Assembly: GCA_022457155.1 (NCBI GenBank)
Contig: JAJGOT010000030.1
Location: 2,545,001 to 2,609,000 of the forward strand
DNA from: Cladopsammia gracilis
Taxonomy: Eukaryota > Cnidaria > Anthozoa > Scleractinia > Dendrophylliidae
Length of the DNA: 64,000 bases
Direction of reading: 5' to 3'
In this document: in pieces, positions 1 through 64,000 of the stretch
Numbering within the stretch: position 1 is the stretch's first letter
Layout of the letters: every line of letters starts with the position of its first letter
The notes under the pieces: model-generated
The model's database searches: none
What the model was told of the DNA's origin: nothing
What the model saw: the letters and a program-made list of their open reading frames with translations, nothing else
Position numbers and translations under genes: made by a program

Positions 1-1813
1 CCTCCTAAATTATCACTTCTGTCGTTAACTTTGATTAAATTTATAAGTTTGGTTCAAAATTTATTATAATAATGGCGGGAATAGTTGCAGCAAAACGTTC
101 AATTCGAAAAGTTGTTTTGACCGCGGGTCCGGACCAGGCAAAATAAACTGAAAGATTCGTGGCTTCGAAAGGGCCACTTTGTGGCTATATCTGCATTCAC
201 TTCTAAAGTGTTGGAAACACAGACCAGCTAGTAAAAAGATTCAGCTAAACCAATAACAACAATCGGGAAACTCTGTTATATAATACGGCCTTTTTTTTCA
301 ACGATAAATACAAAGTAGACATCGATTTGCATTTTTCAGCAATCCAGTCTTTTAACACAGAGAACACGCTATTTAAATAATTTGCGCGAGATCTCGCACG
401 GTAAGTGTGCTGTGTCTCCTTAGAAGATCAACGCGGTCATACCGTGAAATAACACGCATGCAGATTCCCGAGACATACGCCAAATATGTGTACGACACCC
501 AAGTATACGCTCCCACAACGTTCTGTCTTGTTTAAAATATTAAAATATAAATTGCTTCTTTTCTTATGGTACATTGAAATATAAGACAAATGTTTCTTAC
601 GCATGCGCATGACAAACATTTTCCGTCATTTGGTCTTATTGGTGTATAAGTCAGTCCTGTATTTCTCCCATCAAGGTGAGTTTGCTTTTACACACAGCAT
701 ACAACTTGAGGCCGAATTTGTCTATGACTGCATGTAGCTTACTGCGCCTGTTATTAATTAGATTCAATCGTAGGATTTCCTGGCCCGCTAGCCCCCCCCC
801 CCCCCCACGCTCCCCACACAACCCCCCCCCCCCCACCCCCAGTTCAAAACTGTGGTGACGAGTGCTATAAATCGGTGAAACGTTTTAAAAATAAATATTG
901 CGTTACGCATTATGAATTCCCCCCCCCCCCCCCCTCCCCCGTGATTTCAAGACTAAATCGAAGTGAAATTTTTCTAGTTCCTTTAATAACTGCTGTCTTA
1001 AAATAACAAACACAGGAAACGAATTCTCTCAGTTGAAAGTTTTATTCAAATATCTACTGGTTTAGTCTCGCTTTCAGCTCTCAAACCACCACTACAAAGG
1101 CATAAAAATCTTCTAAAGGACTTTTTCTTTCCCATTCGAAGTCTTAAAAGGCGTGCTTTCATTCCGGTTATGCAAAATGAACGTCTACAAAATGGAAGCG
1201 TGGAGTTCACGGGCGGCCATATTTGTTAGAAATCTGATAGTCTTCTTTGAGTAAACATTCGATTCGGGCCATTCGAAGCTATCCTCGACAAACAACCGAC
1301 GAGGTTCCAAAACAAAAAAGGAGTTAAGATCGGGGAATATCGGGTCAAAATCGGCAGAGTTCGTTGTGGGCTGGATTCTATTGTTACACTCATTCACTCA
1401 CTCACTCAAACGGATAGCTTAGTAGCCTCTTTAGGCAGTAAGCTACAAAAACGTAGACTTCGGGACTGGACTTCTGTGGATTATGGACTGTGGAATGCGT
1501 ATCATATTGATGTCTATTTTTACTGACTTTATTGCGTTTTGTGGTTACTAGGTTACTAGTAACCACTATGTTGTCACCTGTGTCAGTAAGTCCGCCTTTC
1601 CGAAGCGCGAAGTTGTGCCGAGTTCACCCGATTGCTGTACGATGAGACAGTTCTGATAGCTTCTGATTGGTCGACTCGATTGTCAAGGCAGTTCTGTTTG
1701 TACGTGCGCGCTTTGGATCCGTGGGAAAGGTAAACGAAGCTTTCTCGTTCTTTTTGCTGCTTTACCAAGTACAGCTTTCACCAAATGTGGCCAAGAATTG
1801 TTTTCAAAGATTA
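1..1813. other. Non-coding flank, no gene seen
   Basis: No reading frame here looks like protein. The stretch holds poly-C tracts at about 790-838 and 919-938, and a short ACTC run near 1388. It is probably intergenic or intronic host DNA. Confidence 0.5.
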
Positions 1814-2443
1814 TTGCGGTCGACGAAAGGAGACCGCAAGTCTAATTTTGTGTATAGCGAAAAAAAGTTGAGATTTTTCTGTGTTTATCCATCAATTATC
1901 CAATTATCCAATTACCTTGCTTTCACATTTGGCGGCCGGTGTATAGCGAAAAAAATTGAGATTTTTCTCTGTTTATCCATCAATTATCCAATTATCCAAT
2001 TACCTTGCTTTCACATTTGGTGGCCGGTGTATAGCGAAAAAAATTGAGATTTTTCTCTGTTTGTCCAATTACCATCCATTATCCAACTATCCAATTATAC
2101 AATTACCGTGCTTTCAAATTTGGCGGCCTCGTTTTCACGTAAGATAATGTGGTGACTCGCGGATGGGCGCGGATCGAAGTATCGATTTGCTTGCGCGATT
2201 AAGCTTTTGAAATTGAAAATACAGACATTTTGGGACTTCTGTCCCTTCATCAGTGAATAGCCGTTAAATAGAAAACGCGCGTCAGCTATTTAAATAGTTC
2301 CAAATGTCGCAATATACACCGGCCGCCAAATGTGAAAGCAAGGTAATTGGATAATTGGATAATTGATGGATAAACAGAGAAAAATCTCAATTTTTTTCGC
2401 TATACACAAAATTAGACTTGCGGTCTCCCCTCGTCGACCGCAA
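1814..2443. repeat. Inverted-repeat element with internal 88-bp tandem repeats
   Basis: The left end (TTGCGGTCGACGA at 1814) is matched in inverse by the right end (2431-2443). The inversion continues through AGACCGCAAGTCTAATTTTG and the following TATAGCG-containing sequence. The left arm has been expanded into three copies of an about 88-bp unit, starting at GTATAGCG at 1852, 1941 and 2029, while the right arm (about 2312-2405) has only one copy. It looks like a foldback or MITE-type element with one arm amplified. No coding potential is seen. Confidence 0.7.
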
Positions 2444-3574
2444 AAATATATTTTGGATTCAGTGGTCATAAAAAACAGCTTGCTATCAAATTACATTTCA
2501 CATGAAATTTGCATAAAACAAAATTGTGTATTTGCGACAACACTTAGAAGAAACTGTGAAGCCTGGAAAAAAACTTATTATAGATGGTAAAATCAAAACA
2601 TTTCTTAAAAGAACCAGCTTTAAGTTATGGAAACATTTCATTTCGATTTGGTCTTAAAATCACGGAGAGATTTTAGTGAATGCGTCACGCAACGTTTATT
2701 TACAAAACTGACTAATTCAAAGCAATTATCACCAAAGATTTGAAAACTTTAAAAAATCCCGGATCTCCTGAATGCGATTTCCTGTTTATTTAGGACCTAC
2801 AAAAAGTCATTGGCAATCCGGGCGGGAGGGGGTATCTGGGTTAAATATCAAGGTGCGAGGGTGGATCTGCCTGGCCGGGAAATCCGGGCGGGGAAGGGGT
2901 AAAAAAAATCTTGCATCCGTCGGAATGGGGGGGAGGGGGGGGGGGATTTTTTTCTGGAATAAGCCATTTTACACAGGTTGCATGCGATTTAGTAAAACAG
3001 GAATACTAATCCTTTATATTGATTATCGATTTTCTTTTTACAGCATGTGGGCCACATGCAGTCCTCGACTGCCTATTTTTTAAGTAGTCTTTTCAAATGT
3101 AACAGAAATAATTCACGGCTTGGAAAGTAATAGACGAGCGTGGATTTGTTCGGGAATTAATAAATTAAATATTGAAAGCGAGTACAGAAAAATTGGTAAC
3201 TTAAATCAACGCGTCTTAGAAACTCATGCGCATGAGTATAGGCTAAGTGTAGCCTCTTGTTCAATTTTAAATTCAAGTGAATCGATGGAATATTATTCGA
3301 GTTATGAATTCTCAAAGGTAAGCCGATGAAGAATTATAATTTCCCTCAGTCACAAGTAAACAAACTGATATGAGTCGTCGTGCGATTTCGCTTCGCTTTA
3401 GACTGCTGACAGAAATAATTTGCAGTGGCAGATAAATTCTAAAATCTTGATAGCCTATACAAATGTTCGGTTGCATCCATTTTTATATTGATAAACCATC
3501 CTTCAAACCAATTTGTTTGTTGAGTTCTATCCGTAGCCGAGTATCATGTTTTTGACGTGTGAGCCGTAACAAGC
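2444..3574. other. Non-coding stretch, nothing recognised
   Basis: Only short open frames with no protein-like character are present. A G-rich tract runs from about 2815 to 2945. Nothing else is supported. Confidence 0.4.
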
Positions 3575-3652
3575 TACCCTGCGAGCAGTGGATTCTTTTA
3601 CGCCGAGCTACGCGCGTAGCTCAGCGTAGAAGAATCCACTGCTCGCAGGGTA
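3575..3652. repeat. 78-bp near-perfect palindrome (short MITE)
   Basis: The arms TACCCTGCGAGCAGTGGATT and their reverse complement flank a GC-rich centre with GAGCTACGCGCGTAGCTC. TAACAAG occurs on both sides (3567-3573 and 3653-3659), which looks like a target-site duplication with one extra base on the left. This supports a recently inserted tiny hairpin element. Confidence 0.7.
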
Positions 3653-3732
3653 TAACAAGTTGATTTTTCATTGAAGGCTGATTGGCAGCGTTTCGCACAC
3701 ATCGCCAGACAAGCTGGGTGTCAGTAAAACGC

Positions 3733-3765
3733 GGGGTCGGGGCCGGGGCCGGGGCCGGGGCTGGG
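3733..3765. repeat. (GGGGCC)n-type hexanucleotide repeat
   Basis: Five runs of four G separated by CC or TC are visible, followed by CTGGG and a poly-T run. The sequence has the composition expected of a G-quadruplex. Confidence 0.75.
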
Positions 3766-3985
3766 ATCTTTTTTTTTTTTTTTACTTTTTTCTTCTATTA
3801 TTTTATTTCAACTTAATTTCGACTATTTATCAATCTGTTTCTTGCGTTCGTATCGCTGAATATTCAACTTGAAAACACTTTACAATAGACCACTCCCCTT
3901 TATATATAATTATATAATTTGAAAATCAGTAAAGGAACCAGGCCTTAATCCACTTGAGTTTCCGGTTCGTTTCACGGCTTATTTT

Positions 3986-4386
3986 CACTGCACAAAAAAA
4001 TGGATTTACATGGGTGACAAAACAGTAGTAAAAATGTAGTAAAGACCAAATTTTGCACAATGTTGCCCATATTTGCAGCAAATCAAACTTGATGTTTGCA
4101 CTTTATTTGCAAAGAAAGCAAAGATGGTAAATGCCGCATTTTCTTTATGTTTGCTTGGCATGGCAAAGATGAGCAAATATGAGATTTGCTTGGGGTAGCA
4201 AAGATATAGTAAATTTTGCGCAGATGTATATTTACACCACATTTGCACATAATTTGCACGTGGGCAAAGATGTATGTTTACATTCACTTCACACCCAGTG
4301 CAAATTTGGTTCAAATGTAGAGGCCTAAATTTGCTACATATTTGCTCAATGTGCAAACTTGAGTAAATTCATTTTTTCGTCCAGTG
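3986..4386. mobile_element. CACTA-type MITE, 401 bp
   Basis: The ends are CACTG...CAGTG. The terminal inverted repeats are about 23 bp: the left end runs CACTGCACAAAAAAATGG and the complement of the right end runs CACTGGACGAAAAAATGA. The flanks are TTT on both sides, a 3-bp target duplication as known for EnSpm/CACTA elements. The interior is AT-rich, full of TTTGCAC-like motifs, and non-coding. Confidence 0.7.
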
Positions 4387-4428
4387 TTTCAGCACTCATG
4401 TATTAGGAATTTTTCGTTTTTTACGTAG

Positions 4429-4685
4429 GTGGTTGCATTAGCCGACGCGTCAAGTTTCTTCCACCAAAAAACGGTCATTATTTGGAAGGTCACGTGTTTT
4501 TAAATCTTACCATTGGAATAAACACGCCATGTCAGCGGCGATGCGTAATGGAGAGAGAATGTGTTTCCGTCAATATTGGTCCGGCAGTTAATGACAAAAT
4601 TGTATGTGAATTAAGTAATTCAGACCACTTGCAGCATCCACAAGACCTTAAACCAAGACACGACTGGAATTACAGAGGCAACGAG
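4429..4685 (+). CDS. PAN/Apple-domain exon of an extracellular PAN-EGF protein
   Basis: The exon follows acceptor TTTTTTACGTAG and ends at donor GAG|GTACGA. It enters in phase 1 and leaves in phase 0. The 85 codons include GHYLEGHVFLNL, TPCQRRCVMERECVSVN and a further Cys in KIVCELSNSD, which is the Cys spacing and tone of a PAN/Apple domain, followed by ...WNYRGNE. The exit phase matches the next EGF exon at 6665, so the two can be spliced together. PAN domains bind proteins or carbohydrates outside the cell. The upstream exons and signal peptide are not in view. The domain call rests on pattern only. Confidence 0.7.
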
Positions 4686-6071
4686 GTACGAATTGTACAT
4701 AATAATACATACATGGTAACGAAGGCGATGGCGACGGCGATGTGGTTAGCGGTGGGGAGGGAGGATAACAAAGATGTTGCCAAAAATATAAATGATGATG
4801 ATAATGGTGACGATGGTGACGTGGAAATAGTGATAGTTTAGCTGATACTGGTGATAATAGTGATGACGATAAAATGGTAATAGCGGAGCACTCGCCGGGC
4901 CGAAGGCCGTGTTGAAGAGCCCCATACTCATAGAACCTATGCCCGTCATTTTTCATGGTCATGGCTAGCGGAATGCTTCGCGGGCGTGTCGGTCCTGTCC
5001 GTCGCGCAGGGCTAGCTCGCGGGCGCGTATGACATCGCAAAACATGCTCGTATGACGCCACACAACTTCCGGGATCTTAGCAATTTTGAAAGCAAAGCGA
5101 GGCTTTGTTTTTTGCGCGGCTACACAGCCGTCAGCTCGGTAAACACTTAGTTGAATCTTTCGCTGTGTTTAGCGGAGAAGTAAAGTCGCATTTTTTCGCG
5201 GTTTGCTACACAAGACAGGGATACTAATTAAGGGATACTCAGAAGCCGCTTTAGTGGTAAAAGAAGAACTTTCAGGGATAAAATCTTGCTTCGAGGAACT
5301 TCATACGTTTTTATCAATGCGGGGAGATGTTTGTTTTTATTACGGATTTCAGAACCAAAGAAGCGGAGATTTTTCCAATCAAGCGAAGGACTTAGGCAAA
5401 ACCAGGATAAAACAGATTACATTTTTCGATGGGAATTTATGTTGATATCAATCTGTGATTAACTTTTTCTTTGTGTTCTTGTTAGTTTTGGAGAATTGTT
5501 TTTAAAACGTGCTTAAATTCAGTTGTATTGATTTCTTGAATTTCATCGAAGACAGCTCGAACTCGATGTGCTATAAATGGTTCGCGTTTTGCTTTTAAAC
5601 ATAAACTTATGGAGATTTGAATGACATTTTTCGAAAGAAGATTGTGTTGTCCATTTTTATGTGTTTTTTCATTCATTACATAGATTGAAAAGCGATTTTA
5701 TGTAAACAAAACAAGACTTGGATTTTATAGTTTTTTTTTTTTCACTCGCGTCGCCTTATGCAAATATGTTTGTGTATTTTTTGCAATTTTGATTTCCAAA
5801 TCAGTTTCTCGGGCAATTTTTGACAAGCAACAAGTGTATTTTATTCGGAAAGTAGTCGTACTAGTTATTCTAGACGGAGAAAAAGATGTTTTTGTGAACT
5901 TTTCTACGGTTTAAATGTACTGTGCAGACGGTCGCGTAATACTGTTTTTGAGAATTGCTAAAATTGAAAAATAGCCCAGTCATCAATCTGAATTCTTGTG
6001 CTTCCGACCTTTCGCCTTAGTTAAGCTTATCATCGGCTTTCTGTTCAGAGAGCGACACTGTTAGGCTCAGC

Positions 6072-6127
<56 letters not shown>

Positions 6128-6249
6128 ATATATATATATATATATGATATCGATGAAAATAATGATAAAAATGCTAGATAGTGTTGATAATTGCAGGGTT
6201 AATCACGATTAAGATGAGGATGTTGATGTTAACTATGTTGATAATTATA

Positions 6250-6282
<33 letters not shown>

Positions 6283-6664
6283 AAAATTACTCGCTTGGTG
6301 AATGCAGTAATGATAATTATGATGATAATGATGACGATAATGATGATGACAATGACGGTGATGGTGACGATGATTATGGCGCTGGTGTTGGTGATTATAT
6401 TATATAATAGTGATGGTAAATATGGTGATTACTGTTATTATTACGAAGGCACAATATTTAGGTTTAGTCAGGAACCATTAATGCGTCCCTGTCTTAGTGC
6501 ATATGTTACAGCTGATGCTGAAACACTTGACTACTCCCCTTTGACATTGAATAACTAAACCAAACTTAGCAACTTAACTACCAATATCTTGCTTTGACTG
6601 ATTCCACAGGAGCATAATATTTACAAATTAATTGTGTTTTTTTTTTTTTTTTTTTTGCAATCAG
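4686..6664 (+). other. Intron with microsatellites
   Basis: This intron lies between the PAN and EGF exons. It holds GAT/GAC-rich simple sequence (about 4720-4870) and a long T run just before the acceptor at 6635. No gene is seen in it. Confidence 0.6.
6071..6145. repeat. (CTAT)n-(TA)n microsatellite
   Basis: More than a dozen CTAT tetramers run directly into about ten TA dimers. GATGAT-rich sequence follows at 6180-6420, including an uninterrupted (GAT)n run near 6250. Confidence 0.9.
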
Positions 6665-6779
6665 AATCTTTGCGCCACCTACCCCTGCCTTAACAACGGC
6701 AAGTGTTATTCGGGATATACTGATAAAAAGTACTTATGCGAGTGCCCATCTGGCTACACAGGAGAAAATTGCGAGAAAG
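6665..6779 (+). CDS. EGF-like domain exon (non-calcium-binding type)
   Basis: The exon lies between acceptor TTTTTTGCAATCAG and donor GAAAG|GTAAAA, entering in phase 0 and leaving in phase 1. It encodes one EGF repeat with six Cys in the usual order, ending CECPSGYTGENCEK. The phase 0 entry fits the PAN exon at 4429-4685. The phase 1 exit fits the symmetrical phase 1-1 EGF exons that follow. It is part of the same extracellular protein. Confidence 0.85.
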
Positions 6780-6865
6780 GTAAAAGCCATCCTAAACAGT
6801 AATTTTAACGATACAATCGTATTGCGTATGATTTATATCTTGATTCGAGCCCCAACTGACTTAGC

Positions 6866-7025
6866 CTGTTCCAGGCGTTCAGATAGTGGGGAAAGCGTGA
6901 ATAGTTGGGGAAGGTGCGATTTCCCTCGCTTCCTCTCCCCAGTCTCCCCGCATTTTTTTCGCTTGCTTTTCTTCGCCCCTTCCCAACTATTCGCGCTTTT
7001 CCTGCTATCTGAACGCCAGGAACAG
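6866..7025. repeat. Short inverted-repeat element in the EGF-gene intron
   Basis: CTGTTCCAGGCGTTCAGATAG at the left is matched in inverse by CTATCTGAACGCC(A)GGAACAG at the right. The inner arms GAATAGTTGGGGAAGG and CCTTCCCAACTATTC also pair. It is non-coding and looks like a MITE. Confidence 0.65.
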
Positions 7026-7425
7026 ATTACAACTGACTGAGAAAATAGTCTTATATATCTGTGTTACGTAAAACTAACTAAGACGTTGTCAATATTCGAT
7101 ACGAGTCAACAACATATCAACAATGCTCTTTTGTCGAACAAGTTGTCCATAACGTGATGTAGTTTTTTAAAAAGGACAACTCATTAATTAGTGAAAGCTA
7201 TTAAAAACACTGCGTGTTTAAATGCAATCTATGACTAATAACAACCTCGTTTTTCAGTCTCTTTTTCTCCCTGTGTATATAGTTAACAAATAAGCACTGT
7301 ATGGTGCCGGTTACGATGAGGGAAGTGGCCGGAGGTTTGGAAGGGTACCACCCTCCCTTGTTGTTACAGAGGGCGGGTGTACGACCCGCGTCTTGAAAAC
7401 CATATCCACTATTACACGAAATTAT

Positions 7426-7472
7426 TTGCAGCTGCAAGAAGGGATACACTGGGAATGGTAACCTCTGTTCAG
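7426..7472 (+). pseudogene. Relic 3' half of an EGF exon
   Basis: TTGCAGCTGCAAGAAGGGAT and the following bases repeat the end of the intact EGF exons up to CTCTGTTCAG. The donor reads GC instead of GT, and the 5' half of the exon is replaced by unrelated sequence. The intron downstream (CTGCAACAAGGACTTC...) matches that of the other EGF exons. This is a degenerate copy in a tandem exon array. Confidence 0.75.
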
Positions 7473-7637
7473 GCATGTATAAGTTTCTGTTTTTTAAGGC
7501 TGCAACAAGGACTTCAATGGAGATCAAATGAGCTTAAAAGGGGGTTGCTTATGCATGTTTTGGAAAACTCAAGACAGCAAGGGGATAAACTCTTGAAATA
7601 TTTTCTTCTTCAGTTTATTTCTCTTCCTGTAATTTAG

Positions 7638-7760
7638 ACGTCAACGAATGTAAAGACGGCACACACAATTGCGATGAAAATGCAAACTGTAGAAACATTC
7701 CTAGCTACTTCAATTGCAGCTGCAAGAAGGGATACACTGGGAATGGTAGTCTCTGTTCAG
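7638..7760 (+). CDS. Calcium-binding EGF exon, first of the tandem set
   Basis: This is a 123-nt exon in phase 1-1 between acceptor TGTAATTTAG and donor TTCAG|GTACAAG. It encodes DVNECKDGTHNC... with the D-x-N-E-C start of calcium-binding EGF repeats and ends CKKGYTGNGSLC. It is nearly the same as the exons at 35892 and 36231, from which a 27.9-kb Polinton now separates it. The first 6 bases of the element's target duplication (GGTACA, 7760-7765) include the last exon base and the donor, yet the donor still reads GTACAAG. Confidence 0.88.
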
Positions 7761-7765
7761 GTACA

Positions 7766-8189
7766 AGTAGATAATAATCACCGGTTCTGGTGCAATCCTC
7801 GGCCCCCCTAATTTTAACGTTAAAATCATTGATTCTTCCTGTTCAATCCCACACAACTCTCCCAACTTTCTTCCCCTTATTTCTCACGTAACATCAATCA
7901 CCCCAAAAACCCCACACGTTTCACTTCTAATTTTTTCCCATGATTTCTCACACAACTTCACTTCTTCTTCTTTCCACACAACTTCCATTCCCTCAATTGT
8001 TCACAAACATTTCAAAGTTCCACTTCCACTCTTCTCCTACAATTCCCCACAATTCTACCAATTGCAACATGTTTCACCAATTGCAACATGTTTTTAATCA
8101 ATTCAAACACGTTTGAATTAGGGGGCCTCGGATCCCACCAGAACCGGTGATTATTATCTACTATTAAGGTGAAAAATCTATTTCAGAAA
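7766..8189. repeat. Polinton left terminal inverted repeat
   Basis: This matches the reverse complement of 35250-35675 along its whole length. The only difference I saw is an A-run of 5 here against 7 in the right copy. Within it, 7766-8162 is itself bounded by a 27-bp inverted repeat (AGTAGATAATAATCACCGG... and its complement ending at 8162). It is non-coding and rich in TTTC/CACAA. Confidence 0.93.
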
Positions 8190-8220
8190 GCGAAGCTAGA
8201 AATCTATTCCTGAAAGAAAA

Positions 8221-8766
8221 ATGTCTGATTCCGAAGAAGAAATCGATTTCATTCCTGAACTCGTTCAGGAAACCCACACAACATGCCATACTCCCAAAAA
8301 TCCCCGACTGGAACATTTCAAAGATATCATCCGAAAAAATCAGGGGAAAAATCAAATTCCACTCAAAGATCTCGAGTTTTATCAAGCACAAATTCTCTCC
8401 CAGATTCCCCGTGGTGAACTCACAAGAAAAAAAGTCAGGGATTTCGCCAAAGCTGCCAAATGGGGAAAGAAAGCAAATGACCACGCTCATGAAATCTTCA
8501 ACCACATAACAGGTCACGACGGAAATGATTATGAACATCTGGAGAAATATCTCATCGACGATTTCAAATATTTTTCCCTAGCATATGACGATCTTCATCT
8601 CAACAGGAAAAAGTTTCTCAATTGCCACCAAGTTCTTTTCGCCCTGTTGCAGAAGAACGGTTTCAATCCCAATGAAGATGATTTCAAACTGCTCAAACTT
8701 TCATCCAGACGGGCGGAACAAGAAAAAATAATCCAAACCATTTTCAAAAAATGTAATTGGAATTAA
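8221..8766 (+). CDS. VLTF3-like late transcription factor homologue
   Basis: This 181-residue protein is the first gene inside the left repeat. The C-terminal two thirds resemble the poxvirus/NCLDV VLTF3-like family (pfam04947). They include a conserved IP...L segment, an ELTRKKVRDFAK helix, an ITG turn and RKKFLNCHQVLFALLQKNGF. The ending LLKLSSRR-x-EQEKIIQ-x-IFKKCNW corresponds to the family's LKSREKL...W end. VLTF3 proteins activate late (virion) genes in large DNA viruses. No zinc ribbon is visible at the N-terminus. The start follows GAAAA. The next ATG lies 1 nt past the stop. The family assignment is by remembered pattern and needs a profile search. Confidence 0.62.
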   Translation: MSDSEEEIDFIPELVQETHTTCHTPKNPRLEHFKDIIRKNQGKNQIPLKDLEFYQAQILSQIPRGELTRKKVRDFAKAAKWGKKANDHAHEIFNHITGHDGNDYEHLEKYLIDDFKYFSLAYDDLHLNRKKFLNCHQVLFALLQKNGFNPNEDDFKLLKLSSRRAEQEKIIQTIFKKCNWN

Positions 8767-8767
8767 A

Positions 8768-9193
8768 ATGGATCCATTTAAAAAAATAATTTACAATGAA
8801 GACGAGCAAAGCGAAGCAAGCGAAGCGAGCGAAGCGAGCCTCAGTGCGAGCGAAGCGAGTGACCATGACGATTGTTTCACATGCTCAGAGGAAGACGAGC
8901 AAAGCGAAGCGAGTGACCATGACGATTGTTTCACATGCTCAGAGGAAGAAACAAGAAGCGTGAATGAGACTCCGACAACATCGGATGATGAATTTATTGT
9001 GTCTGATTCGGAGATGGCGGAAGCTGAGCGAAGCGACGAAATCGAAGACTCAATTGAACTTCTCTTTGAATCATTCGTCAATCTCCAGGAGGAACACAAG
9101 ATTCTCAAAAAGGAACTCCAAAAGCAAAGCGGTCTTCTCTGGGAAATCCACCGGGAAATGAACGAAAGCCAAGCGAAACGAAAGCGATGTTAA
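8768..9193 (+). CDS. Acidic repeat protein with C-terminal coiled coil, unknown function
   Basis: This 141-residue ORF starts in TTAAAATGG, one base after the preceding stop. The N-terminal half is low complexity: SEAS repeats encoded by AGCGAAGCGA units, plus two copies of SDHDDCFTCSEE. The last 45 residues (ELLFESFVNLQEEHKILKKE...) look like an amphipathic coiled coil ending in a basic tail. The sequence shows no known domain. The repeats share the GCGAAGC heptamer found across the Polinton, so part of the protein may be shaped by a DNA-level signal. Confidence 0.6.
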   Translation: MDPFKKIIYNEDEQSEASEASEASLSASEASDHDDCFTCSEEDEQSEASDHDDCFTCSEEETRSVNETPTTSDDEFIVSDSEMAEAERSDEIEDSIELLFESFVNLQEEHKILKKELQKQSGLLWEIHREMNESQAKRKRC

Positions 9194-9537
9194 GCGGTGT
9201 TTTGAAAATAACAGACTTTGTGAATATGAATGTAAAACATTTATATTCTGATGCGCTCACGCAATAAATCGCCAGATGGTATTGCATCATATGTCACATG
9301 TCTACAACGTGCTAGAAGGTGATAAAGGAAATGTCGTATGATTTACCTCAACCAATCAGATGCTTTCATTTTTTATGTATTTTCATGTATTTGTTCATAA
9401 ACTTTCGTTTGTACATGTACTTCTGTTTGTATGTGAAAATACATATATCATTAGGCTACGCTGTGGCCGCATATCATTAAAACTTTTCAATAAACTATTA
9501 ACCGTGTGCTAGTTTTTCCACATCACTCAGTGGAACC
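9194..9537. other. Polinton intergenic stretch with duplicated integrase tail
   Basis: No gene is seen. At 9509-9539 the - strand resembles the last codons of integrase (9897-9926): both encode a VPLSDVEKL end on the - strand. The two + strand sequences share TTTTCCACATC and TCA-TGGAACC. This is a small remnant copy of the chromodomain end, lying just beyond the 106-codon gene. Confidence 0.55.
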
Positions 9538-9858
9538 TTAGCCACTTATTTTTTTGAGATAAGTTCTGAAATGCGCCACATCTTCACATGCTTGTTTATA
9601 TTTTTTGATTGTGAGAAGATTCTCGCATGTTCTTTTGATTTCTTCCAAATAAGATGTCACTGGTTGCCTTTGGAGAATTGAGTTGAAATAATTCATCGTT
9701 GCTGTTTCAATCTCTTTCGTTTTTTCATAATTCTCAGAAAGTTGGTTTTCATCCCCGCGCTGAATCTCATCAGGCTCGCTAAGACCAATATTTCTTAGAA
9801 AATAGTTTTCCTTCCCATCAAATCGATGACTGACATTCATTATTTTAGAAGAAAACAT
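9538..9858 (-). CDS. Small Polinton protein of unknown function
   Basis: This 106-residue protein starts MFSSKIMNVSHRF after TATTTA and lies just downstream of integrase on the same strand. It is charged and mainly helical in appearance (ETATMNYFNSILQRQ, LLTIKKYKQACED), with no signal peptide or membrane segment. I do not recognise the family. It is bracketed by integrase-tail sequence on both sides (9509-9539 and 9897-9926), so it may have been inserted between two copies of the integrase end. Confidence 0.5.
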   Translation of the reverse strand: MFSSKIMNVSHRFDGKENYFLRNIGLSEPDEIQRGDENQLSENYEKTKEIETATMNYFNSILQRQPVTSYLEEIKRTCENLLTIKKYKQACEDVAHFRTYLKKISG

Positions 9859-9889
9859 TAAATAATTGCCATTTCAATGATTGACTTTT

Positions 9890-10987
9890 TTAGCCCAGCT
9901 TTTCCACATCGCTCAATGGAACCCAAGAATTAAATTTGTCAGGGTAACTTTTCCATTTTACAAGCGCGAGTTTTCGCTTATTATCGCGGCGAATAACTTT
10001 TTCAATTCGAAACACATCTTGCGTTGTCTTTTGAAGTTCCGCCTCGTAAAATGATCCAGTGATGTTTTCTCCCAACAGATCAACTAATTTATACGTTACA
10101 GGGTTTGTGTTCTTTATTTCGTCAATCACAAATATCTCCTCTGTCCAATTCGACGTGTAACCTTTGTCAAATATCTTTCGTTTAAACTTTGAAATTCTCA
10201 CCCTATCGCCGACTTTGAATTTTGCTGGGGCATGTTTAGCATAAATTAAATCTCCGAAAAGATTAGCGAAAACCTTTTTCTCATTTTCCTGTTTGCTCGC
10301 CTCTGCGGGACTCATCCGAATGCTCGAATGAAAACGATGATTATATTCATCCAGTAATTTGCCAAGTTTGTCCCAGTATATTGTATTGTTGTTCACGCTA
10401 AACATTTTAAAGAGTTTCTCCTTAAAAGACCTGTTCCAGCGTTCAACAACAGACGATTTCTCTTCATTTTCCGTTGTATACAATTGTATCCCATTTTCAC
10501 CAAGCAAATCCTTCATAGTCCCATTGAAAAATTCAGACCCTTTGTCAGTCCAGAGCATTTTCGGTTTTCGCCCCTTGAATATATCTCGGAAAGCATCAGC
10601 CACTGTTTGACCTCGTTTATCTTTCAGGGGACGAATCCAACCGAATTTTGAGAAAACATCGATCACCATCAGGAGATATCTGATTCCCTTGTTCCACCTC
10701 GAAAATTTTCCCATCTCGACTAGATCAGCCGCCCAGATGTTGTCAATCCCATATGCTATGACTCGCCTCTTTGGAAAGCGCCGCCTGATTGGCCGGTGAA
10801 GTTCATTTGCCAGATTTTGAGCCCACTGGCCTTCACTCAAAATCTTTTCCCGTTTTTTGAAGCGCCGAGCCCAAGTTTCTGTTTTGCTTGAATTGTGTTT
10901 CGCGCCAAAGCATGACCCCACTGTCTTTCTTTCCAGGGAATGGCATCCAAAGCGGCAACCATTTTCCTGTCTGCTTCGTTCTTGCAT
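9890..10987 (-). CDS. INT: Retroviral-type integrase with C-terminal chromodomain
   Basis: The rve core holds D88 (AADLVEM), D148 (WTDKGSEF) and E182 (VVERWNR), numbered from the ATG at 10987. An SH3-like segment (KVGDRVRISK, about 258-267) follows, then a chromodomain (DVFRIEKVIRRDN to WVPLSDVEKL, about 324-364). It would insert the linear element with 6-bp staggered joining. Conserved integrase sequence begins about residue 47, but the ATG at 10987 lies 150 nt inside the PLA2 ORF in another frame, so the first ~45 residues are probably not real. The frame is exactly -1 to PLA2 and opens at the AAAAAAC heptamer (10852-10858) with a stem-loop after it, so expression as a PLA2-integrase frameshift product is likely. 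Confidence 0.95.
   Translation of the reverse strand: MQERSRQENGCRFGCHSLERKTVGSCFGAKHNSSKTETWARRFKKREKILSEGQWAQNLANELHRPIRRRFPKRRVIAYGIDNIWAADLVEMGKFSRWNKGIRYLLMVIDVFSKFGWIRPLKDKRGQTVADAFRDIFKGRKPKMLWTDKGSEFFNGTMKDLLGENGIQLYTTENEEKSSVVERWNRSFKEKLFKMFSVNNNTIYWDKLGKLLDEYNHRFHSSIRMSPAEASKQENEKKVFANLFGDLIYAKHAPAKFKVGDRVRISKFKRKIFDKGYTSNWTEEIFVIDEIKNTNPVTYKLVDLLGENITGSFYEAELQKTTQDVFRIEKVIRRDNKRKLALVKWKSYPDKFNSWVPLSDVEKLG
10812..10858 (-). promoter_or_regulatory. Candidate -1 ribosomal frameshift signal, PLA2 to integrase
   Basis: On the - strand the PLA2 codons TCA AAA AAC contain the in-frame slippery heptamer A AAA AAC (10858-10852). After a 6-nt spacer (GGGAAA) comes a perfect 10-bp stem: AGATTTTGAG (10845-10836), a 14-nt loop, then CTCAAAATCT (10821-10812). 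The 0-frame stop TGA (10837-10839) lies inside the stem. Slipping back one base opens the integrase frame. The order and spacing are those of retroviral gag-pol signals. Confidence 0.75.
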
Positions 10988-11526
10988 TTACGCGGATCCG
11001 CTTTCTTCGCGCAGACTGAATAATCAACATCGTGTTGCATAGCAACTGCATCTGTTTTTCCTGTGGGCTGCTGCCAGATTTCGAGAATCTTACCCTTTTC
11101 ATCAAATCTAACTTGTTTTTCGAGTGGGTTCCAGGGCCCGGTGAAGTTATGGCCTGGGAGGGTGAAACCTTTCTTTGGTCTTGGCAGCTTCCCAATCAGG
11201 GAATGAACATCTAAAGCACCCCCATCTGATCGATCTGTTTTATATTTTCTGTTTGGTCGGATCGCCGTGGACAGCTCATTCATCATATCAGCAGAGGTTT
11301 TGGCAAGAAATGGTTTCATCTTGTCCAACGCAAAATCCAATGCTTTCTTTTGAGTGTTTTTATTTCGCAATAATTCACTGGCTCCATAACGACCCATTTC
11401 AACTGTCTTTTTTCCCAACCAAGGCAGCGCATGCGCAACGCCAGTCAGCGCAAGTTCACCAATGCCAGCTCCGCTTCGCTCCGCGGCTCGCTTCGCTTCG
11501 CCCCCACCTTGTGAGGGCAGATTCAG
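10837..11526 (-). CDS. Phospholipase A2-like virion protein segment (-1 frame of the DUF5679 ORF)
   Basis: A basic/helical region (about 11500-11180) is followed by a PLA2-like domain. That domain has a calcium-loop-like PGHNFTGPWNPL (about 11155-11120) and the catalytic His-Asp pair in AMQHDVDYSVC (His codon 11034-11032). Parvovirus-type PLA2 domains breach endosomal membranes, and adintoviruses are known to carry such a domain. The frame is open upstream to 11664 but without a natural start. That upstream part is the out-of-frame reading of the DUF5679-like gene. The segment joins it in the -1 frame at GGGAAAC (11526-11532). It ends KNGKRF at 10837. Its last codons contain the second slippery site. 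Confidence 0.72.
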   Translation of the reverse strand: MNLPSQGGGEAKRAAERSGAGIGELALTGVAHALPWLGKKTVEMGRYGASELLRNKNTQKKALDFALDKMKPFLAKTSADMMNELSTAIRPNRKYKTDRSDGGALDVHSLIGKLPRPKKGFTLPGHNFTGPWNPLEKQVRFDEKGKILEIWQQPTGKTDAVAMQHDVDYSVCAKKADPRKCKNEADRKMVAALDAIPWKERQWGHALARNTIQAKQKLGLGASKNGKRF

Positions 11527-11532
11527 TTTCCC
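11501..11532 (-). promoter_or_regulatory. Candidate -1 ribosomal frameshift signal, DUF5679 to PLA2
   Basis: In the DUF5679-like frame the codons are TCG GGA AAC TGA, giving the canonical slippery heptamer G GGA AAC (11532-11526) directly before the stop. After an 8-nt spacer (TGAATCTG) lies a 7-bp stem: CCCTCAC (11517-11511), loop AAG, GTGGGGG (11507-11501), with one T-G pair. A -1 slip continues into the PLA2 frame. Confidence 0.68.
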
Positions 11533-11675
11533 GAATTTTTCACAAATCTTGTTTTTTTGATTCCGCAGGAAGCGCAATGGCAAAACCACATTTTCCTCCC
11601 ATTTTTTGCAGTCATGTATCCAGACGGTTCCACGCATCCCGTCCTGCGTTTCTCCTTCACGCAATATGATTCCAT
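11523..11675 (-). CDS. DUF5679-like zinc-ribbon ORF (50 codons)
   Basis: The ATG at 11675 lies 2 nt after the protease stop. The product begins MESYCVKEKRR and continues with KNGRKMWFCHCASCG and KKTRFVKNSG. This is the pattern of DUF5679 (YCVK...knGr...C..CG...Rf) with a weakened first Cys pair. The frame stops at TGA immediately after GGGAAAC. From memory of related cnidarian Polinton proteins, this domain is normally the N-terminus of a DUF5679-PLA2 protein. The stop here is therefore either read through by -1 frameshifting or is a mutation. Confidence 0.66.
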   Translation of the reverse strand: MESYCVKEKRRTGCVEPSGYMTAKNGRKMWFCHCASCGIKKTRFVKNSGN

Positions 11676-11677
11676 TT

Positions 11678-12226
11678 TCAATCGAAATATTCTTTTATGA
11701 ATTTCTCATTCTTTCCTGGGTCACTCAATGAAAAAACCTTCAACGTGTCATAGAAGGATTTTCGTCGAATCTCATTCAAGAAATATAAGCAATAATATCC
11801 ACATCGGACAGATTCCAAAGCTTGAATTGGATGCCCATAATTGTAAATTATTTCTTTCCCAATTTTATCTGCATATTTTACCAATTCAATTGGAGGTGAT
11901 ATTGAGAATGAATCAAAGTAATAGACAATATGTGTCTTGATGAATGTGGCAACCCAGTGCGTTCCATTCCCAATAGAATCATCTAGATTAATTATGCAGG
12001 AACCAGTTTTATGTAAATGATCTTTTGAATCTCTTGAAAAGATTCCTTTGAAATTGGGAATTTTAAGAAACCTCACCCACTCAAGAATATCAAAGTTTGA
12101 AATCGGAATATCTTTCCAAGCTGGCCTCAAAGGATGGCCCCTACTAGCGGTATGTTTTGAAAGGGACTGTTTGGCCCCAGCAGAAGCCCCGATCCAGATT
12201 TTTTTTTTCGCCCACGACCTTCCCAT
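11678..12226 (-). CDS. PRO: Adenain-like cysteine protease
   Basis: The 182-codon frame contains the adenovirus protease signature: His90 (GNGTHWVA), Asp105 (YYFDSF), Gln135 (HPIQAL) and Cys142 (VRCGYYC). The N-terminal family start is around PISNFDILEWV (residue 41 on). It would mature the capsid proteins, as in adenoviruses. The ATG at 12226 lies inside the previous gene, so residues 1-35 overlap it out of frame and look unnatural. The frame is -1 to that gene across an A10 run (12199-12208). The protein may therefore start at the ATG, at a non-AUG codon, or by frameshift. It ends 2 nt before the DUF5679-like start. Confidence 0.9.
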   Translation of the reverse strand: MGRSWAKKKIWIGASAGAKQSLSKHTASRGHPLRPAWKDIPISNFDILEWVRFLKIPNFKGIFSRDSKDHLHKTGSCIINLDDSIGNGTHWVATFIKTHIVYYFDSFSISPPIELVKYADKIGKEIIYNYGHPIQALESVRCGYYCLYFLNEIRRKSFYDTLKVFSLSDPGKNEKFIKEYFD

Positions 12227-12999
12227 GTTCCAAAAAATGGCGGCGGCATATAAGGATACAGTCCCGGTTTTGGACTTACCATCAATCCTTTGCCTTTGCC
12301 TTTGCCTTTTCTGGGTACTTGAAGCCCCGATCCGAATAATTTCGAAGCAAGCTCAATAGCCATTGGGATTCCTATAGCGGCAAGTGTTCCCAATAACCCA
12401 CCTTGAATCTGTCTCTGCGTTGGTTTCAACGTAATTCCACTTCCGCTTTGAATTCCTTTTCCCACCAAGTTTCTCTGGCCTTTTGTCAAGAGGTCTCCAA
12501 GGGAAGCGAGTTTTGATAAGAATACTGCGGGAACTTCAATGCCTTTCTCAATCAACTTCATAATGAAGGACAACGGATCTCCTGGCACTCCTTCTCCTTT
12601 CAGTCGAGGTCGCTGCGCTCCTTTTCCAAATATTTTATCAATCCCCAAGCTCCCCAAGGCACTCAACGCTCCAGTCGCAAGATGCGGGGCAACTTTTGAA
12701 ACCCCTTTTGTTGCAAATGGAAGCAGCTTCGATCCCAGGGAAATCAACGAAGTCCAAAGACTCCCACCCACAACTTTTCTGATTTGTGTTTTAGAGATTG
12801 ACAATTCAACTCCCCGCCCCAAACTGATGGCTTTTTGAACTTTACTTATTTGAGTCTTTGTCAGCAACAGTTCATCTGGCCCTTTCAATTCATTTCGCGA
12901 AAGTCTCAATGTTATGGAAGAGTTATTTTTCACAGCTTTTGCAAGCTTTGTTTTTTGCCCATCTGATAATTTCACACCATATGGAATATACGACGTCAT
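12127..12999 (-). CDS. Basic/hydrophobic virion core protein (pVI/pX-like)
   Basis: This 290-residue protein starts MTSYIPYGVKLSDGQKTKL. The N-terminal third has repeated LTKTQISKV / ISKTQIRKV helices. The middle has glycine-rich hydrophobic stretches (LWTSLISLGSKLLPFATKG, GGLLGTLAAIGIPMAIELASKLFG) and the C-terminus has KGKGKGKG and GRKKKSGSG. This mix of basic and membrane-active segments is typical of adenovirus-like core or membrane-lytic proteins of Polintons. The assignment is to a class, not a proven family. The C-terminus overlaps the protease frame by 100 nt. Confidence 0.68.
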   Translation of the reverse strand: MTSYIPYGVKLSDGQKTKLAKAVKNNSSITLRLSRNELKGPDELLLTKTQISKVQKAISLGRGVELSISKTQIRKVVGGSLWTSLISLGSKLLPFATKGVSKVAPHLATGALSALGSLGIDKIFGKGAQRPRLKGEGVPGDPLSFIMKLIEKGIEVPAVFLSKLASLGDLLTKGQRNLVGKGIQSGSGITLKPTQRQIQGGLLGTLAAIGIPMAIELASKLFGSGLQVPRKGKGKGKGLMVSPKPGLYPYMPPPFFGTWEGRGRKKKSGSGLLLGPNSPFQNIPLVGAIL

Positions 13000-13028
13000 T
13001 TCAATATTTTGAATATCGAAATAAGTTT

Positions 13029-14333
13029 TCAGGCCTTGACCAGAAGTTTGTTTGATGCTGTATACAGCTCAATTTCTTTTTCATGCAACACCAAGGCGTT
13101 CAATGTGTACTGTGTTGGGTTGGCGCCACTCAATTCGTATCGGAAAGTCAGAGACACAACTCCATCTTTCACATCATCTTCTTGGTTTCGGAGATCGAAG
13201 TAAAGCATGCCGAAGAGGTTTTTGAAATTTGCTCGGGTAATCAATGGCCCGCTTAAAACGTCATTATAAGCGGAATTGAATGCCATCAAAGCTCGATAAA
13301 GCCTAGTTTCCTCATCCGTTGTCATTTCCAATTGAGGGTAATAAATTGAGTTGTTCAACTCCAGTTGGGCTCGACTGAAGTGCCGGTTGTTTGCTCCAAT
13401 GCCGAATGTCGTGAATTTGAAGATATCATGTGTCTGGCTATTGTAAGATGCTGTTGGAACAACCCAAATCAACACATGTCGCGGCCTTCGAAGCCCCGTG
13501 GAAATGCGAAAGTAGCTATTCACAGCTGCTGTTTGTGTTATTTCATGGTGTTCTTTCAAATATGTCCACTTTTTCGGTTTCAGATAATCTTCAAGATATT
13601 GTTTCAAGCCTTTTCCGTTGAAAATGATTTTGGGGCACCACAATCTGAGTTTAGTGAGAATTACTTTGGAATCTGGAGCAGCTCCTTTTCTGAAAATCAA
13701 GTTGTTGTCATTTTCAAGTTCCAACAGAAGAGTTGTCTTTATATTTGGGTGAAGGTTATTTTTGAAAGCAGCGAAATAACTGTATAAATTCAGGGGAATT
13801 GATATTTTGTTGATATTCGCCGCATCAGTCAGGATCTTTCGTCTGGCAAAACCCTCATTATAAAGTGCTTCTGCTGGCCGTGCTTCTGTTGTTCCCGTTG
13901 ATGTATCAGGATAGAAGAACTGATCTTGCCCAACCGAATCGGCATAGGTTTTCGTGTATTTCAAGAGCGTTAATGCATTTGCCGATTCATTTGCTCTTGA
14001 GTTGTTATAGATGGTTTGCCCATTGCATTCTACTTTGATTGATTTTATGAACGTCAGGCCATTCGTTGTCGTGCAATCCTGATTACCGTTATTTGGCCCC
14101 GCGGTTATTCCAGTTGCACTGTCAGCCGTTGTAACAAGCTTAAAGTCAACCTCCAGATATGCATTATACCAATCAATCGGATTGGCTTCTGAGGAATTAT
14201 CCACGTTGAAGTGATAATTATCTTTTGTCTGCCGATTGTTATTCGCGACATTGTCATTGAGTGGTGTTTCGAGATCATAATATGTATATTCGTATCTTTT
14301 TACGAATTCCGGGTTTCTAAAATTCACTGCCAT
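13029..14333 (-). CDS. MCP: Major capsid protein (double jelly roll)
   Basis: The ATG at 14333 (MAVNFRNPEFVKRYEYTYYD) was chosen because an upstream in-frame ATG at 14378 would overlap the previous gene. The product has 434 residues, in the usual range for Polinton major capsid proteins. It has their beta-rich character, with segments such as YNAYLEVDFKLV, GLTFIKSIKVECNGQTIYN and the late MLYFDLRNQEDDVKDGVVSLTFRYEL. Double-jelly-roll trimers build an icosahedral shell. It is the third of three capsid-module genes on this strand, 22 nt from its neighbour. Confidence 0.85.
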   Translation of the reverse strand: MAVNFRNPEFVKRYEYTYYDLETPLNDNVANNNRQTKDNYHFNVDNSSEANPIDWYNAYLEVDFKLVTTADSATGITAGPNNGNQDCTTTNGLTFIKSIKVECNGQTIYNNSRANESANALTLLKYTKTYADSVGQDQFFYPDTSTGTTEARPAEALYNEGFARRKILTDAANINKISIPLNLYSYFAAFKNNLHPNIKTTLLLELENDNNLIFRKGAAPDSKVILTKLRLWCPKIIFNGKGLKQYLEDYLKPKKWTYLKEHHEITQTAAVNSYFRISTGLRRPRHVLIWVVPTASYNSQTHDIFKFTTFGIGANNRHFSRAQLELNNSIYYPQLEMTTDEETRLYRALMAFNSAYNDVLSGPLITRANFKNLFGMLYFDLRNQEDDVKDGVVSLTFRYELSGANPTQYTLNALVLHEKEIELYTASNKLLVKA

Positions 14334-14355
14334 TTTGTTAGATAGTTTTTTCTTT

Positions 14356-14742
14356 TCAGAGGAGGCCCTTATAAACATCTTTCACATATTGAAATTTATC
14401 AGTGTCTTCTTGGAAGCGGACTTTCTTCAGTATTTCCCCAATTTCTTTTCCTTTTGTTTCCGGGGGCGCTGGCACTGAGGCTCCCTCCGGTCGCTTCGCT
14501 TCACTCACTTCACTCGCTTTCTTTGTTGTAAATTTATCATAAATTTTTTCACCAATGAGTTGTCCAGTCTTTTCTCCAACTTTCTCTGCTCCTTTTTCAA
14601 CTAATTTTTCTGCTGCCTTTGAAGCTAATTTTGAAGCTGTTTTTCCTGTTAATTTAGCTGCGAGTTTTGAGAAAACATCAGAAAAACCACCTCCATATCT
14701 TATTTCACCTGTATCAGGATCTCTTTCTCTTCTTTCATCCAT
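14356..14742 (-). CDS. Ala/Lys-rich helical virion protein, pVI-like
   Basis: This 128-residue protein begins MDERRERDPDTGEIRYGGGF. A long amphipathic region (KLAAKLTGKTASKLASKAAEKL...) follows, then a charged C-terminus containing EILKKVRFQEDTDKF. The start overlaps the penton gene stop by 8 nt. Position between penton and major capsid genes, a GGGF start and a helical lytic-looking region suggest an adenovirus pVI-type cement or membrane-active protein. This is an inference from context and composition. Confidence 0.55.
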   Translation of the reverse strand: MDERRERDPDTGEIRYGGGFSDVFSKLAAKLTGKTASKLASKAAEKLVEKGAEKVGEKTGQLIGEKIYDKFTTKKASEVSEAKRPEGASVPAPPETKGKEIGEILKKVRFQEDTDKFQYVKDVYKGLL

Positions 14743-15505
14743 TTTTAATTACCACAGTCAAAGAAATATCAATATCATTCAAATCAACTTCTCGGTCTTC
14801 ATCATCAGTAATGTAGAAGGTGACCTCAGAAATATGCGGGGAGTTTATTTTATTCCACAAGTAATTTATTGGTTGAATTTCGAATGGCAATGATCTGGTT
14901 TTAGTGTTGGTTGAGAACGTGTAAAGCGCATTTGACCTTTTCCCGGAGACAATTGAATCGCTCAAAAGACTGCATCTGAGATAGAGATTGTCAACACTGT
15001 TTGATATATTTGGAAAATTCGTTCCATAAGCACTAGCTGTCAGTTTAGCCGCATCAAATCCCACCAAGATGTGAAAGTTTCCACTGTTTGCAAAATCAAT
15101 TTGAAAGTTCTCTTGAAGTTGAATGAAAACTTTGAAAGTGGTCAAATCAAACAACACATTGATTCCATAACTATCACCTGTGGAGGTCGCTTCGCTCCTT
15201 TTCCCAATGCTTTTGTGAATGAATTCGTTGATGTCTTCATAGTCATAAATTCCCGCAGGAAAGGTGATTGTTTCCCATGTCTTGCCCTTGTCTTTGGAAA
15301 TCACCAACTTGTTGTTGCGGTATTTAGGCTTGATATTATGCCAGCTTGCCGTCATGGAAAGATGATCCAAAGCCAGCCAGTGCGGTTTATTCTCTTCCAG
15401 CTGCAACTCTGGAGAAAACCTCGTTGTGAAATTCCCTGGTTTATTTTGTGGGTTTTGTTTTCTTGCATCAATTGATTTAAAGACAAGTACTCGATTTACA
15501 TCCAT
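14735..15505 (-). CDS. Penton-like minor capsid protein (single jelly roll)
   Basis: This 256-residue protein begins MDVNRVLVFKSIDARKQNPQ and ends ...LNDIDISLTVVIKNG. It is beta-rich, with PHWLALDHLSMTASWHNI, FPAGIYDYEDINEFIHKSIG and a late ITDDEDREVDLNDIDISLTVVI strand region, as in Polinton/adintovirus penton proteins. It would form the five-fold vertices. The ATG overlaps the upstream stop as TAATG, so the two genes are tightly linked. Confidence 0.78.
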   Translation of the reverse strand: MDVNRVLVFKSIDARKQNPQNKPGNFTTRFSPELQLEENKPHWLALDHLSMTASWHNIKPKYRNNKLVISKDKGKTWETITFPAGIYDYEDINEFIHKSIGKRSEATSTGDSYGINVLFDLTTFKVFIQLQENFQIDFANSGNFHILVGFDAAKLTASAYGTNFPNISNSVDNLYLRCSLLSDSIVSGKRSNALYTFSTNTKTRSLPFEIQPINYLWNKINSPHISEVTFYITDDEDREVDLNDIDISLTVVIKNG

Positions 15506-16644
15506 TATTTTAAATACTTCTGATAAAGTTTTTCATGCATTGTTCTATCGATTGCTCCAATTCTCAAGAGTTCATCATTTATTTGGGAAAGATCATTCCT
15601 CAAGACATGCGAATTGTTGCCAGCAGCCATTGAGCCAATCAAAATTTTCATCCGATCTGCCAGCTCTTCTGGCTTTTGATAGAAGACAACGCTGGATCCC
15701 ACCATCCTTGATTTACCTGAGGATTTGTGAGGTGGCATATTTGACAGTGTGTTCAAATCGTTGAAAATCCTCACGGCATTCAAGGAATAGTTCTTTTTCG
15801 GGTTGAATCTTTTTGTTAGCAGGTCGATGAGTGATTTGTCTGCATCAGCCTGATAGATCAATTTACCACCTCGGAAGGCATTCAGTTTCATTTCATTGAA
15901 AAGTTTGGGGACATCGATGAGAAGCCCACCATAGTGGTCTTTTTGAATCTTGAAGGCATTTCTGCGAGGTTGTTTGTATTTTCGAATGCCTTCCCCATGT
16001 TTTGGTTGTGTGTAGTATTTTCGCAAAGATATGATGTCATTAATTGTGCTTGCATAACTTGATAATGTCTTTTGCTCTCTTTTATAAGATTCAATGTCAG
16101 ATAAACCTTTTGGTGTGTCTTTTTGTTTGCTCCTCTTTACTCCACTTATTTTATTCGAAATAATTTTAACAGTTGCCTGAGCACTCTCTTTGAGCTTGTT
16201 TAGCTCTTGAGTTTTCATAGCCATCAGGTCATTAGGCTTGGGAAGATGATAATTATTTAAAATAATTTTATCATCTTTATCAAACCTATTTTCTACAGCT
16301 GCAATGGAAATACCAGTGTCTTTTTCATCCGGCGGGCCCGAAAGTTGCGGAAGCTCGGTAGACAGCGTAATAATATCTCTGTTCGTTTCTACCAAGTCTT
16401 TGAAGCCATCAGTCAAAGCAAGTTGATTTTGCCGGAGTTGCTCAATCACTGCATCTTGTTTTGCATCTGTCTTCTTTTGTTGCTCCAGCAGGGGTTCTCT
16501 GAGAGTCTTGAAATAATCACTCATGACAACATCCCGCCCTTTTTCTCGGTCTTTCATTTCATTTTTCACTTCTGTGACGGCTTTCGCGATTTGATATCCC
16601 TGCTGTTCACGTTCGGCAAACTTCTTTATTCTTTCAAGATCCAT
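15505..16644 (-). CDS. Coiled-coil Polinton structural protein, function unknown
   Basis: The ATG at 16644 in TTAAAATGG was chosen. An in-frame ATG 10 codons upstream would enter the promoter shared with the ATPase. The N-terminal third is charged and helical (ERIKKFAEREQQGYQIAKAV, LLEQQKKTDAKQDAVIEQL). A conserved-looking central block follows (YYTQPKHGEGIRKYKQPRR, YGGLLIDVPKLFNEMKLNAF), then an SSVVFYQKPEELADRMKILI segment. I recall similar proteins beside the capsid genes of other animal Polintons, but no function is known. It heads the - strand capsid operon-like block. Confidence 0.65.
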   Translation of the reverse strand: MDLERIKKFAEREQQGYQIAKAVTEVKNEMKDREKGRDVVMSDYFKTLREPLLEQQKKTDAKQDAVIEQLRQNQLALTDGFKDLVETNRDIITLSTELPQLSGPPDEKDTGISIAAVENRFDKDDKIILNNYHLPKPNDLMAMKTQELNKLKESAQATVKIISNKISGVKRSKQKDTPKGLSDIESYKREQKTLSSYASTINDIISLRKYYTQPKHGEGIRKYKQPRRNAFKIQKDHYGGLLIDVPKLFNEMKLNAFRGGKLIYQADADKSLIDLLTKRFNPKKNYSLNAVRIFNDLNTLSNMPPHKSSGKSRMVGSSVVFYQKPEELADRMKILIGSMAAGNNSHVLRNDLSQINDELLRIGAIDRTMHEKLYQKYLK

Positions 16645-16703
16645 TTTAAGTGACAAAACAACATTTATCTCCAAAGATAAATGTTATCTCAACACTTAAA
16701 ATG
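16642..16703. promoter_or_regulatory. Symmetrical divergent promoter between capsid block and ATPase
   Basis: The two start codons sit in mirror-image sequences: CATTTTAAGTG (16642-16652) and CACTTAAAATG (16693-16703). Between them is a second inverted repeat, AACATTTATCT-CCAA-AGATAAATGTT (16660-16685). Both genes therefore begin in TTAAAATG. This looks like a compact two-way viral promoter. Confidence 0.6.
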
Positions 16704-17339
16704 AAGATTCCAAATTATGATCGAAACGCGAGCGGAGCGAAGCCAGACCGAAAATATTGTGATTTCCTTGATGAAGATTTCCGAATGCTCATTGCGGGTC
16801 AAACCCGTTGTGGAAAAACAAACACTTTGATGCACATGTTGCGAAAACCTCTCGTCTTCTATGATAAAATTTATTTCTACTCTCCCAATCAACATCAAGA
16901 CAAAATCGTTGATCTACAAAAGTTGATGGAAGGTGTCAGCCAAAAAGTCGGATATCCAGTTCTCGAAATTCTGGGGCCAGATGACATCATGAATACCTCA
17001 GATTATCCAAGCAACAATCGGAAAGTCGTCGTGTTTGATGACCTCATGAACTCATCCGATCGAATTCAAAAACAAATCGCAAATCATTGGACAGATGGAA
17101 GGCATCACGGAATCAGTCCAATTTATCTTTCCCAGTCCTATTATGATGTTCTACAAAAGATTCGTTTGAATTGTTCACACATGCTGCTTTATCCACCAGC
17201 AACAAAAACTCACCTCGATCTCATTGCAAAAGAGAATTTGATTGACCCCCATCTTTTCAACAAACTTGGACCCTTCGAATTCCTTTTCCTTGACAAAGAA
17301 AAGAAAAGTGTTGCCAAAAATTTTGATGAAACCTTTTAA
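16701..17339 (+). CDS. ATPase: FtsK/HerA-type genome-packaging ATPase (A32-like)
   Basis: The start at 16701 (MKIPNYDRNASG) in CTTAAAATGA was preferred to an in-frame ATG at 16650. From this start, the Walker A is GQTRCGKT (33-40), the Walker B is VVVFDD (109-114) and a sensor-like SQSYYDV follows at about 144. The 212-residue length is normal for Polinton packaging ATPases, which pump DNA into preformed capsids. It ends 1 nt before the next start and shares a mirror promoter with the - strand capsid block. Confidence 0.92.
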   Translation: MKIPNYDRNASGAKPDRKYCDFLDEDFRMLIAGQTRCGKTNTLMHMLRKPLVFYDKIYFYSPNQHQDKIVDLQKLMEGVSQKVGYPVLEILGPDDIMNTSDYPSNNRKVVVFDDLMNSSDRIQKQIANHWTDGRHHGISPIYLSQSYYDVLQKIRLNCSHMLLYPPATKTHLDLIAKENLIDPHLFNKLGPFEFLFLDKEKKSVAKNFDETF

Positions 17340-17340
17340 A

Positions 17341-19134
17341 ATGGGCATATTCAACAATGTAGGACGATACACCGGTGTTGACATGAGGGAATACATGAAA
17401 AATTTCAACAAACAAGTTCAACAAGGTGGTTTGAAATTAGACACCAACAATAATTATGATATCCAACAAAAACGACTGGTTAATGTTGCCGAAGGAGTTG
17501 ACAATGATGACGCAATCACAAAGCACCAAGTTGACACGCTTGCAACGCAATTGCGAGCAGATTCTCTCCAGGTGGATGGGTCTTCCCATATGACTGGGGA
17601 TCTTGATCTCAGGGGACAAAAACTCATCAACCCCGGGGAAATAGAAATGAATCGCAAATTGATCGTCAATCTGGACACTGATGAAAACCAGGATTTGTCA
17701 GCGGTGAATATGGTCACTCTGAAAAAATTCCACCCTGATGTATCAACTCATGAAGTCACGAAGGACCTGGATTTGAAAGGGCTTTTCAACGTGAAAAACT
17801 CAAAACAACAAACATGGCATGATTTGGGAGCGCATTATAACAACCTGGTTTCTTATAATGACACCAAAAATATCTTTCTCAGCCGCAAAGAGACGTTTCC
17901 AATGGAGACGGCTTTGGATATGGGAAATCACACCATTTTTAACGTGAAAGATCCCGAAGTTGCCGATCAGGGCGCAAATATGCGATATGTGGATGCCCAA
18001 TCCGCGAAAAAGCTTTCGTTGGAAGGTGGAACAATGACCGGAAACCTGGATATGAACTCACAACAAATCAACAATATTGCAACGCCAACTCTGAAGCATC
18101 AACCCACGTCAAAATCTTATGTGGACGGCAAGATAGGAGGTGTGGTAGCCCACACGATGGAATTAGAAGAGAAACTTAAAGAATATGTCAATGAATCGCA
18201 TATCACGTCAACCTCTCACCCGAAGGACGCATTCCGCTATCTGATGGAAGATGTGGATGAATCCAGCTCTGAACATCATATGACAGTGACTGGGATAAGT
18301 GATTTTCCAGATTCACCGCATCATTTCAACAAGAAGGCCTATGACTTGGAAATCACAAAAGATCTTTTAAATGAATACTCTGGGAGACTTGGATTCAATA
18401 TGTTCAAACTCCCAGAGGGAGAATACACCGTGTGCGTGGAATTCTTCCCCGCGACAATGGATGGCGTGAGCGTCAACGTTGTGAGCGCCAGTCTGAATGT
18501 CAATCAGCAATCAACTAAGAAGTTTTCGGGGTATTCCAGATCCATCATCCACATGCACAAATGGAAGATCACTCCACCTGAATTTATTTTCCTGGATTTG
18601 AAATGGCGAGGCACTGCCGAGTCCGCTGAAAAAGGAAATGCAAATCTGATCATATATGGCATTGCTGGTTCCCAACCTGATGTTGCAAGCAGCGTCTTCG
18701 ATTTCCCTTTTGTTTTCGAAGCAGGGAAGATGGTTATGGAGACTGACTTGGATTTGAATGGCCACAACTTGTCTGGGAGCCGAATTGTGGAAACCGGCGT
18801 CTTTCGAAAAAATGATGATAGCAATAAATTTTTGTTTATTGGCAGCACCTCGAGGTTTCTTTTCTTCCCAATGAAAACAAAACTGGTGGAAGTGGGGTTA
18901 TTTCATGCCTCAATAACGAACGTCCCAAAGATTGATCTGACTTTCTCCATGTCAGTGAATAACCGTAAATTTGAAAGAACCTGGACTGGAAGTAGAAGCA
19001 GAAGCCAGAAATTTCATATTGGGGATGGAATTGAAATCCCAAGCATGACTAATTTTTCTTTTTCCCCTCAAGATGACCTGGTGATCGGGTTGCATGAGGC
19101 AGTTTATCTTTCGCTGGTTTTTGAAACAAGATAA
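17341..19134 (+). CDS. Fibre-like protein with phage-tail-type repeats
   Basis: The start at 17341 in TTTTAAAATGGG was chosen; 33 further codons are open upstream but overlap the ATPase. The product has 597 residues. The N-terminal half has repeats of the type MTGDLDLRGQKLINP, LDMGNHTIFNVKDP and GGTMTGNLDMNSQQINNIAT...SKSYVDGK. These closely resemble trimeric phage tail-fibre and spike shafts. The C-terminal half is beta-rich and more variable. It is a candidate virion spike or attachment protein. The shaft likeness is clear; the role is inferred. Confidence 0.68.
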   Translation: MGIFNNVGRYTGVDMREYMKNFNKQVQQGGLKLDTNNNYDIQQKRLVNVAEGVDNDDAITKHQVDTLATQLRADSLQVDGSSHMTGDLDLRGQKLINPGEIEMNRKLIVNLDTDENQDLSAVNMVTLKKFHPDVSTHEVTKDLDLKGLFNVKNSKQQTWHDLGAHYNNLVSYNDTKNIFLSRKETFPMETALDMGNHTIFNVKDPEVADQGANMRYVDAQSAKKLSLEGGTMTGNLDMNSQQINNIATPTLKHQPTSKSYVDGKIGGVVAHTMELEEKLKEYVNESHITSTSHPKDAFRYLMEDVDESSSEHHMTVTGISDFPDSPHHFNKKAYDLEITKDLLNEYSGRLGFNMFKLPEGEYTVCVEFFPATMDGVSVNVVSASLNVNQQSTKKFSGYSRSIIHMHKWKITPPEFIFLDLKWRGTAESAEKGNANLIIYGIAGSQPDVASSVFDFPFVFEAGKMVMETDLDLNGHNLSGSRIVETGVFRKNDDSNKFLFIGSTSRFLFFPMKTKLVEVGLFHASITNVPKIDLTFSMSVNNRKFERTWTGSRSRSQKFHIGDGIEIPSMTNFSFSPQDDLVIGLHEAVYLSLVFETR

Positions 19135-19168
19135 GCATGATTGAAAAAATGATTTCTCCCTGAAAAAA

Positions 19169-19657
19169 ATGGGACGAAAACAAAACATTTTTACTTTCAA
19201 TCACATCAACCCCACAATTCGGGAAGAAGAACTGGAAGAGATCAAAAAACTTTTTCGATTTTATCACAAAAGATTTTGGTGTTTGAAACGAGCGCATGGT
19301 CGATTCAAGAAAATGAATCTGCTCATGAATTTGACCTCTTCCGGTCTGGTTGCAATCGGGACGATTGCTGGAGCCGCGACTTTGAACCCAATCGTGTTGG
19401 GAGTGATTTCAGGAGCAGGATTAGTTTTGAAAACCGCGAATGAAATGAAGAATCTGAAAAGCAAAATTAAGATGGCGAAATTCGCTTTCACCACCTATGA
19501 AAAAACATTGAGTGATTTGCGCTTCGCTTTGCGGGGAGGAAAATTCGACAGGGATGAATTTTTGTTTTCAATGGAAGCGATTGATGGGATTGTGATTGAT
19601 TTGGGGTTGGATTTGGAAAAGTTTGAAGCTGAATGGGAGAAAAAATTTGAGGGTTGA
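19169..19657 (+). CDS. Small membrane protein of unknown function
   Basis: This 162-residue protein starts MGRKQNIFTFNHINPTIREE. A charged helical N-terminus is followed by a hydrophobic, Gly/Ala-rich stretch (SSGLVAIGTIAGAATLNPIVLGVISGAGLVL, about 52-82 by count), long enough for two membrane passes. A charged C-terminal helix region follows. No signal peptide is seen. It follows the fibre-like gene on the same strand, so a virion-membrane or lytic role is possible, but I do not recognise the family. Confidence 0.6.
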   Translation: MGRKQNIFTFNHINPTIREEELEEIKKLFRFYHKRFWCLKRAHGRFKKMNLLMNLTSSGLVAIGTIAGAATLNPIVLGVISGAGLVLKTANEMKNLKSKIKMAKFAFTTYEKTLSDLRFALRGGKFDRDEFLFSMEAIDGIVIDLGLDLEKFEAEWEKKFEG

Positions 19658-19742
19658 GTGAGCGAAGCGAGCCGGGAGTGAGCGAAGCGACTGAAGGGAG
19701 CCGTTGCGAGCCGGGAGTGATTCAACTCCAAATGGAGTGAAA
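19658..19742. repeat. GAGCGAAGCGA repeat cluster between genes
   Basis: Two copies of GTGAGCGAAGCGA and a diverged third lie between convergent genes, interleaved with GCCGGGAGTG. They match the GCGAAGC heptamers scattered through the Polinton. Confidence 0.6.
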
Positions 19743-20001
19743 TCACACATTCCCAAGCGGACCAAAATCTGGTTCCATAATCATTTCAACAACTTCTGCT
19801 GCTGAGAAATCTTCTTCAAAATCATTTCCATCAAAATCAAAAAAAATCTAAAAGTTCCCCAAGAAAATCTTCTGGGTGATGACCTGATTTTTCGAGTTCA
19901 AGTAAAATTTTTATTGCAAAATCGTCATTAAAATTGAGATTCATCAATTCTATAATATAATCACTGTCTTCCATCATTCTTTCGAAATCTTCTGCTTCCA
20001 T
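19743..20001 (-). pseudogene. Small acidic protein gene with an apparent T8 frameshift
   Basis: The start at 20001 (MEAEDFERMMEDSDYIIELM) is followed by 54 codons ending GELLDFF then TGA at 19837. The sequence after it stays protein-like in another frame (DFDGNDFEEDF, AAEVVEMIMEPDFGPLGNV) up to a stop at 19743. The switch point is a run of eight T (+ strand A8, 19829-19836); a run of seven would keep one frame. It may be a mutation, a sequencing error or a +1 slip. The product is very acidic, family unknown, and divergent from the gene at 20047. Confidence 0.6.
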
Positions 20002-20046
20002 TTTTAAATAAGAAAAAAAATTATTTTTTTTTTTACTCCATATAAA

Positions 20047-20676
20047 ATGGAGTTGAAGGAATTGAAAACGAACCAAATCACAACCGAAGAACCGCAAATG
20101 AAAAAAACAATACAACCATTTGTTGAAATCCCTCTCCGGTTCAAAGAAAGACCAATCACTCTCAAACTTGAGAAATGCGTCTTTAAAATTCATAAGAATG
20201 AAAACGGATTTTCATTGGGAATCAATCTAGATCAATCACCCCCTGAAATCAAAGAAAAGATGAAAGAGATAGAGGGGCAGATCAGAAAGCTTGCAATGGA
20301 GAATAAGTCAAAAGTTGTTAGACAAAATTGGAGATTCGGAAATTTTTCAGAAACAGATTTCAACCTGATTAAAACGGATCGAAGCGAGATGGAAAAAGTT
20401 TGGGGAAAGTTGTGGTTGACTCAAAAAGGAAACATCAGCGTTCCATTCTCGAAATTTGGTGAAGGAGAAGTTGGGCAAAGAAAATCCATTCGGTTTGACC
20501 CGCATGATCACATTGGAGAAAAACTAACAGGGCATGTGATCTTTCGAATTTCTCGCATCTTTTGTGGAAACTGTCAATCCATTTCATGTTCAATCAATTC
20601 AGTTTTTGTAACAAAATTCAATGGAAACGTTTCAGCGTTTGATAACTTTGAAGATACTGAGGAGGTAGACTGGTAA
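20047..20676 (+). CDS. Polinton protein of unknown function, possibly DNA-binding
   Basis: This 209-residue protein starts MELKELKTNQITTEEPQMKK in TATAAAATGG. A beta-rich middle (PITLKLEKCVFKIHKNENGF) and late segments (GNISVPFSKFGEG, HVIFRISRIFCGNCQSISCSINSVFVTKF) alternate with charged helices. The general look recalls viral single-stranded DNA-binding proteins, but no diagnostic motif is visible, so this is a weak guess. It is the last + strand gene before the inserted transposon. Confidence 0.55.
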   Translation: MELKELKTNQITTEEPQMKKTIQPFVEIPLRFKERPITLKLEKCVFKIHKNENGFSLGINLDQSPPEIKEKMKEIEGQIRKLAMENKSKVVRQNWRFGNFSETDFNLIKTDRSEMEKVWGKLWLTQKGNISVPFSKFGEGEVGQRKSIRFDPHDHIGEKLTGHVIFRISRIFCGNCQSISCSINSVFVTKFNGNVSAFDNFEDTEEVDW

Positions 20677-20783
20677 ATGAAGTGAATGAAGACTTGTAAG
20701 TTTTTTCATTTCTTTGAAATGAAAAAAAAAAACGTTTTCAATGAGGTTAATTTTTTACCTTGATTTTTTTTCCCCTCTGATTT

Positions 20784-20921
20784 TCACTCAATTTTTTCAA
20801 TGAAGAAAACAAATTCAGGAGATTTCCATGTGATAAAGTGAGTGATTTCCTCAGAATCAAGGAAATGAGTTTTCTTCTTGAGGATTTGATTGATAAAAAC
20901 TTGGCTTGAAATTTTAAACTT
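20784..20921 (-). pseudogene. 3' part of the HTH-like Polinton gene, cut off by the transposon
   Basis: These 45 codons and a stop continue, in frame, the - strand gene that begins at 31052, once the transposon and one copy of its 2-bp target duplication are left out. The peptide FINQILKKKTHFLDSEEITH is protein-like and ends at a TGA (20784-20786). The gene is broken by the 9.9-kb insertion. Confidence 0.65.
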
Positions 20922-20949
20922 TTCTACTCAAGCAGTTTAAGGCCTAGGT

Positions 20950-23900
20950 TTGACCTTGGATTTAGACCCCCAGCAGAGCTCGAAGGTCGCAATCGAAGTA
21001 AACAAAATGGCGGCGTTACCTCGTGGTGTGTTCGAAGTTTTGACCAGAGCGTTTAGCTTTTCAGAAAGACAAGATGGATTTTTGGACCAAGAAATTTTTA
21101 GATGATGACGTTCACGTTAAACATGTGTGATCTGCAGCAGAGGTGAGTGCTCTTTTTGTCTTAATTTCGAGATCAGCCTTTGCTGCGAAGGAAGCTGACG
21201 CGTGCATACCAGAAGTCTCAGACAACCCAATTGTGTATTTTGAGTACGGCCATATATTGTGGCTTATTTTGTTTGAACTATAAAAACGTTTTATTTTGTG
21301 ATAGGTACTTTCCATTTGTGTCAGAAGAAATTCGATGCCATACCACGGCCACATTTATCGTCTACGCTTTTAGGAAATGATAGTTATTTAAATGTCTTGT
21401 TTGAACCCATATTCTAACGGTCGTCTGCGCATAGTGATATGATTAATATTGTGGGCATTTTATGTTCTACAAATTGCCATTTTTGGGACCAGAAAGCATA
21501 GAAAGGGTATCAAACAGATGAAGGTTTATTAAATAATTAATTAAGAAATTCAGTTTATTATAATCATTCAGCTTTAATGTGTTAATGTACATGTACCAAG
21601 GATGTTTTGTGGTTGAATGAATTACAAGACCTCTTTCTGAATTTCAACTTTGTCACCGTAAAATTCCGAAAATAGGCCCAGGGGCTTATATTTTTCAACG
21701 CACCTTTTTGAGGAGCTTGTGTTTGGTAGGGGCTTATTATAGGAGGGAAATTTGCATTTAAAAAATCAGCTGGGCTTATAATTGGAGGGAAATTTGTGTC
21801 TGCAATTCCCAAATATAAGCCCCCGGGGACTTATATTCAGAGGGGCATTTTATAGGAGGCTTTTTTGTGTTAAGAATCTGAGGGGCTTATACACGGAGGG
21901 GGGCTTATTTTTGGAATTTTACAGTATGTTGCAATGTGTGCTTATTTGATAAAAGAAGGGCTTATTTTTTACCATTTCTACACCCACATCATTGCTTATA
22001 ATGGTCATGGCCCGTTGGCAATTTGGGCTCATACCAGTAATTTATTTCAACAAAAGCTGTAACAACGATACAATTCGTTTATAAACTGGCAACCAAAAAT
22101 ATATCAAATTTGCCAAAGCATCAGTGGTACAAGACCTTAATCACAAAAAGGCCTTTCCACTAGACTAAATTCTGCAAAAGCAACAGTACTCTTTGAGCAT
22201 AAAACCTTAGAGCCTTTAAAACTTTTTTCCCCTTTAAGTTGTGAAATTGATGAAAAATTGGCCAAAGAAGATTGGACAAGATGATATTGAAGGCTGTGCA
22301 TGACAGCCACGTGGGTTAAGAATATTTTTGCTGACCACCATGGAACCTACATGTAGTGGAAGAGTTTACCACTACTGTAAGTCAAACTGCCATATACTGT
22401 TCACATGCTCACATAACAAGATAGACTCTAATCCACTACACCACCATCCCAAGTGCATAAAATTGCAGAAGTGAGCTAATCAGCCACATTGAAAAAATAT
22501 TCATGACAAAAATTTAGCAGCATGCAGTAAACACATTTTTTCCTTAGTATAATATAAAAGTACATGTAAGTGTCATTTTTGTAATTTTTGCAAAATTTAA
22601 ACTATTGAAGGTGGTTTCATCTATTTCTCACTGCATCAGATCTCAACCAATCAAAATCAGCAAAATCGTATTTGTCAGTTAAATGAACTGATTAAACTGC
22701 CCTTCCCCCCTGAAAATATGTAATGTAATTTCAACAATACAGTAGTTTGATCCCTAACAACTCATCTGACTGTTCAATATCTCTGTGTACATATGCACAC
22801 TATTCTGCTTAAGACAATTTTAAACTGGCTTTTTTTACTTTCCACTTTTTTAACCAAAAAGTAGATTGATTTACCGTCAAAAATGACATGTTGTATATGA
22901 CAATCATGTTTTAAGTTCACAATGCTAGTCACAACAATATTTAAACTGTCACATACATGTAAACTTAGTTGCATCTTGTTTTTGTTTGCAAAATCCTCAA
23001 TACAGTACATAAACTGTACAATGTATATTTGTTCTTTAAAAAAGAAACATGTGCATTTGTACAAGAGTGTATGGTCTAGTATATAAACTCAAAGCCATTA
23101 CATTGAAAACTTGCAGTAAAACTTCATTGTTCTTGTTATTTACATGTACATCTTTTTCTTTATCCAGCAGAAGAAAAACAGTTTGACAGGACAGCTCTCT
23201 TCCAGTCAAGCAAAATGCTTAAGGTAAGCAACTAATTGACAGACTTGAATCAGGGCTTCTGATATTATGCGATGGTGCGATTTCACATAATTGGCCCAAA
23301 TTGCATCTAATCACATAATTAATGAAAAATTGCATAATTCGTAAAAAATCGCACAAAATCACGAGAACAAACCACATAATAAACTATCGCTTCTACATGT
23401 AGCTATGAAATGTGAGCTAAAATTTGGTTCTTTCCATCGAATATCCTGTTTCAAATAAACAAATCTGCCAATTTTAATCACAACTGCATTCGTTCTTGGC
23501 TCGACAAACTTGGTAACTAAATTTTTTGAGTATGTGTTTCTATTTAGCCTGGTTACTAAGGTTAACCAAGATGACCGCTTGCTTGGATTCTTTCGTTCTT
23601 TTTGGTTGTTCCTTCATACATGTACACGTAGCTAAAAGCTTCGAAATGTCCCACAAAGATAGTGAGCACTGTTTTAACATGGGTATTTTCACAATTTGAA
23701 GCTTAATTTTACAATTTTTAACACAATGCTCGTGTTTGTACGTTACGTGTGTGATGCGGATCTTGATTGTTCAATTTGTTTTTTTGGTCTTGGAGGCGCT
23801 CTGGCAGTTCTGTAAGAGAAGCAAGACTCACCTTCCTACACCATCTATAGTTGTAGAATTTTTGCTACATGTTATACACCTGAAATATAGAAAATCTTTA

Positions 23901-24248
23901 TTTTAGGGTTCAAAAAGTCTGGTCAGCTTAAGCCACATCCCTGATTTTGAGTGAAATGTTTACGGTTTTTATGTTTTATGGTATGCTAATCTATTTTACA
24001 GCTGTATCCCAATTTACATGTAGATGCTTAATTATTGTTTCTGCATAATAGGCCTTTCTTACGGCATAATTTGCCCTGAAAATGCCGCATAATAAATTGG
24101 TTATTTTTTTTTACACCCTACATGTATCAGAAGCCCTGTTTATTTCACTCTTTTGATGTGTCTGATGTACATGTATGTGATGACATTTTTATACAATAGT
24201 ATTTGTCCATGTAAATACAGTAACTGTTGAAAACAGGGATAAAACATG
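20950..24248. other. Left non-coding part of the transposon
   Basis: No convincing gene is present. A short possible first exon starts at ATGGCGGCG (21013) and a possible 56-nt exon lies at 23168-23223 between TATCCAG and GTAAGC (encoding EEKQFDRTALFQSSKMLK). These could belong to a + strand passenger transcript, but no full frame links them. TACATGTA palindromes are frequent here. Confidence 0.35.
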
Positions 24249-24871
24249 TCACAGATGAATTGAAATTTTCCATGACTCAAGCAATTTCAGTGCCACTTTC
24301 CTTCTGTGTATTATGTCTGTTGCTTCCTTGGATGTTGTGTAGTCAGTCGAATTTGGAACCCGCTCATGCTGCATGAGAAAGGATGTATCCCATTCTTTAA
24401 GATCAACATTCAGTTGCTTGATGGCTTTTAAAACAAGAACTTGTATTTTTGTCAGCTGGTTTTCATACCTGTTGATACAGTATCGTGATTTTGGATTACG
24501 AGCAAGGCTAGTACGCAGTTTGTCAAGCTGTATAACATCAGGTATTTTTCCAAGCACAATCTCTGTCGCTCTTGCTGTTTTGGAGGACAACTGTTGCTCA
24601 CTTTCATCATTACAGATATTTTGCTCTGGAAGCTGTTTCTCTGGCTCACACAGTAGCTGATCTTGCTCTTGAATACATTCTGTGTGGTGCTCTTCAGGCT
24701 CTTTACTCCCTATCTGGTTTACATGTAGTTCTTGGTCACTTGCCTTCCCTGTATCATCATGCTCGACTTGATCATCATAAATGTCATCCCCTTGTATTGC
24801 TTCTCCAAAAATCACTGCAATGACTTCATTGTCATCACCATCAGTACTGCCAGTGTCTTCACAAGGTGTTT
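24249..24871 (-). CDS. Transposon gene, exon 4 (C-terminus)
   Basis: The acceptor CTTTTTTTCTAAG precedes AAACACCTTGTG. The phase joins exon 3 (CAA TAC G | AA ACA). About 207 codons are present. An acidic stretch rich in D, E and Q comes first, with Cys/His (EEHHTECIQEQDQLLCEPEK). A helical region follows (TEIVLGKIPDVIQLDKLRTSLARNP, LTKIQVLVLKAIKQLNVDLKEW), and the protein ends LESWKISIHL. No known domain is recognised. Confidence 0.65.
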
Positions 24872-25363
24872 CTTAGAAAAAAAGAAGTACAGTATTCCTA
24901 ATGGACCTTCATACACTGTAGTACACATGTACATGTAGTACATTGTATTATAGGGAAAAAATGTGGAACATTATTAGATTGGTTAATCACTGGTCAGTAG
25001 TGAGAATATTTTCATTTTGTGCCTTATGGATATATAATATGGATATACATGAACAATAGAACAATAGGGCCAAAGTCAACAAACATGGACATGGTAATCA
25101 TTACAGTGCTGTAATTTTCATCTGTGCATTTTTGCATGCAAAAAGTAAGCCACAGACTATCTTTTGATCATTAATTCATTGTGTGTATACCACACACTGT
25201 ATTGTTACATAATTATTTCCATATGGGTATACTGTATATTTGTTATCTTTTCTTTTGTCTTTCTTTTAATTTCTCTGTTGTATAATGGAAAAATCAAATT
25301 TTCAAGTTTCATTATTAAAAATATAATTTACATGTATGATCAAGTCACTGGAATGCACCATAC

Positions 25364-27496
25364 CGTATTGCTGTTCTTTGAGGTCAGTTTCTTCTGGCTG
25401 ATCCTTTTCATCTGAAGGCAAATAAGCTTCAACATTTAACTTGTCATATACAAGCTTTCCACTGGCACTTCGTAGCTTGTACAATGGAAGTTCACTGGGG
25501 TTCTTGTTACACTGTTGCCAAGAAGTTTCCAACTTGTTCTGAACTTCTTTGATAGAGCTTGACCTGAAATGCAGGACATTAGGGCCCTCTGGGTGGTGTG
25601 TAGCTTCATTTGGACCATCATAAAACTCCACAGAACCATCTTCTGTCCAATGCCACCACACTTCTGGTCCTGGAAGGAGGAAATCACTGATAGTTTCCAG
25701 GTGAGCCTGCCATAGTCTTGGCTTCTTTGTCATGAGATCTTTGCTCACTCTTGTGTTGACTCTTGTTGGTAGTTTGCTTGCCAACTTCGAAATTTCCCGT
25801 TCCTGAAGAATGACCGTGCTTTCTCCAGCATTGATGTCTTCTCCTTGTATGTGGAGGAATGCATTTGGCACCAAATCTTCTGCATGCTTACTCCACGTTT
25901 TTCTTGTGATGTCCACAATTCTGTCGAAAAATCTTTCAAATAGTTCTGCATTAATACTTGAAAGGCATACCAGCCTGTAGATTACAGCAGCATGGTGCAC
26001 AGCACTGTGGTAGTAAATACCATAAAGTTTGCGACTGGTCATGGTCTTAGGTGGAGTTAATTCTGCCCTCACTGCGAGTGCATGTCTGAATGAAATGTTG
26101 GCCAGTCGCAATGTTTGTCTTGGATTTCTGCTGTTTTCTTTTGAATAAAATGTTCCCATCATCTCAGACAATGTGGTCAATAACTTCATAACACTTTCGT
26201 CTGCTTTTCCAGCTAATAGAATGGTGACTTGTAGAAGTGCGCGACGATAGTCAGTGCAGCGAAGTTTGTCTTTCTTCAATGCTATGGAGAGTGTCTCCTT
26301 TAGTGCGACCAGTGTGTCTACATCTGTGATGTGATGAGGAAGTTCTTGTAGCACATGCGCGATGTGATTCAAGCAGCAGTGGAGTGGCTCAAAGAATAAA
26401 ACTTCATATTGTTTCAGGTTGAGTTCTTCTAAACTTAACTGGCTATCTCCATACAACAATGCAGGCACTCGAGTTGTTCCTCCAAGCACTTCTGCCAGTC
26501 TGTCTTCTAACTGCTGTTTTAAACCTCTGTCATCTTCATTTCTTGCTTGAAGTTCTCTTCTTAGCTGCTCCACTTTTAGGTTTTTGAATGGGTGAAGCCC
26601 TCCTTTTTTTCCCTCAGGACCAGCCAAGACAAGCTTCTTCTTCTCTTCAAGAGTCTTGTACTTTCGGTGCGACATGTATTCAAAGTCCATGGAACTTCGC
26701 ATGTCTCCATCGCAACCAACGCAGCCTCGATGCCCACCTTTCTGAGTCCCATCCTCAAACTCTACACTTGGATTGTCTCCATTCATGAATCTCATTTTAT
26801 CCTTGATGTTTATACCTTGAATCTGAAGTGGCTTCGACAGATCTCTTAAACATTCTTGTCTTGTTGGTATATAGAGCATCTGCTCAGCATCTGAACTACC
26901 ACACACACCCATCATGTAAAGCTGAGGCTGTTCTACAGCTGCTTGTACATCAACTTCCTTTGTGGTATTGTGTTTGGCCATGTACTCTTGGTTTGTTAGG
27001 TGGATAGCAGGATCATACATTTCACGTAGAAGGAACAGTAGGAGGCCATTGCTTCCAACGCCAGCATGGTCATGCCACACCAACCAGTGACGTGTTCTCT
27101 CAGCCTCTTTCAACTGTGCACGTAAATCATCGAGACTGCCTGTATGTGTCTCACTAAGAAAGACAAGTCGTTCCTTAAGTTCTTCGGGGCTCAGATTGTT
27201 GTATTCCTCATCTGACCTGATTCTCATAAACTTTTCATTTTTCTGTAGGCTTTTCTCTCTTATTTCTGATAATGGATGCTTCCTTGCTGTTAACTTGCAT
27301 GGGCGCTTCTCGATCTTCCCGTCTGTTGTGATAACAAGTTTCACATACTCTGTTTCCAGTACTGGAATTCCAAGGCTGAAATGCCCTGCTTCTATCTTCT
27401 CCATTATCTCTTGTTTAATTTGACTGTTTGGCCGATGGACAGGCATTGATATTTCTCCACCTTCCTGTTTCTTTATCGCCCTGCGAATTCTTGGTC
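25364..27496 (-). CDS. Transposon gene, exon 3 (transposase-like core)
   Basis: This exon has about 711 codons between acceptor TTGTTACATAG and donor CAATACG|GTATGG. Candidate features in order: WHDHAG (27083-27066), a Cys/His cluster GGHRGCVGCDGDM (26738-26702), a SAP-like HPFKNLKVEQLRRELQ (about 26590-26540), FEPLHCCLNHIAHVLQELP (about 26395-26339), YYHSAVHHAAVIYRL with AELFERFFDRI further on, and WWHWTEDGSVEFYDG. Acidic/His positions before LH and a late H...E/F region recall RNase H-fold transposases with a zinc insert. I cannot place it in a superfamily. Phases match exons 2 and 4. Confidence 0.7.
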
Positions 27497-28308
27497 CTAT
27501 GTAACAAACAAATCAACAGCTTAGTTCACTATATTTTGTGCACTTTTTAAAGACCCAGCAGTGGCATGCAGTATCTTGTTTACAAGGTTAAAGTAATAAT
27601 AATAATAAATTTGTATTATTTTTCTTCAAATACATTTGTAATAAAATTTAAATGTCATTTCTCTGCTTGGTAATTACAGTTGTTAAAAATTATGTGCAAT
27701 CTTGTACATGTACATGCTGAAAAATTATTGAAAAATCAGTTTTGCATGTTTTCTTAATTCACATGTACATGCCATACATGTGAAAATCACTATATTTGAT
27801 TTGAAAAGGGGAAAAAAAAACAAGAATTGAATGATTGAAATTGAATTTTTTTGTCTTAATTTAAACATTTAAGATGTATGCTTGTTTAATATACATGTAA
27901 TTTGTTATTTTGTAGCCTTTGTATGGTTTATGTTCCTTTTATGATGGCAAAATAAATCATTATTCTTAAACACTCCTATAAGTAGCCTGCATATTTTTTG
28001 GGCGAATGAGGGTTAAGTTGTGATATATATGTTGTAGCTTAAAATGATCTTAGGTCAAAATGATTTTAAACTAGTTTGATTTGTGCTTTTCTTTGTCTTA
28101 GGATTATGGTAATGAATCTGGAACAAAAGAAGCACAAATCAAACTAGTTTAAAATAATTTTGACCTAAGATTCATTTTGACCTACAACATTATTGGCTAT
28201 CAATATTATGAATGTGACAGAAGTTTGCTAGTGTAAAGCCATGTAAAATCTAGGTCTTGAGGTACCGATACCTTAGTTTACATGTATCCATAAAAATAAA
28301 TGACTTAC
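27497..28308 (-). other. Intron 2 of the transposon gene
   Basis: This GT-AG intron has donor AAGA|GTAAGT at 28308 and acceptor TTACATAG at 27497. It is AT-rich with several TACATGTA motifs and holds a 158-bp inverted-repeat element. Confidence 0.65.
28031..28188. repeat. 158-bp palindromic MITE in the transposon intron
   Basis: The left arm (GTTGTAG...AAACTAGTTTGATTTGTGC) is matched in inverse by the right arm ending CTACAAC at 28188. The arms are about 65 bp, with AT flanking each side. It is non-coding. Confidence 0.75.
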
Positions 28309-29150
28309 TCTTCTGTTGGTCAAATGCTTCAGTGTCCACTCCTTGAGACTGAAGATATTCTTTCAACAGTTGCCCAGCATTTGGCGGTGGGATGCTTTCT
28401 CCTTTTTTTCTTATTTGGTATTCTTTAGCTTTCTTGGACCAGTTTACAGTTTTCCACTGCGTTACATCTTGCATGAGCTGCTGGAGGTTTCCATCCACTG
28501 AAGCAGGACCATGGGCCCTTTTTTGTCGTTTTGCAGCTCTTTTGGACCTCTCATTAGCTTCTTCCTTGCTCTCAAAACATTCCTCTAATCTCTGCCTTTT
28601 ACGTGTTGCATAGGATGTTCGCTGGGCCAAGTGAAGATTAACATCATTTGTTTTCCATGAATTTTCCACCTGTTTTTTGAATTTTCTTTTTTTTTCACGG
28701 TTTTTTTTCTTTGCTTCTGCAGGTGATGGTGCTTTTTGTAAACCAGACTCAGGGACTGCTGCCAACACGTCTCCAAAGGACTTACCGAGTTTTTCTTTGC
28801 ATACAGAGTCGAATTCACCATAGATGGCTGTACCAATGGTCTTAATTTCTTTTTGGGATGGCTTGGGAATTCTTGTGGCACCTGTTAATTCTTTTGCTTT
28901 CTGTTTTAAATCAGTAAATGGTTCTCTGCTTGGCAACACACAGCCTGTGTTTTTTGTGAAGAGACTGCTCTCTATTGGATTCATTACAGCACAGCACTTG
29001 CAGTCACTCAAGATGTGAAGTGTTTTTCTTCCCTCAGCAGTCCGCTGCCATTGTGTTGCGGAAAATGTTGTCATATAGAGCTGCTTTTTTTTTGGCGGTG
29101 CCCAGTTTGCAATTTTTTGATCAATTGCTTTGTATTTCTTTAGAAAAAGA
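28309..29150 (-). CDS. Transposon gene, exon 2
   Basis: The acceptor is TTTTAATTAACAG before GTCTTTTTC; the donor is CAGAAGA|GTAAGT. About 281 codons are open. A Cys pair, SDCKCCAVMNP, appears early. Then comes a strongly basic region (KKKNREKKRKFKKQVENSW, KEEANERSKRAAKRQKRA), probably nuclear-localising or nucleic-acid binding, and a C-terminal segment PPPNAGQLLKEYLQSQGVD. The entry phase follows exon 1 (AGC AAA G | GT CTT). No known domain is recognised. Confidence 0.62.
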
Positions 29151-29284
29151 CCTGTTAATTAAAAGAAATTTTTTAATTAATACTGTTAATTAATTTATTA
29201 ATTAATTAATGCTGTAAGTATAAAACAACTTCATTTGTTATTAATTTTCAAAAGCTGTTTAAAATTTCATTTAGAAAAACTTAC

Positions 29285-29465
29285 CTTTGCTGACATGTAA
29301 ACGTGGATATTTCTTAAATCTGTCCATGTACAGCCGATACCTTTCATCAAGCAGTCGACATTTGTATGCCCTTTCTGGTTCATCTTCCTTTTTTCTGACA
29401 TTTTTTTTGGCCAGGGATTTTGTATCCCACAAATAAACTCTTGCAAATCCACAGTCAATGCCCAT
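29285..29465 (-). CDS. Transposon gene, exon 1
   Basis: The ATG at 29465 gives MGIDCGFARVYLWDTKSLAK and runs 60 codons to donor AGCAAAG|GTAAGT. The frame is open a little further upstream, so an earlier exon cannot be excluded. The product is basic and charged (RKKEDEPERAYKCRLLDERY). Confidence 0.5.
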
Positions 29466-30803
29466 TGTTAATATTACATTTTGTTTTTTTGTTTTTTTTG
29501 TTTGTCTTTCTTTTGCCTTTTTTTTTACAGTTCTGTTTTACCCCCACAAAACGTTTTCTCCAACTGACCTTGGGATTAACCTCGGGAAATGAGCGTAAAC
29601 TGCGCATGTAAATCCATCGTTGTCAAGTTGGGAGGGGAGGGCAATGCGGCTTGGAAGATGGGGATGGGGGGGGTGGGGGGGGAATCGAACTTTTTGAAGA
29701 GCTTTGTTTTCACAATCCTTCTCCAAGCTTGGCTGATTTCTATCTCAGTAAAGTTCATACTAAACGATTGTCGATCTTCGAAATTCTCACTGTGGACATG
29801 GAAAAATTGCCAACTGCTCAGCATCAGCCCCATTGTCACTCTCTTCCCCACCCCCTCCTGTGCTAAACATTGCTAGCTGGCCGTAAGTGCATTTAGCCTT
29901 AATTTAGGACCCGGCTAAGAACGGCGTTTTCATTATGGAGTGATCATAAATTACACTCTTGATACGAAATTAAAAGGAACTCATGCCAAACGCTCTATTA
30001 TTTATTACTTTTTAATAGCGTCATTAAATGAGCCTTAATCACGGACAAGGAGCGCGTGAAAATTATAAAATACAGCAAGTAAATAACCATTAACCATTTA
30101 AGAACCCGTGACAATTGTAGGAGCCCAAAAAAATCTGTAACAGATCACGACTTGGTCATTTTATAATTGATTTCTTCGTTTCTTCTTCTGTCCGCCATCT
30201 TTGTTTTGAGCCTCGTTCTAATCCAACCTACTCAGCGGTATCATTTAATAGTTAGGTCCAGGCTCTACTCTATGGAACGAAAAGCCACAAGATGGCGGCT
30301 TCTTTCTTCGTTCAAATAGGGGCAATAAAATGCTCAAGTTGGCGCCCAATTTTCTATTTGAGGCAATTATTATTATCAAAATCGAAGAAGACGTTGTAGA
30401 ACTAAATACTCACGTTTGGAATGAACCGTGTAATCGATTTGATAAAGAATGAAAAGTCATTAAGTTTATAAAAGTTGTTATACGGCTCTTTTTTCTCTTA
30501 CATCTTTCTTAAAAGCAATGAGGGACACTCATTCCAAACGTAGAGGGCTAGAACTTTTTAATGAATATTGATTTTATTCGTTTGTTTGCAATGAATCTTG
30601 TTATAACTCACCAATTCCGGTAAAAGCTAAAGGAATGTTGTTTTGATCACGTGACCGGACACGTGACCATCTTGGTGAACGTTGTTACGTTAAGGCAAAA
30701 AGGCGCATGGAGAACTATCGTCCACGAAAATTTCGTGGTTATCGGGTCAACTATTGCTTAGATATGGCTCTTTTTGTCTGTGAACCAGTTTTTCTTGCAT
30801 GAC
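29466..30803. other. Right non-coding part of the transposon
   Basis: This is presumably the promoter region of the - strand gene. It includes a T-rich tract (29480-29530), a G-rich stretch (about 29630-29685) and two ATGGCGG/AAGATGG-like sites near 30290. The terminal 22-bp repeat ends at 30827. No other gene is seen. Confidence 0.4.
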
Positions 30804-30827
30804 CCAGGCCTTAAACTGCTTGAGTAG

Positions 30828-31052
30828 TTCATCCAAATCAAAAATATCTTTTCCATCAACTTGGAAAAAAGGTTCATCTGTTATTTCATCCCGAATGTAA
30901 AAAACTTTTCCATCTTTCCTTTTAAATTTTTTGTTTGCTCTTTTGAGAACTCTCCAAATGTTGGCAATTGGAATTCCTGTTTGCTGGCTGGCTTCCTTAA
31001 ATGTATAAAAAATATTTTTTTCTTTTCCTTCTTCCTGAATCGAAAACTTCAT
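30828..31052 (-). pseudogene. HTH-like Polinton gene, 5' part, interrupted by the transposon
   Basis: The start at 31052 (MKFSIQEEGKEKNIFY) lies in AATAAAATG, divergent from polymerase. Residues about 16-45 (YTFKEASQQTGIPIANIWRV, then KRKDGKVFYIR) look like a helix-turn-helix of the NUMOD/MerR kind. At DLDE the sequence runs into the transposon end, which supplies a false C-terminus stopping at 30747. The true remainder lies at 20921-20784. Intact, the gene would have about 120 codons. It may have been a regulator of the divergent polymerase promoter. Confidence 0.7.
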
Positions 31053-31095
31053 TTTATTTGGGGAAATATTTTTTTTATTTTTTCCAAATAAAATG
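31050..31095. promoter_or_regulatory. Symmetrical divergent promoter, HTH gene and polymerase
   Basis: CATTTTATTTGG (31050-31061) and CCAAATAAAATG (31084-31095) are perfect mirror images that each contain a start codon. They are separated by 22 mostly A/T bases. The arrangement repeats that at 16642-16703. Confidence 0.6.
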
Positions 31096-34000
31096 AATCT
31101 GCGAGATTTGAAAAACTGGGCCCGTGAAGAAGGAATTGTTGGATTCTCTCGAATGTCCAAAGCCGAATTGATGGAACTTTGGGAAGAATCTCAACCCGAG
31201 GGACCGAGAAAGAAAGGAAATGTCGGCGCCCCATTTATTTTCAAAGCCCCGAAAACCCTCCTAGATTCGAGAAATAAAAAAATTGATGTTCCTATTTTGA
31301 TTCCGGAAAGAAGACCGATTTCTGCTCAAGAAGTTCCTTCAGTCGTTCAACAAAATGTTGAAACAGTTTCTGATTGGTTGAATTGGTTGGAAAGTGCGGA
31401 TGATGTTGATCTTCGGAGAAGATTGAATCCCGCGGTTGAAAGATTGAAGAAGCAGATTGAGAATTTGTGGGATCGTCAATTTGTTGTTAAAGAAAGAAGA
31501 TCCGCTTTGAATGGATTTGCAAGACAATTGGAAATCCAAGGAGATGATTCCCCAACTCCTCAAGATTTTCTCCGGCGAGTGAGAGGTGATGTGGTTGAGT
31601 TGATCAAGCTAAATCGACAAACCAGAATCAAATGCGTGTTGGTGTGTCGGCTGGTGAAGCCTGACTTGGATGATGAAACAATGATTGAAGAGACGCCATT
31701 TTTTCATTCACGCATGAAAAGAAATTTGGAGGGAACTGACGCTGATGAGTTGTTTGATGAAATGGGGATAGAAATGATTGAGAATCTGGAGAATTTTAAT
31801 CGAAGAGGAAGTAATTGGGCGTTTGAAAGAGTTATCAGATTGGAAATTCATTTAGTTCAATGGAACCCATTGGGTGGATCTTCATACATTCCTCTTCCAA
31901 AAGAAGTGGCAAATAAGAACGCTGTGGTGAATATGCAAAACGAAGATGAGATGTGTTTCAAATGGTGCATGGCAAGAGCAACACATATGGTGACACAGAA
32001 TCCTGAAAGAATCACACGTTTGCTGAGAACACAAGCTGAAGAGCTTGATTGGAGTGGAATTGGGTTTCCAACGACTTTGGCAGATATTGAAAAATTTGAA
32101 AGGAGAAATGACATTTCAGTGAATGTTTTTGGGTGGGATGGAAAGCTTTTCCCCCTGCGAGTGACGGATAAAGAAAAGGTCCAACATGTTGACTTGTTGC
32201 TGTTGAAAAAAGAGTTTAAAAGCCATTTCTGCATCGTGAAAAACTTTTCGCGATTGGCTGGGTCGCAAGTTTCAAGGACTGAACATCAAAGATTCTTCTG
32301 CAAGAGATGTATCAGTTCATTTCCCAGTGATGAAAGCCTGAGAAAACACCAAAGCAAATGCGTGGAATTTGAAGCAGCGAAGATTGTGATGCCTGAAGGT
32401 GAATGTTCTTTCAGCAACTTCTCAAAGATGATTCATGTGCCAGTTGTGGGTTATGCTGATTTTGAATCAATTTTGAAACCTGTGGAGGATGAGGGAAGGA
32501 AGAAGACTCAGAAAATGCAAGAACATCTTCCCTGTGGATTTGCGTTTCATTTGGTTTCCCCGTTTTTGGAAATGGAGCCTGTGTTGAAACGAGCTGGAAA
32601 TGAAAAGGAATCGTTAGAACTTCCTAAAGAATTTATCAGAAAACTCATTGAGGAAGTGAAAAAGGCACAGCTGGGATTAAAACAGAAGAAAATGATTCCA
32701 CTCTCCCAAGAAGAATGGGGAATTTACAATCATGCCACATTTTGTTGGTTGTGCCGGGGTGAATTTGAAGGAAAGGGAGAAATGATGAAAGTGCGAGATC
32801 ACTGTCATTTCACTGGGAAATTCAGAGGAGCAGCTCATCGCTATTGCAATCGAATGTTTCAGAGACCAAAATTCACCCCCGTGTTTTTCCACAACCTGGC
32901 AAACTATGACTCACATCTTTTCGTGAGGGCTTTGGGTACATTGGATGAAGTTTTGGATGTACAATGCATCCCCAACAATGAGGAGAAATATATTTCCTTC
33001 TCCCTGAAGTTTGAATTGAAACGGGAAAATACTTGGGATGGAAAAGAAATTGTTGTGAAGCATGAAATCCGTTTTTTGGACTCTTTCAAATTCATGGCAT
33101 CTGCCCTGGGAAATTTGGTGGGGAATCTTCCCAAGGTAGATTTAACAGAAACTGCGAGATTTTTCCAGGGAGAAAAGTTTGACTTGATGACAAGGAAAGG
33201 AGTTTATCCCTATGAATTCATGGATTCATTTGAAAAGTTTGATGGGATCTTACCAGAGAAAGAAGCGTTTTTCTCCAGATTGAATGACGCAGGAATTGGA
33301 GATGACGATTTTGAGCACGCGAAGAATGTCTGGGAGAAATGGCAGATGAAAAACATGGGAGAGTTTCATGATCTCTATCTGAAAACGGATGTGTTGTTGT
33401 TGGCAGATGTTGTTGAAAATTTTCGAAAACTTTGTGAGGAAAACTATGAGTTGGATCCTGCTCATTTCTTTACAACCCCTGGGATGGCGTGGAATGCAAT
33501 GTTGAAAATCACAGGGGTGAAATTGGAATTGTTGAATGACGTGGATATGCTGCTGATGGTTGAAAGAGGAATGAGAGGTGGAAATTCCAATGCATTCAAG
33601 AGATATGCAAAGGCAAATAACAAATTCATGGAAGATTTTGATGCAAGCCAACCCTCCAAATTCATTGTTTATCTCGATGCAAATAACCTTTATGGATGGG
33701 CAATGTCAAAGCCTCTTCCAGTTGGTGATTTCAGATGGATGAAAGAAGATGAACTTCGGAATTGGAAGGAATTTGTGGATGAAGAAGGCGTTGGATGCAT
33801 TCTGGAAGTTGATTTGGAATACCCAGAGGAGCTGCATGATTCACACAATGATTTTCCCCTGGCTCCAGAAAGTTTAAAGCTGGGTGGAGTGTGGAAGTTG
33901 ACTCAAAATCTGAGAGATAAGAAGAACATGGTCCTGCATGGAGAAAATCTGAAACTGTATCTTTCCCTGGGAATGAAACTGAAAAAGGTGAGAAGAGGGA

Positions 34001-35181
34001 TTGCATTTCGGGAAGAAGCCTTCATGAAATCTTATATTAACAAAAACACGAAATTGAGAATGAACGCTAAGAATGCATTTGAAAAAGATTTCTTCAAGTT
34101 GATGAATAATTCAGTTTTCAGGAAGACAATGGAGAATGTGCGAAAAAGAGTTTGCATCGAACTGGTGAAAGATGCTGAAAGAGCAGAGAAACTGGTTAAC
34201 AAGTCAAACTTTGCTGATTTGCAAATTTTCGATGAATTTCTGATTGCGGTGAAGATGAGGAAAACTCAGATTGTGATGAATAAACCAGTTTATGTTGGAA
34301 TGTCCATCCTGGATTTATCGAAAACCTTGATGTACGACTTTCACTATAATTATGCAAAGAAAAAGTGGAAAGATCTCCAAGTTCTTTACACAGACACAGA
34401 TTCACTGGTTTATGAAATTGGAACAGAGGATTTCTTTGCTGACATTGTGGAAGATGTAAAAGAGCGTTTCGATACAAATGACTTTCCCAAAGATCACCCC
34501 GCTGTCTTGAACGGGTTGCCAATTGTGAAAGAAAACAAGAAAAAGATTGGGTTGATGAAAGATGAATGTGGTGGGAAAATGATGAAAGAGTTTGTGGCAT
34601 TGAGACCAAAACTTTATGCTTTCCTGCTGGATGAAGGAAAGGAAGAAAAGAAAGCAAAAGGAGTGAAGAAATGCGTGATCAAAAAGCAGTTGCGGTTTGA
34701 AAACTTTGTGAAATGCTTGAAAGGAGAAGGAAATGAAATTCGAAAGCAAAATGTGATTCGAAGCAGACAACATCATCTTTACACAGAAAGAATGGAGAAG
34801 ATTGCGTTGTCTAACAATGACGATAAGTTAATAGTCTTGGAAAATGGAATTGACACGTTTGCAAGGGGGCATTGGAGATTGGGTGAAAGAAAGGAAGTGG
34901 AAGTGGAAGTGGAAGTTGAAAGAAAGGAAGTGGAAGTGGAAGTTGAAAAAGAAAAGATTGAATTAAAAATGTTAAGAACGGAAGAAGATATTAAAGCAGA
35001 GCGGCTGGAGAAGAAACGAAAACAAATTGTTCGCTTCCTGAAAAAGAAGGAGAAATTCGGAGAACGTGTTGAGTTGTTCATTCTGGAGCAAAAATTTCAT
35101 GTGAAAGAAGATGTTCTGTTGGGAATGGGAATGAAAATTTTGAAAGGAAACTCAAGATATGTGGTACAGGAAGAGGAATAG
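31093..35181 (+). CDS. POLB: Protein-primed family B DNA polymerase
   Basis: This 1362-residue protein starts in AATAAAATGA. A SAP-like N-terminus (MNLRDLKNWAREEGIVGFSR...LMELWEE) comes first. A C2H2-like finger (FFCKRCISSF...LRKHQSKC, about 400-418) follows. Exonuclease motifs are D456/E458 (YADFES), D606 (NYDSHLF) and D766 (LKTDVLLLADV), with a Cys/His cluster between (CWLC at about 551). Polymerase motifs are A (D862, DANNLYGWAM), B (KLMNNSVFRKTMEN, about 1005) and C (YTDTDS, D1101 and D1103). The C-terminus has EVEVEVE-type repeats. It replicates the linear element from a terminal protein. No frame break is seen. Confidence 0.96.
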   Translation: MNLRDLKNWAREEGIVGFSRMSKAELMELWEESQPEGPRKKGNVGAPFIFKAPKTLLDSRNKKIDVPILIPERRPISAQEVPSVVQQNVETVSDWLNWLESADDVDLRRRLNPAVERLKKQIENLWDRQFVVKERRSALNGFARQLEIQGDDSPTPQDFLRRVRGDVVELIKLNRQTRIKCVLVCRLVKPDLDDETMIEETPFFHSRMKRNLEGTDADELFDEMGIEMIENLENFNRRGSNWAFERVIRLEIHLVQWNPLGGSSYIPLPKEVANKNAVVNMQNEDEMCFKWCMARATHMVTQNPERITRLLRTQAEELDWSGIGFPTTLADIEKFERRNDISVNVFGWDGKLFPLRVTDKEKVQHVDLLLLKKEFKSHFCIVKNFSRLAGSQVSRTEHQRFFCKRCISSFPSDESLRKHQSKCVEFEAAKIVMPEGECSFSNFSKMIHVPVVGYADFESILKPVEDEGRKKTQKMQEHLPCGFAFHLVSPFLEMEPVLKRAGNEKESLELPKEFIRKLIEEVKKAQLGLKQKKMIPLSQEEWGIYNHATFCWLCRGEFEGKGEMMKVRDHCHFTGKFRGAAHRYCNRMFQRPKFTPVFFHNLANYDSHLFVRALGTLDEVLDVQCIPNNEEKYISFSLKFELKRENTWDGKEIVVKHEIRFLDSFKFMASALGNLVGNLPKVDLTETARFFQGEKFDLMTRKGVYPYEFMDSFEKFDGILPEKEAFFSRLNDAGIGDDDFEHAKNVWEKWQMKNMGEFHDLYLKTDVLLLADVVENFRKLCEENYELDPAHFFTTPGMAWNAMLKITGVKLELLNDVDMLLMVERGMRGGNSNAFKRYAKANNKFMEDFDASQPSKFIVYLDANNLYGWAMSKPLPVGDFRWMKEDELRNWKEFVDEEGVGCILEVDLEYPEELHDSHNDFPLAPESLKLGGVWKLTQNLRDKKNMVLHGENLKLYLSLGMKLKKVRRGIAFREEAFMKSYINKNTKLRMNAKNAFEKDFFKLMNNSVFRKTMENVRKRVCIELVKDAERAEKLVNKSNFADLQIFDEFLIAVKMRKTQIVMNKPVYVGMSILDLSKTLMYDFHYNYAKKKWKDLQVLYTDTDSLVYEIGTEDFFADIVEDVKERFDTNDFPKDHPAVLNGLPIVKENKKKIGLMKDECGGKMMKEFVALRPKLYAFLLDEGKEEKKAKGVKKCVIKKQLRFENFVKCLKGEGNEIRKQNVIRSRQHHLYTERMEKIALSNNDDKLIVLENGIDTFARGHWRLGERKEVEVEVEVERKEVEVEVEKEKIELKMLRTEEDIKAERLEKKRKQIVRFLKKKEKFGERVELFILEQKFHVKEDVLLGMGMKILKGNSRYVVQEEE

Positions 35182-35249
35182 ATTTTCCGGGAGAGATTTT
35201 GAAAATTATTTTCCGGAGTGGATTTTAAAATTATTTTCCCGGAGTGGAT

Positions 35250-35675
35250 TTTCTGAAATAGATTTTTCACCTTAATAGTAGATAATAATCACCGGTTCTG
35301 GTGGGATCCGAGGCCCCCTAATTCAAACGTGTTTGAATTGATTAAAAACATGTTGCAATTGGTGAAACATGTTGCAATTGGTAGAATTGTGGGGAATTGT
35401 AGGAGAAGAGTGGAAGTGGAACTTTGAAATGTTTGTGAACAATTGAGGGAATGGAAGTTGTGTGGAAAGAAGAAGAAGTGAAGTTGTGTGAGAAATCATG
35501 GGAAAAAATTAGAAGTGAAACGTGTGGGGTTTTTTTGGGGTGATTGATGTTACGTGAGAAATAAGGGGAAGAAAGTTGGGAGAGTTGTGTGGGATTGAAC
35601 AGGAAGAATCAATGATTTTAACGTTAAAATTAGGGGGGCCGAGGATTGCACCAGAACCGGTGATTATTATCTACT
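35250..35675. repeat. Polinton right terminal inverted repeat
   Basis: Reverse complement of 7766-8189, differing by a 2-base longer homopolymer. The inner module 35277-35675 is again bounded by the 27-bp inverted repeat. It is followed by target duplication GGTACA (35676-35681) and then EGF-gene intron sequence. Confidence 0.93.
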
Positions 35676-35891
35676 GGTACAAGTTCTGTTTTTCTTCTTA
35701 AGGCTTGCTGCAACATGGACTTCACTGGAGATCAGATGAGCTTAAAATTGGGTTACTAAAGCACGTTTTGGAAAACTAGAGACAGCAAGAGGGACACGCC
35801 GCTGATATGTTTTTTTCTTCAGTTTTCCTTAATTAGGGTTTGGATGCGTTTGTCTAAGCTCATTTTATTTATTTCTCTTCATGTAATTTAG

Positions 35892-36014
35892 ACGTCAACG
35901 AATGCAAAGACGGCACCCATGACTGCCATAAGAATGCAAGCTGCAGAAACTTTCCTGGCTCCTTCAATTGCAGCTGCAAGAAGGGATACACTTGGAATGG
36001 TAGTCTCTGTTCAG
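35892..36014 (+). CDS. Calcium-binding EGF exon, second of the tandem set
   Basis: This is a 123-nt phase 1-1 exon between TGTAATTTAG and TTCAG|GTATAA. It starts DVNECKDGTHDC and ends CKKGYTWNGSLC. It is a tandem copy of 7638-7760 with a few substitutions (HKNAS, TWN). The flanking introns are also copies, so the duplication unit is roughly the exon plus surrounding intron. Confidence 0.88.
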
Positions 36015-36230
36015 GTATAATTTTCTGTTTTATTTCGTAAGGCTGCAACAAGGACTTCAATGGGGATCAAATGAGCTGAAACGTAGCCGGTTACTTATGC
36101 ATGTTTTAGAAAACTAGAGACGGAAAGGGAACACGCTGCTCGCTGCTGATATTTTTTCTTCTTCAGTTATCTTTGAGTTTGAGTGCGTATGTCAAAGCTC
36201 ATTTTATTTATTTCTCTTCTTGTAATTTAG

Positions 36231-36353
36231 ACGTCAACGAATGTAAAGACGGCACTCACGATTGCGATGAGAATGCAAACTGTACAAACATTCCTGGCTC
36301 CTTCAATTGCAGCTGCAAGAAGGGATACACTGGGAATGGTAGTCTCTGTTCAG
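36231..36353 (+). CDS. Calcium-binding EGF exon, third of the tandem set
   Basis: This 123-nt phase 1-1 exon has the same acceptor and donor contexts as the others and encodes DVNECKDGTHDCDENANCTN... It lies one repeat unit (about 340 bp) after the previous exon. Equal phases mean any number of these exons can be spliced in or out without a frame change. Confidence 0.88.
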
Positions 36354-37633
36354 GTATAAGTTCTGTTTTATTTCGTAAGTCTGAAACATGGACTTCATTA
36401 GAGATCAGATGAGCTTAAAAGTGGGTTACTTATAGCATGTTTTGGAAAACTAGAGACAGCAAGGGGACACGCTGCTGATCTGTTTCCGTCTTTAAGACGG
36501 AGCCAATGTCTATAAATATCGAGAATGCCGCGTCACTCGTGAAATTTCGAATTTCTATATATTTTGCCCAAATAACCTCTATAGTAAGTTATTTTCGAAA
36601 ATACTACTCCAAGGTTGAGAAGCGCTTTAGTTTTAACGAAATCGAGGAAAGTCTAAAAAACGCTATTTTGGCGTTAAATCAATGCCGAAAATAGAGCGAA
36701 ATGATGCATTTTTTTCTCGCTCGTATAGATAAACGCGATAAGATGTGTCGATGTACTTTGGCTGATTCATAACACATCTCTTGATCTTTCTAAAACAACT
36801 AATAAATTTGGAAACTATGCTATTATTATAATATTTTTGGCCTTTACAAATTCCCTACTTGTAGCGCTAGAGCGAGAGGGCGAATTTAGGCAAACTTTTA
36901 TACCAGCGAAAGCCCACTGGTACATTGATTTTGAAGTTCAAACTGATATATTCTTAAAGCACAACCTTTATATTCTACTGTGTAAAAATTTCTAACGCGG
37001 CCCGATAAAAGTGTCCCGTTGAGAAACGGAAACATGATGTGTATTTGACACAACGGACTTCCGTGAGACGGTTGTGCCTAAAGAATACCGTTTAGAGGGA
37101 CAGCCGAGAAGTACTGGAGACGACTTTCCGACTCGGTTGGCTCTCGGAAAATTCTCGGTAAATTCAATATGGCGTCTCGTTTCTCTGCTTGTGTTCAAGT
37201 TCGCATCGAGGAAGGAGGCGAATAACAAGAAGAAAAGTATGTTTTTTTTTAATATACTAGTTTGAATTCCCATTCCATGACGGAACTTAGGTGCTCGTTT
37301 TGAAAGCGTTCATACTGTTTGTTTGAGATCATATCTTGTAGGATAGAGCGAGCTTAGCTTATGTACTTTTGTCCCTCTAACCGGTTCTATATAAGAAGGT
37401 AATACCGTTTAGAGGGTCACACTTCATGTTATTACTAGAAATACGTGTCTCGCAGAACCTCACGAAGCTCGGAGGAGGATGCACTGCAAAATTTTAGCGA
37501 TGTGGGAGGGAGAGATGGAATTTCTGATTTAAATGGAGAGGTTGGTTTGCTTGCTGGCAATGACCTCATTTAAAGTTGAGACATTTTCGTTCTCAGTCTC
37601 TTCAATTTAACTTGTACTTTGTGCCCTGTCTTC
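36354..37633. other. Intron/intergenic DNA after the EGF exons
   Basis: The first 130 bases repeat the EGF intron unit. Beyond that no exon is seen. 37369-37430 carries one copy of the GTCCCTCTAACCGGT...AGAGGGTCACACTT unit that is tandemly repeated at 54661-55275; a partial relative (TACCGTTTAGAGGGACAG) lies at 37087-37104. Confidence 0.45.
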
Positions 37634-38536
37634 CTCCGTAAAAACTGAAATCTTAAATTAAGACGTTTTATCATCTTAGAGACCGGTGCCTAGATAAGAT
37701 GGAAATGTTTACTTAATTTAAGACGCTTCATCTTAATCAAGATGAAAAATCGTCTTAAAATAAGATAATAACTACTTAAGCACGAGGTGCGGATGAAAGA
37801 TAAACGTTCATCTTAATTTAAGGGCGGTAGTCTTAAAGTAAGATTTTTTTATGCCTTAACTTGAGTTTCATAACGTCTTAAATACGAGGTGCCTAGATAA
37901 GATTCATTTTCGTCTTATTTTAACATTCAAAAGCATCTTAGGACATTGTAAGAGGATACTGACATCTTAATTTAAGCTGCTTATCTTTTTTTGATCTGTG
38001 GTAGATAAATATGAACCGGAAGAATGTACTTAGCTGAGAGGCAAATAACAAACCTGGAAAAAGTAAATACTGTTATGCTCAATTATATTCCATGAGTCAT
38101 ATCTCATAATATGATGACAACCGCGGGCCACAAATTAAAAAGACTTTTTGTATGTGCCTTCAACATTAACTTTATTTACTTGCCCTAAAGGGTAATAGTA
38201 CATGTAGTAAGAAAAGAACAACATATTTCGCTTTGTTTTACAACTGTACTTCATACATTGCATATATCTTGTTTGGCAGGTTAGAATCTATTACCTCATA
38301 AATGCAATCCGCAAACATTTCAAATATCCAACTCACATTTCTTCGCATTTCTTTTCTTCACATTTCATAATCGCACATTTAACTGATCGAAAATAGGTTC
38401 CATATTGGAGAGACACACACAATAGGAATACCAATGCGGAACTGGACAAGATTTCAGGTTTTACGGAGTAAACTCTTAATATGCATGAACACATGTTCCA
38501 GTGAACGTATTTTGCTTATTGTGTGTAATTTCAGTC

Positions 38537-38846
38537 TTAGCCTCGCAGTTCATTGTTGGATAGAATTACGATACAGGCGTTTTGATATGTGCTATACTTC
38601 ACCACAAACTCTTGAAGGAAATAACACGCACCAGCACAATCACTGGGATACTCCAAATCAAATATAAAATATGCGCCGATGAGGGCCACGATCGCCGAGA
38701 AGGACTCTTTGAAAGACATCCATGGCTGCTTGTCAATCACTAAATTGATAGACTCTACACTTCCATTTTCAGCAGCTGTGCCCAAGAAAAAAGGCTGTGT
38801 CCTTCCACTTTTCTCCTTGCCGCATTTTGTTAAGATCCTGAGGAGC
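38537..38846 (-). CDS. Possible last exon of an unrecognised protein
   Basis: The acceptor TTTTTTACCCCCACAG precedes about 102 codons ending SNNELRG at 38537. The peptide includes RTQPFFLGTAAENGSVESIN, QPWMSFKESFSAIVALIGAYF and FDLEYPSDCAGACYFLQEFV. It lies within the element with palindromic ends, so it may be a fragment of an element-borne gene. I recall similar 'F-x-LEYP...FLQ' endings in uncharacterised animal proteins. No upstream exon was found. Confidence 0.4.
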
Positions 38847-40959
38847 CTGTGGGGGTAAAAAAGAGAATAATCAACCCAACTATTAATGTAACTAGTACAC
38901 AGCTGAATCTCTACGAAATCCATTTTGACAATTTGCTTCAATGTTCTGTCCTCTTTATTCTAGACTGCGTTTTTCACTGACTTTTAGATCCTTTTATTTA
39001 AGCTTATGGAATTTACTTCACCAGCTACGTTAACCTACAAGCGTTCTCCCTTTAACATATTAAAAATTCACAATTTGTACATTTAGCAGTATTTTTTTCA
39101 GAATACGTGCACTTTTTATTAACTTAAATTGGTATGGAGAGCATGGAGCATTATTTTTGTCTCTGTTTTTACGCATACTCTGATGTTTTTATTCAGAAAT
39201 GTTCAGTAAACGTGAAAAGAAACTGAACGCATGTTCGCCGTTAACCTTTCTAAAATGACCAAAGACTTGATACTCGGTGGTGTCAGATCTACAGATTAGG
39301 ACAAATGAATGTGGGCTTTTATTGCTTGCATTAGGGGCGGGGCTTTAAACCACCCAAAGATATGGCGGGGAGGGAGTATGCGTAGTCTGTTCCTACCACT
39401 GGTGAATCGTTGGGCTGTTTCAGGAAAGGATACTTTGTTACAATCATTCTTGCCATTTTCTTCCTTCCTTCACTGTCCAACTTCTGGGAAAATTGCCACG
39501 TGGCGCTGCAGTTGTCACCAACAATCGACTTCCGTTTGTTTGAGTTTGGGACTGAATGCAAAATTATAGGACCCCGAGACCCCAGCCAAAGCCCCACGGA
39601 AACAGGACAGCACATGACCAAAGCCCAACAGGACTGTAAATTGCAAGATTGCAGAAATACAGAACCACGGTACAATGGAGATGAGACCCAGAGCCCGAAA
39701 GGACAATAAGACAGAAGAAACAGGGAAATATAAATTGCATGGAAGGTAAAGGGGAAAGAAAGGGATGTAAGCACAACTAAAGGCCCCCAAGTGAAGGAGA
39801 AATGTAGAAACGCAAGAAGATGAATTGAAGGAGTTAAAAAAAGCGCCATAAGAATTTTGATTGAAAACAAACAAAACAAAAAACAAAACAAACAAAAACA
39901 AAAACAAACTAAAATTCTTGATCATTGATAATTTGTAATTCATATAACTTAAGCTTAAACTTAAGTTAAGCTTAAGCTTACATGCACTTTAGTGAGCTCA
40001 CTAAAAACTTATTAATAAACAACATAGATTGATAATATGAAAATAAAATTATCTGCTCAGAAGGTCTGTCATTCTCGTCAGGAGCACAGTGAACGGACCC
40101 GGTAGAGAGATAATTTCAGTAAAACATGTCTAACCGAAATAATAAGCTTAAGCTTAAGTTAAATATGCGTACGAGAGACAAGTAACCGTTCGATGAAATT
40201 TACGACTTATTTGCCAAATTTATTCGGTAAACTCTCTACCACACGTTTCAAACCGTGGTACCACAGCTGGCCCTAAGTGCCTGAGCAGACTGTTATCAAT
40301 CTATGTAGTTTGTTTATACAGTAAAACTAGTCTTTTACCTCAGAATGTCCAGGTATTGAAGATGATTTGAGCTCTCTCTTTTGACTGATGCCGTGGTTCA
40401 TTGGGCGACTGAATAACTGCAGACATGAGCGATCAAACAGAGACTACAAGTCATGTTTTCGATTGCAGATGCTAACTGTACTGGCTGAAGACTAAAAACA
40501 GCTGAGCCATCCGTAAAAACATAGTAATTTTCATTCACAAAATAGCCAAGCGTGAAAAGAAAAAGAACATTGAGTCATTTCGGCTAGTCTGCTTGCGACA
40601 TTTGTTTGTACGCGCAATTTGAATTCAAACGTTGGATAAGGACCTGGGGCCGAGCACACGCAGATACGCAATAAATAGGGATTTTATGCTTTACATAAAT
40701 ACCGTATTATAGTATTTGATGTATGAAATTGGAAATAATTAAGCGGAATGATTTTTGTAAGGGAAAAGAAAAAAAAACAGTAATTAAAATTATTAAAGTC
40801 ATGTTGATGATTCATAAGAAAAATTTGGTGAAATAAAATTAACTAAATAAAGTAGTTTTTTTAGGGGGGAGGGGGGAGGGAGTTTTTTTTTTAACGATGC
40901 ATGAAACCACTCTGATTCGCCTTGAACCAACTTTACAAAGAAAGACTTTACAAAGAAAG
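38847..40959. other. Interior of the palindromic-end element, no clear gene
   Basis: Several medium open frames occur on both strands near 39309-39943, with Trp/Cys-rich low-quality peptides. AAAC-rich simple sequence lies at 39865-39910. TTAAGCTTAA palindromes cluster at 39950-39980 and 40145-40160. None is a supported gene. Confidence 0.35.
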
Positions 40960-41401
40960 ACGTTACAAAGTAACATCAATCTAAGTGACCATGCCATTTC
41001 TATTTAAGAAGCGATACATCTTAATTAAGATAGTATTACCTTAAAAATCTGAAAAGCATCTTAAATTAAGTTCAAGATAAAAAAACATCTTAAATTAATA
41101 AGTGCTTTCTTTAATTAAGATTCAAGTATTCTTAAGACTTTTAATAATAGATGAATACGTCTGAAATTAAGACGCATTCGTTATCTTAAATTAAAACTCA
41201 TCTGCCACTAACTTAAAGTAAGATCCATGTCTGTATTAATTTAAGAGGCGTATAATAATGTCAGACTGAATTGAAGATGACCCTGTCTTAACTAAGGTGA
41301 GTGTTGTCTTTAAATAAGACTATAGCCGTCTTATTTTAAGACTGCATACATATTGCCTAAGAAGGATAATATCTTAATTTAAGATTTCGGTTTTTACGGA
41401 G

Positions 41402-43065
41402 TCCTAAAATAAAATAAATGGGAGCTGGTGTTGGTCAGTGTTGGGTTTTGAGCTGTGGGTCGCTGTAACTGCCATGGGACTGCCCCCAATCTTCATTAAT
41501 TTTTGTCAGGGAAGGAAAATTAGTCTGAAAGTGGATGTATTAAGTACTGTTGTAGACATGGGTCTAGGACAATATGCAGCGGTGTTCTGTTTATTTTGAT
41601 TGTCTCAATTAAATTCCATCTCTATTCGTTTGAATCGTTGAGATCACAGGAGGAGGTTACTGCTGCTGAAAAGTGATGTTGTCCAAAAAATAACAACTCA
41701 ATGGTGAAAGTGGTATGAGATTCTCCCAGCAGTAACAATACTATATTTTGGATACAGGTCATGGGAATTACAAAATTGATTACAAAACATGAATATTCAA
41801 GATGAAGCAACAGATTCTCTGCAAATACCATAAGCAATGTATAGAGACCTGGATGGAGAATTTGTAGGTTAAGACCAGGACTTAGGCCTTCATGACCAGT
41901 TAGCACCTTTAAAAATCTTGAAATGAAAATTACTTTGTTGATGTACATTCTCCTTACTGGTGTCAATGCAGTTCACATAGCCATATAACTACAGTGAATT
42001 TGTATTCAATTTCCACAGACAACTTATGTTGAAGGTGATCAGGTTCTCAATTTGTATAATCTATGTACTTGCTCGTACACTGATATTGTGAGGAGATTTA
42101 AGATACTGATCACCGTTCCAATAATAAATGTGAATCAGTAATGTTGATGTGTCATGTGTTTAGCTACATGTATACGGTTACTACACATTGACATTAGTTG
42201 GTCATGATTGCTAACAGAAAATTGTTTTTTTTTTCCTAACAAAATGTTTTTATCCAAATTGTAAACAGAAATTCTCCTTACCAAACCATTCGAATGTTAT
42301 TTCTTATTGAACTATTTTATGAAGAATGCTGTAAACTCAAGATACTGTATACGTATACAACTCGATCACTGTTTCATTCACAAACAATGCTACATCATGT
42401 AAATGTTGTATATTTGGGAAATAATTTCCACCTGTGTGATCTGTAGTTTTGATCATTTATCTGTAGTTTTGATCATTTAAAAAGTTCCGTAGTGACGTTA
42501 GTGAGAATATCAGTAAACATCAAATTACAGTGTGTAGTAAGAGAATTATTTTTCAGTGTTTGATTATCCTCTCAGTAGTTGAGCCGGTGATTTGAGCTAC
42601 ATTTCTTCAGCTGAAAATTTCTTAATCGCTCAGCTCTTCTTCTCTGAGCCTTTCCTGTAATCAGTGTTTGCTTTTGCCTACCGTATCAGGTATGAAAGAT
42701 ATTCGTCAGGAGTATTTAGCTGATCGTGTAATTCTTGCCGCCTCTCGTTGCGTCTATACAAACAGAATCATTTTGTCCAACACTTCCAGCCGGTGTCGCC
42801 TCTCCTGATCGGTTTCGTTCAGAATTCTAATGGCGGCATTTTGTCAAGGCGTTTGAATCTAGTCGAACGATGTGCCTAGGCTGTTCGAAGTCTTTGTAAT
42901 CTATGCTCTCTTTGTCTCTTCGTTGCTTGATCGCGATCGCGCTGAATTTCAAGTCACCGTTCAGCGGAGTTTCGGTGGTTAATTTTCACGGACAAGGATT
43001 TCCAGCCACTTGTGGAATCCAGATTTGTTGTCTTTGCTGTTCTTTCTCATTTGCATCAGAAATTT
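41402..43065. other. Non-coding stretch, nothing recognised
   Basis: A short direct repeat TCTGTAGTTTTGATCATTTA occurs twice in tandem near 42440-42479. No coding frame or RNA gene is supported. Confidence 0.35.
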
Positions 43066-43258
43066 AAGAATTTGTTCATGCTTAGCGTGCGTATATCGAG
43101 TTATGGATGCACGCGGGAAGTTTGGAGAGCACGAAAGATGCGTAAGAGTTGCACGAGGCGATAGCCGAGTGTAACTCTAGCTTCTTGAGTGCTCGCCAAA
43201 CTTCCCAAGTGCATCCATAACTCGATATACGCACAGCTAAAAGCATGAACAAATTCTT
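43066..43258. repeat. 193-bp inverted-repeat element
   Basis: AAGAATTTGTTCATGCTTAG at the left is matched in inverse by CATGAACAAATTCTT at the right. The inner arms GCGTATATCGAGTTATGGAT and complement are perfect. It looks like a MITE. Confidence 0.7.
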
Positions 43259-44407
43259 TTATAACATAGCGAAAGGAAAAGAAAAAATATTGATCGCATG
43301 ACTGAACGAAAAAGGGCGCGAAAATTTTGCCGCGTATCGCAGTTCACCTTGGCGAAGCTCAATGAAAGTTCACCTTGGCAAAGCTGTTCAAACCGCTTGA
43401 TCTGGAAAAAACGAACAAGCATGCACAATTTTCTGAGATTGTCTTCTAATAATTGGCTTTGAAATATGGTATATGCTTTATGCTTCCTTGAAAATGTTCC
43501 TAAACACTGTTTGAAGCGGATTGGAACCGAAAAATCTCACTTCGCAGCTGTAGGAACTAAAACGAGCAAGTTTGTTTTTTCGCATCACGGGTTGTTGTGT
43601 GCAAGTTTTGTCGAACTCAGTCTGTCTTGTCAATGGAGAAATGGTTCATGAACTGAAACAGAGACTCGCTGTGCAGTCCAAAATCCGTTGTTAATTGAAG
43701 AGAGAACAACTTATGCTTTCAGTATGGATTAACTTCGGACTTGAAATGTGTGGACTAAAGATGCGGGTTCTTTAACGAATGGTCCGTGTCAAAACAAAAA
43801 CAAGAACAATTCAACTCGCTTAATTTTCTGGAAAGCTGGGTGCTAAAGGAGAGACTAAAAAGCTGTATCGAGTGCAGGTAACGTTTTTTTAACGTTAATT
43901 TGTGTCCAAATGTATTAATTTTTGTAAGACTACCTTGATTGTAGTTTTTTCAAATCTGATAGCTTTTCGCTCTGTTCGGTCGCATGCTTGTTCAGTTTGT
44001 TTTTCAATTCTGAATTGAAGTCTTTACAAATGCAACATTCTCTGCAATTTTACTGTTGTATTTTCTGTTGTCTGTTGTTTTATAATAGGTATAATTTCCG
44101 TAGAAAACATCGGTTTGTGAAATTTTAGCGTAGCGTGTTCACGAGTTTGAGTAAACTTGTAAACATCGCTCCGCCAAGATAAAAGACTAACATGAATAAG
44201 CTAAGATTTTTGGCATTTTCATACATCATACATTTTCATAAAATCGCATCCATTTGGCCCGGCGACATATGTTCCAGCTGTGTCTGGATTTTTTTCCCCT
44301 TACACCAAGCTAAATTCCAAGAGAAAAGAGGTAAATAACATTTAATTTTGAGACAAAGCGTGACTATAATTTGTTGATTTGTTGCGAAAATTATTTGTCG
44401 CGTTTAG
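43259..44407. other. Non-coding stretch before the first DIRS element
   Basis: No gene or repeat is supported. Open frames near 43466 are short and unconvincing. Confidence 0.35.
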
Positions 44408-44689
44408 ATTCTCCCTCACCGTTGCTGACGTCAGTACGGGACCACGTGAGATTGCGCGAGCAAGCTTGCTTTCATTGTGCGAATTTGTTTGCCAGGATAA
44501 GACTTGTTGTCGAGTCAAGAACGGTTTTTCCTTTCTTCAACGTGACAAGCGGGAGTAATCTTTCGCTTGTCACACTACAAGTAATTTTCAGGTACAATTA
44601 CCTTTTTCCGGCATAATTGCCGGCTTATTCGGCCGCTACTTCAAGCTAGCCGATAAAATATTCTTGCGGAACTCTTCGCAATCGAAGAA

Positions 44690-45439
44690 ATGGCGGGAAA
44701 CGAAGACGAGGGAGAATCTCTCGTTAATGAGACCTCAGACAGTCTAGAGAAATCTCAGGACAATGCTGCGAGGGCAAAAGAAACAAGAAAACAAAAGAAA
44801 GCGGGGAGCTCTCGAGAGGAGAAAGAAACACCGAAGAATAAGCCCTGCTCCTCGAAAACAACGGTGACAAAGACTGACTTTGTCGAAAGTATCAAGACTT
44901 CAATCTCGGAGAGTATGGTCGAAGGTTTTCGCCAGATATCCACTTCTTTGTCCGCCGAAATAGCGGGTGTGCTGTCGTCGACAGCTCGTATTCCTTCCAA
45001 ACGACCTCGTAAGGAATTATCTGACAGTGAATCAGAGCTTGAGAGCGATGAAATCGTGCCTCCAAAACGGCCGCGCGCCGCGAGTCTTAACGATGGCAAC
45101 GAATCTGTCGATTTGTCTCTGGATGACCAAGTCGACTCGCTCTTTACTAAAGATAGCTCAAAGGCAAACGAAACCAAGAAAACCGAGGGAACGGTCGAAA
45201 GCGACTTCCTTGGGACCATTGCTGCTGAATATGACCTTGATGAGGCCTGCTCAGCTGACGTGGACGCAAAACTTGCGAAGATTGTGAACAAAATGGTCCG
45301 GACAAAATTGTCCCATGAAAAGCTGAAAGAAAAGCTGTTAAGCTGTACTAGACCGGCAAACTGCGAAAACGTAACAGCGACAAAAGTAAACCCCGACGTT
45401 TGGTCGAAAATTCGATCAAGCACGAGTAGTCGAGATTTA
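44690..45439 (+). pseudogene. DIRS gag-like ORF, N-terminal part
   Basis: The frame starts MAGNEDEGESLVNETSDSL. It is Ser/Lys/Glu-rich, with SKRPRKELSDSESELESDE and a helical segment (VDAKLAKIVNKMVRTKLSHE). The last parts (KVNPDVWSKIRSSTSSRDL) match the second DIRS gag (RVNPEIWANM). At 45440 it runs into a nested element starting CAGTCAAAATACTCAG. The gene resumes at 49745. Confidence 0.75.
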
Positions 45440-45924
45440 CAGTCAAAATACTCAGCGCGTTCCGCTTATTGTTTGGGAATGGCTTTCATTAATCGGGGAC
45501 GGATGGGGTTGTTAGTAAAACGCGTAACGGGTAACGGCGTAACGACGTAACGAGATTCGGCGTAACGAGATTTTTTTATTTTTTTTTTTAATTTTGTTAA
45601 TTTTTCATTTTTTTCTTATTTCATTTTTAACCCGCGAATACGCGAAGCGGGTGCGCGTAATGAACGGTTTATTGGAGACGATGGCAAATTCACTCACTCA
45701 CTTGCTCACTCGCTCGCTCAATCCATCAGTTGACCTCTGTAAACTTCCTTCATAATTCCACTGACCAGTGCGTAAGACTTTCGTGGGAAAGGAATAGTTG
45801 ATCGCCGAAAAAGGGTACAATTTGAAAGCCCTGCTCTAATATGTTGTATTTCGTGTCCTTTAATGGAACATTAAAACCGATCAGCAGACTTCTAAATAAA
45901 GAACACAATTTCTACCGCATATCT

Positions 45925-45999
45925 ACATGCATTTAGTGGCATAGTTCATGGACCTCCGCGCGGGAGGCCAGGAGTTCGAGTCTCCTTCTCCACCCAATT
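45925..45999 (+). other. tRNA-like (SINE-type) sequence
   Basis: TGGCATAGTTCATGG resembles a Pol III A box. GGAGTTCGAGTCTCC forms a T-arm with TTCGAGT loop and matches a B box. CCTCC...GGAGG could be an anticodon stem. No matching 5' acceptor strand is seen, and T-rich sequence follows, so a tRNA-derived SINE head or pseudogene is more likely than a working tRNA. Confidence 0.4.
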
Positions 46000-46442
46000 T
46001 TTTTTTCTTTTTTTTTCTTTTTCTTTTTCGGACTGGACATTATAAAAGTGATGCACTGTTTATTTTTTTTTTTTGCTTTCTTCAAAAGTTCTTGCGTTCG
46101 CAATGTTGCGTTTAATACACTTTAGCATTTCTTATTAGCGGGTTGGCTCACAGGAGCCTTTGATTTTATTTTATTTATGGAATAAACAGAAGTGATCAAG
46201 GATTTAATTAGCGCAAAAAAAAAATCGTATTTGGCGCGATTTGTTTCTTTTTTCGTCTTTTGGCAGGCGCCATTTGTAAAGAGTAAAATTTGCATATAAA
46301 GCCGACCATGGGTGCGCTCGTACGTAGCGTAGATTAATAGCGTATAATTCTCTCAAGAGCCGTTTTCGTTTAATTCTCATTTTGTCCAGTCTTTAAGCGA
46401 TGAAATATTTTGTCAAGTTGACGCTAAAGAGATCACAAGTTA

Positions 46443-46560
46443 GCCTGCGTAGCTGGCAATTTTGTTGGCGTGCGCGATGCTGAAACGGCAGAGAGTAAAA
46501 CACTTTCTTCTATTCATTCCGGCGTCGCGCGCGCCAACAAAACCGCCAGCTCGGCAGCAA
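46443..46560. repeat. Inverted-repeat hairpin, about 118 bp
   Basis: Left AGCCTGCGTAGCTGGCAATT and TTGTTGGCGTGCGCG pair imperfectly with right CGCGCGCGCCAACAA and CCGCCAGCTCGGCAG. It is a diverged palindromic repeat inside the nested elements. Confidence 0.5.
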
Positions 46561-46703
46561 AAAAATATTTTTTTTATTATAATCCATACTTCAATTCGAA
46601 CTCCTTAAACAGCTTGCACATACATTAAATAAACTTTCACATCAAAAACTTGCTTTATTCTAACTTTTTTAATACACTGAGTACAAGTCAGAGCCTATAC
46701 TTA

Positions 46704-48340
46704 CAGTGCGGCTACTGTTACCGGGGTCACCCAGACAAAGTTAACCAATCACAAAGCAGAACGGGGACAATAGATTCCAACATTTTTAACTTCAGCCAAT
46801 AACATGTCGAGTACAGAACAATGAAATTTCAACTTGTTCACTCGTGAAGGTTATGTTGAAAACTGAAAGCTTTCGCTACCGTTGACTTTTCGATTTAAAA
46901 ATTTGAGTAGTTTTACATGCTACATGAATGAATGTCATGTGTCATGCGAGTGAGCGAGAACTGATCTCAAACTCTATGAAAGCAGTGAACGCGACAGCCG
47001 ATGTTTGAGCAAATTGCGTGGCGGATTTGAATTCTCGGAAAAAATAACAACTAAACCGCCGGCTGTTTGCAAATGTTACAAGGTACACTACCAGCGTAGC
47101 ATATATAAGCATTTATTTTCTAACCGTTTGAACAAGAGCGGCTCCTTCATTTCAATTCTTTTTTATTGAATTGTTGTCAGAATTTTTTCCGTTGCAGATT
47201 TTCTTTGCGGTTTGAGCACTAGATGGGTTTCTTTAATCTCCCAAGGCGGTCGTGACGGTTTTGAAGAAATCATTTTGGTGAAAGTATTAAAAGTCTATAT
47301 TTGTATATGCCAAAAAAAAAAGAAGAAAGAATTATTAACCAAACCTCGAACTCTGTGAAAAAAATATTCTAGTCTGACGGTTGAGTTTTTTTTGTCAGGA
47401 ATTCATTGCGAGGGAGTTATTTTGTTTTTTGAATCGTCTGGAAATTACTAACTCAACTGGCGAACCGCTGTATTATCGATGGATTTTCCGGCAGTGAAAT
47501 ACATGTTGAAGAATGCGCCGTTTCTATAAGACGATACTTTTTTATGCAGTTTTGAATTTCTCTTTTACTTAATTTTATTTCAGCTTAATCCGACTGCCCG
47601 AATTTAACGCGTGGAACTCAAAGCGCATAAAACTTAATTAACCACGACGGCGAACAAGCCGTGTTTACGTTGTTTTGAAATCCGTAGGTCACTGTTTAAT
47701 TTGCCTGAATTATGACCGTCGCTTTCACTTGTACTTAAGCAGTTAAGAATATTTTCTTTCGCTGTCGTCAAGTGTATTTATTTTCCAACCCCGCCGTTGA
47801 CGCCGTAGAGAAAACTTGAATCTGTTACGAGCGAACAAATTATTTTAAATCCACCACCAGCACTTTTATTTGTGTAGACATACGGTACAGCCGTCGTATT
47901 CCATATTTTCACACAGTTTGGAGTTTCTGTTTCAGTTGAATCGCCGACATTAACCTTCCAAATCGCGCTGTTAAAACAAGTCAAGTTCAAAAGGGGTGGA
48001 ATCGAAGTTAATTAAAAATCCAACGCTGTACAGCCAAAACTCGTATCACACAGTTTGGAGCTTCTCTTTCATTTGAATCGCCGAAATTTACCTTCCAAAT
48101 CGCGCTGTTAAAATAAGTCAAGTTCAAAAGGGATGGAATCGAAGTTAATTGAAAATCCAACGCTGTACAGCCAAAACTTGTATTGATCTGTTTTGATGGC
48201 GAACGAACAAGTTGAAATTTCATTGTTCTGTACTCGACATTTCATTGGCTAAAGTAAAAAATGTTGGAATCTATTGTTCTCGTTCTGTTTTGTGATTGGT
48301 TAACTTTGTCTGGGTGACCCCGGTAACAGTAGCCGCACTG
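46704..48340. mobile_element. Third-level nested Tc1/mariner-like element
   Basis: The ends are CAGTGCGGCTACTGTTACCG and complement with TA on each side (46702-46703 and 48341-48342). Inverted arms of about 150 bp run on with a short gap (GTCACCCAGACAAAGTTAACC and complement). It has no transposase. Confidence 0.78.
47911..48181. repeat. Two tandem 136-bp units
   Basis: CACACAGTTTGGAG...GTACAGCCAAAAC occurs twice head to tail (starting 47911 and 48047) with about 10% differences, inside the innermost nested element. Confidence 0.8.
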
Positions 48341-49744
48341 TAAATCAAATCAGTACATTGATTTATTTTAATCTGGCCGCTAACCGGGTTTTGCAACTGA
48401 GCTTTATTTTTTTTTTCACCGAATGCAATGTAAATGCAATGCAAGGTAACCATTACTTACCATCGAGCTTTCTCTCGCAAACAAATATGACATCTGGAAA
48501 AGAAATTCGTAAACGCAATTTGTTACAATAAATTTTTAGTTACAAAAGTCGATAGCGCTTCGAATCAATACGGCAATAGCAGGCAAACACATACAAACAA
48601 AAAACTTATTACCAAACAAACTACAACAAACATCCTGTCACTGAAAAAGCAGTACTAAAAAGAAAAGCAAAATAAAAGAAAATCAAACGACTGAAAGTCC
48701 AAACTTACCGTCATCATTCTCCATCTTTATAACGTCACAGTCGTGAGAAAGTGCGCTCGCAAGGCGCGTGCCAAAGGTGAGAAAAAAGAAACAAATCGCG
48801 CCAAATATCATTTTATTTGAAATGTTACATATCCGAACAATATTAGGATTTTTATGCGTGTAGCGAAGTTATTTTCCGTTAACTCGTGACTTTCAAAGTG
48901 TCTTCCAAAGAGATCTTCAAGGTTTCATTCAAATCTCGGACGTTACAAAGAAATATTCAAATGCTCAAATTACTGGTCACGCGTGACGGAGCATGGCTGT
49001 AAATCCTTGATCACTTCTGTTTATTCCATAAATGAAATCAAACAATGAAATGAGAAAAAAATGAAAAAAAAAAATAAAAAATGAAAAATAAAAAATAAAA
49101 TAAATAAATAAAAAAAAATCTCGTTACGCCGATTCTCGTTACGCCGTTACCCGTTACGCCGTTACGCGTTTTACTAACAACCAACGGATGGCATTATTGA
49201 AATCAAAATTCAGGTTTTAAATTGATTATTGAAATCTTCCAACGGTAGCTTCATTTGAAATAACGAATGCTGATTGGTTTGTTGTTGACATCAGGCGAAT
49301 GTTCACGTGCAAAGCACGCAACAGTTGGCGGCTTGACACATCTGACCTATTTCTGTTCGCTCAACAAAAATTCATCACTGAGTATTTTTTTGACGTAAAT
49401 AAGCTCCGCATTTACAAAACTCCGAAGAAGAATTCTTAAAATGGTAGTGTGCTGGTACTGAAAGAGAAATTTTCACTGAAAGTGAAGAAAATTTCCTATG
49501 AAGTCCAAGTGACTGAATCGACTTTGAAACCAACGGCGACCAACGGTTGCGTATTTCGCCTGTGACCTTTTGACCCAGGTCAGTAAATAAACCAATCAAC
49601 ATTTATTATTTCGAATGAGGCTACCGATGGAAGATTCCAATAATCAATTTAAAACCTGAATCTTGATTTCAATAACGCCATCCGTTCCCGATTAATGAAA
49701 GTCATTCCCAAATAATAAGCGGAACGCGCTGAGTATTTTGACTG

Positions 49745-50304
49745 TAAAGTTCCAGAGACTCCAAAACATCGTTCAAAAAGCGATGATTCCACTGATTAAA
49801 CTTACCGATCAGTGCATGAAACCTGAGGTTTCCGCGCAGCAATTATCAAGTGAAAATTTTGCACGAACCTTGCTTGCAACCTCGTTCCCAGGGTCTCTCT
49901 TCTCTGGGGGCGGGAAGAAGAGAGACCCTGGGAACGAGGTTGCCTTGCTTGATGTTATCGCTTTCTTGGGCCACGTTAATTGTGAGCTCATTCAAAGACA
50001 GCGTGATTTGATCAGACCTGATCTTAACAATCAATATCGGCAAATTTGCGCTGAACATGTTGGTTTTACCGACTTATTATTTGGGAACGACCTCCCAAAG
50101 CAAATACAAGACATAAGTGCCACAAACAGAATGGGTCAGAAGCTGCAGAGCACTAACAAGGCCAGTGAAAATCATCACCGCAAATCACAGTTTTCAAAAA
50201 ACGGTCAAACTCACCGACCGCACTTCAACAACCGTGGTCATCGATACCACAGGACACAAACTCCCTACCGCAAGCGGCAGGAGAAAGTGGATCAAAAGCA
50301 ATAG
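49745..50304 (+). pseudogene. DIRS gag-like ORF, C-terminal part
   Basis: The frame resumes after the nested insertions (KFQRLQNIVQKAMIPL). It includes DVIAFLGHVNCELIQRQRDL and VGFTDLLFGNDLPKQIQD, matching the second DIRS gag (LALLGHSQYEFSLKRREAIR, SLLFGDDLQQQLNN), and ends in a basic, Gln/His-rich tail. A 66-bp hairpin element at 49877-49942 adds codons in frame. Confidence 0.75.
49877..49942. mobile_element. 66-bp hairpin MITE inserted in frame in gag
   Basis: CAACCTCGTTCCCAGGGTCT and its complement form almost the whole element. CCTTGCTTG is duplicated on both sides (49868-49876 and 49943-49951), a 9-bp target duplication. Element plus duplication is 75 bp, so the frame is kept. I recall its peptide (SFPGSLF...DPGNEV) as common in cnidarian gene predictions. 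Confidence 0.85.
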
Positions 50305-50315
50305 CAGTCCACAGC

Positions 50316-52225
50316 GTGTCGGTGAGTAAAGAACTTACTTTAGTTGTGTCAAAAACTCAAACTGTCATACAGAGTGCTGGCAGGATTAAGCATCATTTAG
50401 AACAGTGGGGCAAACTTACTTCAGATCCTCATATTTTAAACATAGTCAGAGGATGCAAAATTGAATTTGACCAGCCCCCTTATCAGTGGCAGCCACCTTC
50501 TCAACCCCAATTTAGCCCGAACGAGGCTGAGACAGTTGATAAAGAGATTGCAAAACTAGTTCTTAAAGGTGTGCTTATAAAATCTTCTCATGAACAAGGA
50601 GAATATTTATCCACTGTATTTTTGAGGCCCAAAAAGGATGGAACACATCGCCTCATATTGAATTTAAAAAAGTTGAACAAATTTGTATCTTACCACCATT
50701 TTAAGATGGAGTCATTGAAACATGTTGTCAGCATGATCAGGCCAAACTGTTTTATGGCCTCTGTGGACTTGAAAGATGCATATTATTCAGTACCTATCCA
50801 CCAAGACCATCAAAAACTCCTTAAATTTGAGTGGAAGGGGCAGTTATATCAATTCACATGTTTACCTAATGGCTTGGCTTGTGCCCCCCGTTTGTTTACA
50901 AAGTTGCTTAAACCTGCCTATAGCACTCTCAGAAAACACGGTTTTCAGTCTGTTGGCTATATTGACGATTCCTACTTGCAAGGAACTACTAAACTCGAAT
51001 GCAGGAATAATGTCACAGCCACTACTACTTTGTTTGATAATCTGGGCCTTTGCATTCACCCAGAAAAGTCAATTCTAGAACCATCAACTGTTGTAGACTT
51101 TATGGGTTTCATTTTGAATTCAGAAGCAATGACTGTCACTCTGTCTCCTCTCAAGGCTGCAAATATCAAGCAGGATTGCAAAAATCTTTTGGCCAAAAAA
51201 CAACCCACCATTAGAGAAGTGGCAGCTGTCATAGGCAAACTTGTAGCCAGTTTCCCTGGGGTTCATATGGGACCCCTTTTCTTTAGGCAATTAGAGAATG
51301 AAAAGACAGCATTCCTCAAGTTGCATTATGGCAATTTTGATGCTAACATGGTACTTTCAGCTACTGCAAGGTCAGACCTGCAGTGGTGGGTTGAGAATAT
51401 CGAGAGAGCCTCTAAGCCCATTACACAGGGCAAACCATCATATTCTCTATATACAGATGCATCTCTTATGGGATGGGGAGCTGTTTTTCAAGATCATTCT
51501 TCAGGAGGCCATTGGTCTCCTGATGAAGCCAGTCAGCATATTAATTGCCTTGAACTGAAAGCAGAGTTTACCTAGGATTACAATTCTTTTGTCAAAATTT
51601 GTCACAGGCTCACTTGAGACTTTTCATTGATAACAACACTGCTGTTGCTTACATAAATAACATGGGTGGCACTCATTCCCTTAAATGTAATCACATTGCT
51701 AGAGCAATTTGGTTGTGGTGTCTTGAACGCGATCTTTGGATTTCGGCTGCACGTTTGCCTGGAAAATCCAATTCAGCAGCTGATAAAGCTTCTCGAATTT
51801 TTCAAGATCACACAGAATGGAAGTTAGACCCTAACATTTACTTCTCAATTGCACAAGTATTTGGGGTCCCATCTATTGATTTGTTTGCTTCCAGGCTGAA
51901 TTTTCAGACAAAGCCCTACATAGCCTGGCACCCTGACCCTGGGGCATTTGCTATTGATGCTTTTTCTGTTGATTGGGGGAAACATTATTTTTATGCATTT
52001 CCTCCCTTTAATCTCATTGATAGGGTTCTACAGAAGGTGGAAGCCGACGAAGCCTCCTGGATAATTATTGTGCCACAATGGACAACTCAGCCTTGGTTTC
52101 CAGTTCTGATGCGCCTTCTTGTTCAGGAACCTCTTGTTCTGCCTCGGGGAAAGAAAGTCCTCCAACTGCCATACAACCCCAGTCGCATCCACCCACTCCA
52201 CCAGAAGTTGACCCTGATGGCTTGA
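50316..52225 (+). pseudogene. DIRS reverse transcriptase-RNase H-methyltransferase, frameshifted
   Basis: The RT has VFLRPKKDGTHRLILNLKKL, SVDLKDAYYSVPI and the YIDDSYLQG active site. RNase H begins YTDASLMGWG. The frame breaks at about 51570 (one base missing after AEFT) and goes on with LRLFIDNNTAVAYINNMGG and PGKSNSAADKASR. A methyltransferase-like region follows (SIDLFASRLNFQTKPYIAW...YAFPPFNLIDRVLQ). The methyltransferase end overlaps the recombinase. Confidence 0.88.
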
Positions 52226-52259
52226 TCCTGAAATTATCAGGATGTCATTACAAAGTCAA

Positions 52260-53211
52260 AGACTTTCAGAGCAGGCTATGGAAATTGTCACGTCATCATG
52301 GAGAGATTCAACCAAGAAGCAGTACAAGACCTATCTTGCGCGATGGCGCCAGTTTTCAACTAAACGGTCTTGTGATCCTTTGTAACCAACTGTGACTGAT
52401 GTTATTGAATTTCTGACTGAACTTTTTCAATCTGGTATTGGATACAGTTGCTTAAACACAGCCCGGAGTGCACTGTCATCTGTTATTTTATTTTCTGATG
52501 ACACACCTGCTGGCAGTCACCCATTGGTTGTAAGGTTTATGAAAGGGGTTTTTGAGCGAAGGCCATCTTTACCAAAGTATACAAGTACTTGGGACGTTAA
52601 TGTTGTGTTAACATTTTTACGTACTTTCAAGGATGTTCAGTCATTATCTTTAAAGGAGCTATCGTGGAAGCTCACTACTCTGTTAATGTTACTGTCAGGT
52701 CAGCGGATCCAAACTATTCACATGTTAGGCATTAGGTATATGACTTTGTCCGAATCAAGTTGCTCATTTTCTATTCCCAAACCTGTTAAACAGACAAGAC
52801 CAGGTACACATGTCCATGACCTTTGCTTCCGGGCTTATTTACATGACCCGCGACTCTGTATTGTGAAGTGTATTCAAGAGTACATTACTCGAACTACGCC
52901 TCTTAGAGGAGATGAAACCCAACTTCTCATCAGTTTTGTAAGACCTCATAAGGCAGTTTCTAAAGACACCATTGGCAGATGGATTAATACGGTCTGTTTT
53001 GGCGAATGCTGGTATTGACACAAGCCAGTATGGTGCCCATAGCACTCGTGCAGCTTCAACTTCTGCTACAAAAAACTGTGGTGTGGATATGGCAACCATT
53101 ATGAAAGCTGCTGGATGGTCGAATGCCACTACTTTTGCATTGTTTTATCACAAACCAATTCAACAGAGTTCTACAGCTGACTTTAGTCAGGCTATTTTAT
53201 CTAATGCTTAG
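52260..53211 (+). pseudogene. DIRS tyrosine recombinase, broken
   Basis: The frame begins around QAMEIVTSSWRDSTKKQY. It has an in-frame TAA at 52383-52385 and a frameshift near 52990. Conserved parts include LLSGQRIQTIH (first Arg), GAHSTRAAST (His-x-x-Arg) and GWSNATTFALFYHK (Tyr). It would have integrated the circular DNA intermediate. Confidence 0.85.
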
Positions 53212-53314
53212 ATATTACAGTTGTTTACCATTGTTAGGTGTTGTTCTGTACCCTGACACATTTTATGTCTATTAAAGTTGTTCTATTATTGTCTCGTAAC
53301 CACCTTGCTTTAAA

Positions 53315-53445
53315 GTCTCACGTGGTCCCGTAGTGACGTCAGCAACGGTGAGGGAGAATAAAAAATTAAACGAGCTTACCTGTAAGTGGAGTTTGATTGT
53401 GATTCTCCTGAGCCGTTGCGTAGGAACGAAGGGATCACGTGCCCA
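53315..53445. repeat. DIRS internal complementary region
   Basis: TCTCACGTGGTCCCGTAGTG to GAGGGAGAAT is the complement of the left outer edge. TTAAACGAGC... to GGATCACGTG is the complement of the right outer edge (53585-53661). They meet at about 53359. Confidence 0.8.
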
Positions 53446-53767
53446 CCCATCACAGCACTAGTGCGTTTCTCAACACTGAGTGAGCCATGGGCTCCGTTAT
53501 TTGCTCTTTGGCCCAACCCTTTGTTGTTGGTATTTACTCGACAATGTTAACGATTGAAAGCAAGCTTGCTCGCGCAATCTCACGTGATCCCTTCGTTCCT
53601 ACGCAACGGCTCAGGAGAATCACAATCAAACTTCACTTACAGGTAAGCTCGTTTAATTTTTGATTTTTTGCGGCCTTGATTGTTTGGTAAATTCCCAATT
53701 AATAACTGTATACTTCGTTCCCCAGGTTGAACAAATTTAAAAACAACAATAAATAAGGAAATCTTAC

Positions 53768-53978
53768 CTTTAAATGTTGTTAATGACCAATTGGTGACTT
53801 TTTTTGTTCCCAGTGAATGTCTTTCAGCCAAAATTTGCTGCAGCTGGTCTTCCGACAAATTTGCGAAACGCGAATCTTGCAAGTTTTTTTCGGCGTTATC
53901 TTTGCTGCTTGTTAGATCAGGACCTAAAAGGTCAATGCCGATAGAAAAATTGGGCAGTTCTTCACCGGTTTCTTCCAT
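53768..53978 (-). CDS. First exon resembling the N-terminus of DUF3504/Crypton-type proteins
   Basis: The ATG at 53978 (MEETGEELPNFSIGIDLLG) runs 70 codons to donor TTTAAAG|GTAAGA. The part RFANLSEDQLQQILAERHSL followed by GTKKVTNWSLTTFK resembles the start of the QRICH1/ZMYM/Crypton-derived recombinase-like proteins (FxxLSEEEL...NTKKATNWAVxxF), where a core-binding helix bundle begins. Downstream exons would lie to the left, where the DIRS now sits, so the gene may be truncated. Assigned by pattern only. Confidence 0.5.
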
Positions 53979-54366
53979 ATTTTAAAGAGAAGGAAAACTG
54001 CACTGCAGCTTAACAGGACAGAAACTCTGCAGCCAGGTAAAAAGATGCTGACGTCATCTTATTTACGCACGGGCGTGCATAAATAAAGATTTTGTTCATA
54101 GCGACTCAATAGGACTTATATAGGGCAATCACGCGCGCTATGTTATAATGGTTGTGTTTCACCGAGAGTAAACATTTTTTCACAGACTATAAGTAAGGTT
54201 AAACGGCCGCCGGCACGGCCGCCATGAATAAACATGAATACGCCATTGTCAGCGGTCGCGATTTTTGTTGCCAGGCAACTGCCGGACACCATCAAGTATA
54301 TATATATGTATATATTTATATATACACCCTTTTGCAAAAATATTGACACCTCAAAATATATATAAA
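53979..54366. other. Probable promoter side of the - strand exon
   Basis: A GC-rich patch with GGCCGCCGGCACGGCCGCCAT lies near 54204-54224. No gene is seen. Confidence 0.3.
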
Positions 54367-54512
54367 TATATATTCGTCCGTTGTGTTTATATCGCATACG
54401 TGACGATAGGCGGCAAATAGTTTTTAAGGTGGGTACAATAGTAGTAATACTGTACCCACCTCGAGAACTGTTTGTCGCCTATCGTCACGTATGCGATATA
54501 AACACAAAGGAC

Positions 54513-54520
<8 letters not shown>
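54367..54520. repeat. Large hairpin flanked by TA repeats
   Basis: TATATCGCATACGTGACGAT and GGTGGGTACA are each matched in inverse by the right arm, about 60 bp per arm. (TA)n lies on both sides; the right tract runs 54515-54588. Confidence 0.75.

Positions 54521-54588
<68 letters not shown>
54515..54588. repeat. (TA)n microsatellite
   Basis: About 37 uninterrupted TA dimers. Confidence 0.95.
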
Positions 54589-54591
<3 letters not shown>

Positions 54592-54660
54592 CGCGGCTCA
54601 GCTCCCGGGGGACGACAAATTTATTAACCTCGCTTCGCGAGGAAAAAAGTATATGATTTC

Positions 54661-55275
54661 CATCAAGTGTGACTTGGAATTTTATTAAACAATCACAGGC
54701 TTTCTTGTTTTAGTTTCCTTAAATATAGGTCATAACATCTTTGAACATAATAATTTTGATCCAGACTTTTGTCCCTCTAACCGGTACTATGTAAGAAGGT
54801 AATACCACTTAGAGGGTCACACTTAATATATAAGTGTATGACCTCCCTAAAGTCTTGCTTAGAATTTTATTTCACAATCACAGGCTTTGCTGTTTAGATG
54901 CCAGCTAGATCAGAAATTATCATAACATTTTCGAATATAAAATATTATTATTGTCTGTTTTGTTGACTCGTCTCTCTGACCGGTACTATGTTAGAATGTA
55001 ATACCGCTTAGAGGGTCACACTTCATATATAAGTGTATGACCTCCCTAAAGTCTTGCTTAGAATTTTATTTCACAATCACAGGCTTTGCTGTTTAGGTGT
55101 CAACTAGATCAGAAATTATCATAACATTTTTGAATATAAAATATTATTATTGTGTCTGTTTTATTTAATCGTCCCTCTGGCTGGTACTATGTAAGAAAGT
55201 AATACTACTCAGAGGGTAACACTTCATATATAAGTGTATGACCTCCCTAAAGTCTTGCTTAGAATTTTTCTTTAT
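54661..55275. repeat. About three tandem copies of a 200-bp unit
   Basis: GTCCCTCTAACCGGTACTAT, GTCTCTCTGACCGGTACTAT and GTCCCTCTGGCTGGTACTAT start at 54771, 54970 and 55171. Each is followed by an inverted AGAGGGTCACACTT, and after the second and third by a constant ATAAGTGTATGACCTCCCTA (also present after the first). A single relative is at 37369-37430. The short inverted repeats (CCCTCT...AGAGGG) are kept in each. Confidence 0.8.
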
Positions 55276-55968
55276 TTATATCAAATTATTGCTAATAAAA
55301 ATAATAAACAAAGTTTATGTATCTTTCTGAATGTGACTCTTTGTTGAAAAATATTATCACGTGGGGTCATATTAACCTAAATATATGAGACGAAGAAAGG
55401 GCTTCCCTACTCCGAACACGAAACTTTTATCAAGAACGAAAATCTGTCATAGGAAAACCTTTTTGCCAAAGAAAAAACTCTTTTAGTAAAGGTACAAAAC
55501 TGTAATGTGCTTTAGTTCAAAAAAGTATTTCGTAAACAGGAAAAAAGACAACAACAGCAATACAATGCTGACCCCGAGGTCATGTAGGCAAAACACGTGC
55601 ACGCGGCTCAAAGTACTTCGGTAGTGACGTAAACGGAGCTCCGTTCTCGCTAGCCATAATTTTAACCCATATTCTTAAGTTATATCGGGATTATAATTTT
55701 CAACAGGCGACCCATAGCCTAGCGCCAACAAAAATAAACATGACCAAGATGTGAGCAAACAAAGGCGACAATAATATTCTGTACATTCTGGGCCGTGTAT
55801 TATTATATCAGACATTGTTATGAAACAGTGTGGGAACATGAACAAAACAAATCCAATCTTACCCGTGTGTTTGTAATGTATAGTAAAGATTTTGCGATTA
55901 CAATTATTCTAACTTGAACTTGAACTTTCGTAACTTTCGTCAAACAGTGACCTTGCTTTATGAGAGGT
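55276..55968. other. Non-coding stretch between tandem repeat and second DIRS
   Basis: Nothing is recognised. Confidence 0.35.
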
Positions 55969-56250
55969 ATTCTATTTCGTCACCGGTCTATGTCACAAGG
56001 AAATCACGTGAGATATGCGTGCGCACCTTCGCGTTCAGTTGCTTGCTAACCTTCAATGCGTTTGGAGCTAAGTCGACCACTTTCACTGCTTTTAGCGAAA
56101 TTTTTTCCTGGAATCTTACAAAAAACGAACTATCAGTACTGGAGCTGTTAGCTGCTATAGACTACTACTAAACTTGGACCTGACAGCTTCATCTCGGATC
56201 CAGAATTCAGAAAAATTCAGGGTAACTGCGAGTCGATACCATTCTTAAAA

Positions 56251-57393
56251 ATGGCGAGAAAACACTCATCGGACAACGAGAGTCCGGACAAAGCTGGATT
56301 CACGGCAGAATTGGAAAGAGAAGACGAAGACACACTCCTTCGAGACGATGATGTGTACAACTCAGTCCTAAGGACAATTCCTATCGCTTCAGCAAAAGCC
56401 AACGACACGTTGGAATCGACACTGTTGAAACTCAACGACAACATGTTGTCAGTATCTCAGTCTATGAGCTCGATGCAAGAAACCATTGCACGATTTGCCG
56501 ATGGCCAGAGACACTCGAAAAGGCCAAGAGTCGATAAATTGTCTGACTCAGACACCGACTCAAATAATGACGCTTCTGAATCAGACAGCGACATGCTGCT
56601 TAAAAAAGGAGAGAAGAGTAGCCCGACACGGGAGTCGAAAGATGATTTGCTCGACACGATCGCAAACGATCTGAATGCTGACGAGCAAACCGACCAAGAT
56701 GTTTCGGAACAGCTCGCCAAACTCGTCAATAAGAGATGGTCGGAGAAACTAACTTCTGATAAACTCTCAGAGAAATTAAAGAAGCATTCCCGACCCGGGA
56801 ACCTTGGGAGCCTAGTTGCTCCACGTGTAAACCCCGAAATATGGGCAAACATGAGCCATACGGCCAAAAGCGTCGATCTCCGTGCAGCGAACACTCAGAA
56901 CATTGTTTCCAAGGTGGGCAGTATTATTGCAAAATGTACTGACAATTTGCTCAAGGCCCGCGAAAAAGATGCCAAGAAAATTAACCTTGATGAAATGGTT
57001 AGTTTTCATACGGATGCTCTGGCGCTGTTAGGCCACTCGCAATATGAATTTTCACTGAAAAGACGCGAGGCGATAAGACCTAGCCTCAAGAGAGAATACG
57101 CAGCGCTTTGCTCTTCAAATGTCCCAGTTACTTCGCTGCTCTTTGGAGATGACCTTCAACAACAGCTTAACAATATAAAAGCGTCTAATAAAATTTCACA
57201 AGTGTCAGCGAATGTAAACAAATCGCAAAAGGCTGGCTACAGAGGTAGTTCTGGTAACAGGGGACAACACAGATCCTCAGACCAGTATTACAAAAGGCCC
57301 TTTTATTCACACAACCAATGGAAAAGTCGTGGGGACAAGTCAAAAAACTTCAAATCCCCCCTCTACAAGAAGAAGGAGGGGGGCAAGAACTAA
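56251..57393 (+). CDS. gag: DIRS gag-like capsid protein
   Basis: This 380-residue protein starts MARKHSSDNESPDKAGFT. An acidic Ser-rich N-terminus with NLS-like HSKRPRVDKLSDSDTDS is followed by a helical core (ANTQNIVSKVGSIIAKCTDN, LALLGHSQYEFSLKRREAIR, VTSLLFGDDLQQQLNN). The tail is Gly/Arg/Tyr-rich (GYRGSSGNRGQHRSSDQYYK) and probably binds nucleic acid. No zinc knuckle is seen. The last codons contain the AAAAAAC frameshift-like site, and the pol frame opens -1 to it. Confidence 0.85.
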   Translation: MARKHSSDNESPDKAGFTAELEREDEDTLLRDDDVYNSVLRTIPIASAKANDTLESTLLKLNDNMLSVSQSMSSMQETIARFADGQRHSKRPRVDKLSDSDTDSNNDASESDSDMLLKKGEKSSPTRESKDDLLDTIANDLNADEQTDQDVSEQLAKLVNKRWSEKLTSDKLSEKLKKHSRPGNLGSLVAPRVNPEIWANMSHTAKSVDLRAANTQNIVSKVGSIIAKCTDNLLKAREKDAKKINLDEMVSFHTDALALLGHSQYEFSLKRREAIRPSLKREYAALCSSNVPVTSLLFGDDLQQQLNNIKASNKISQVSANVNKSQKAGYRGSSGNRGQHRSSDQYYKRPFYSHNQWKSRGDKSKNFKSPLYKKKEGGKN

Positions 57394-59516
57394 ATGCGAA
57401 TGTTAAGGAGCTGACCAATTTAGGAACCCTACAGGTTAGTAATTTTGAATCTTATGTTGAGAACATTAAACAACTATTGTCGTGTCAGATTCAGTACTTT
57501 AAGGCTGGCAGCATATGTACATGTTACTCGAGATGGCTAGACTTAACTTCAGACCCTGAGGTTCTTAGCACTGTGAAAGGCCAGCCTATAGAATTTACTT
57601 CAACTCCTTATCAAGACAGGGCCCCAACACAAAAGAAATTTAGTGCAGAGGAAAGCAGTATTATTCAGTCTGAGATTAACAAATTACTTCAGAAGGAAGT
57701 TATTGTACCTGCTAGAAATGAGCCAGGGCAGTTTATATCTACTATATTTGTAAGGCCAAAACCTGATGGCACACATCGGATGATCCTAAATTTGAAAAAA
57801 CTCAATGGGTCAGTTAAGTATGAACACTTTAAAATGGACACACTATGGACGGTGATTCGAATGATGAAACCTAACTGTTATATGGCATCTATTGACATAA
57901 AGGATGCGTATTATTCAGTTCCAATTGCTGAAACTGACCAGAAATATCTTAAATTTGAGTGGAAGGGAATACTGTACAAATTCACGTGTTTCCCTAATGG
58001 ACTGGCATTGTGTCCAAGAAAATTCACTAAACTGCTCAAGCCAGTTTACTGTCACCTAAGAAAGAAAGGGCACCTTTCTTCTGGTTATATTGATGACTCG
58101 TATCTGCAAGGCGATGGATACCAGGACTGCCTAGCCAATGTTGTAGATACGATAAAATTATTTGAGTCACTGGGTTTCATAATACACCCAGAAAAGTCAG
58201 TGTTTATCCCTACGCAAATTATTACCTTTCTGGGGTTTGTTCTAGACTCTAGGACTATGACAGTTTACCTCACCCAACAGAAACAACTCAAACTTAAAAA
58301 TGCCTGCCTCCAAATTATTAAGATCCAGAGGCCAACAATTCGATTGGTAGCACAGTGGTTAGGATTAATGACCTCCAGCTTCCCTGGGGCAATGTATGGT
58401 CCTCTGTATTACCGCAGACTGGACATGGAAAAAACTGATGCCCTATCCCAATGTGGGGATTTTGAGGGTACCATGGAACTAACACCCCCTGTTCTTGAAG
58501 ATATAAACTGGTGGATAAATAATATTCACTTATCATGTTATGTCATTTATCATGGGGAGCCCCATGCTACCTTATACACTGATGCCTCTACAACCGGATG
58601 GGGCTGTGAATTTCAGGGAACCCCCACAGGGGGGTCGTGGAGCTCAATTGAGGCCCAAAATCACATTAATTACCTTGAAATGTTGGCTATCAAATTAGGA
58701 CTAAAATGTTTTGAGGAAAAAGTCAGGCATCAACATGTAAAACTTATGGTGGACAATATGACAGCAGTCGCAATTCTTAACAACATGGGTACTAGTCACT
58801 CCTGGCAGCTTAATGAGCTCAACAAGGAGATATGGACTTGGTGTATTCATCGAGGAATATGGCTGACTGTAGCCCATATTCCAGGCAAAACCAATGTAGT
58901 TGCTGACAGAGAATCTAGACAACATCGCAGAGAAATTGAGTGGACTCTTAATTCAGAGTTATATGAAGAGGGTATCTGTAAGCTGTCAGTAAAACCAACT
59001 ATTGACCTATTTGCCTCTAGACTCAACTATAGACTTACACCTTACGTGTCCTACAAGCCTGACCCAGGTGCTGTAGCTGTGGACGCTTTTACTGTACAGT
59101 GGTCACAATATGTTTTTTATGCTTTTCCTCCCTTTAGTGTGATCACGAGAACCCTTCAGAAGATACAGCAGGATCAAGCAACAGGCTTGCTAGTTGTACC
59201 CTTTTGGCCGACTCAAACATGGTGGCCACCACTAACAAGAATGCTAATACAAGCACCTCTAGTACTACCGAAAAGAAAGAACACACTGTACCTTCCTCGG
59301 GATCCCAGTGCGGTGCACCCACTGCACAGTCAGATGTCTCTACTCCTCTGCCACTTGTCCGGCAACATTTGCAGAGTCAAGGAATTTCATCATCAGCTTC
59401 TGACATTATCATGCAGTCCTGGCGTACCAGCACCAGGGTCCAATACAGCTCTTACATTAAGAAATGGCTGGAATACTGTCGTAGATGGAAAATTAATCCA
59501 ATTTCACCACCTATAG
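57318..59516 (+). CDS. pol: DIRS reverse transcriptase-RNase H-methyltransferase polyprotein
   Basis: The frame is open from 57318 for 732 codons. Order: an N-terminal linker; RT with IFVRPKPDGTHRMILNLKKL, SIDIKDAYYSVPI and catalytic YIDDSYLQG; RNase H with YTDASTTGWG, MVDNMTAVAILNN and VVADRESR; then the DIRS methyltransferase-like part (TIDLFASRLNYRLTPYVSY, VFYAFPPFSVITRTLQKI). The first ATG overlaps gag in the -1 frame. The peptide before about residue 11 is an out-of-frame gag reading, so synthesis as a gag-pol product by -1 frameshift is likely. The 3' end overlaps the recombinase by 313 bp. Confidence 0.93.
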   Translation: MEKSWGQVKKLQIPPLQEEGGGQELNANVKELTNLGTLQVSNFESYVENIKQLLSCQIQYFKAGSICTCYSRWLDLTSDPEVLSTVKGQPIEFTSTPYQDRAPTQKKFSAEESSIIQSEINKLLQKEVIVPARNEPGQFISTIFVRPKPDGTHRMILNLKKLNGSVKYEHFKMDTLWTVIRMMKPNCYMASIDIKDAYYSVPIAETDQKYLKFEWKGILYKFTCFPNGLALCPRKFTKLLKPVYCHLRKKGHLSSGYIDDSYLQGDGYQDCLANVVDTIKLFESLGFIIHPEKSVFIPTQIITFLGFVLDSRTMTVYLTQQKQLKLKNACLQIIKIQRPTIRLVAQWLGLMTSSFPGAMYGPLYYRRLDMEKTDALSQCGDFEGTMELTPPVLEDINWWINNIHLSCYVIYHGEPHATLYTDASTTGWGCEFQGTPTGGSWSSIEAQNHINYLEMLAIKLGLKCFEEKVRHQHVKLMVDNMTAVAILNNMGTSHSWQLNELNKEIWTWCIHRGIWLTVAHIPGKTNVVADRESRQHRREIEWTLNSELYEEGICKLSVKPTIDLFASRLNYRLTPYVSYKPDPGAVAVDAFTVQWSQYVFYAFPPFSVITRTLQKIQQDQATGLLVVPFWPTQTWWPPLTRMLIQAPLVLPKRKNTLYLPRDPSAVHPLHSQMSLLLCHLSGNICRVKEFHHQLLTLSCSPGVPAPGSNTALTLRNGWNTVVDGKLIQFHHL
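57342..57383 (+). promoter_or_regulatory. Candidate -1 ribosomal frameshift signal, DIRS gag to pol
   Basis: Gag codons TCA AAA AAC give the in-frame heptamer A AAA AAC (57342-57348). After a 7-nt spacer (TTCAAAT) comes a perfect 8-bp stem: CCCCCCTC (57356-57363), a 12-nt loop, GAGGGGGG (57376-57383). A -1 slip enters the pol frame at CTT (57348). Confidence 0.75.
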
Positions 59517-60331
59517 CAAGTGGGCTCAACTTTCTTGCGGAGCTTTATCACAAGGGACTCAGTTACAGTGCGTTAAACACTGCAAGGAGTGCATTGGCCA
59601 GTGTCATTGTATTACAGGGTAACCAGTCCTTTGGTAATCACCCGCTTGTTTGTCGCTTTCTAAAGGGAACATTTACGACAAGACCAGCCCTACCTAAATA
59701 CAAAGAAGTGTGGGATGTGAACACAGTTCTTGAACATTTAAAAACATTACATCCTGCAGAGACTTTATCCTTAAAATCGTTGTCTTTGAAAATAGTTATG
59801 TTGATGGCCATATTGTCAGGCCAACGCTGCCAGACCATTCATGCTTTAACTACAAAGGACATGAAAGCCTCAAACAACAAAGTTATGTTTATTGTAAATG
59901 ATTTACTCAAAACTACTAAACCCGGTAAAGAGTGTACTAAGTTAGAATTTCTGTCCTTTGATGAAGATCCTCGAGTCTGTGTAGTGAGGTATCTCTCTGA
60001 ATACCTGGAGAGGACCAAGAACATGAGGCATGATCATCATAAGTTACTTGTTAGTTATCAGAAACCACACAGGCCAGTCTCCAAGGACACCGTTAGTAGA
60101 TGGTTGAAGATGGAATTAAAGCTCGCTGGCATAGATACTTCCACCTTTGGTGCCCACAGCACAAGAGCTGCATCAACCTCAGCTGCAAAAGCCCAGAAAC
60201 TCTCAATTACCACCATCATGGCCAGTGCTGGGTGGTCATCCGAAAATACCTTCACAAAATATTACAACAAAACAATTTCCAAACCAACAGATAACTTTGG
60301 AAAACAACTACTCAATGCTTTGCAGAAATAG
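59204..60331 (+). CDS. YR: DIRS tyrosine recombinase
   Basis: This 375-residue protein starts MADSNMVATTNKNANTSTSS. A low-complexity N-terminus is followed by a SAM-like core-binding domain (SSASDIIMQSWRTSTRVQYS to SALASVIV). The catalytic domain has LSGQRCQTIH (Arg I), GAHSTRAAST (His-x-x-Arg), SAGWSSENTF and the nucleophile Tyr in TKYYNK. It integrates circular cDNA without target duplication. The start lies inside the pol ORF in another frame. The frame is intact. Confidence 0.93.
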   Translation: MADSNMVATTNKNANTSTSSTTEKKEHTVPSSGSQCGAPTAQSDVSTPLPLVRQHLQSQGISSSASDIIMQSWRTSTRVQYSSYIKKWLEYCRRWKINPISPPIASGLNFLAELYHKGLSYSALNTARSALASVIVLQGNQSFGNHPLVCRFLKGTFTTRPALPKYKEVWDVNTVLEHLKTLHPAETLSLKSLSLKIVMLMAILSGQRCQTIHALTTKDMKASNNKVMFIVNDLLKTTKPGKECTKLEFLSFDEDPRVCVVRYLSEYLERTKNMRHDHHKLLVSYQKPHRPVSKDTVSRWLKMELKLAGIDTSTFGAHSTRAASTSAAKAQKLSITTIMASAGWSSENTFTKYYNKTISKPTDNFGKQLLNALQK

Positions 60332-60829
60332 ACAGTTATTTACTGTTAAACACCTTAACTAGAAATGCTACTTGACTACAAATAACAGTTGTTAAGGAGT
60401 ATGACTGTTATAAGCGTTATTGTTCATGTTTACGACCAGATTGTTTATAAACACAATGTGTTATAATTCAAACTCCGGTTTGTTGTTGTCATAATTATGG
60501 TCGACTTATTCTTACGGTCACATGCTTTCAAGTCTCACGTGATTTCCTTGTGACATAGACCGGTGACGAAATAGAATTGAGAAATTAAACGAGACTTACC
60601 TGTAAGTTGAAGTTTGATTGAGATTCTATGAGTCACCGGTCTGGAACAAGGGAGTCACGTGCCCACCCTGTCATAACACGTATTACGATACATGGTTTTA
60701 TCAAGGGAAAGGGTTATTGCATGCCCTACCCTGTTTATGTGACCGGTATGCTATTTCTTTGAAGTCTGAACGCGAAGGTGCGCACGCATATCTCACGTGA
60801 CTCCCTTGTTCCAGACCGGTGACTCAATT
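60332..60829. repeat. DIRS internal complementary region and right inverted repeat
   Basis: ATTTCCTTGTGACATAGACC to GAAATAGAAT (60542-60576) complements the left outer edge. TTAAACGAGACTTACC to AGTCACGTG complements the expected right edge. The right repeat itself is at about 60765-60829. Confidence 0.8.
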
Positions 60830-61060
60830 GACTTACGCTGTTGCTGTGTTGTATTCTTTGTTGTTTGCCTGCTCCTCGGGGCAATTTAACGCGATTTCGG
60901 CGAGTTACCGTTATTTGCGTGTTCCACTGCTGGACGAAACAAAGAGTGACATGACAGGTTGTTTACCATTTACAAGGGAAAACGTTGGTCCACGGTTTGT
61001 GTAAATGGTAAGCAAAACTCCAGAAAGGGAAATTCCGTTTGAGAATGGTGTATACCATTT

Positions 61061-61244
61061 AAGGCTGGTTTTCACTAGCACATAAGCATAAGCACAAGCC
61101 AACATACGCAGACTCAGTAACATGTTGATCATTAGTGCCTATTGTTCTGTTTTGTTCAAACAATTGCAACTAATAAATAACACGTTACTGAGTCTGCGTA
61201 TGTTGGCTTGTGCTTATGCTTATGCGCTAGTGAAAACCAGCCTT
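61061..61244. repeat. 184-bp inverted-repeat element
   Basis: AAGGCTGGTTTTCACTAGC and AAGCATAAGCACAAGCCAAC are mirrored exactly at the right end (61180-61244). The arms are about 60 bp. It is non-coding and MITE-like. Confidence 0.78.
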
Positions 61245-61558
61245 TTTTACCGTTGACACCAGGAACGAGCTGAGTAATCACGCTTATGCATCAAAACTGG
61301 CGCAGGGTCTGGAACTGGTAGATAAAAGCAAATGGTAAACACATTTCCGTTCGGAAATTTCGGTTGGAAATTTTGGACTACCCTTCAAGACGTTCCGTTC
61401 ATTTCGGAAATTTTCCGGTCGGTCGAGCCAAAATTATCTTACCATTTACATTCTGCCCGAAAATTCCGGAATTTTTGGGTTGCAATCGTCTTGCGTGACG
61501 TAGTCCGTGTTGGTCAATTGCGGTCTTTGGATTAATTTTCTTTTTCTTTTAAGACTAC
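61245..61558. other. Non-coding stretch
   Basis: It contains GGAAATTT/TTCCG-rich sequence (61340-61470), possibly another degenerate repeat. No gene is seen. Confidence 0.3.
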
Positions 61559-61949
61559 GTTTACACTAGAGGATTCATAAATGTTTCCGGATTTATTAAA
61601 TTTAGGGTATTCGGATTCGCAGGCGTTTATACTAAAGGGTATTCGGATTCCTAACCGTTTACACACATCGATAAAACCGAGGACATTCATGCGGGAACGG
61701 TTACAAAGCAGGCGAAAAAGTATCCGGATTCATGGGAACAACTGTTTTCACTTCAAAACATTGCGGATTTACAGTAATCGGATATAAAGTATTCACTTTA
61801 GATTTCGGATTCAAAATCTCCGGAGACGCGACCAAACCGTGACGTTTTTATTTCGGATTCATCCATCTGCGTGTAAACGGCAAAACGAATCCGGTACCAA
61901 AATGTTCCGGATTTGTCACGAATCCGGAAAAATCTCCTCTAGTGTAAAC
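61559..61949. mobile_element. 391-bp MITE with GTTTACACTAGAGGA-type ends
   Basis: The left end GTTTACACTAGAGGATT and the right end AATCTCCTCTAGTGTAAAC are inverted repeats with a small mismatch. The inside has repeated ATTCGGATT motifs. It is non-coding. Confidence 0.72.
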
Positions 61950-62135
61950 CATGGATCTTAAAACGACTGGATTGGAAACGAGCTGACGCGATGGCCGCAA
62001 CAGAGTGGATATTCGTGACGTCATAAAAAACCTGCAAAATGTAAACAACCAGCAATCGCTGGTTTCTCGTCAAGCGAGGAAAAACAACTTGGCTGTGAAA
62101 TTATTTAGTATGGAGTGTATTTAGAATTATTTAGT

Positions 62136-62645
62136 ATGGAGATTGCTGAAAGTTTCGAGGAATGGGACGACCCAGATATTGAAACTCGTGGTACAAACCT
62201 CGATGGTTTGCTGCTGGGAAGAGAAGAGGAAGAAGTTGACGAGTCTGACTGCTCCGGGTCCGAAGAAGACGAAGATGAAGATGATGAAAGTGAAAAAACT
62301 TTAAAGTGTTGCAAGTGCCAAAAAGTGTACCACACTATAGGATGGTTAAAGAGGCATGAAGAGAAGACAAGAGACCGGTTAAAAAGAAATTATGATACTA
62401 GCTCACGGTCGTCGAGCCAAACTGCCAAATGCGCAAGGCTTGACCGCATAATCAAGCTTTTAAACGAAATGGTGCCGAGTGTTGCCAAGCAGACACCGGC
62501 TATGACTTATCCGAATTTGATGACAATGTCATTGACCAGAGGTGGCCTTTCTCAAGTGGGCTGTTCAACATTTACTTTCTTTTGTTACCTGGAAATTTCC
62601 ATCCGTCCTTTTCTTAGCTTGGCACGTTTTCGTAGCAGCACTTGA
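62136..62645 (+). CDS. Acidic protein with a C2HC-like finger, probably a damaged gene
   Basis: The ATG at 62136 (MEIAESFEEWDDPDIETR) was preferred to one 7 codons earlier. A DE-rich stretch (about 40-57) is followed by LKCCKCQKVYHTIGWLKRHEE, a finger-like Cys/Cys/His motif, then a basic region (DRLKRNYDTSSRSSSQTAK). After about 62510 another frame looks more protein-like (EFDDNVIDQRWPFSSGLFNI), so frameshifts or missed splice sites are likely. Further open pieces follow at 62649-62806 and 63774-63893, which suggests one gene later split by an insertion. Product not recognised. Confidence 0.45.
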   Translation: MEIAESFEEWDDPDIETRGTNLDGLLLGREEEEVDESDCSGSEEDEDEDDESEKTLKCCKCQKVYHTIGWLKRHEEKTRDRLKRNYDTSSRSSSQTAKCARLDRIIKLLNEMVPSVAKQTPAMTYPNLMTMSLTRGGLSQVGCSTFTFFCYLEISIRPFLSLARFRSST

Positions 62646-62648
62646 AAG

Positions 62649-62806
62649 TCTGACAGTGCACTACTTGACCAATTGATTGACAATTCTTCTCTGTTGAAAA
62701 CAACCTGGCCTTACTCATCATCTCTTCCTGCTGAAGGCAATAATTTACTCCTGAAGCTTTTCGTTCAGTTGTACTTTCGTGTTCGAAAGTGGGCATATCT
62801 AAAGGT
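62649..62806 (+). pseudogene. Coding piece left of the Penelope-like insertion
   Basis: This open stretch encodes SALLDQLIDNSSLLKTTWPY and later LLLKLFVQLYFRVRKWAYLK. It runs into the insertion at the 12-bp duplication ATATCTAAAGGT (62795-62806) and continues in frame at 63774 on the far side. Confidence 0.5.
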
Positions 62807-63773
62807 AACTCTCAAATAAAGCAAGGACCACTTGGACAAACAGCACGGCAAAGTGAAACCGGATCTTGGTGTAGATCAGGATCCATTCAGCAGTATTGAA
62901 TAAAACTTAAAACTGAATGCAAGGCTGATCGGACAGCTATAAAGGGTATTTTATTGCCCAATATTTCGGTTAGGCAAAACTAACCTTCATCACGGGCTAC
63001 AAAGAGCTAAGTAAAAATGGAATAAAACGGTTACAAGATATAAAATGATTCAAATGAAAGATTAAATATGATTGGTTAACAAAAATAAACAGTAGAAACG
63101 TTTACAAAGGCTACTATAAAAATAGAAATATATTAAGTTTCATCGCGTCTGTTCATCCCATAGGGTTCAAGAGTCTTGCCCTTAGAAATTAAAAATGCTT
63201 CTCTGGCCGTACGAATGGCGTCTATGTCAGAGTTAATGAGTTCAAGGGGAATGAGTTCTATGTCGTTGATTGAATGGCCAGGAAGAGTAAAGTGATCTGA
63301 AACGGCGGTAGGCTGATGAATGTGATGTTGGTTAATGGCTTTTTCGATTGCGCGTCTGTGTTCGCCAAATCTGTCGCTGAGATGTCGTTTAGTCTCTCCT
63401 ATGTATTGTACTTTGCATCTGCAGCACTGTATCATATATATGAGATTCGTAGATGAGCAAGAGATGTGGTGTCGTATTCGTTGTTGTTCGTTTGTAGAGA
63501 AAAAGGTGTAAAATGTGGTTCCCTCTGAGATAAAAGGACACGTTTTGCACCTATTTCTGTTACAGCGGAAAGCTCCTGGTGTTTGGGGGGGTGGTCTGCG
63601 GTGTTTGGCTCTGACTAAAATGTCACGGAGGTTGTTGCATCGGCGGTACGATATGAGAGGAGGAGAAGGGAATGCTGCTTTGCATCGTTGTGAAGAACGA
63701 AGAATGTTTAGATTGTTGAAAATGGTTCGACGTATGTTCGGAAGGGCTGGATTAAATGTTAAATGTTTTTTTA
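62807..63773 (-). mobile_element. 5'-truncated Penelope-like element
   Basis: ATATCTAAAGGT flanks it on both sides (62795-62806 and 63774-63785), a 12-bp target duplication. The - strand carries the C-terminal GIY-YIG end of a Penelope-like polyprotein and a 3' untranslated part (62807-63132). The reverse transcriptase is missing. Confidence 0.78.
63133..63773 (-). pseudogene. Penelope-like polyprotein, C-terminal GIY-YIG endonuclease
   Basis: The frame is open from the truncation to the stop at 63133. It contains FRCNRNRCKTCPFI, SCSSTNLIYMIQCCRCKVQY followed by IGETKRHLSDRFGEHRRAI, then the C-terminal DHFTLPGH...TAREAFLISKGKTLEPYG. The Cys linker (C-x4-C-x2-C) before a GIY-YIG core (here IYM...QYIGET) with the R...H-R-x helix is typical of Penelope-like elements. 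Its 5' part, including the reverse transcriptase, is absent. Confidence 0.85.
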
Positions 63774-63893
63774 ATATCTAAAGGTGTACAAAGAAGAAAG
63801 AAAACTCAAAGAACAATTGGCTCATTTGAACACCGCAGCTCCTTCTGTTGATTTGCATGGCAAGGACAGCATCAGAAACGCTCTGATGCCCTA
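63774..63893 (+). pseudogene. Coding piece right of the Penelope-like insertion (C-terminus)
   Basis: This continues the frame of 62649-62806 from the duplicated site: KVYKEERKLKEQLAHLNTAA, then PSVDLHGKDSIRNALMP and a TAG stop (63891-63893). The frame match across the insertion supports a single interrupted gene. Confidence 0.5.
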
Positions 63894-64000
63894 GAATTTA
63901 AAATTATGCTATTTAATATATACAACAGAATCTGAATCTGGGGGGGGACTCCCATATGAAACAGCTGGGATGCTCGTTGGAAATCTTGAATTAGACCCCT

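What the first reader, a model, noticed from the sequence alone, without database searches (positions are those of the whole stretch)
10812..10858. Polinton integrase appears to be made by -1 ribosomal frameshifting from the PLA2 ORF
Seen directly: an in-frame A AAA AAC heptamer, a 6-nt spacer, a perfect 10-bp stem with a 14-nt loop, a 0-frame stop inside the stem, and the integrase frame exactly -1. Conserved integrase sequence starts just after the heptamer, and no sensible start codon exists for it. Known: this layout is that of retroviral gag-pol signals. I know of no report of it in Polintons.
Basis: partly seen in the sequence, partly recalled or inferred. Interest (0 to 1): 0.92.

Follow-up and report, generated by a model that had tools for sequence, protein, structure and literature searches.

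The report
Polinton integrase by double ribosomal frameshift
A virus-like DNA transposon in an animal-size genome appears to make its integrase as the tail of a three-part protein that forms only when ribosomes slip back one base at two successive sites, a trick known from some retroviruses.

Summary
The window holds a 27.9-kb Polinton (7766-35675). At 10858-10852 (- strand) an in-frame A AAA AAC, 6-nt spacer and 10-bp stem lie where the PLA2 frame hands over to the integrase (INT) frame, exactly -1. A second signal lies upstream at 11532-11526: a DUF5679 ORF ends G GGA AAC UGA, a hairpin follows, and PLA2 is exactly -1 of it. Among related copies in the same genome, 75 of 78 PLA2/INT junctions keep a slippery heptamer; the other 3 are single-frame fusions, one of them DUF-PLA2-INT. 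Site 1 is kept in 67 of 69 copies, with a stop codon directly after it in 66 of 67. Stems change sequence but mostly keep pairing, variable sites change frame across site 2, and 30 of 75 copies have no INT-frame AUG that could serve. Best reading: tandem -1 frameshifting makes DUF5679, DUF5679-PLA2 and DUF5679-PLA2-INT, like betaretroviral gag-pro-pol. Limits: one host genome, no expression data; one lineage's site 2 stem is not beyond chance. The literature searches and passages I saw hold no such report; the nearest is a suggestion of slippery sites in adintovirus Penton and Hexon-Adenain.

The parts
7766..35675 (.). Polinton element with inverted ends; target-site duplication GGTACA at 7760-7765 and 35676-35681
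   Evidence: Inverted arms 285 nt at 100% and 157 nt at 97%; flanks read; PolB, rve+chromo, A32-like ATPase, DJR capsid by Pfam
11526..11675 (-). DUF5679 ORF, 50 codons from ATG 11675, first frame of the cassette; stop TGA 11525-11523
   Evidence: PF18930 E 2.8e-6, 27.8 bits against cut-off 27; frames
11526..11532 (-). Shift site 1: G GGA AAC followed at once by UGA
11499..11519 (-). Hairpin of site 1: TGCCCTCAC / AAG / GTGGGGGCG, 6 nt after the heptamer
10837..11532 (-). PLA2 frame (Phospholip_A2_4), -1 of DUF5679, from shift site 1 to its stop
   Evidence: PF08398 E 3.7e-8; open from site 1 to site 2
10852..10858 (-). Shift site 2: A AAA AAC
10812..10845 (-). Stem of site 2: AGATTTTGAG / 14 nt / CTCAAAATCT, 6 nt after the heptamer; PLA2 stop 10839-10837 inside the 5' arm
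9890..10852 (-). Integrase frame after the shift (320 codons plus stop): rve core and chromodomain
   Evidence: PF00665 E 1.8e-10, PF00385 E 1.5e-6
10985..10987 (-). ATG in the INT frame, the rival start; not kept in L072, L080 or in the other lineages

Best explanation
The Polinton expresses three proteins from one AUG by two successive -1 programmed ribosomal frameshifts. Ribosomes start at the DUF5679 ORF. Most stop at the UGA directly after G GGA AAC. Some slip -1 there, helped by the hairpin 6 nt downstream, and make DUF5679-PLA2. A further fraction slips -1 at A AAA AAC before the second stem and makes DUF5679-PLA2-integrase. From the window coordinates the products would be 50, 279 and 595 aa. 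Shown here: anatomy, frames, conservation among copies, covariation at site 1, change of constrained frame across site 2, absence of a usable INT AUG in 30 of 75 copies. Inferred: slippage itself, its efficiency, the order of events, and that the ratio keeps integrase scarce and tied to a PLA2 protein of virion type.
For: Site 2: slippery heptamer in 75 of 78 junctions, 69 AAAAAAC and 6 GGGAAAC. Site 1: 67 of 69, GGGAAAC 59, GGAAAAC 6, TTTAAAC 2, stop directly after in 66 of 67. PLA2 open and in phase between the sites in 61 of 65. Site 1 stem: 24 distinct arm pairs, 92% of cells paired, 28 double-change cells, 0 of 5000 shuffles reach either. Site 2 stems: 35 of 38 distinct sequences beat all their background positions; 11 of 13 are reached by only 0-27 of 2000 synonymous re-codings. 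Variable sites peak at PLA2 third positions up to the heptamer and at INT third positions beyond +52. No INT-frame AUG upstream or before the first catalytic Asp in 30 of 75. L089 carries DUF5679, PLA2 and INT in one frame.
Against: No expression or assay data. All copies come from one genome, are related and recombine, so counts are not independent events (39 distinct site 2 60-mers; four INT lineages). The number of further pair types does not exceed shuffles at site 1 (847 of 5000) or site 2 (776 of 5000), and double changes at site 2 are reached by 54 of 5000. L058/L061/L064 site 2 stem: 280 and 350 of 2000 re-codings reach it. L083 site 1: 72 of 2000. Window fold z -0.47. The window lineage has AUGs in the PLA2 and INT frames upstream of the sites. 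L081 has no recognisable DUF5679 ORF. The frame signal is unclear at +7..+52 and softer at site 1.
Confidence: 0.88

Rival explanations
1. INT (and PLA2) start at their own AUGs inside the preceding gene (INT at 10987, PLA2 at an AUG upstream of or some codons after site 1), by leaky scanning, reinitiation or separate transcripts; the heptamers are incidental.
For: ATG 10987 opens the INT frame of the window; 36 of 75 copies have an INT-frame ATG upstream and 10 of 75 one just downstream of the heptamer. 31 of 67 have a PLA2-frame ATG upstream of site 1, and the first one downstream lies 25-45 codons on in 58 of 67.
Against: 30 of 75 have no usable INT AUG. INT third positions are not the variable ones upstream of the heptamer, as expected if INT were untranslated there. 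It does not explain the kept heptamers, stops and stems.
Confidence: 0.05
2. The frame change happens in the RNA: the polymerase slips on the A run at site 2, or editing removes or adds bases.
For: Site 2 is a run of six A in 69 of 75.
Against: Site 1 (GGGAAAC, UUUAAAC) and six site 2 copies (GGGAAAC) are not single-base runs. Stems at fixed spacing downstream fit ribosomes; this last point is recalled knowledge.
Confidence: 0.04
3. Splicing joins the frames across the junctions.
For: Polinton transcripts of this host were not seen, so an intron is not excluded by data.
Against: PLA2-frame constraint runs up to the heptamer and INT conservation begins at it, which leaves little room for an intron; no splice-site scan was made.
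Confidence: 0.02
4. Decay or assembly error: a broken frame in a dead copy.
For: Some copies do decay (stop in L014; phase breaks in L086, L087, L094), and homopolymers are error-prone.
Against: The same two handovers recur in four INT lineages at 54-76% identity.
Confidence: 0.01

Closest known systems
Betaretroviral gag-pro-pol (M-PMV)
   Same: Two successive -1 shifts, integrase in the last and rarest product (M-PMV's two shifts: passage read in PMC12817477; integrase as part of pol and the heptamers used there are recalled).
   Different: DNA transposon with PolB; first products DUF5679 and PLA2, not Gag and Pro; no RT in the 14 element ORFs scanned.
Adintovirus slippery sites proposed in PMC11071296 (passages read)
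   Same: Same broad group of elements; -1 slippery sequences proposed by a program (KnotInFrame).
   Different: There Penton C-termini and Hexon-Adenain, offered as a hypothesis; the passages name neither PLA2-INT nor a tandem arrangement.
Insect Mavericks with PLA2-type CAP protein and INT, PMC5803895 (passages read)
   Same: INT with chromodomain and a parvovirus-like PLA2 protein in one element.
   Different: CAP and INT are listed as separate ORFs in the passages read; the two 'frameshift' passages there concern errantivirus mutations.

Membership tests
-1 programmed ribosomal frameshift signal | Slippery heptamer X XXY YYZ in the upstream frame | tested here: met
   Site 2 in 75 of 78. 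Site 1 in 67 of 69, of which 6 are G GAA AAC, not strictly XXX YYY Z; its use in Visna virus is recalled
-1 programmed ribosomal frameshift signal | Downstream ORF in the -1 frame, upstream stop shortly after the heptamer | tested here: met
   Site 1: stop directly after in 66 of 67; site 2: 3-39 nt after in 75 of 75
-1 programmed ribosomal frameshift signal | Stem or pseudoknot about 5-9 nt downstream, kept by compensatory change | tested here: met
   not met beyond chance for L058/L061 at site 2, weak for L083 at site 1
-1 programmed ribosomal frameshift signal | Measured frameshifting | not testable with these tools
   No expression data at hand
Polinton/Maverick | Terminal inverted repeats and 6-bp target-site duplication | tested here: met
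Polinton/Maverick | PolB, rve integrase, packaging ATPase, DJR capsid | tested here: met
   PF03175, PF00665, PF04665, PF21738 over cut-off
Polinton/Maverick | Adenovirus-type protease | tested here: inconclusive
   PF00770 E 0.03, below cut-off
Betaretroviral gag-pro-pol | Two tandem -1 shift signals in one cassette | tested here: met
   Both sites in 65 loci, PLA2 open and in phase between them in 61
Betaretroviral gag-pro-pol | Gag, retroviral protease and reverse transcriptase encoded across the sites | tested here: not met
   DUF5679, PLA2 and INT instead; RT hits lie outside the element. It works like one; it is not a member

The most novel reading that the evidence does not exclude
The double shift is a Gag-Pol-like packaging device in a DNA virus: DUF5679 and PLA2 are virion components, and the rare DUF5679-PLA2-INT protein carries integrase into the particle, so that the incoming linear DNA arrives with its integrase. 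This would be convergent with retroviruses, or a trait inherited together with the shared integrase.
Probability: 0.4. Interest if true: 0.93.

Novelty: new variant of a known kind. Interest (0 to 1): 0.87.

Why it matters
How Polintons express their integrase, and whether they make infectious particles, are open questions. If the signals work, integrase level is set by recoding, the integrase of such copies has no start codon of its own, and the fusion names a concrete route for integrase into virions. A tandem -1 layout outside retroviruses also bears on whether this expression strategy came with the shared integrase or arose twice. Short reporters can test it directly.

Tried and rejected
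Own start codon for INT: rejected as a general account. Chance: not excluded by the heptamer of the window copy alone, excluded by the set. A pseudoknot at site 2 of the window (loop TGAAG with downstream CTTCA) was seen by eye; L019 and L027 differ there, so it is not claimed. Relatives in viral contigs: none confirmed. A genome-wide count by DNA pattern did not complete. A third slippery site at 15514 has an ATG right behind it and was left aside. L031, L033, L034, L035 (PLA2 without INT nearby) were read in part by eye for an upstream DUF5679 ORF; none was seen.

Print: searches of an open-access library, and word searches inside ten papers on or near the subject (PMC11071296, PMC12567637, PMC5803895, PMC8097293, PMC10120064, PMC12721341, PMC4028283, PMC3671162, PMC4642659, PMC11071308). 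I saw listings and passages, no whole text. Of the 41 papers holding 'polinton' and 'frameshift' 30 were listed and 6 of those opened. Two papers looked up by DOI, which from recall are the adintovirus and the first Polinton papers, are not held. So 'not reported' means: not in these searches.

Full report
THE ELEMENT. It holds a 27.9-kb element at 7766-35675 with inverted ends and a GGTACA duplication. Its ORFs match PolB, integrase core plus chromodomain, poxvirus-A32-like ATPase and double-jelly-roll capsid over the Pfam cut-offs, and an adenain-like protease only below cut-off. It is a Polinton/Maverick.

THE OBSERVATION. On the - strand the PLA2 frame reads GCT TCA AAA AAC GGG AAA AGA TTT TGA, and the integrase frame is exactly -1. 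Heptamer 10858-10852, spacer 6 nt, arms 10845-10836 and 10821-10812, stop inside the 5' arm: all as reported. One point was missed: the INT-frame ORF opens with an ATG at 10987, 43 codons before the heptamer.

RELATED COPIES. 94 loci were used. L001-L030 are the best 30 of 112 scored INT matches (of 4853 first-look candidates). L031-L060 are the best 30 of 150 scored PLA2 matches (of 2120). L061-L080 were picked by me from the rest, very long open frames included on purpose. L081-L094 are 12 places picked from the 150 plus the upstream stretches of L070 and L076. L031-L035 have no INT nearby and were dropped before the counts. Of the other 89, the INT N-terminus was found in 78. The remaining 11 are L066, L067, L069, L074, L075, L077, L078, L079 (PLA2, no INT in the stretch), L068 (junction deleted) and the upstream-only L090 and L091. 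Many copies are near-identical: 39 distinct 60-nt site 2 sequences, 28 distinct site 1 34-mers counting the dropped L089, and four INT lineages at 80% identity among the 64 loci with 180 aa or more, 54-76% identical between lineages in the representatives compared.

SITE 2 (PLA2 to INT). 75 of 78 carry a slippery heptamer in the right frame: AAAAAAC in 69, GGGAAAC in 6. The PLA2 stop follows 3 to 39 nt after it. The 3 without are L062, L065 and L089, where PLA2 and INT share one frame. The window lineage has an 11-bp A/U-rich stem with a 9-12-nt loop. The L036 and L070 types have a different, 10-14-bp G/C-rich stem, GCCGCCGAGTAAA with TTTACTCGGCGGC in its commonest form, 7 nt from the heptamer, enclosing 46-72 nt; L041, L042, L076 and L093 change one C-G to U-A on both sides. 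L058, L061 and L064 have only 7 bp, 10 nt from the heptamer. 35 of 38 distinct sequences beat every background position in their own INT gene; those three do not. Against synonymous re-coding, 11 of 13 tested sequences are reached in 0-27 of 2000 trials, L058 and L061 in 280 and 350. Column shuffles for the G/C-rich stem (11 distinct pairs of arms): percent paired reached by 2 of 5000, 5 double-change cells by 54 of 5000, pair types by 776 of 5000. The covariation case at site 2 is therefore modest; its strength is that unrelated stem sequences sit at the same place.

A 50-codon DUF5679 ORF (Pfam just over cut-off) starts at 11675 and ends TCG GGA AAC TGA; PLA2 is exactly -1. 69 loci hold this stretch. 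67 have the DUF5679 C-terminal motif and a slippery heptamer: GGGAAAC 59, GGAAAAC 6, TTTAAAC 2 (in L087 the ORF is broken further up). L081 shows no DUF5679 motif. L089 is a single-frame DUF-PLA2-INT ORF; its row (TTTAAAA) is a chance match and was dropped. The stop codon follows the heptamer directly in 66 of 67; in L083 it lies 27 nt on. A hairpin lies 5-8 nt downstream in the rows, shorter (4-5 bp) in L082, L084 and L086. For 24 distinct arm pairs of fixed geometry (L058, L089 and L090 left out) 92% of cells pair and 28 cells change on both sides; 0 of 5000 shuffles reach either, though pair types are reached by 847. Synonymous re-coding reaches the observed helix in 0-38 of 2000 for 9 of 10 tested and in 72 for L083; L091 was too short to test. 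36 of 67 have no PLA2-frame ATG upstream of the heptamer in the same open stretch. The first one downstream lies 25-45 codons on in 58 of 67, so an internal PLA2 start is not excluded by start codons alone.

FRAME OF CONSTRAINT. Over 63 copies (L073, with a 1-nt deletion, and short stretches left out), variable sites peak at PLA2 third codon positions up to the heptamer (-45..0: 24 changes in 15 columns, against 10 in 15 for INT third positions) and at INT third positions beyond +52 (20 against 10 in 15 columns at +52..+97, more sharply further on). At +7..+52, where the frames overlap and the stem begins, there is no clear preference (15 against 14). If INT were translated through the upstream overlap, its codons would be constrained there too. 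At site 1 the same test points the same way but less sharply.

START CODONS. INT-frame ATG upstream of the heptamer in 36 of 75, between heptamer and first catalytic Asp in 10 of 75 (L088 has both), neither in 30 of 75. For 4 loci in which the Asp motif was not found, the first 45 codons were used. Both sites together occur in 65 loci, with PLA2 open and in phase between them in 61; L014, L086, L087 and L094 are broken.

MECHANISM. The simplest account is two -1 programmed frameshifts in tandem, giving DUF5679, DUF5679-PLA2 and DUF5679-PLA2-INT (50, 279 and 595 aa by arithmetic from the window coordinates). Slippage itself is inferred. L089, with all three domains in one frame, is what a constitutive form would look like and suggests that they can live in one protein.

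KNOWN OR NEW. M-PMV uses two shifts for gag-pro-pol (passage in PMC12817477). PMC11071296 suggests slippery sites in adintovirus Penton ORFs and a Hexon-Adenain fusion (passages). A PLA2-like CAP protein beside INT is known in insect Mavericks (passages in PMC5803895). In the searches named under Tried and rejected I found no report of frameshift-made Polinton integrase or of a tandem signal in a DNA transposon; two likely key papers are not held.

LIMITS. One host genome, no expression data, related and recombining copies, and no genome-wide count.

Noticed in passing
window 15505-15532 (- strand): ORF 16683-15505 ends T TTA AAA TAA at 15514 and overlaps ORF 15532-14735, which is in its -1 frame. 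A third shift site is possible, but an ATG of the second frame lies right there; the search for copies did not complete.
   Followed up: partly
L062, L065, L089; L073: Natural single-frame fusions: PLA2-INT in L062 and L065, DUF5679-PLA2-INT in L089. In L073 a 1-nt deletion puts part of PLA2 in the INT frame.
   Followed up: partly
window about 11467-11500 and 8849-8949; L028, L029, L080: Short GCGAAGCGA-rich inserts that keep the reading frame sit at different places of the coding genes and are present in some copies and absent in others (for example absent in L014 and L019 at the window's place).
   Followed up: no
L066, L067, L069, L074, L075, L077, L078, L079; also L034, L035: Another PLA2 group ends KKRLKL or KKRFKL and stops, without slippery heptamer and without INT in the stretch fetched: a natural contrast group.
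   Followed up: partly
window 8200-8766 (+): Poxvirus late transcription factor VLTF3-like ORF next to the left end of the Polinton (PF04947, E 1.9e-18).
   Followed up: no
window 57258-60331 (+); related RT ORF at 50169-51575: Reverse transcriptase ORF followed by a tyrosine-recombinase ORF, as in DIRS-like retroelements (the DIRS label is recalled).
   Followed up: no
genome G000: Heavy Polinton load: 112 INT matches at 94-100% identity were scored out of 4853 first-look candidates, so the true number is a lower bound.
   Followed up: no
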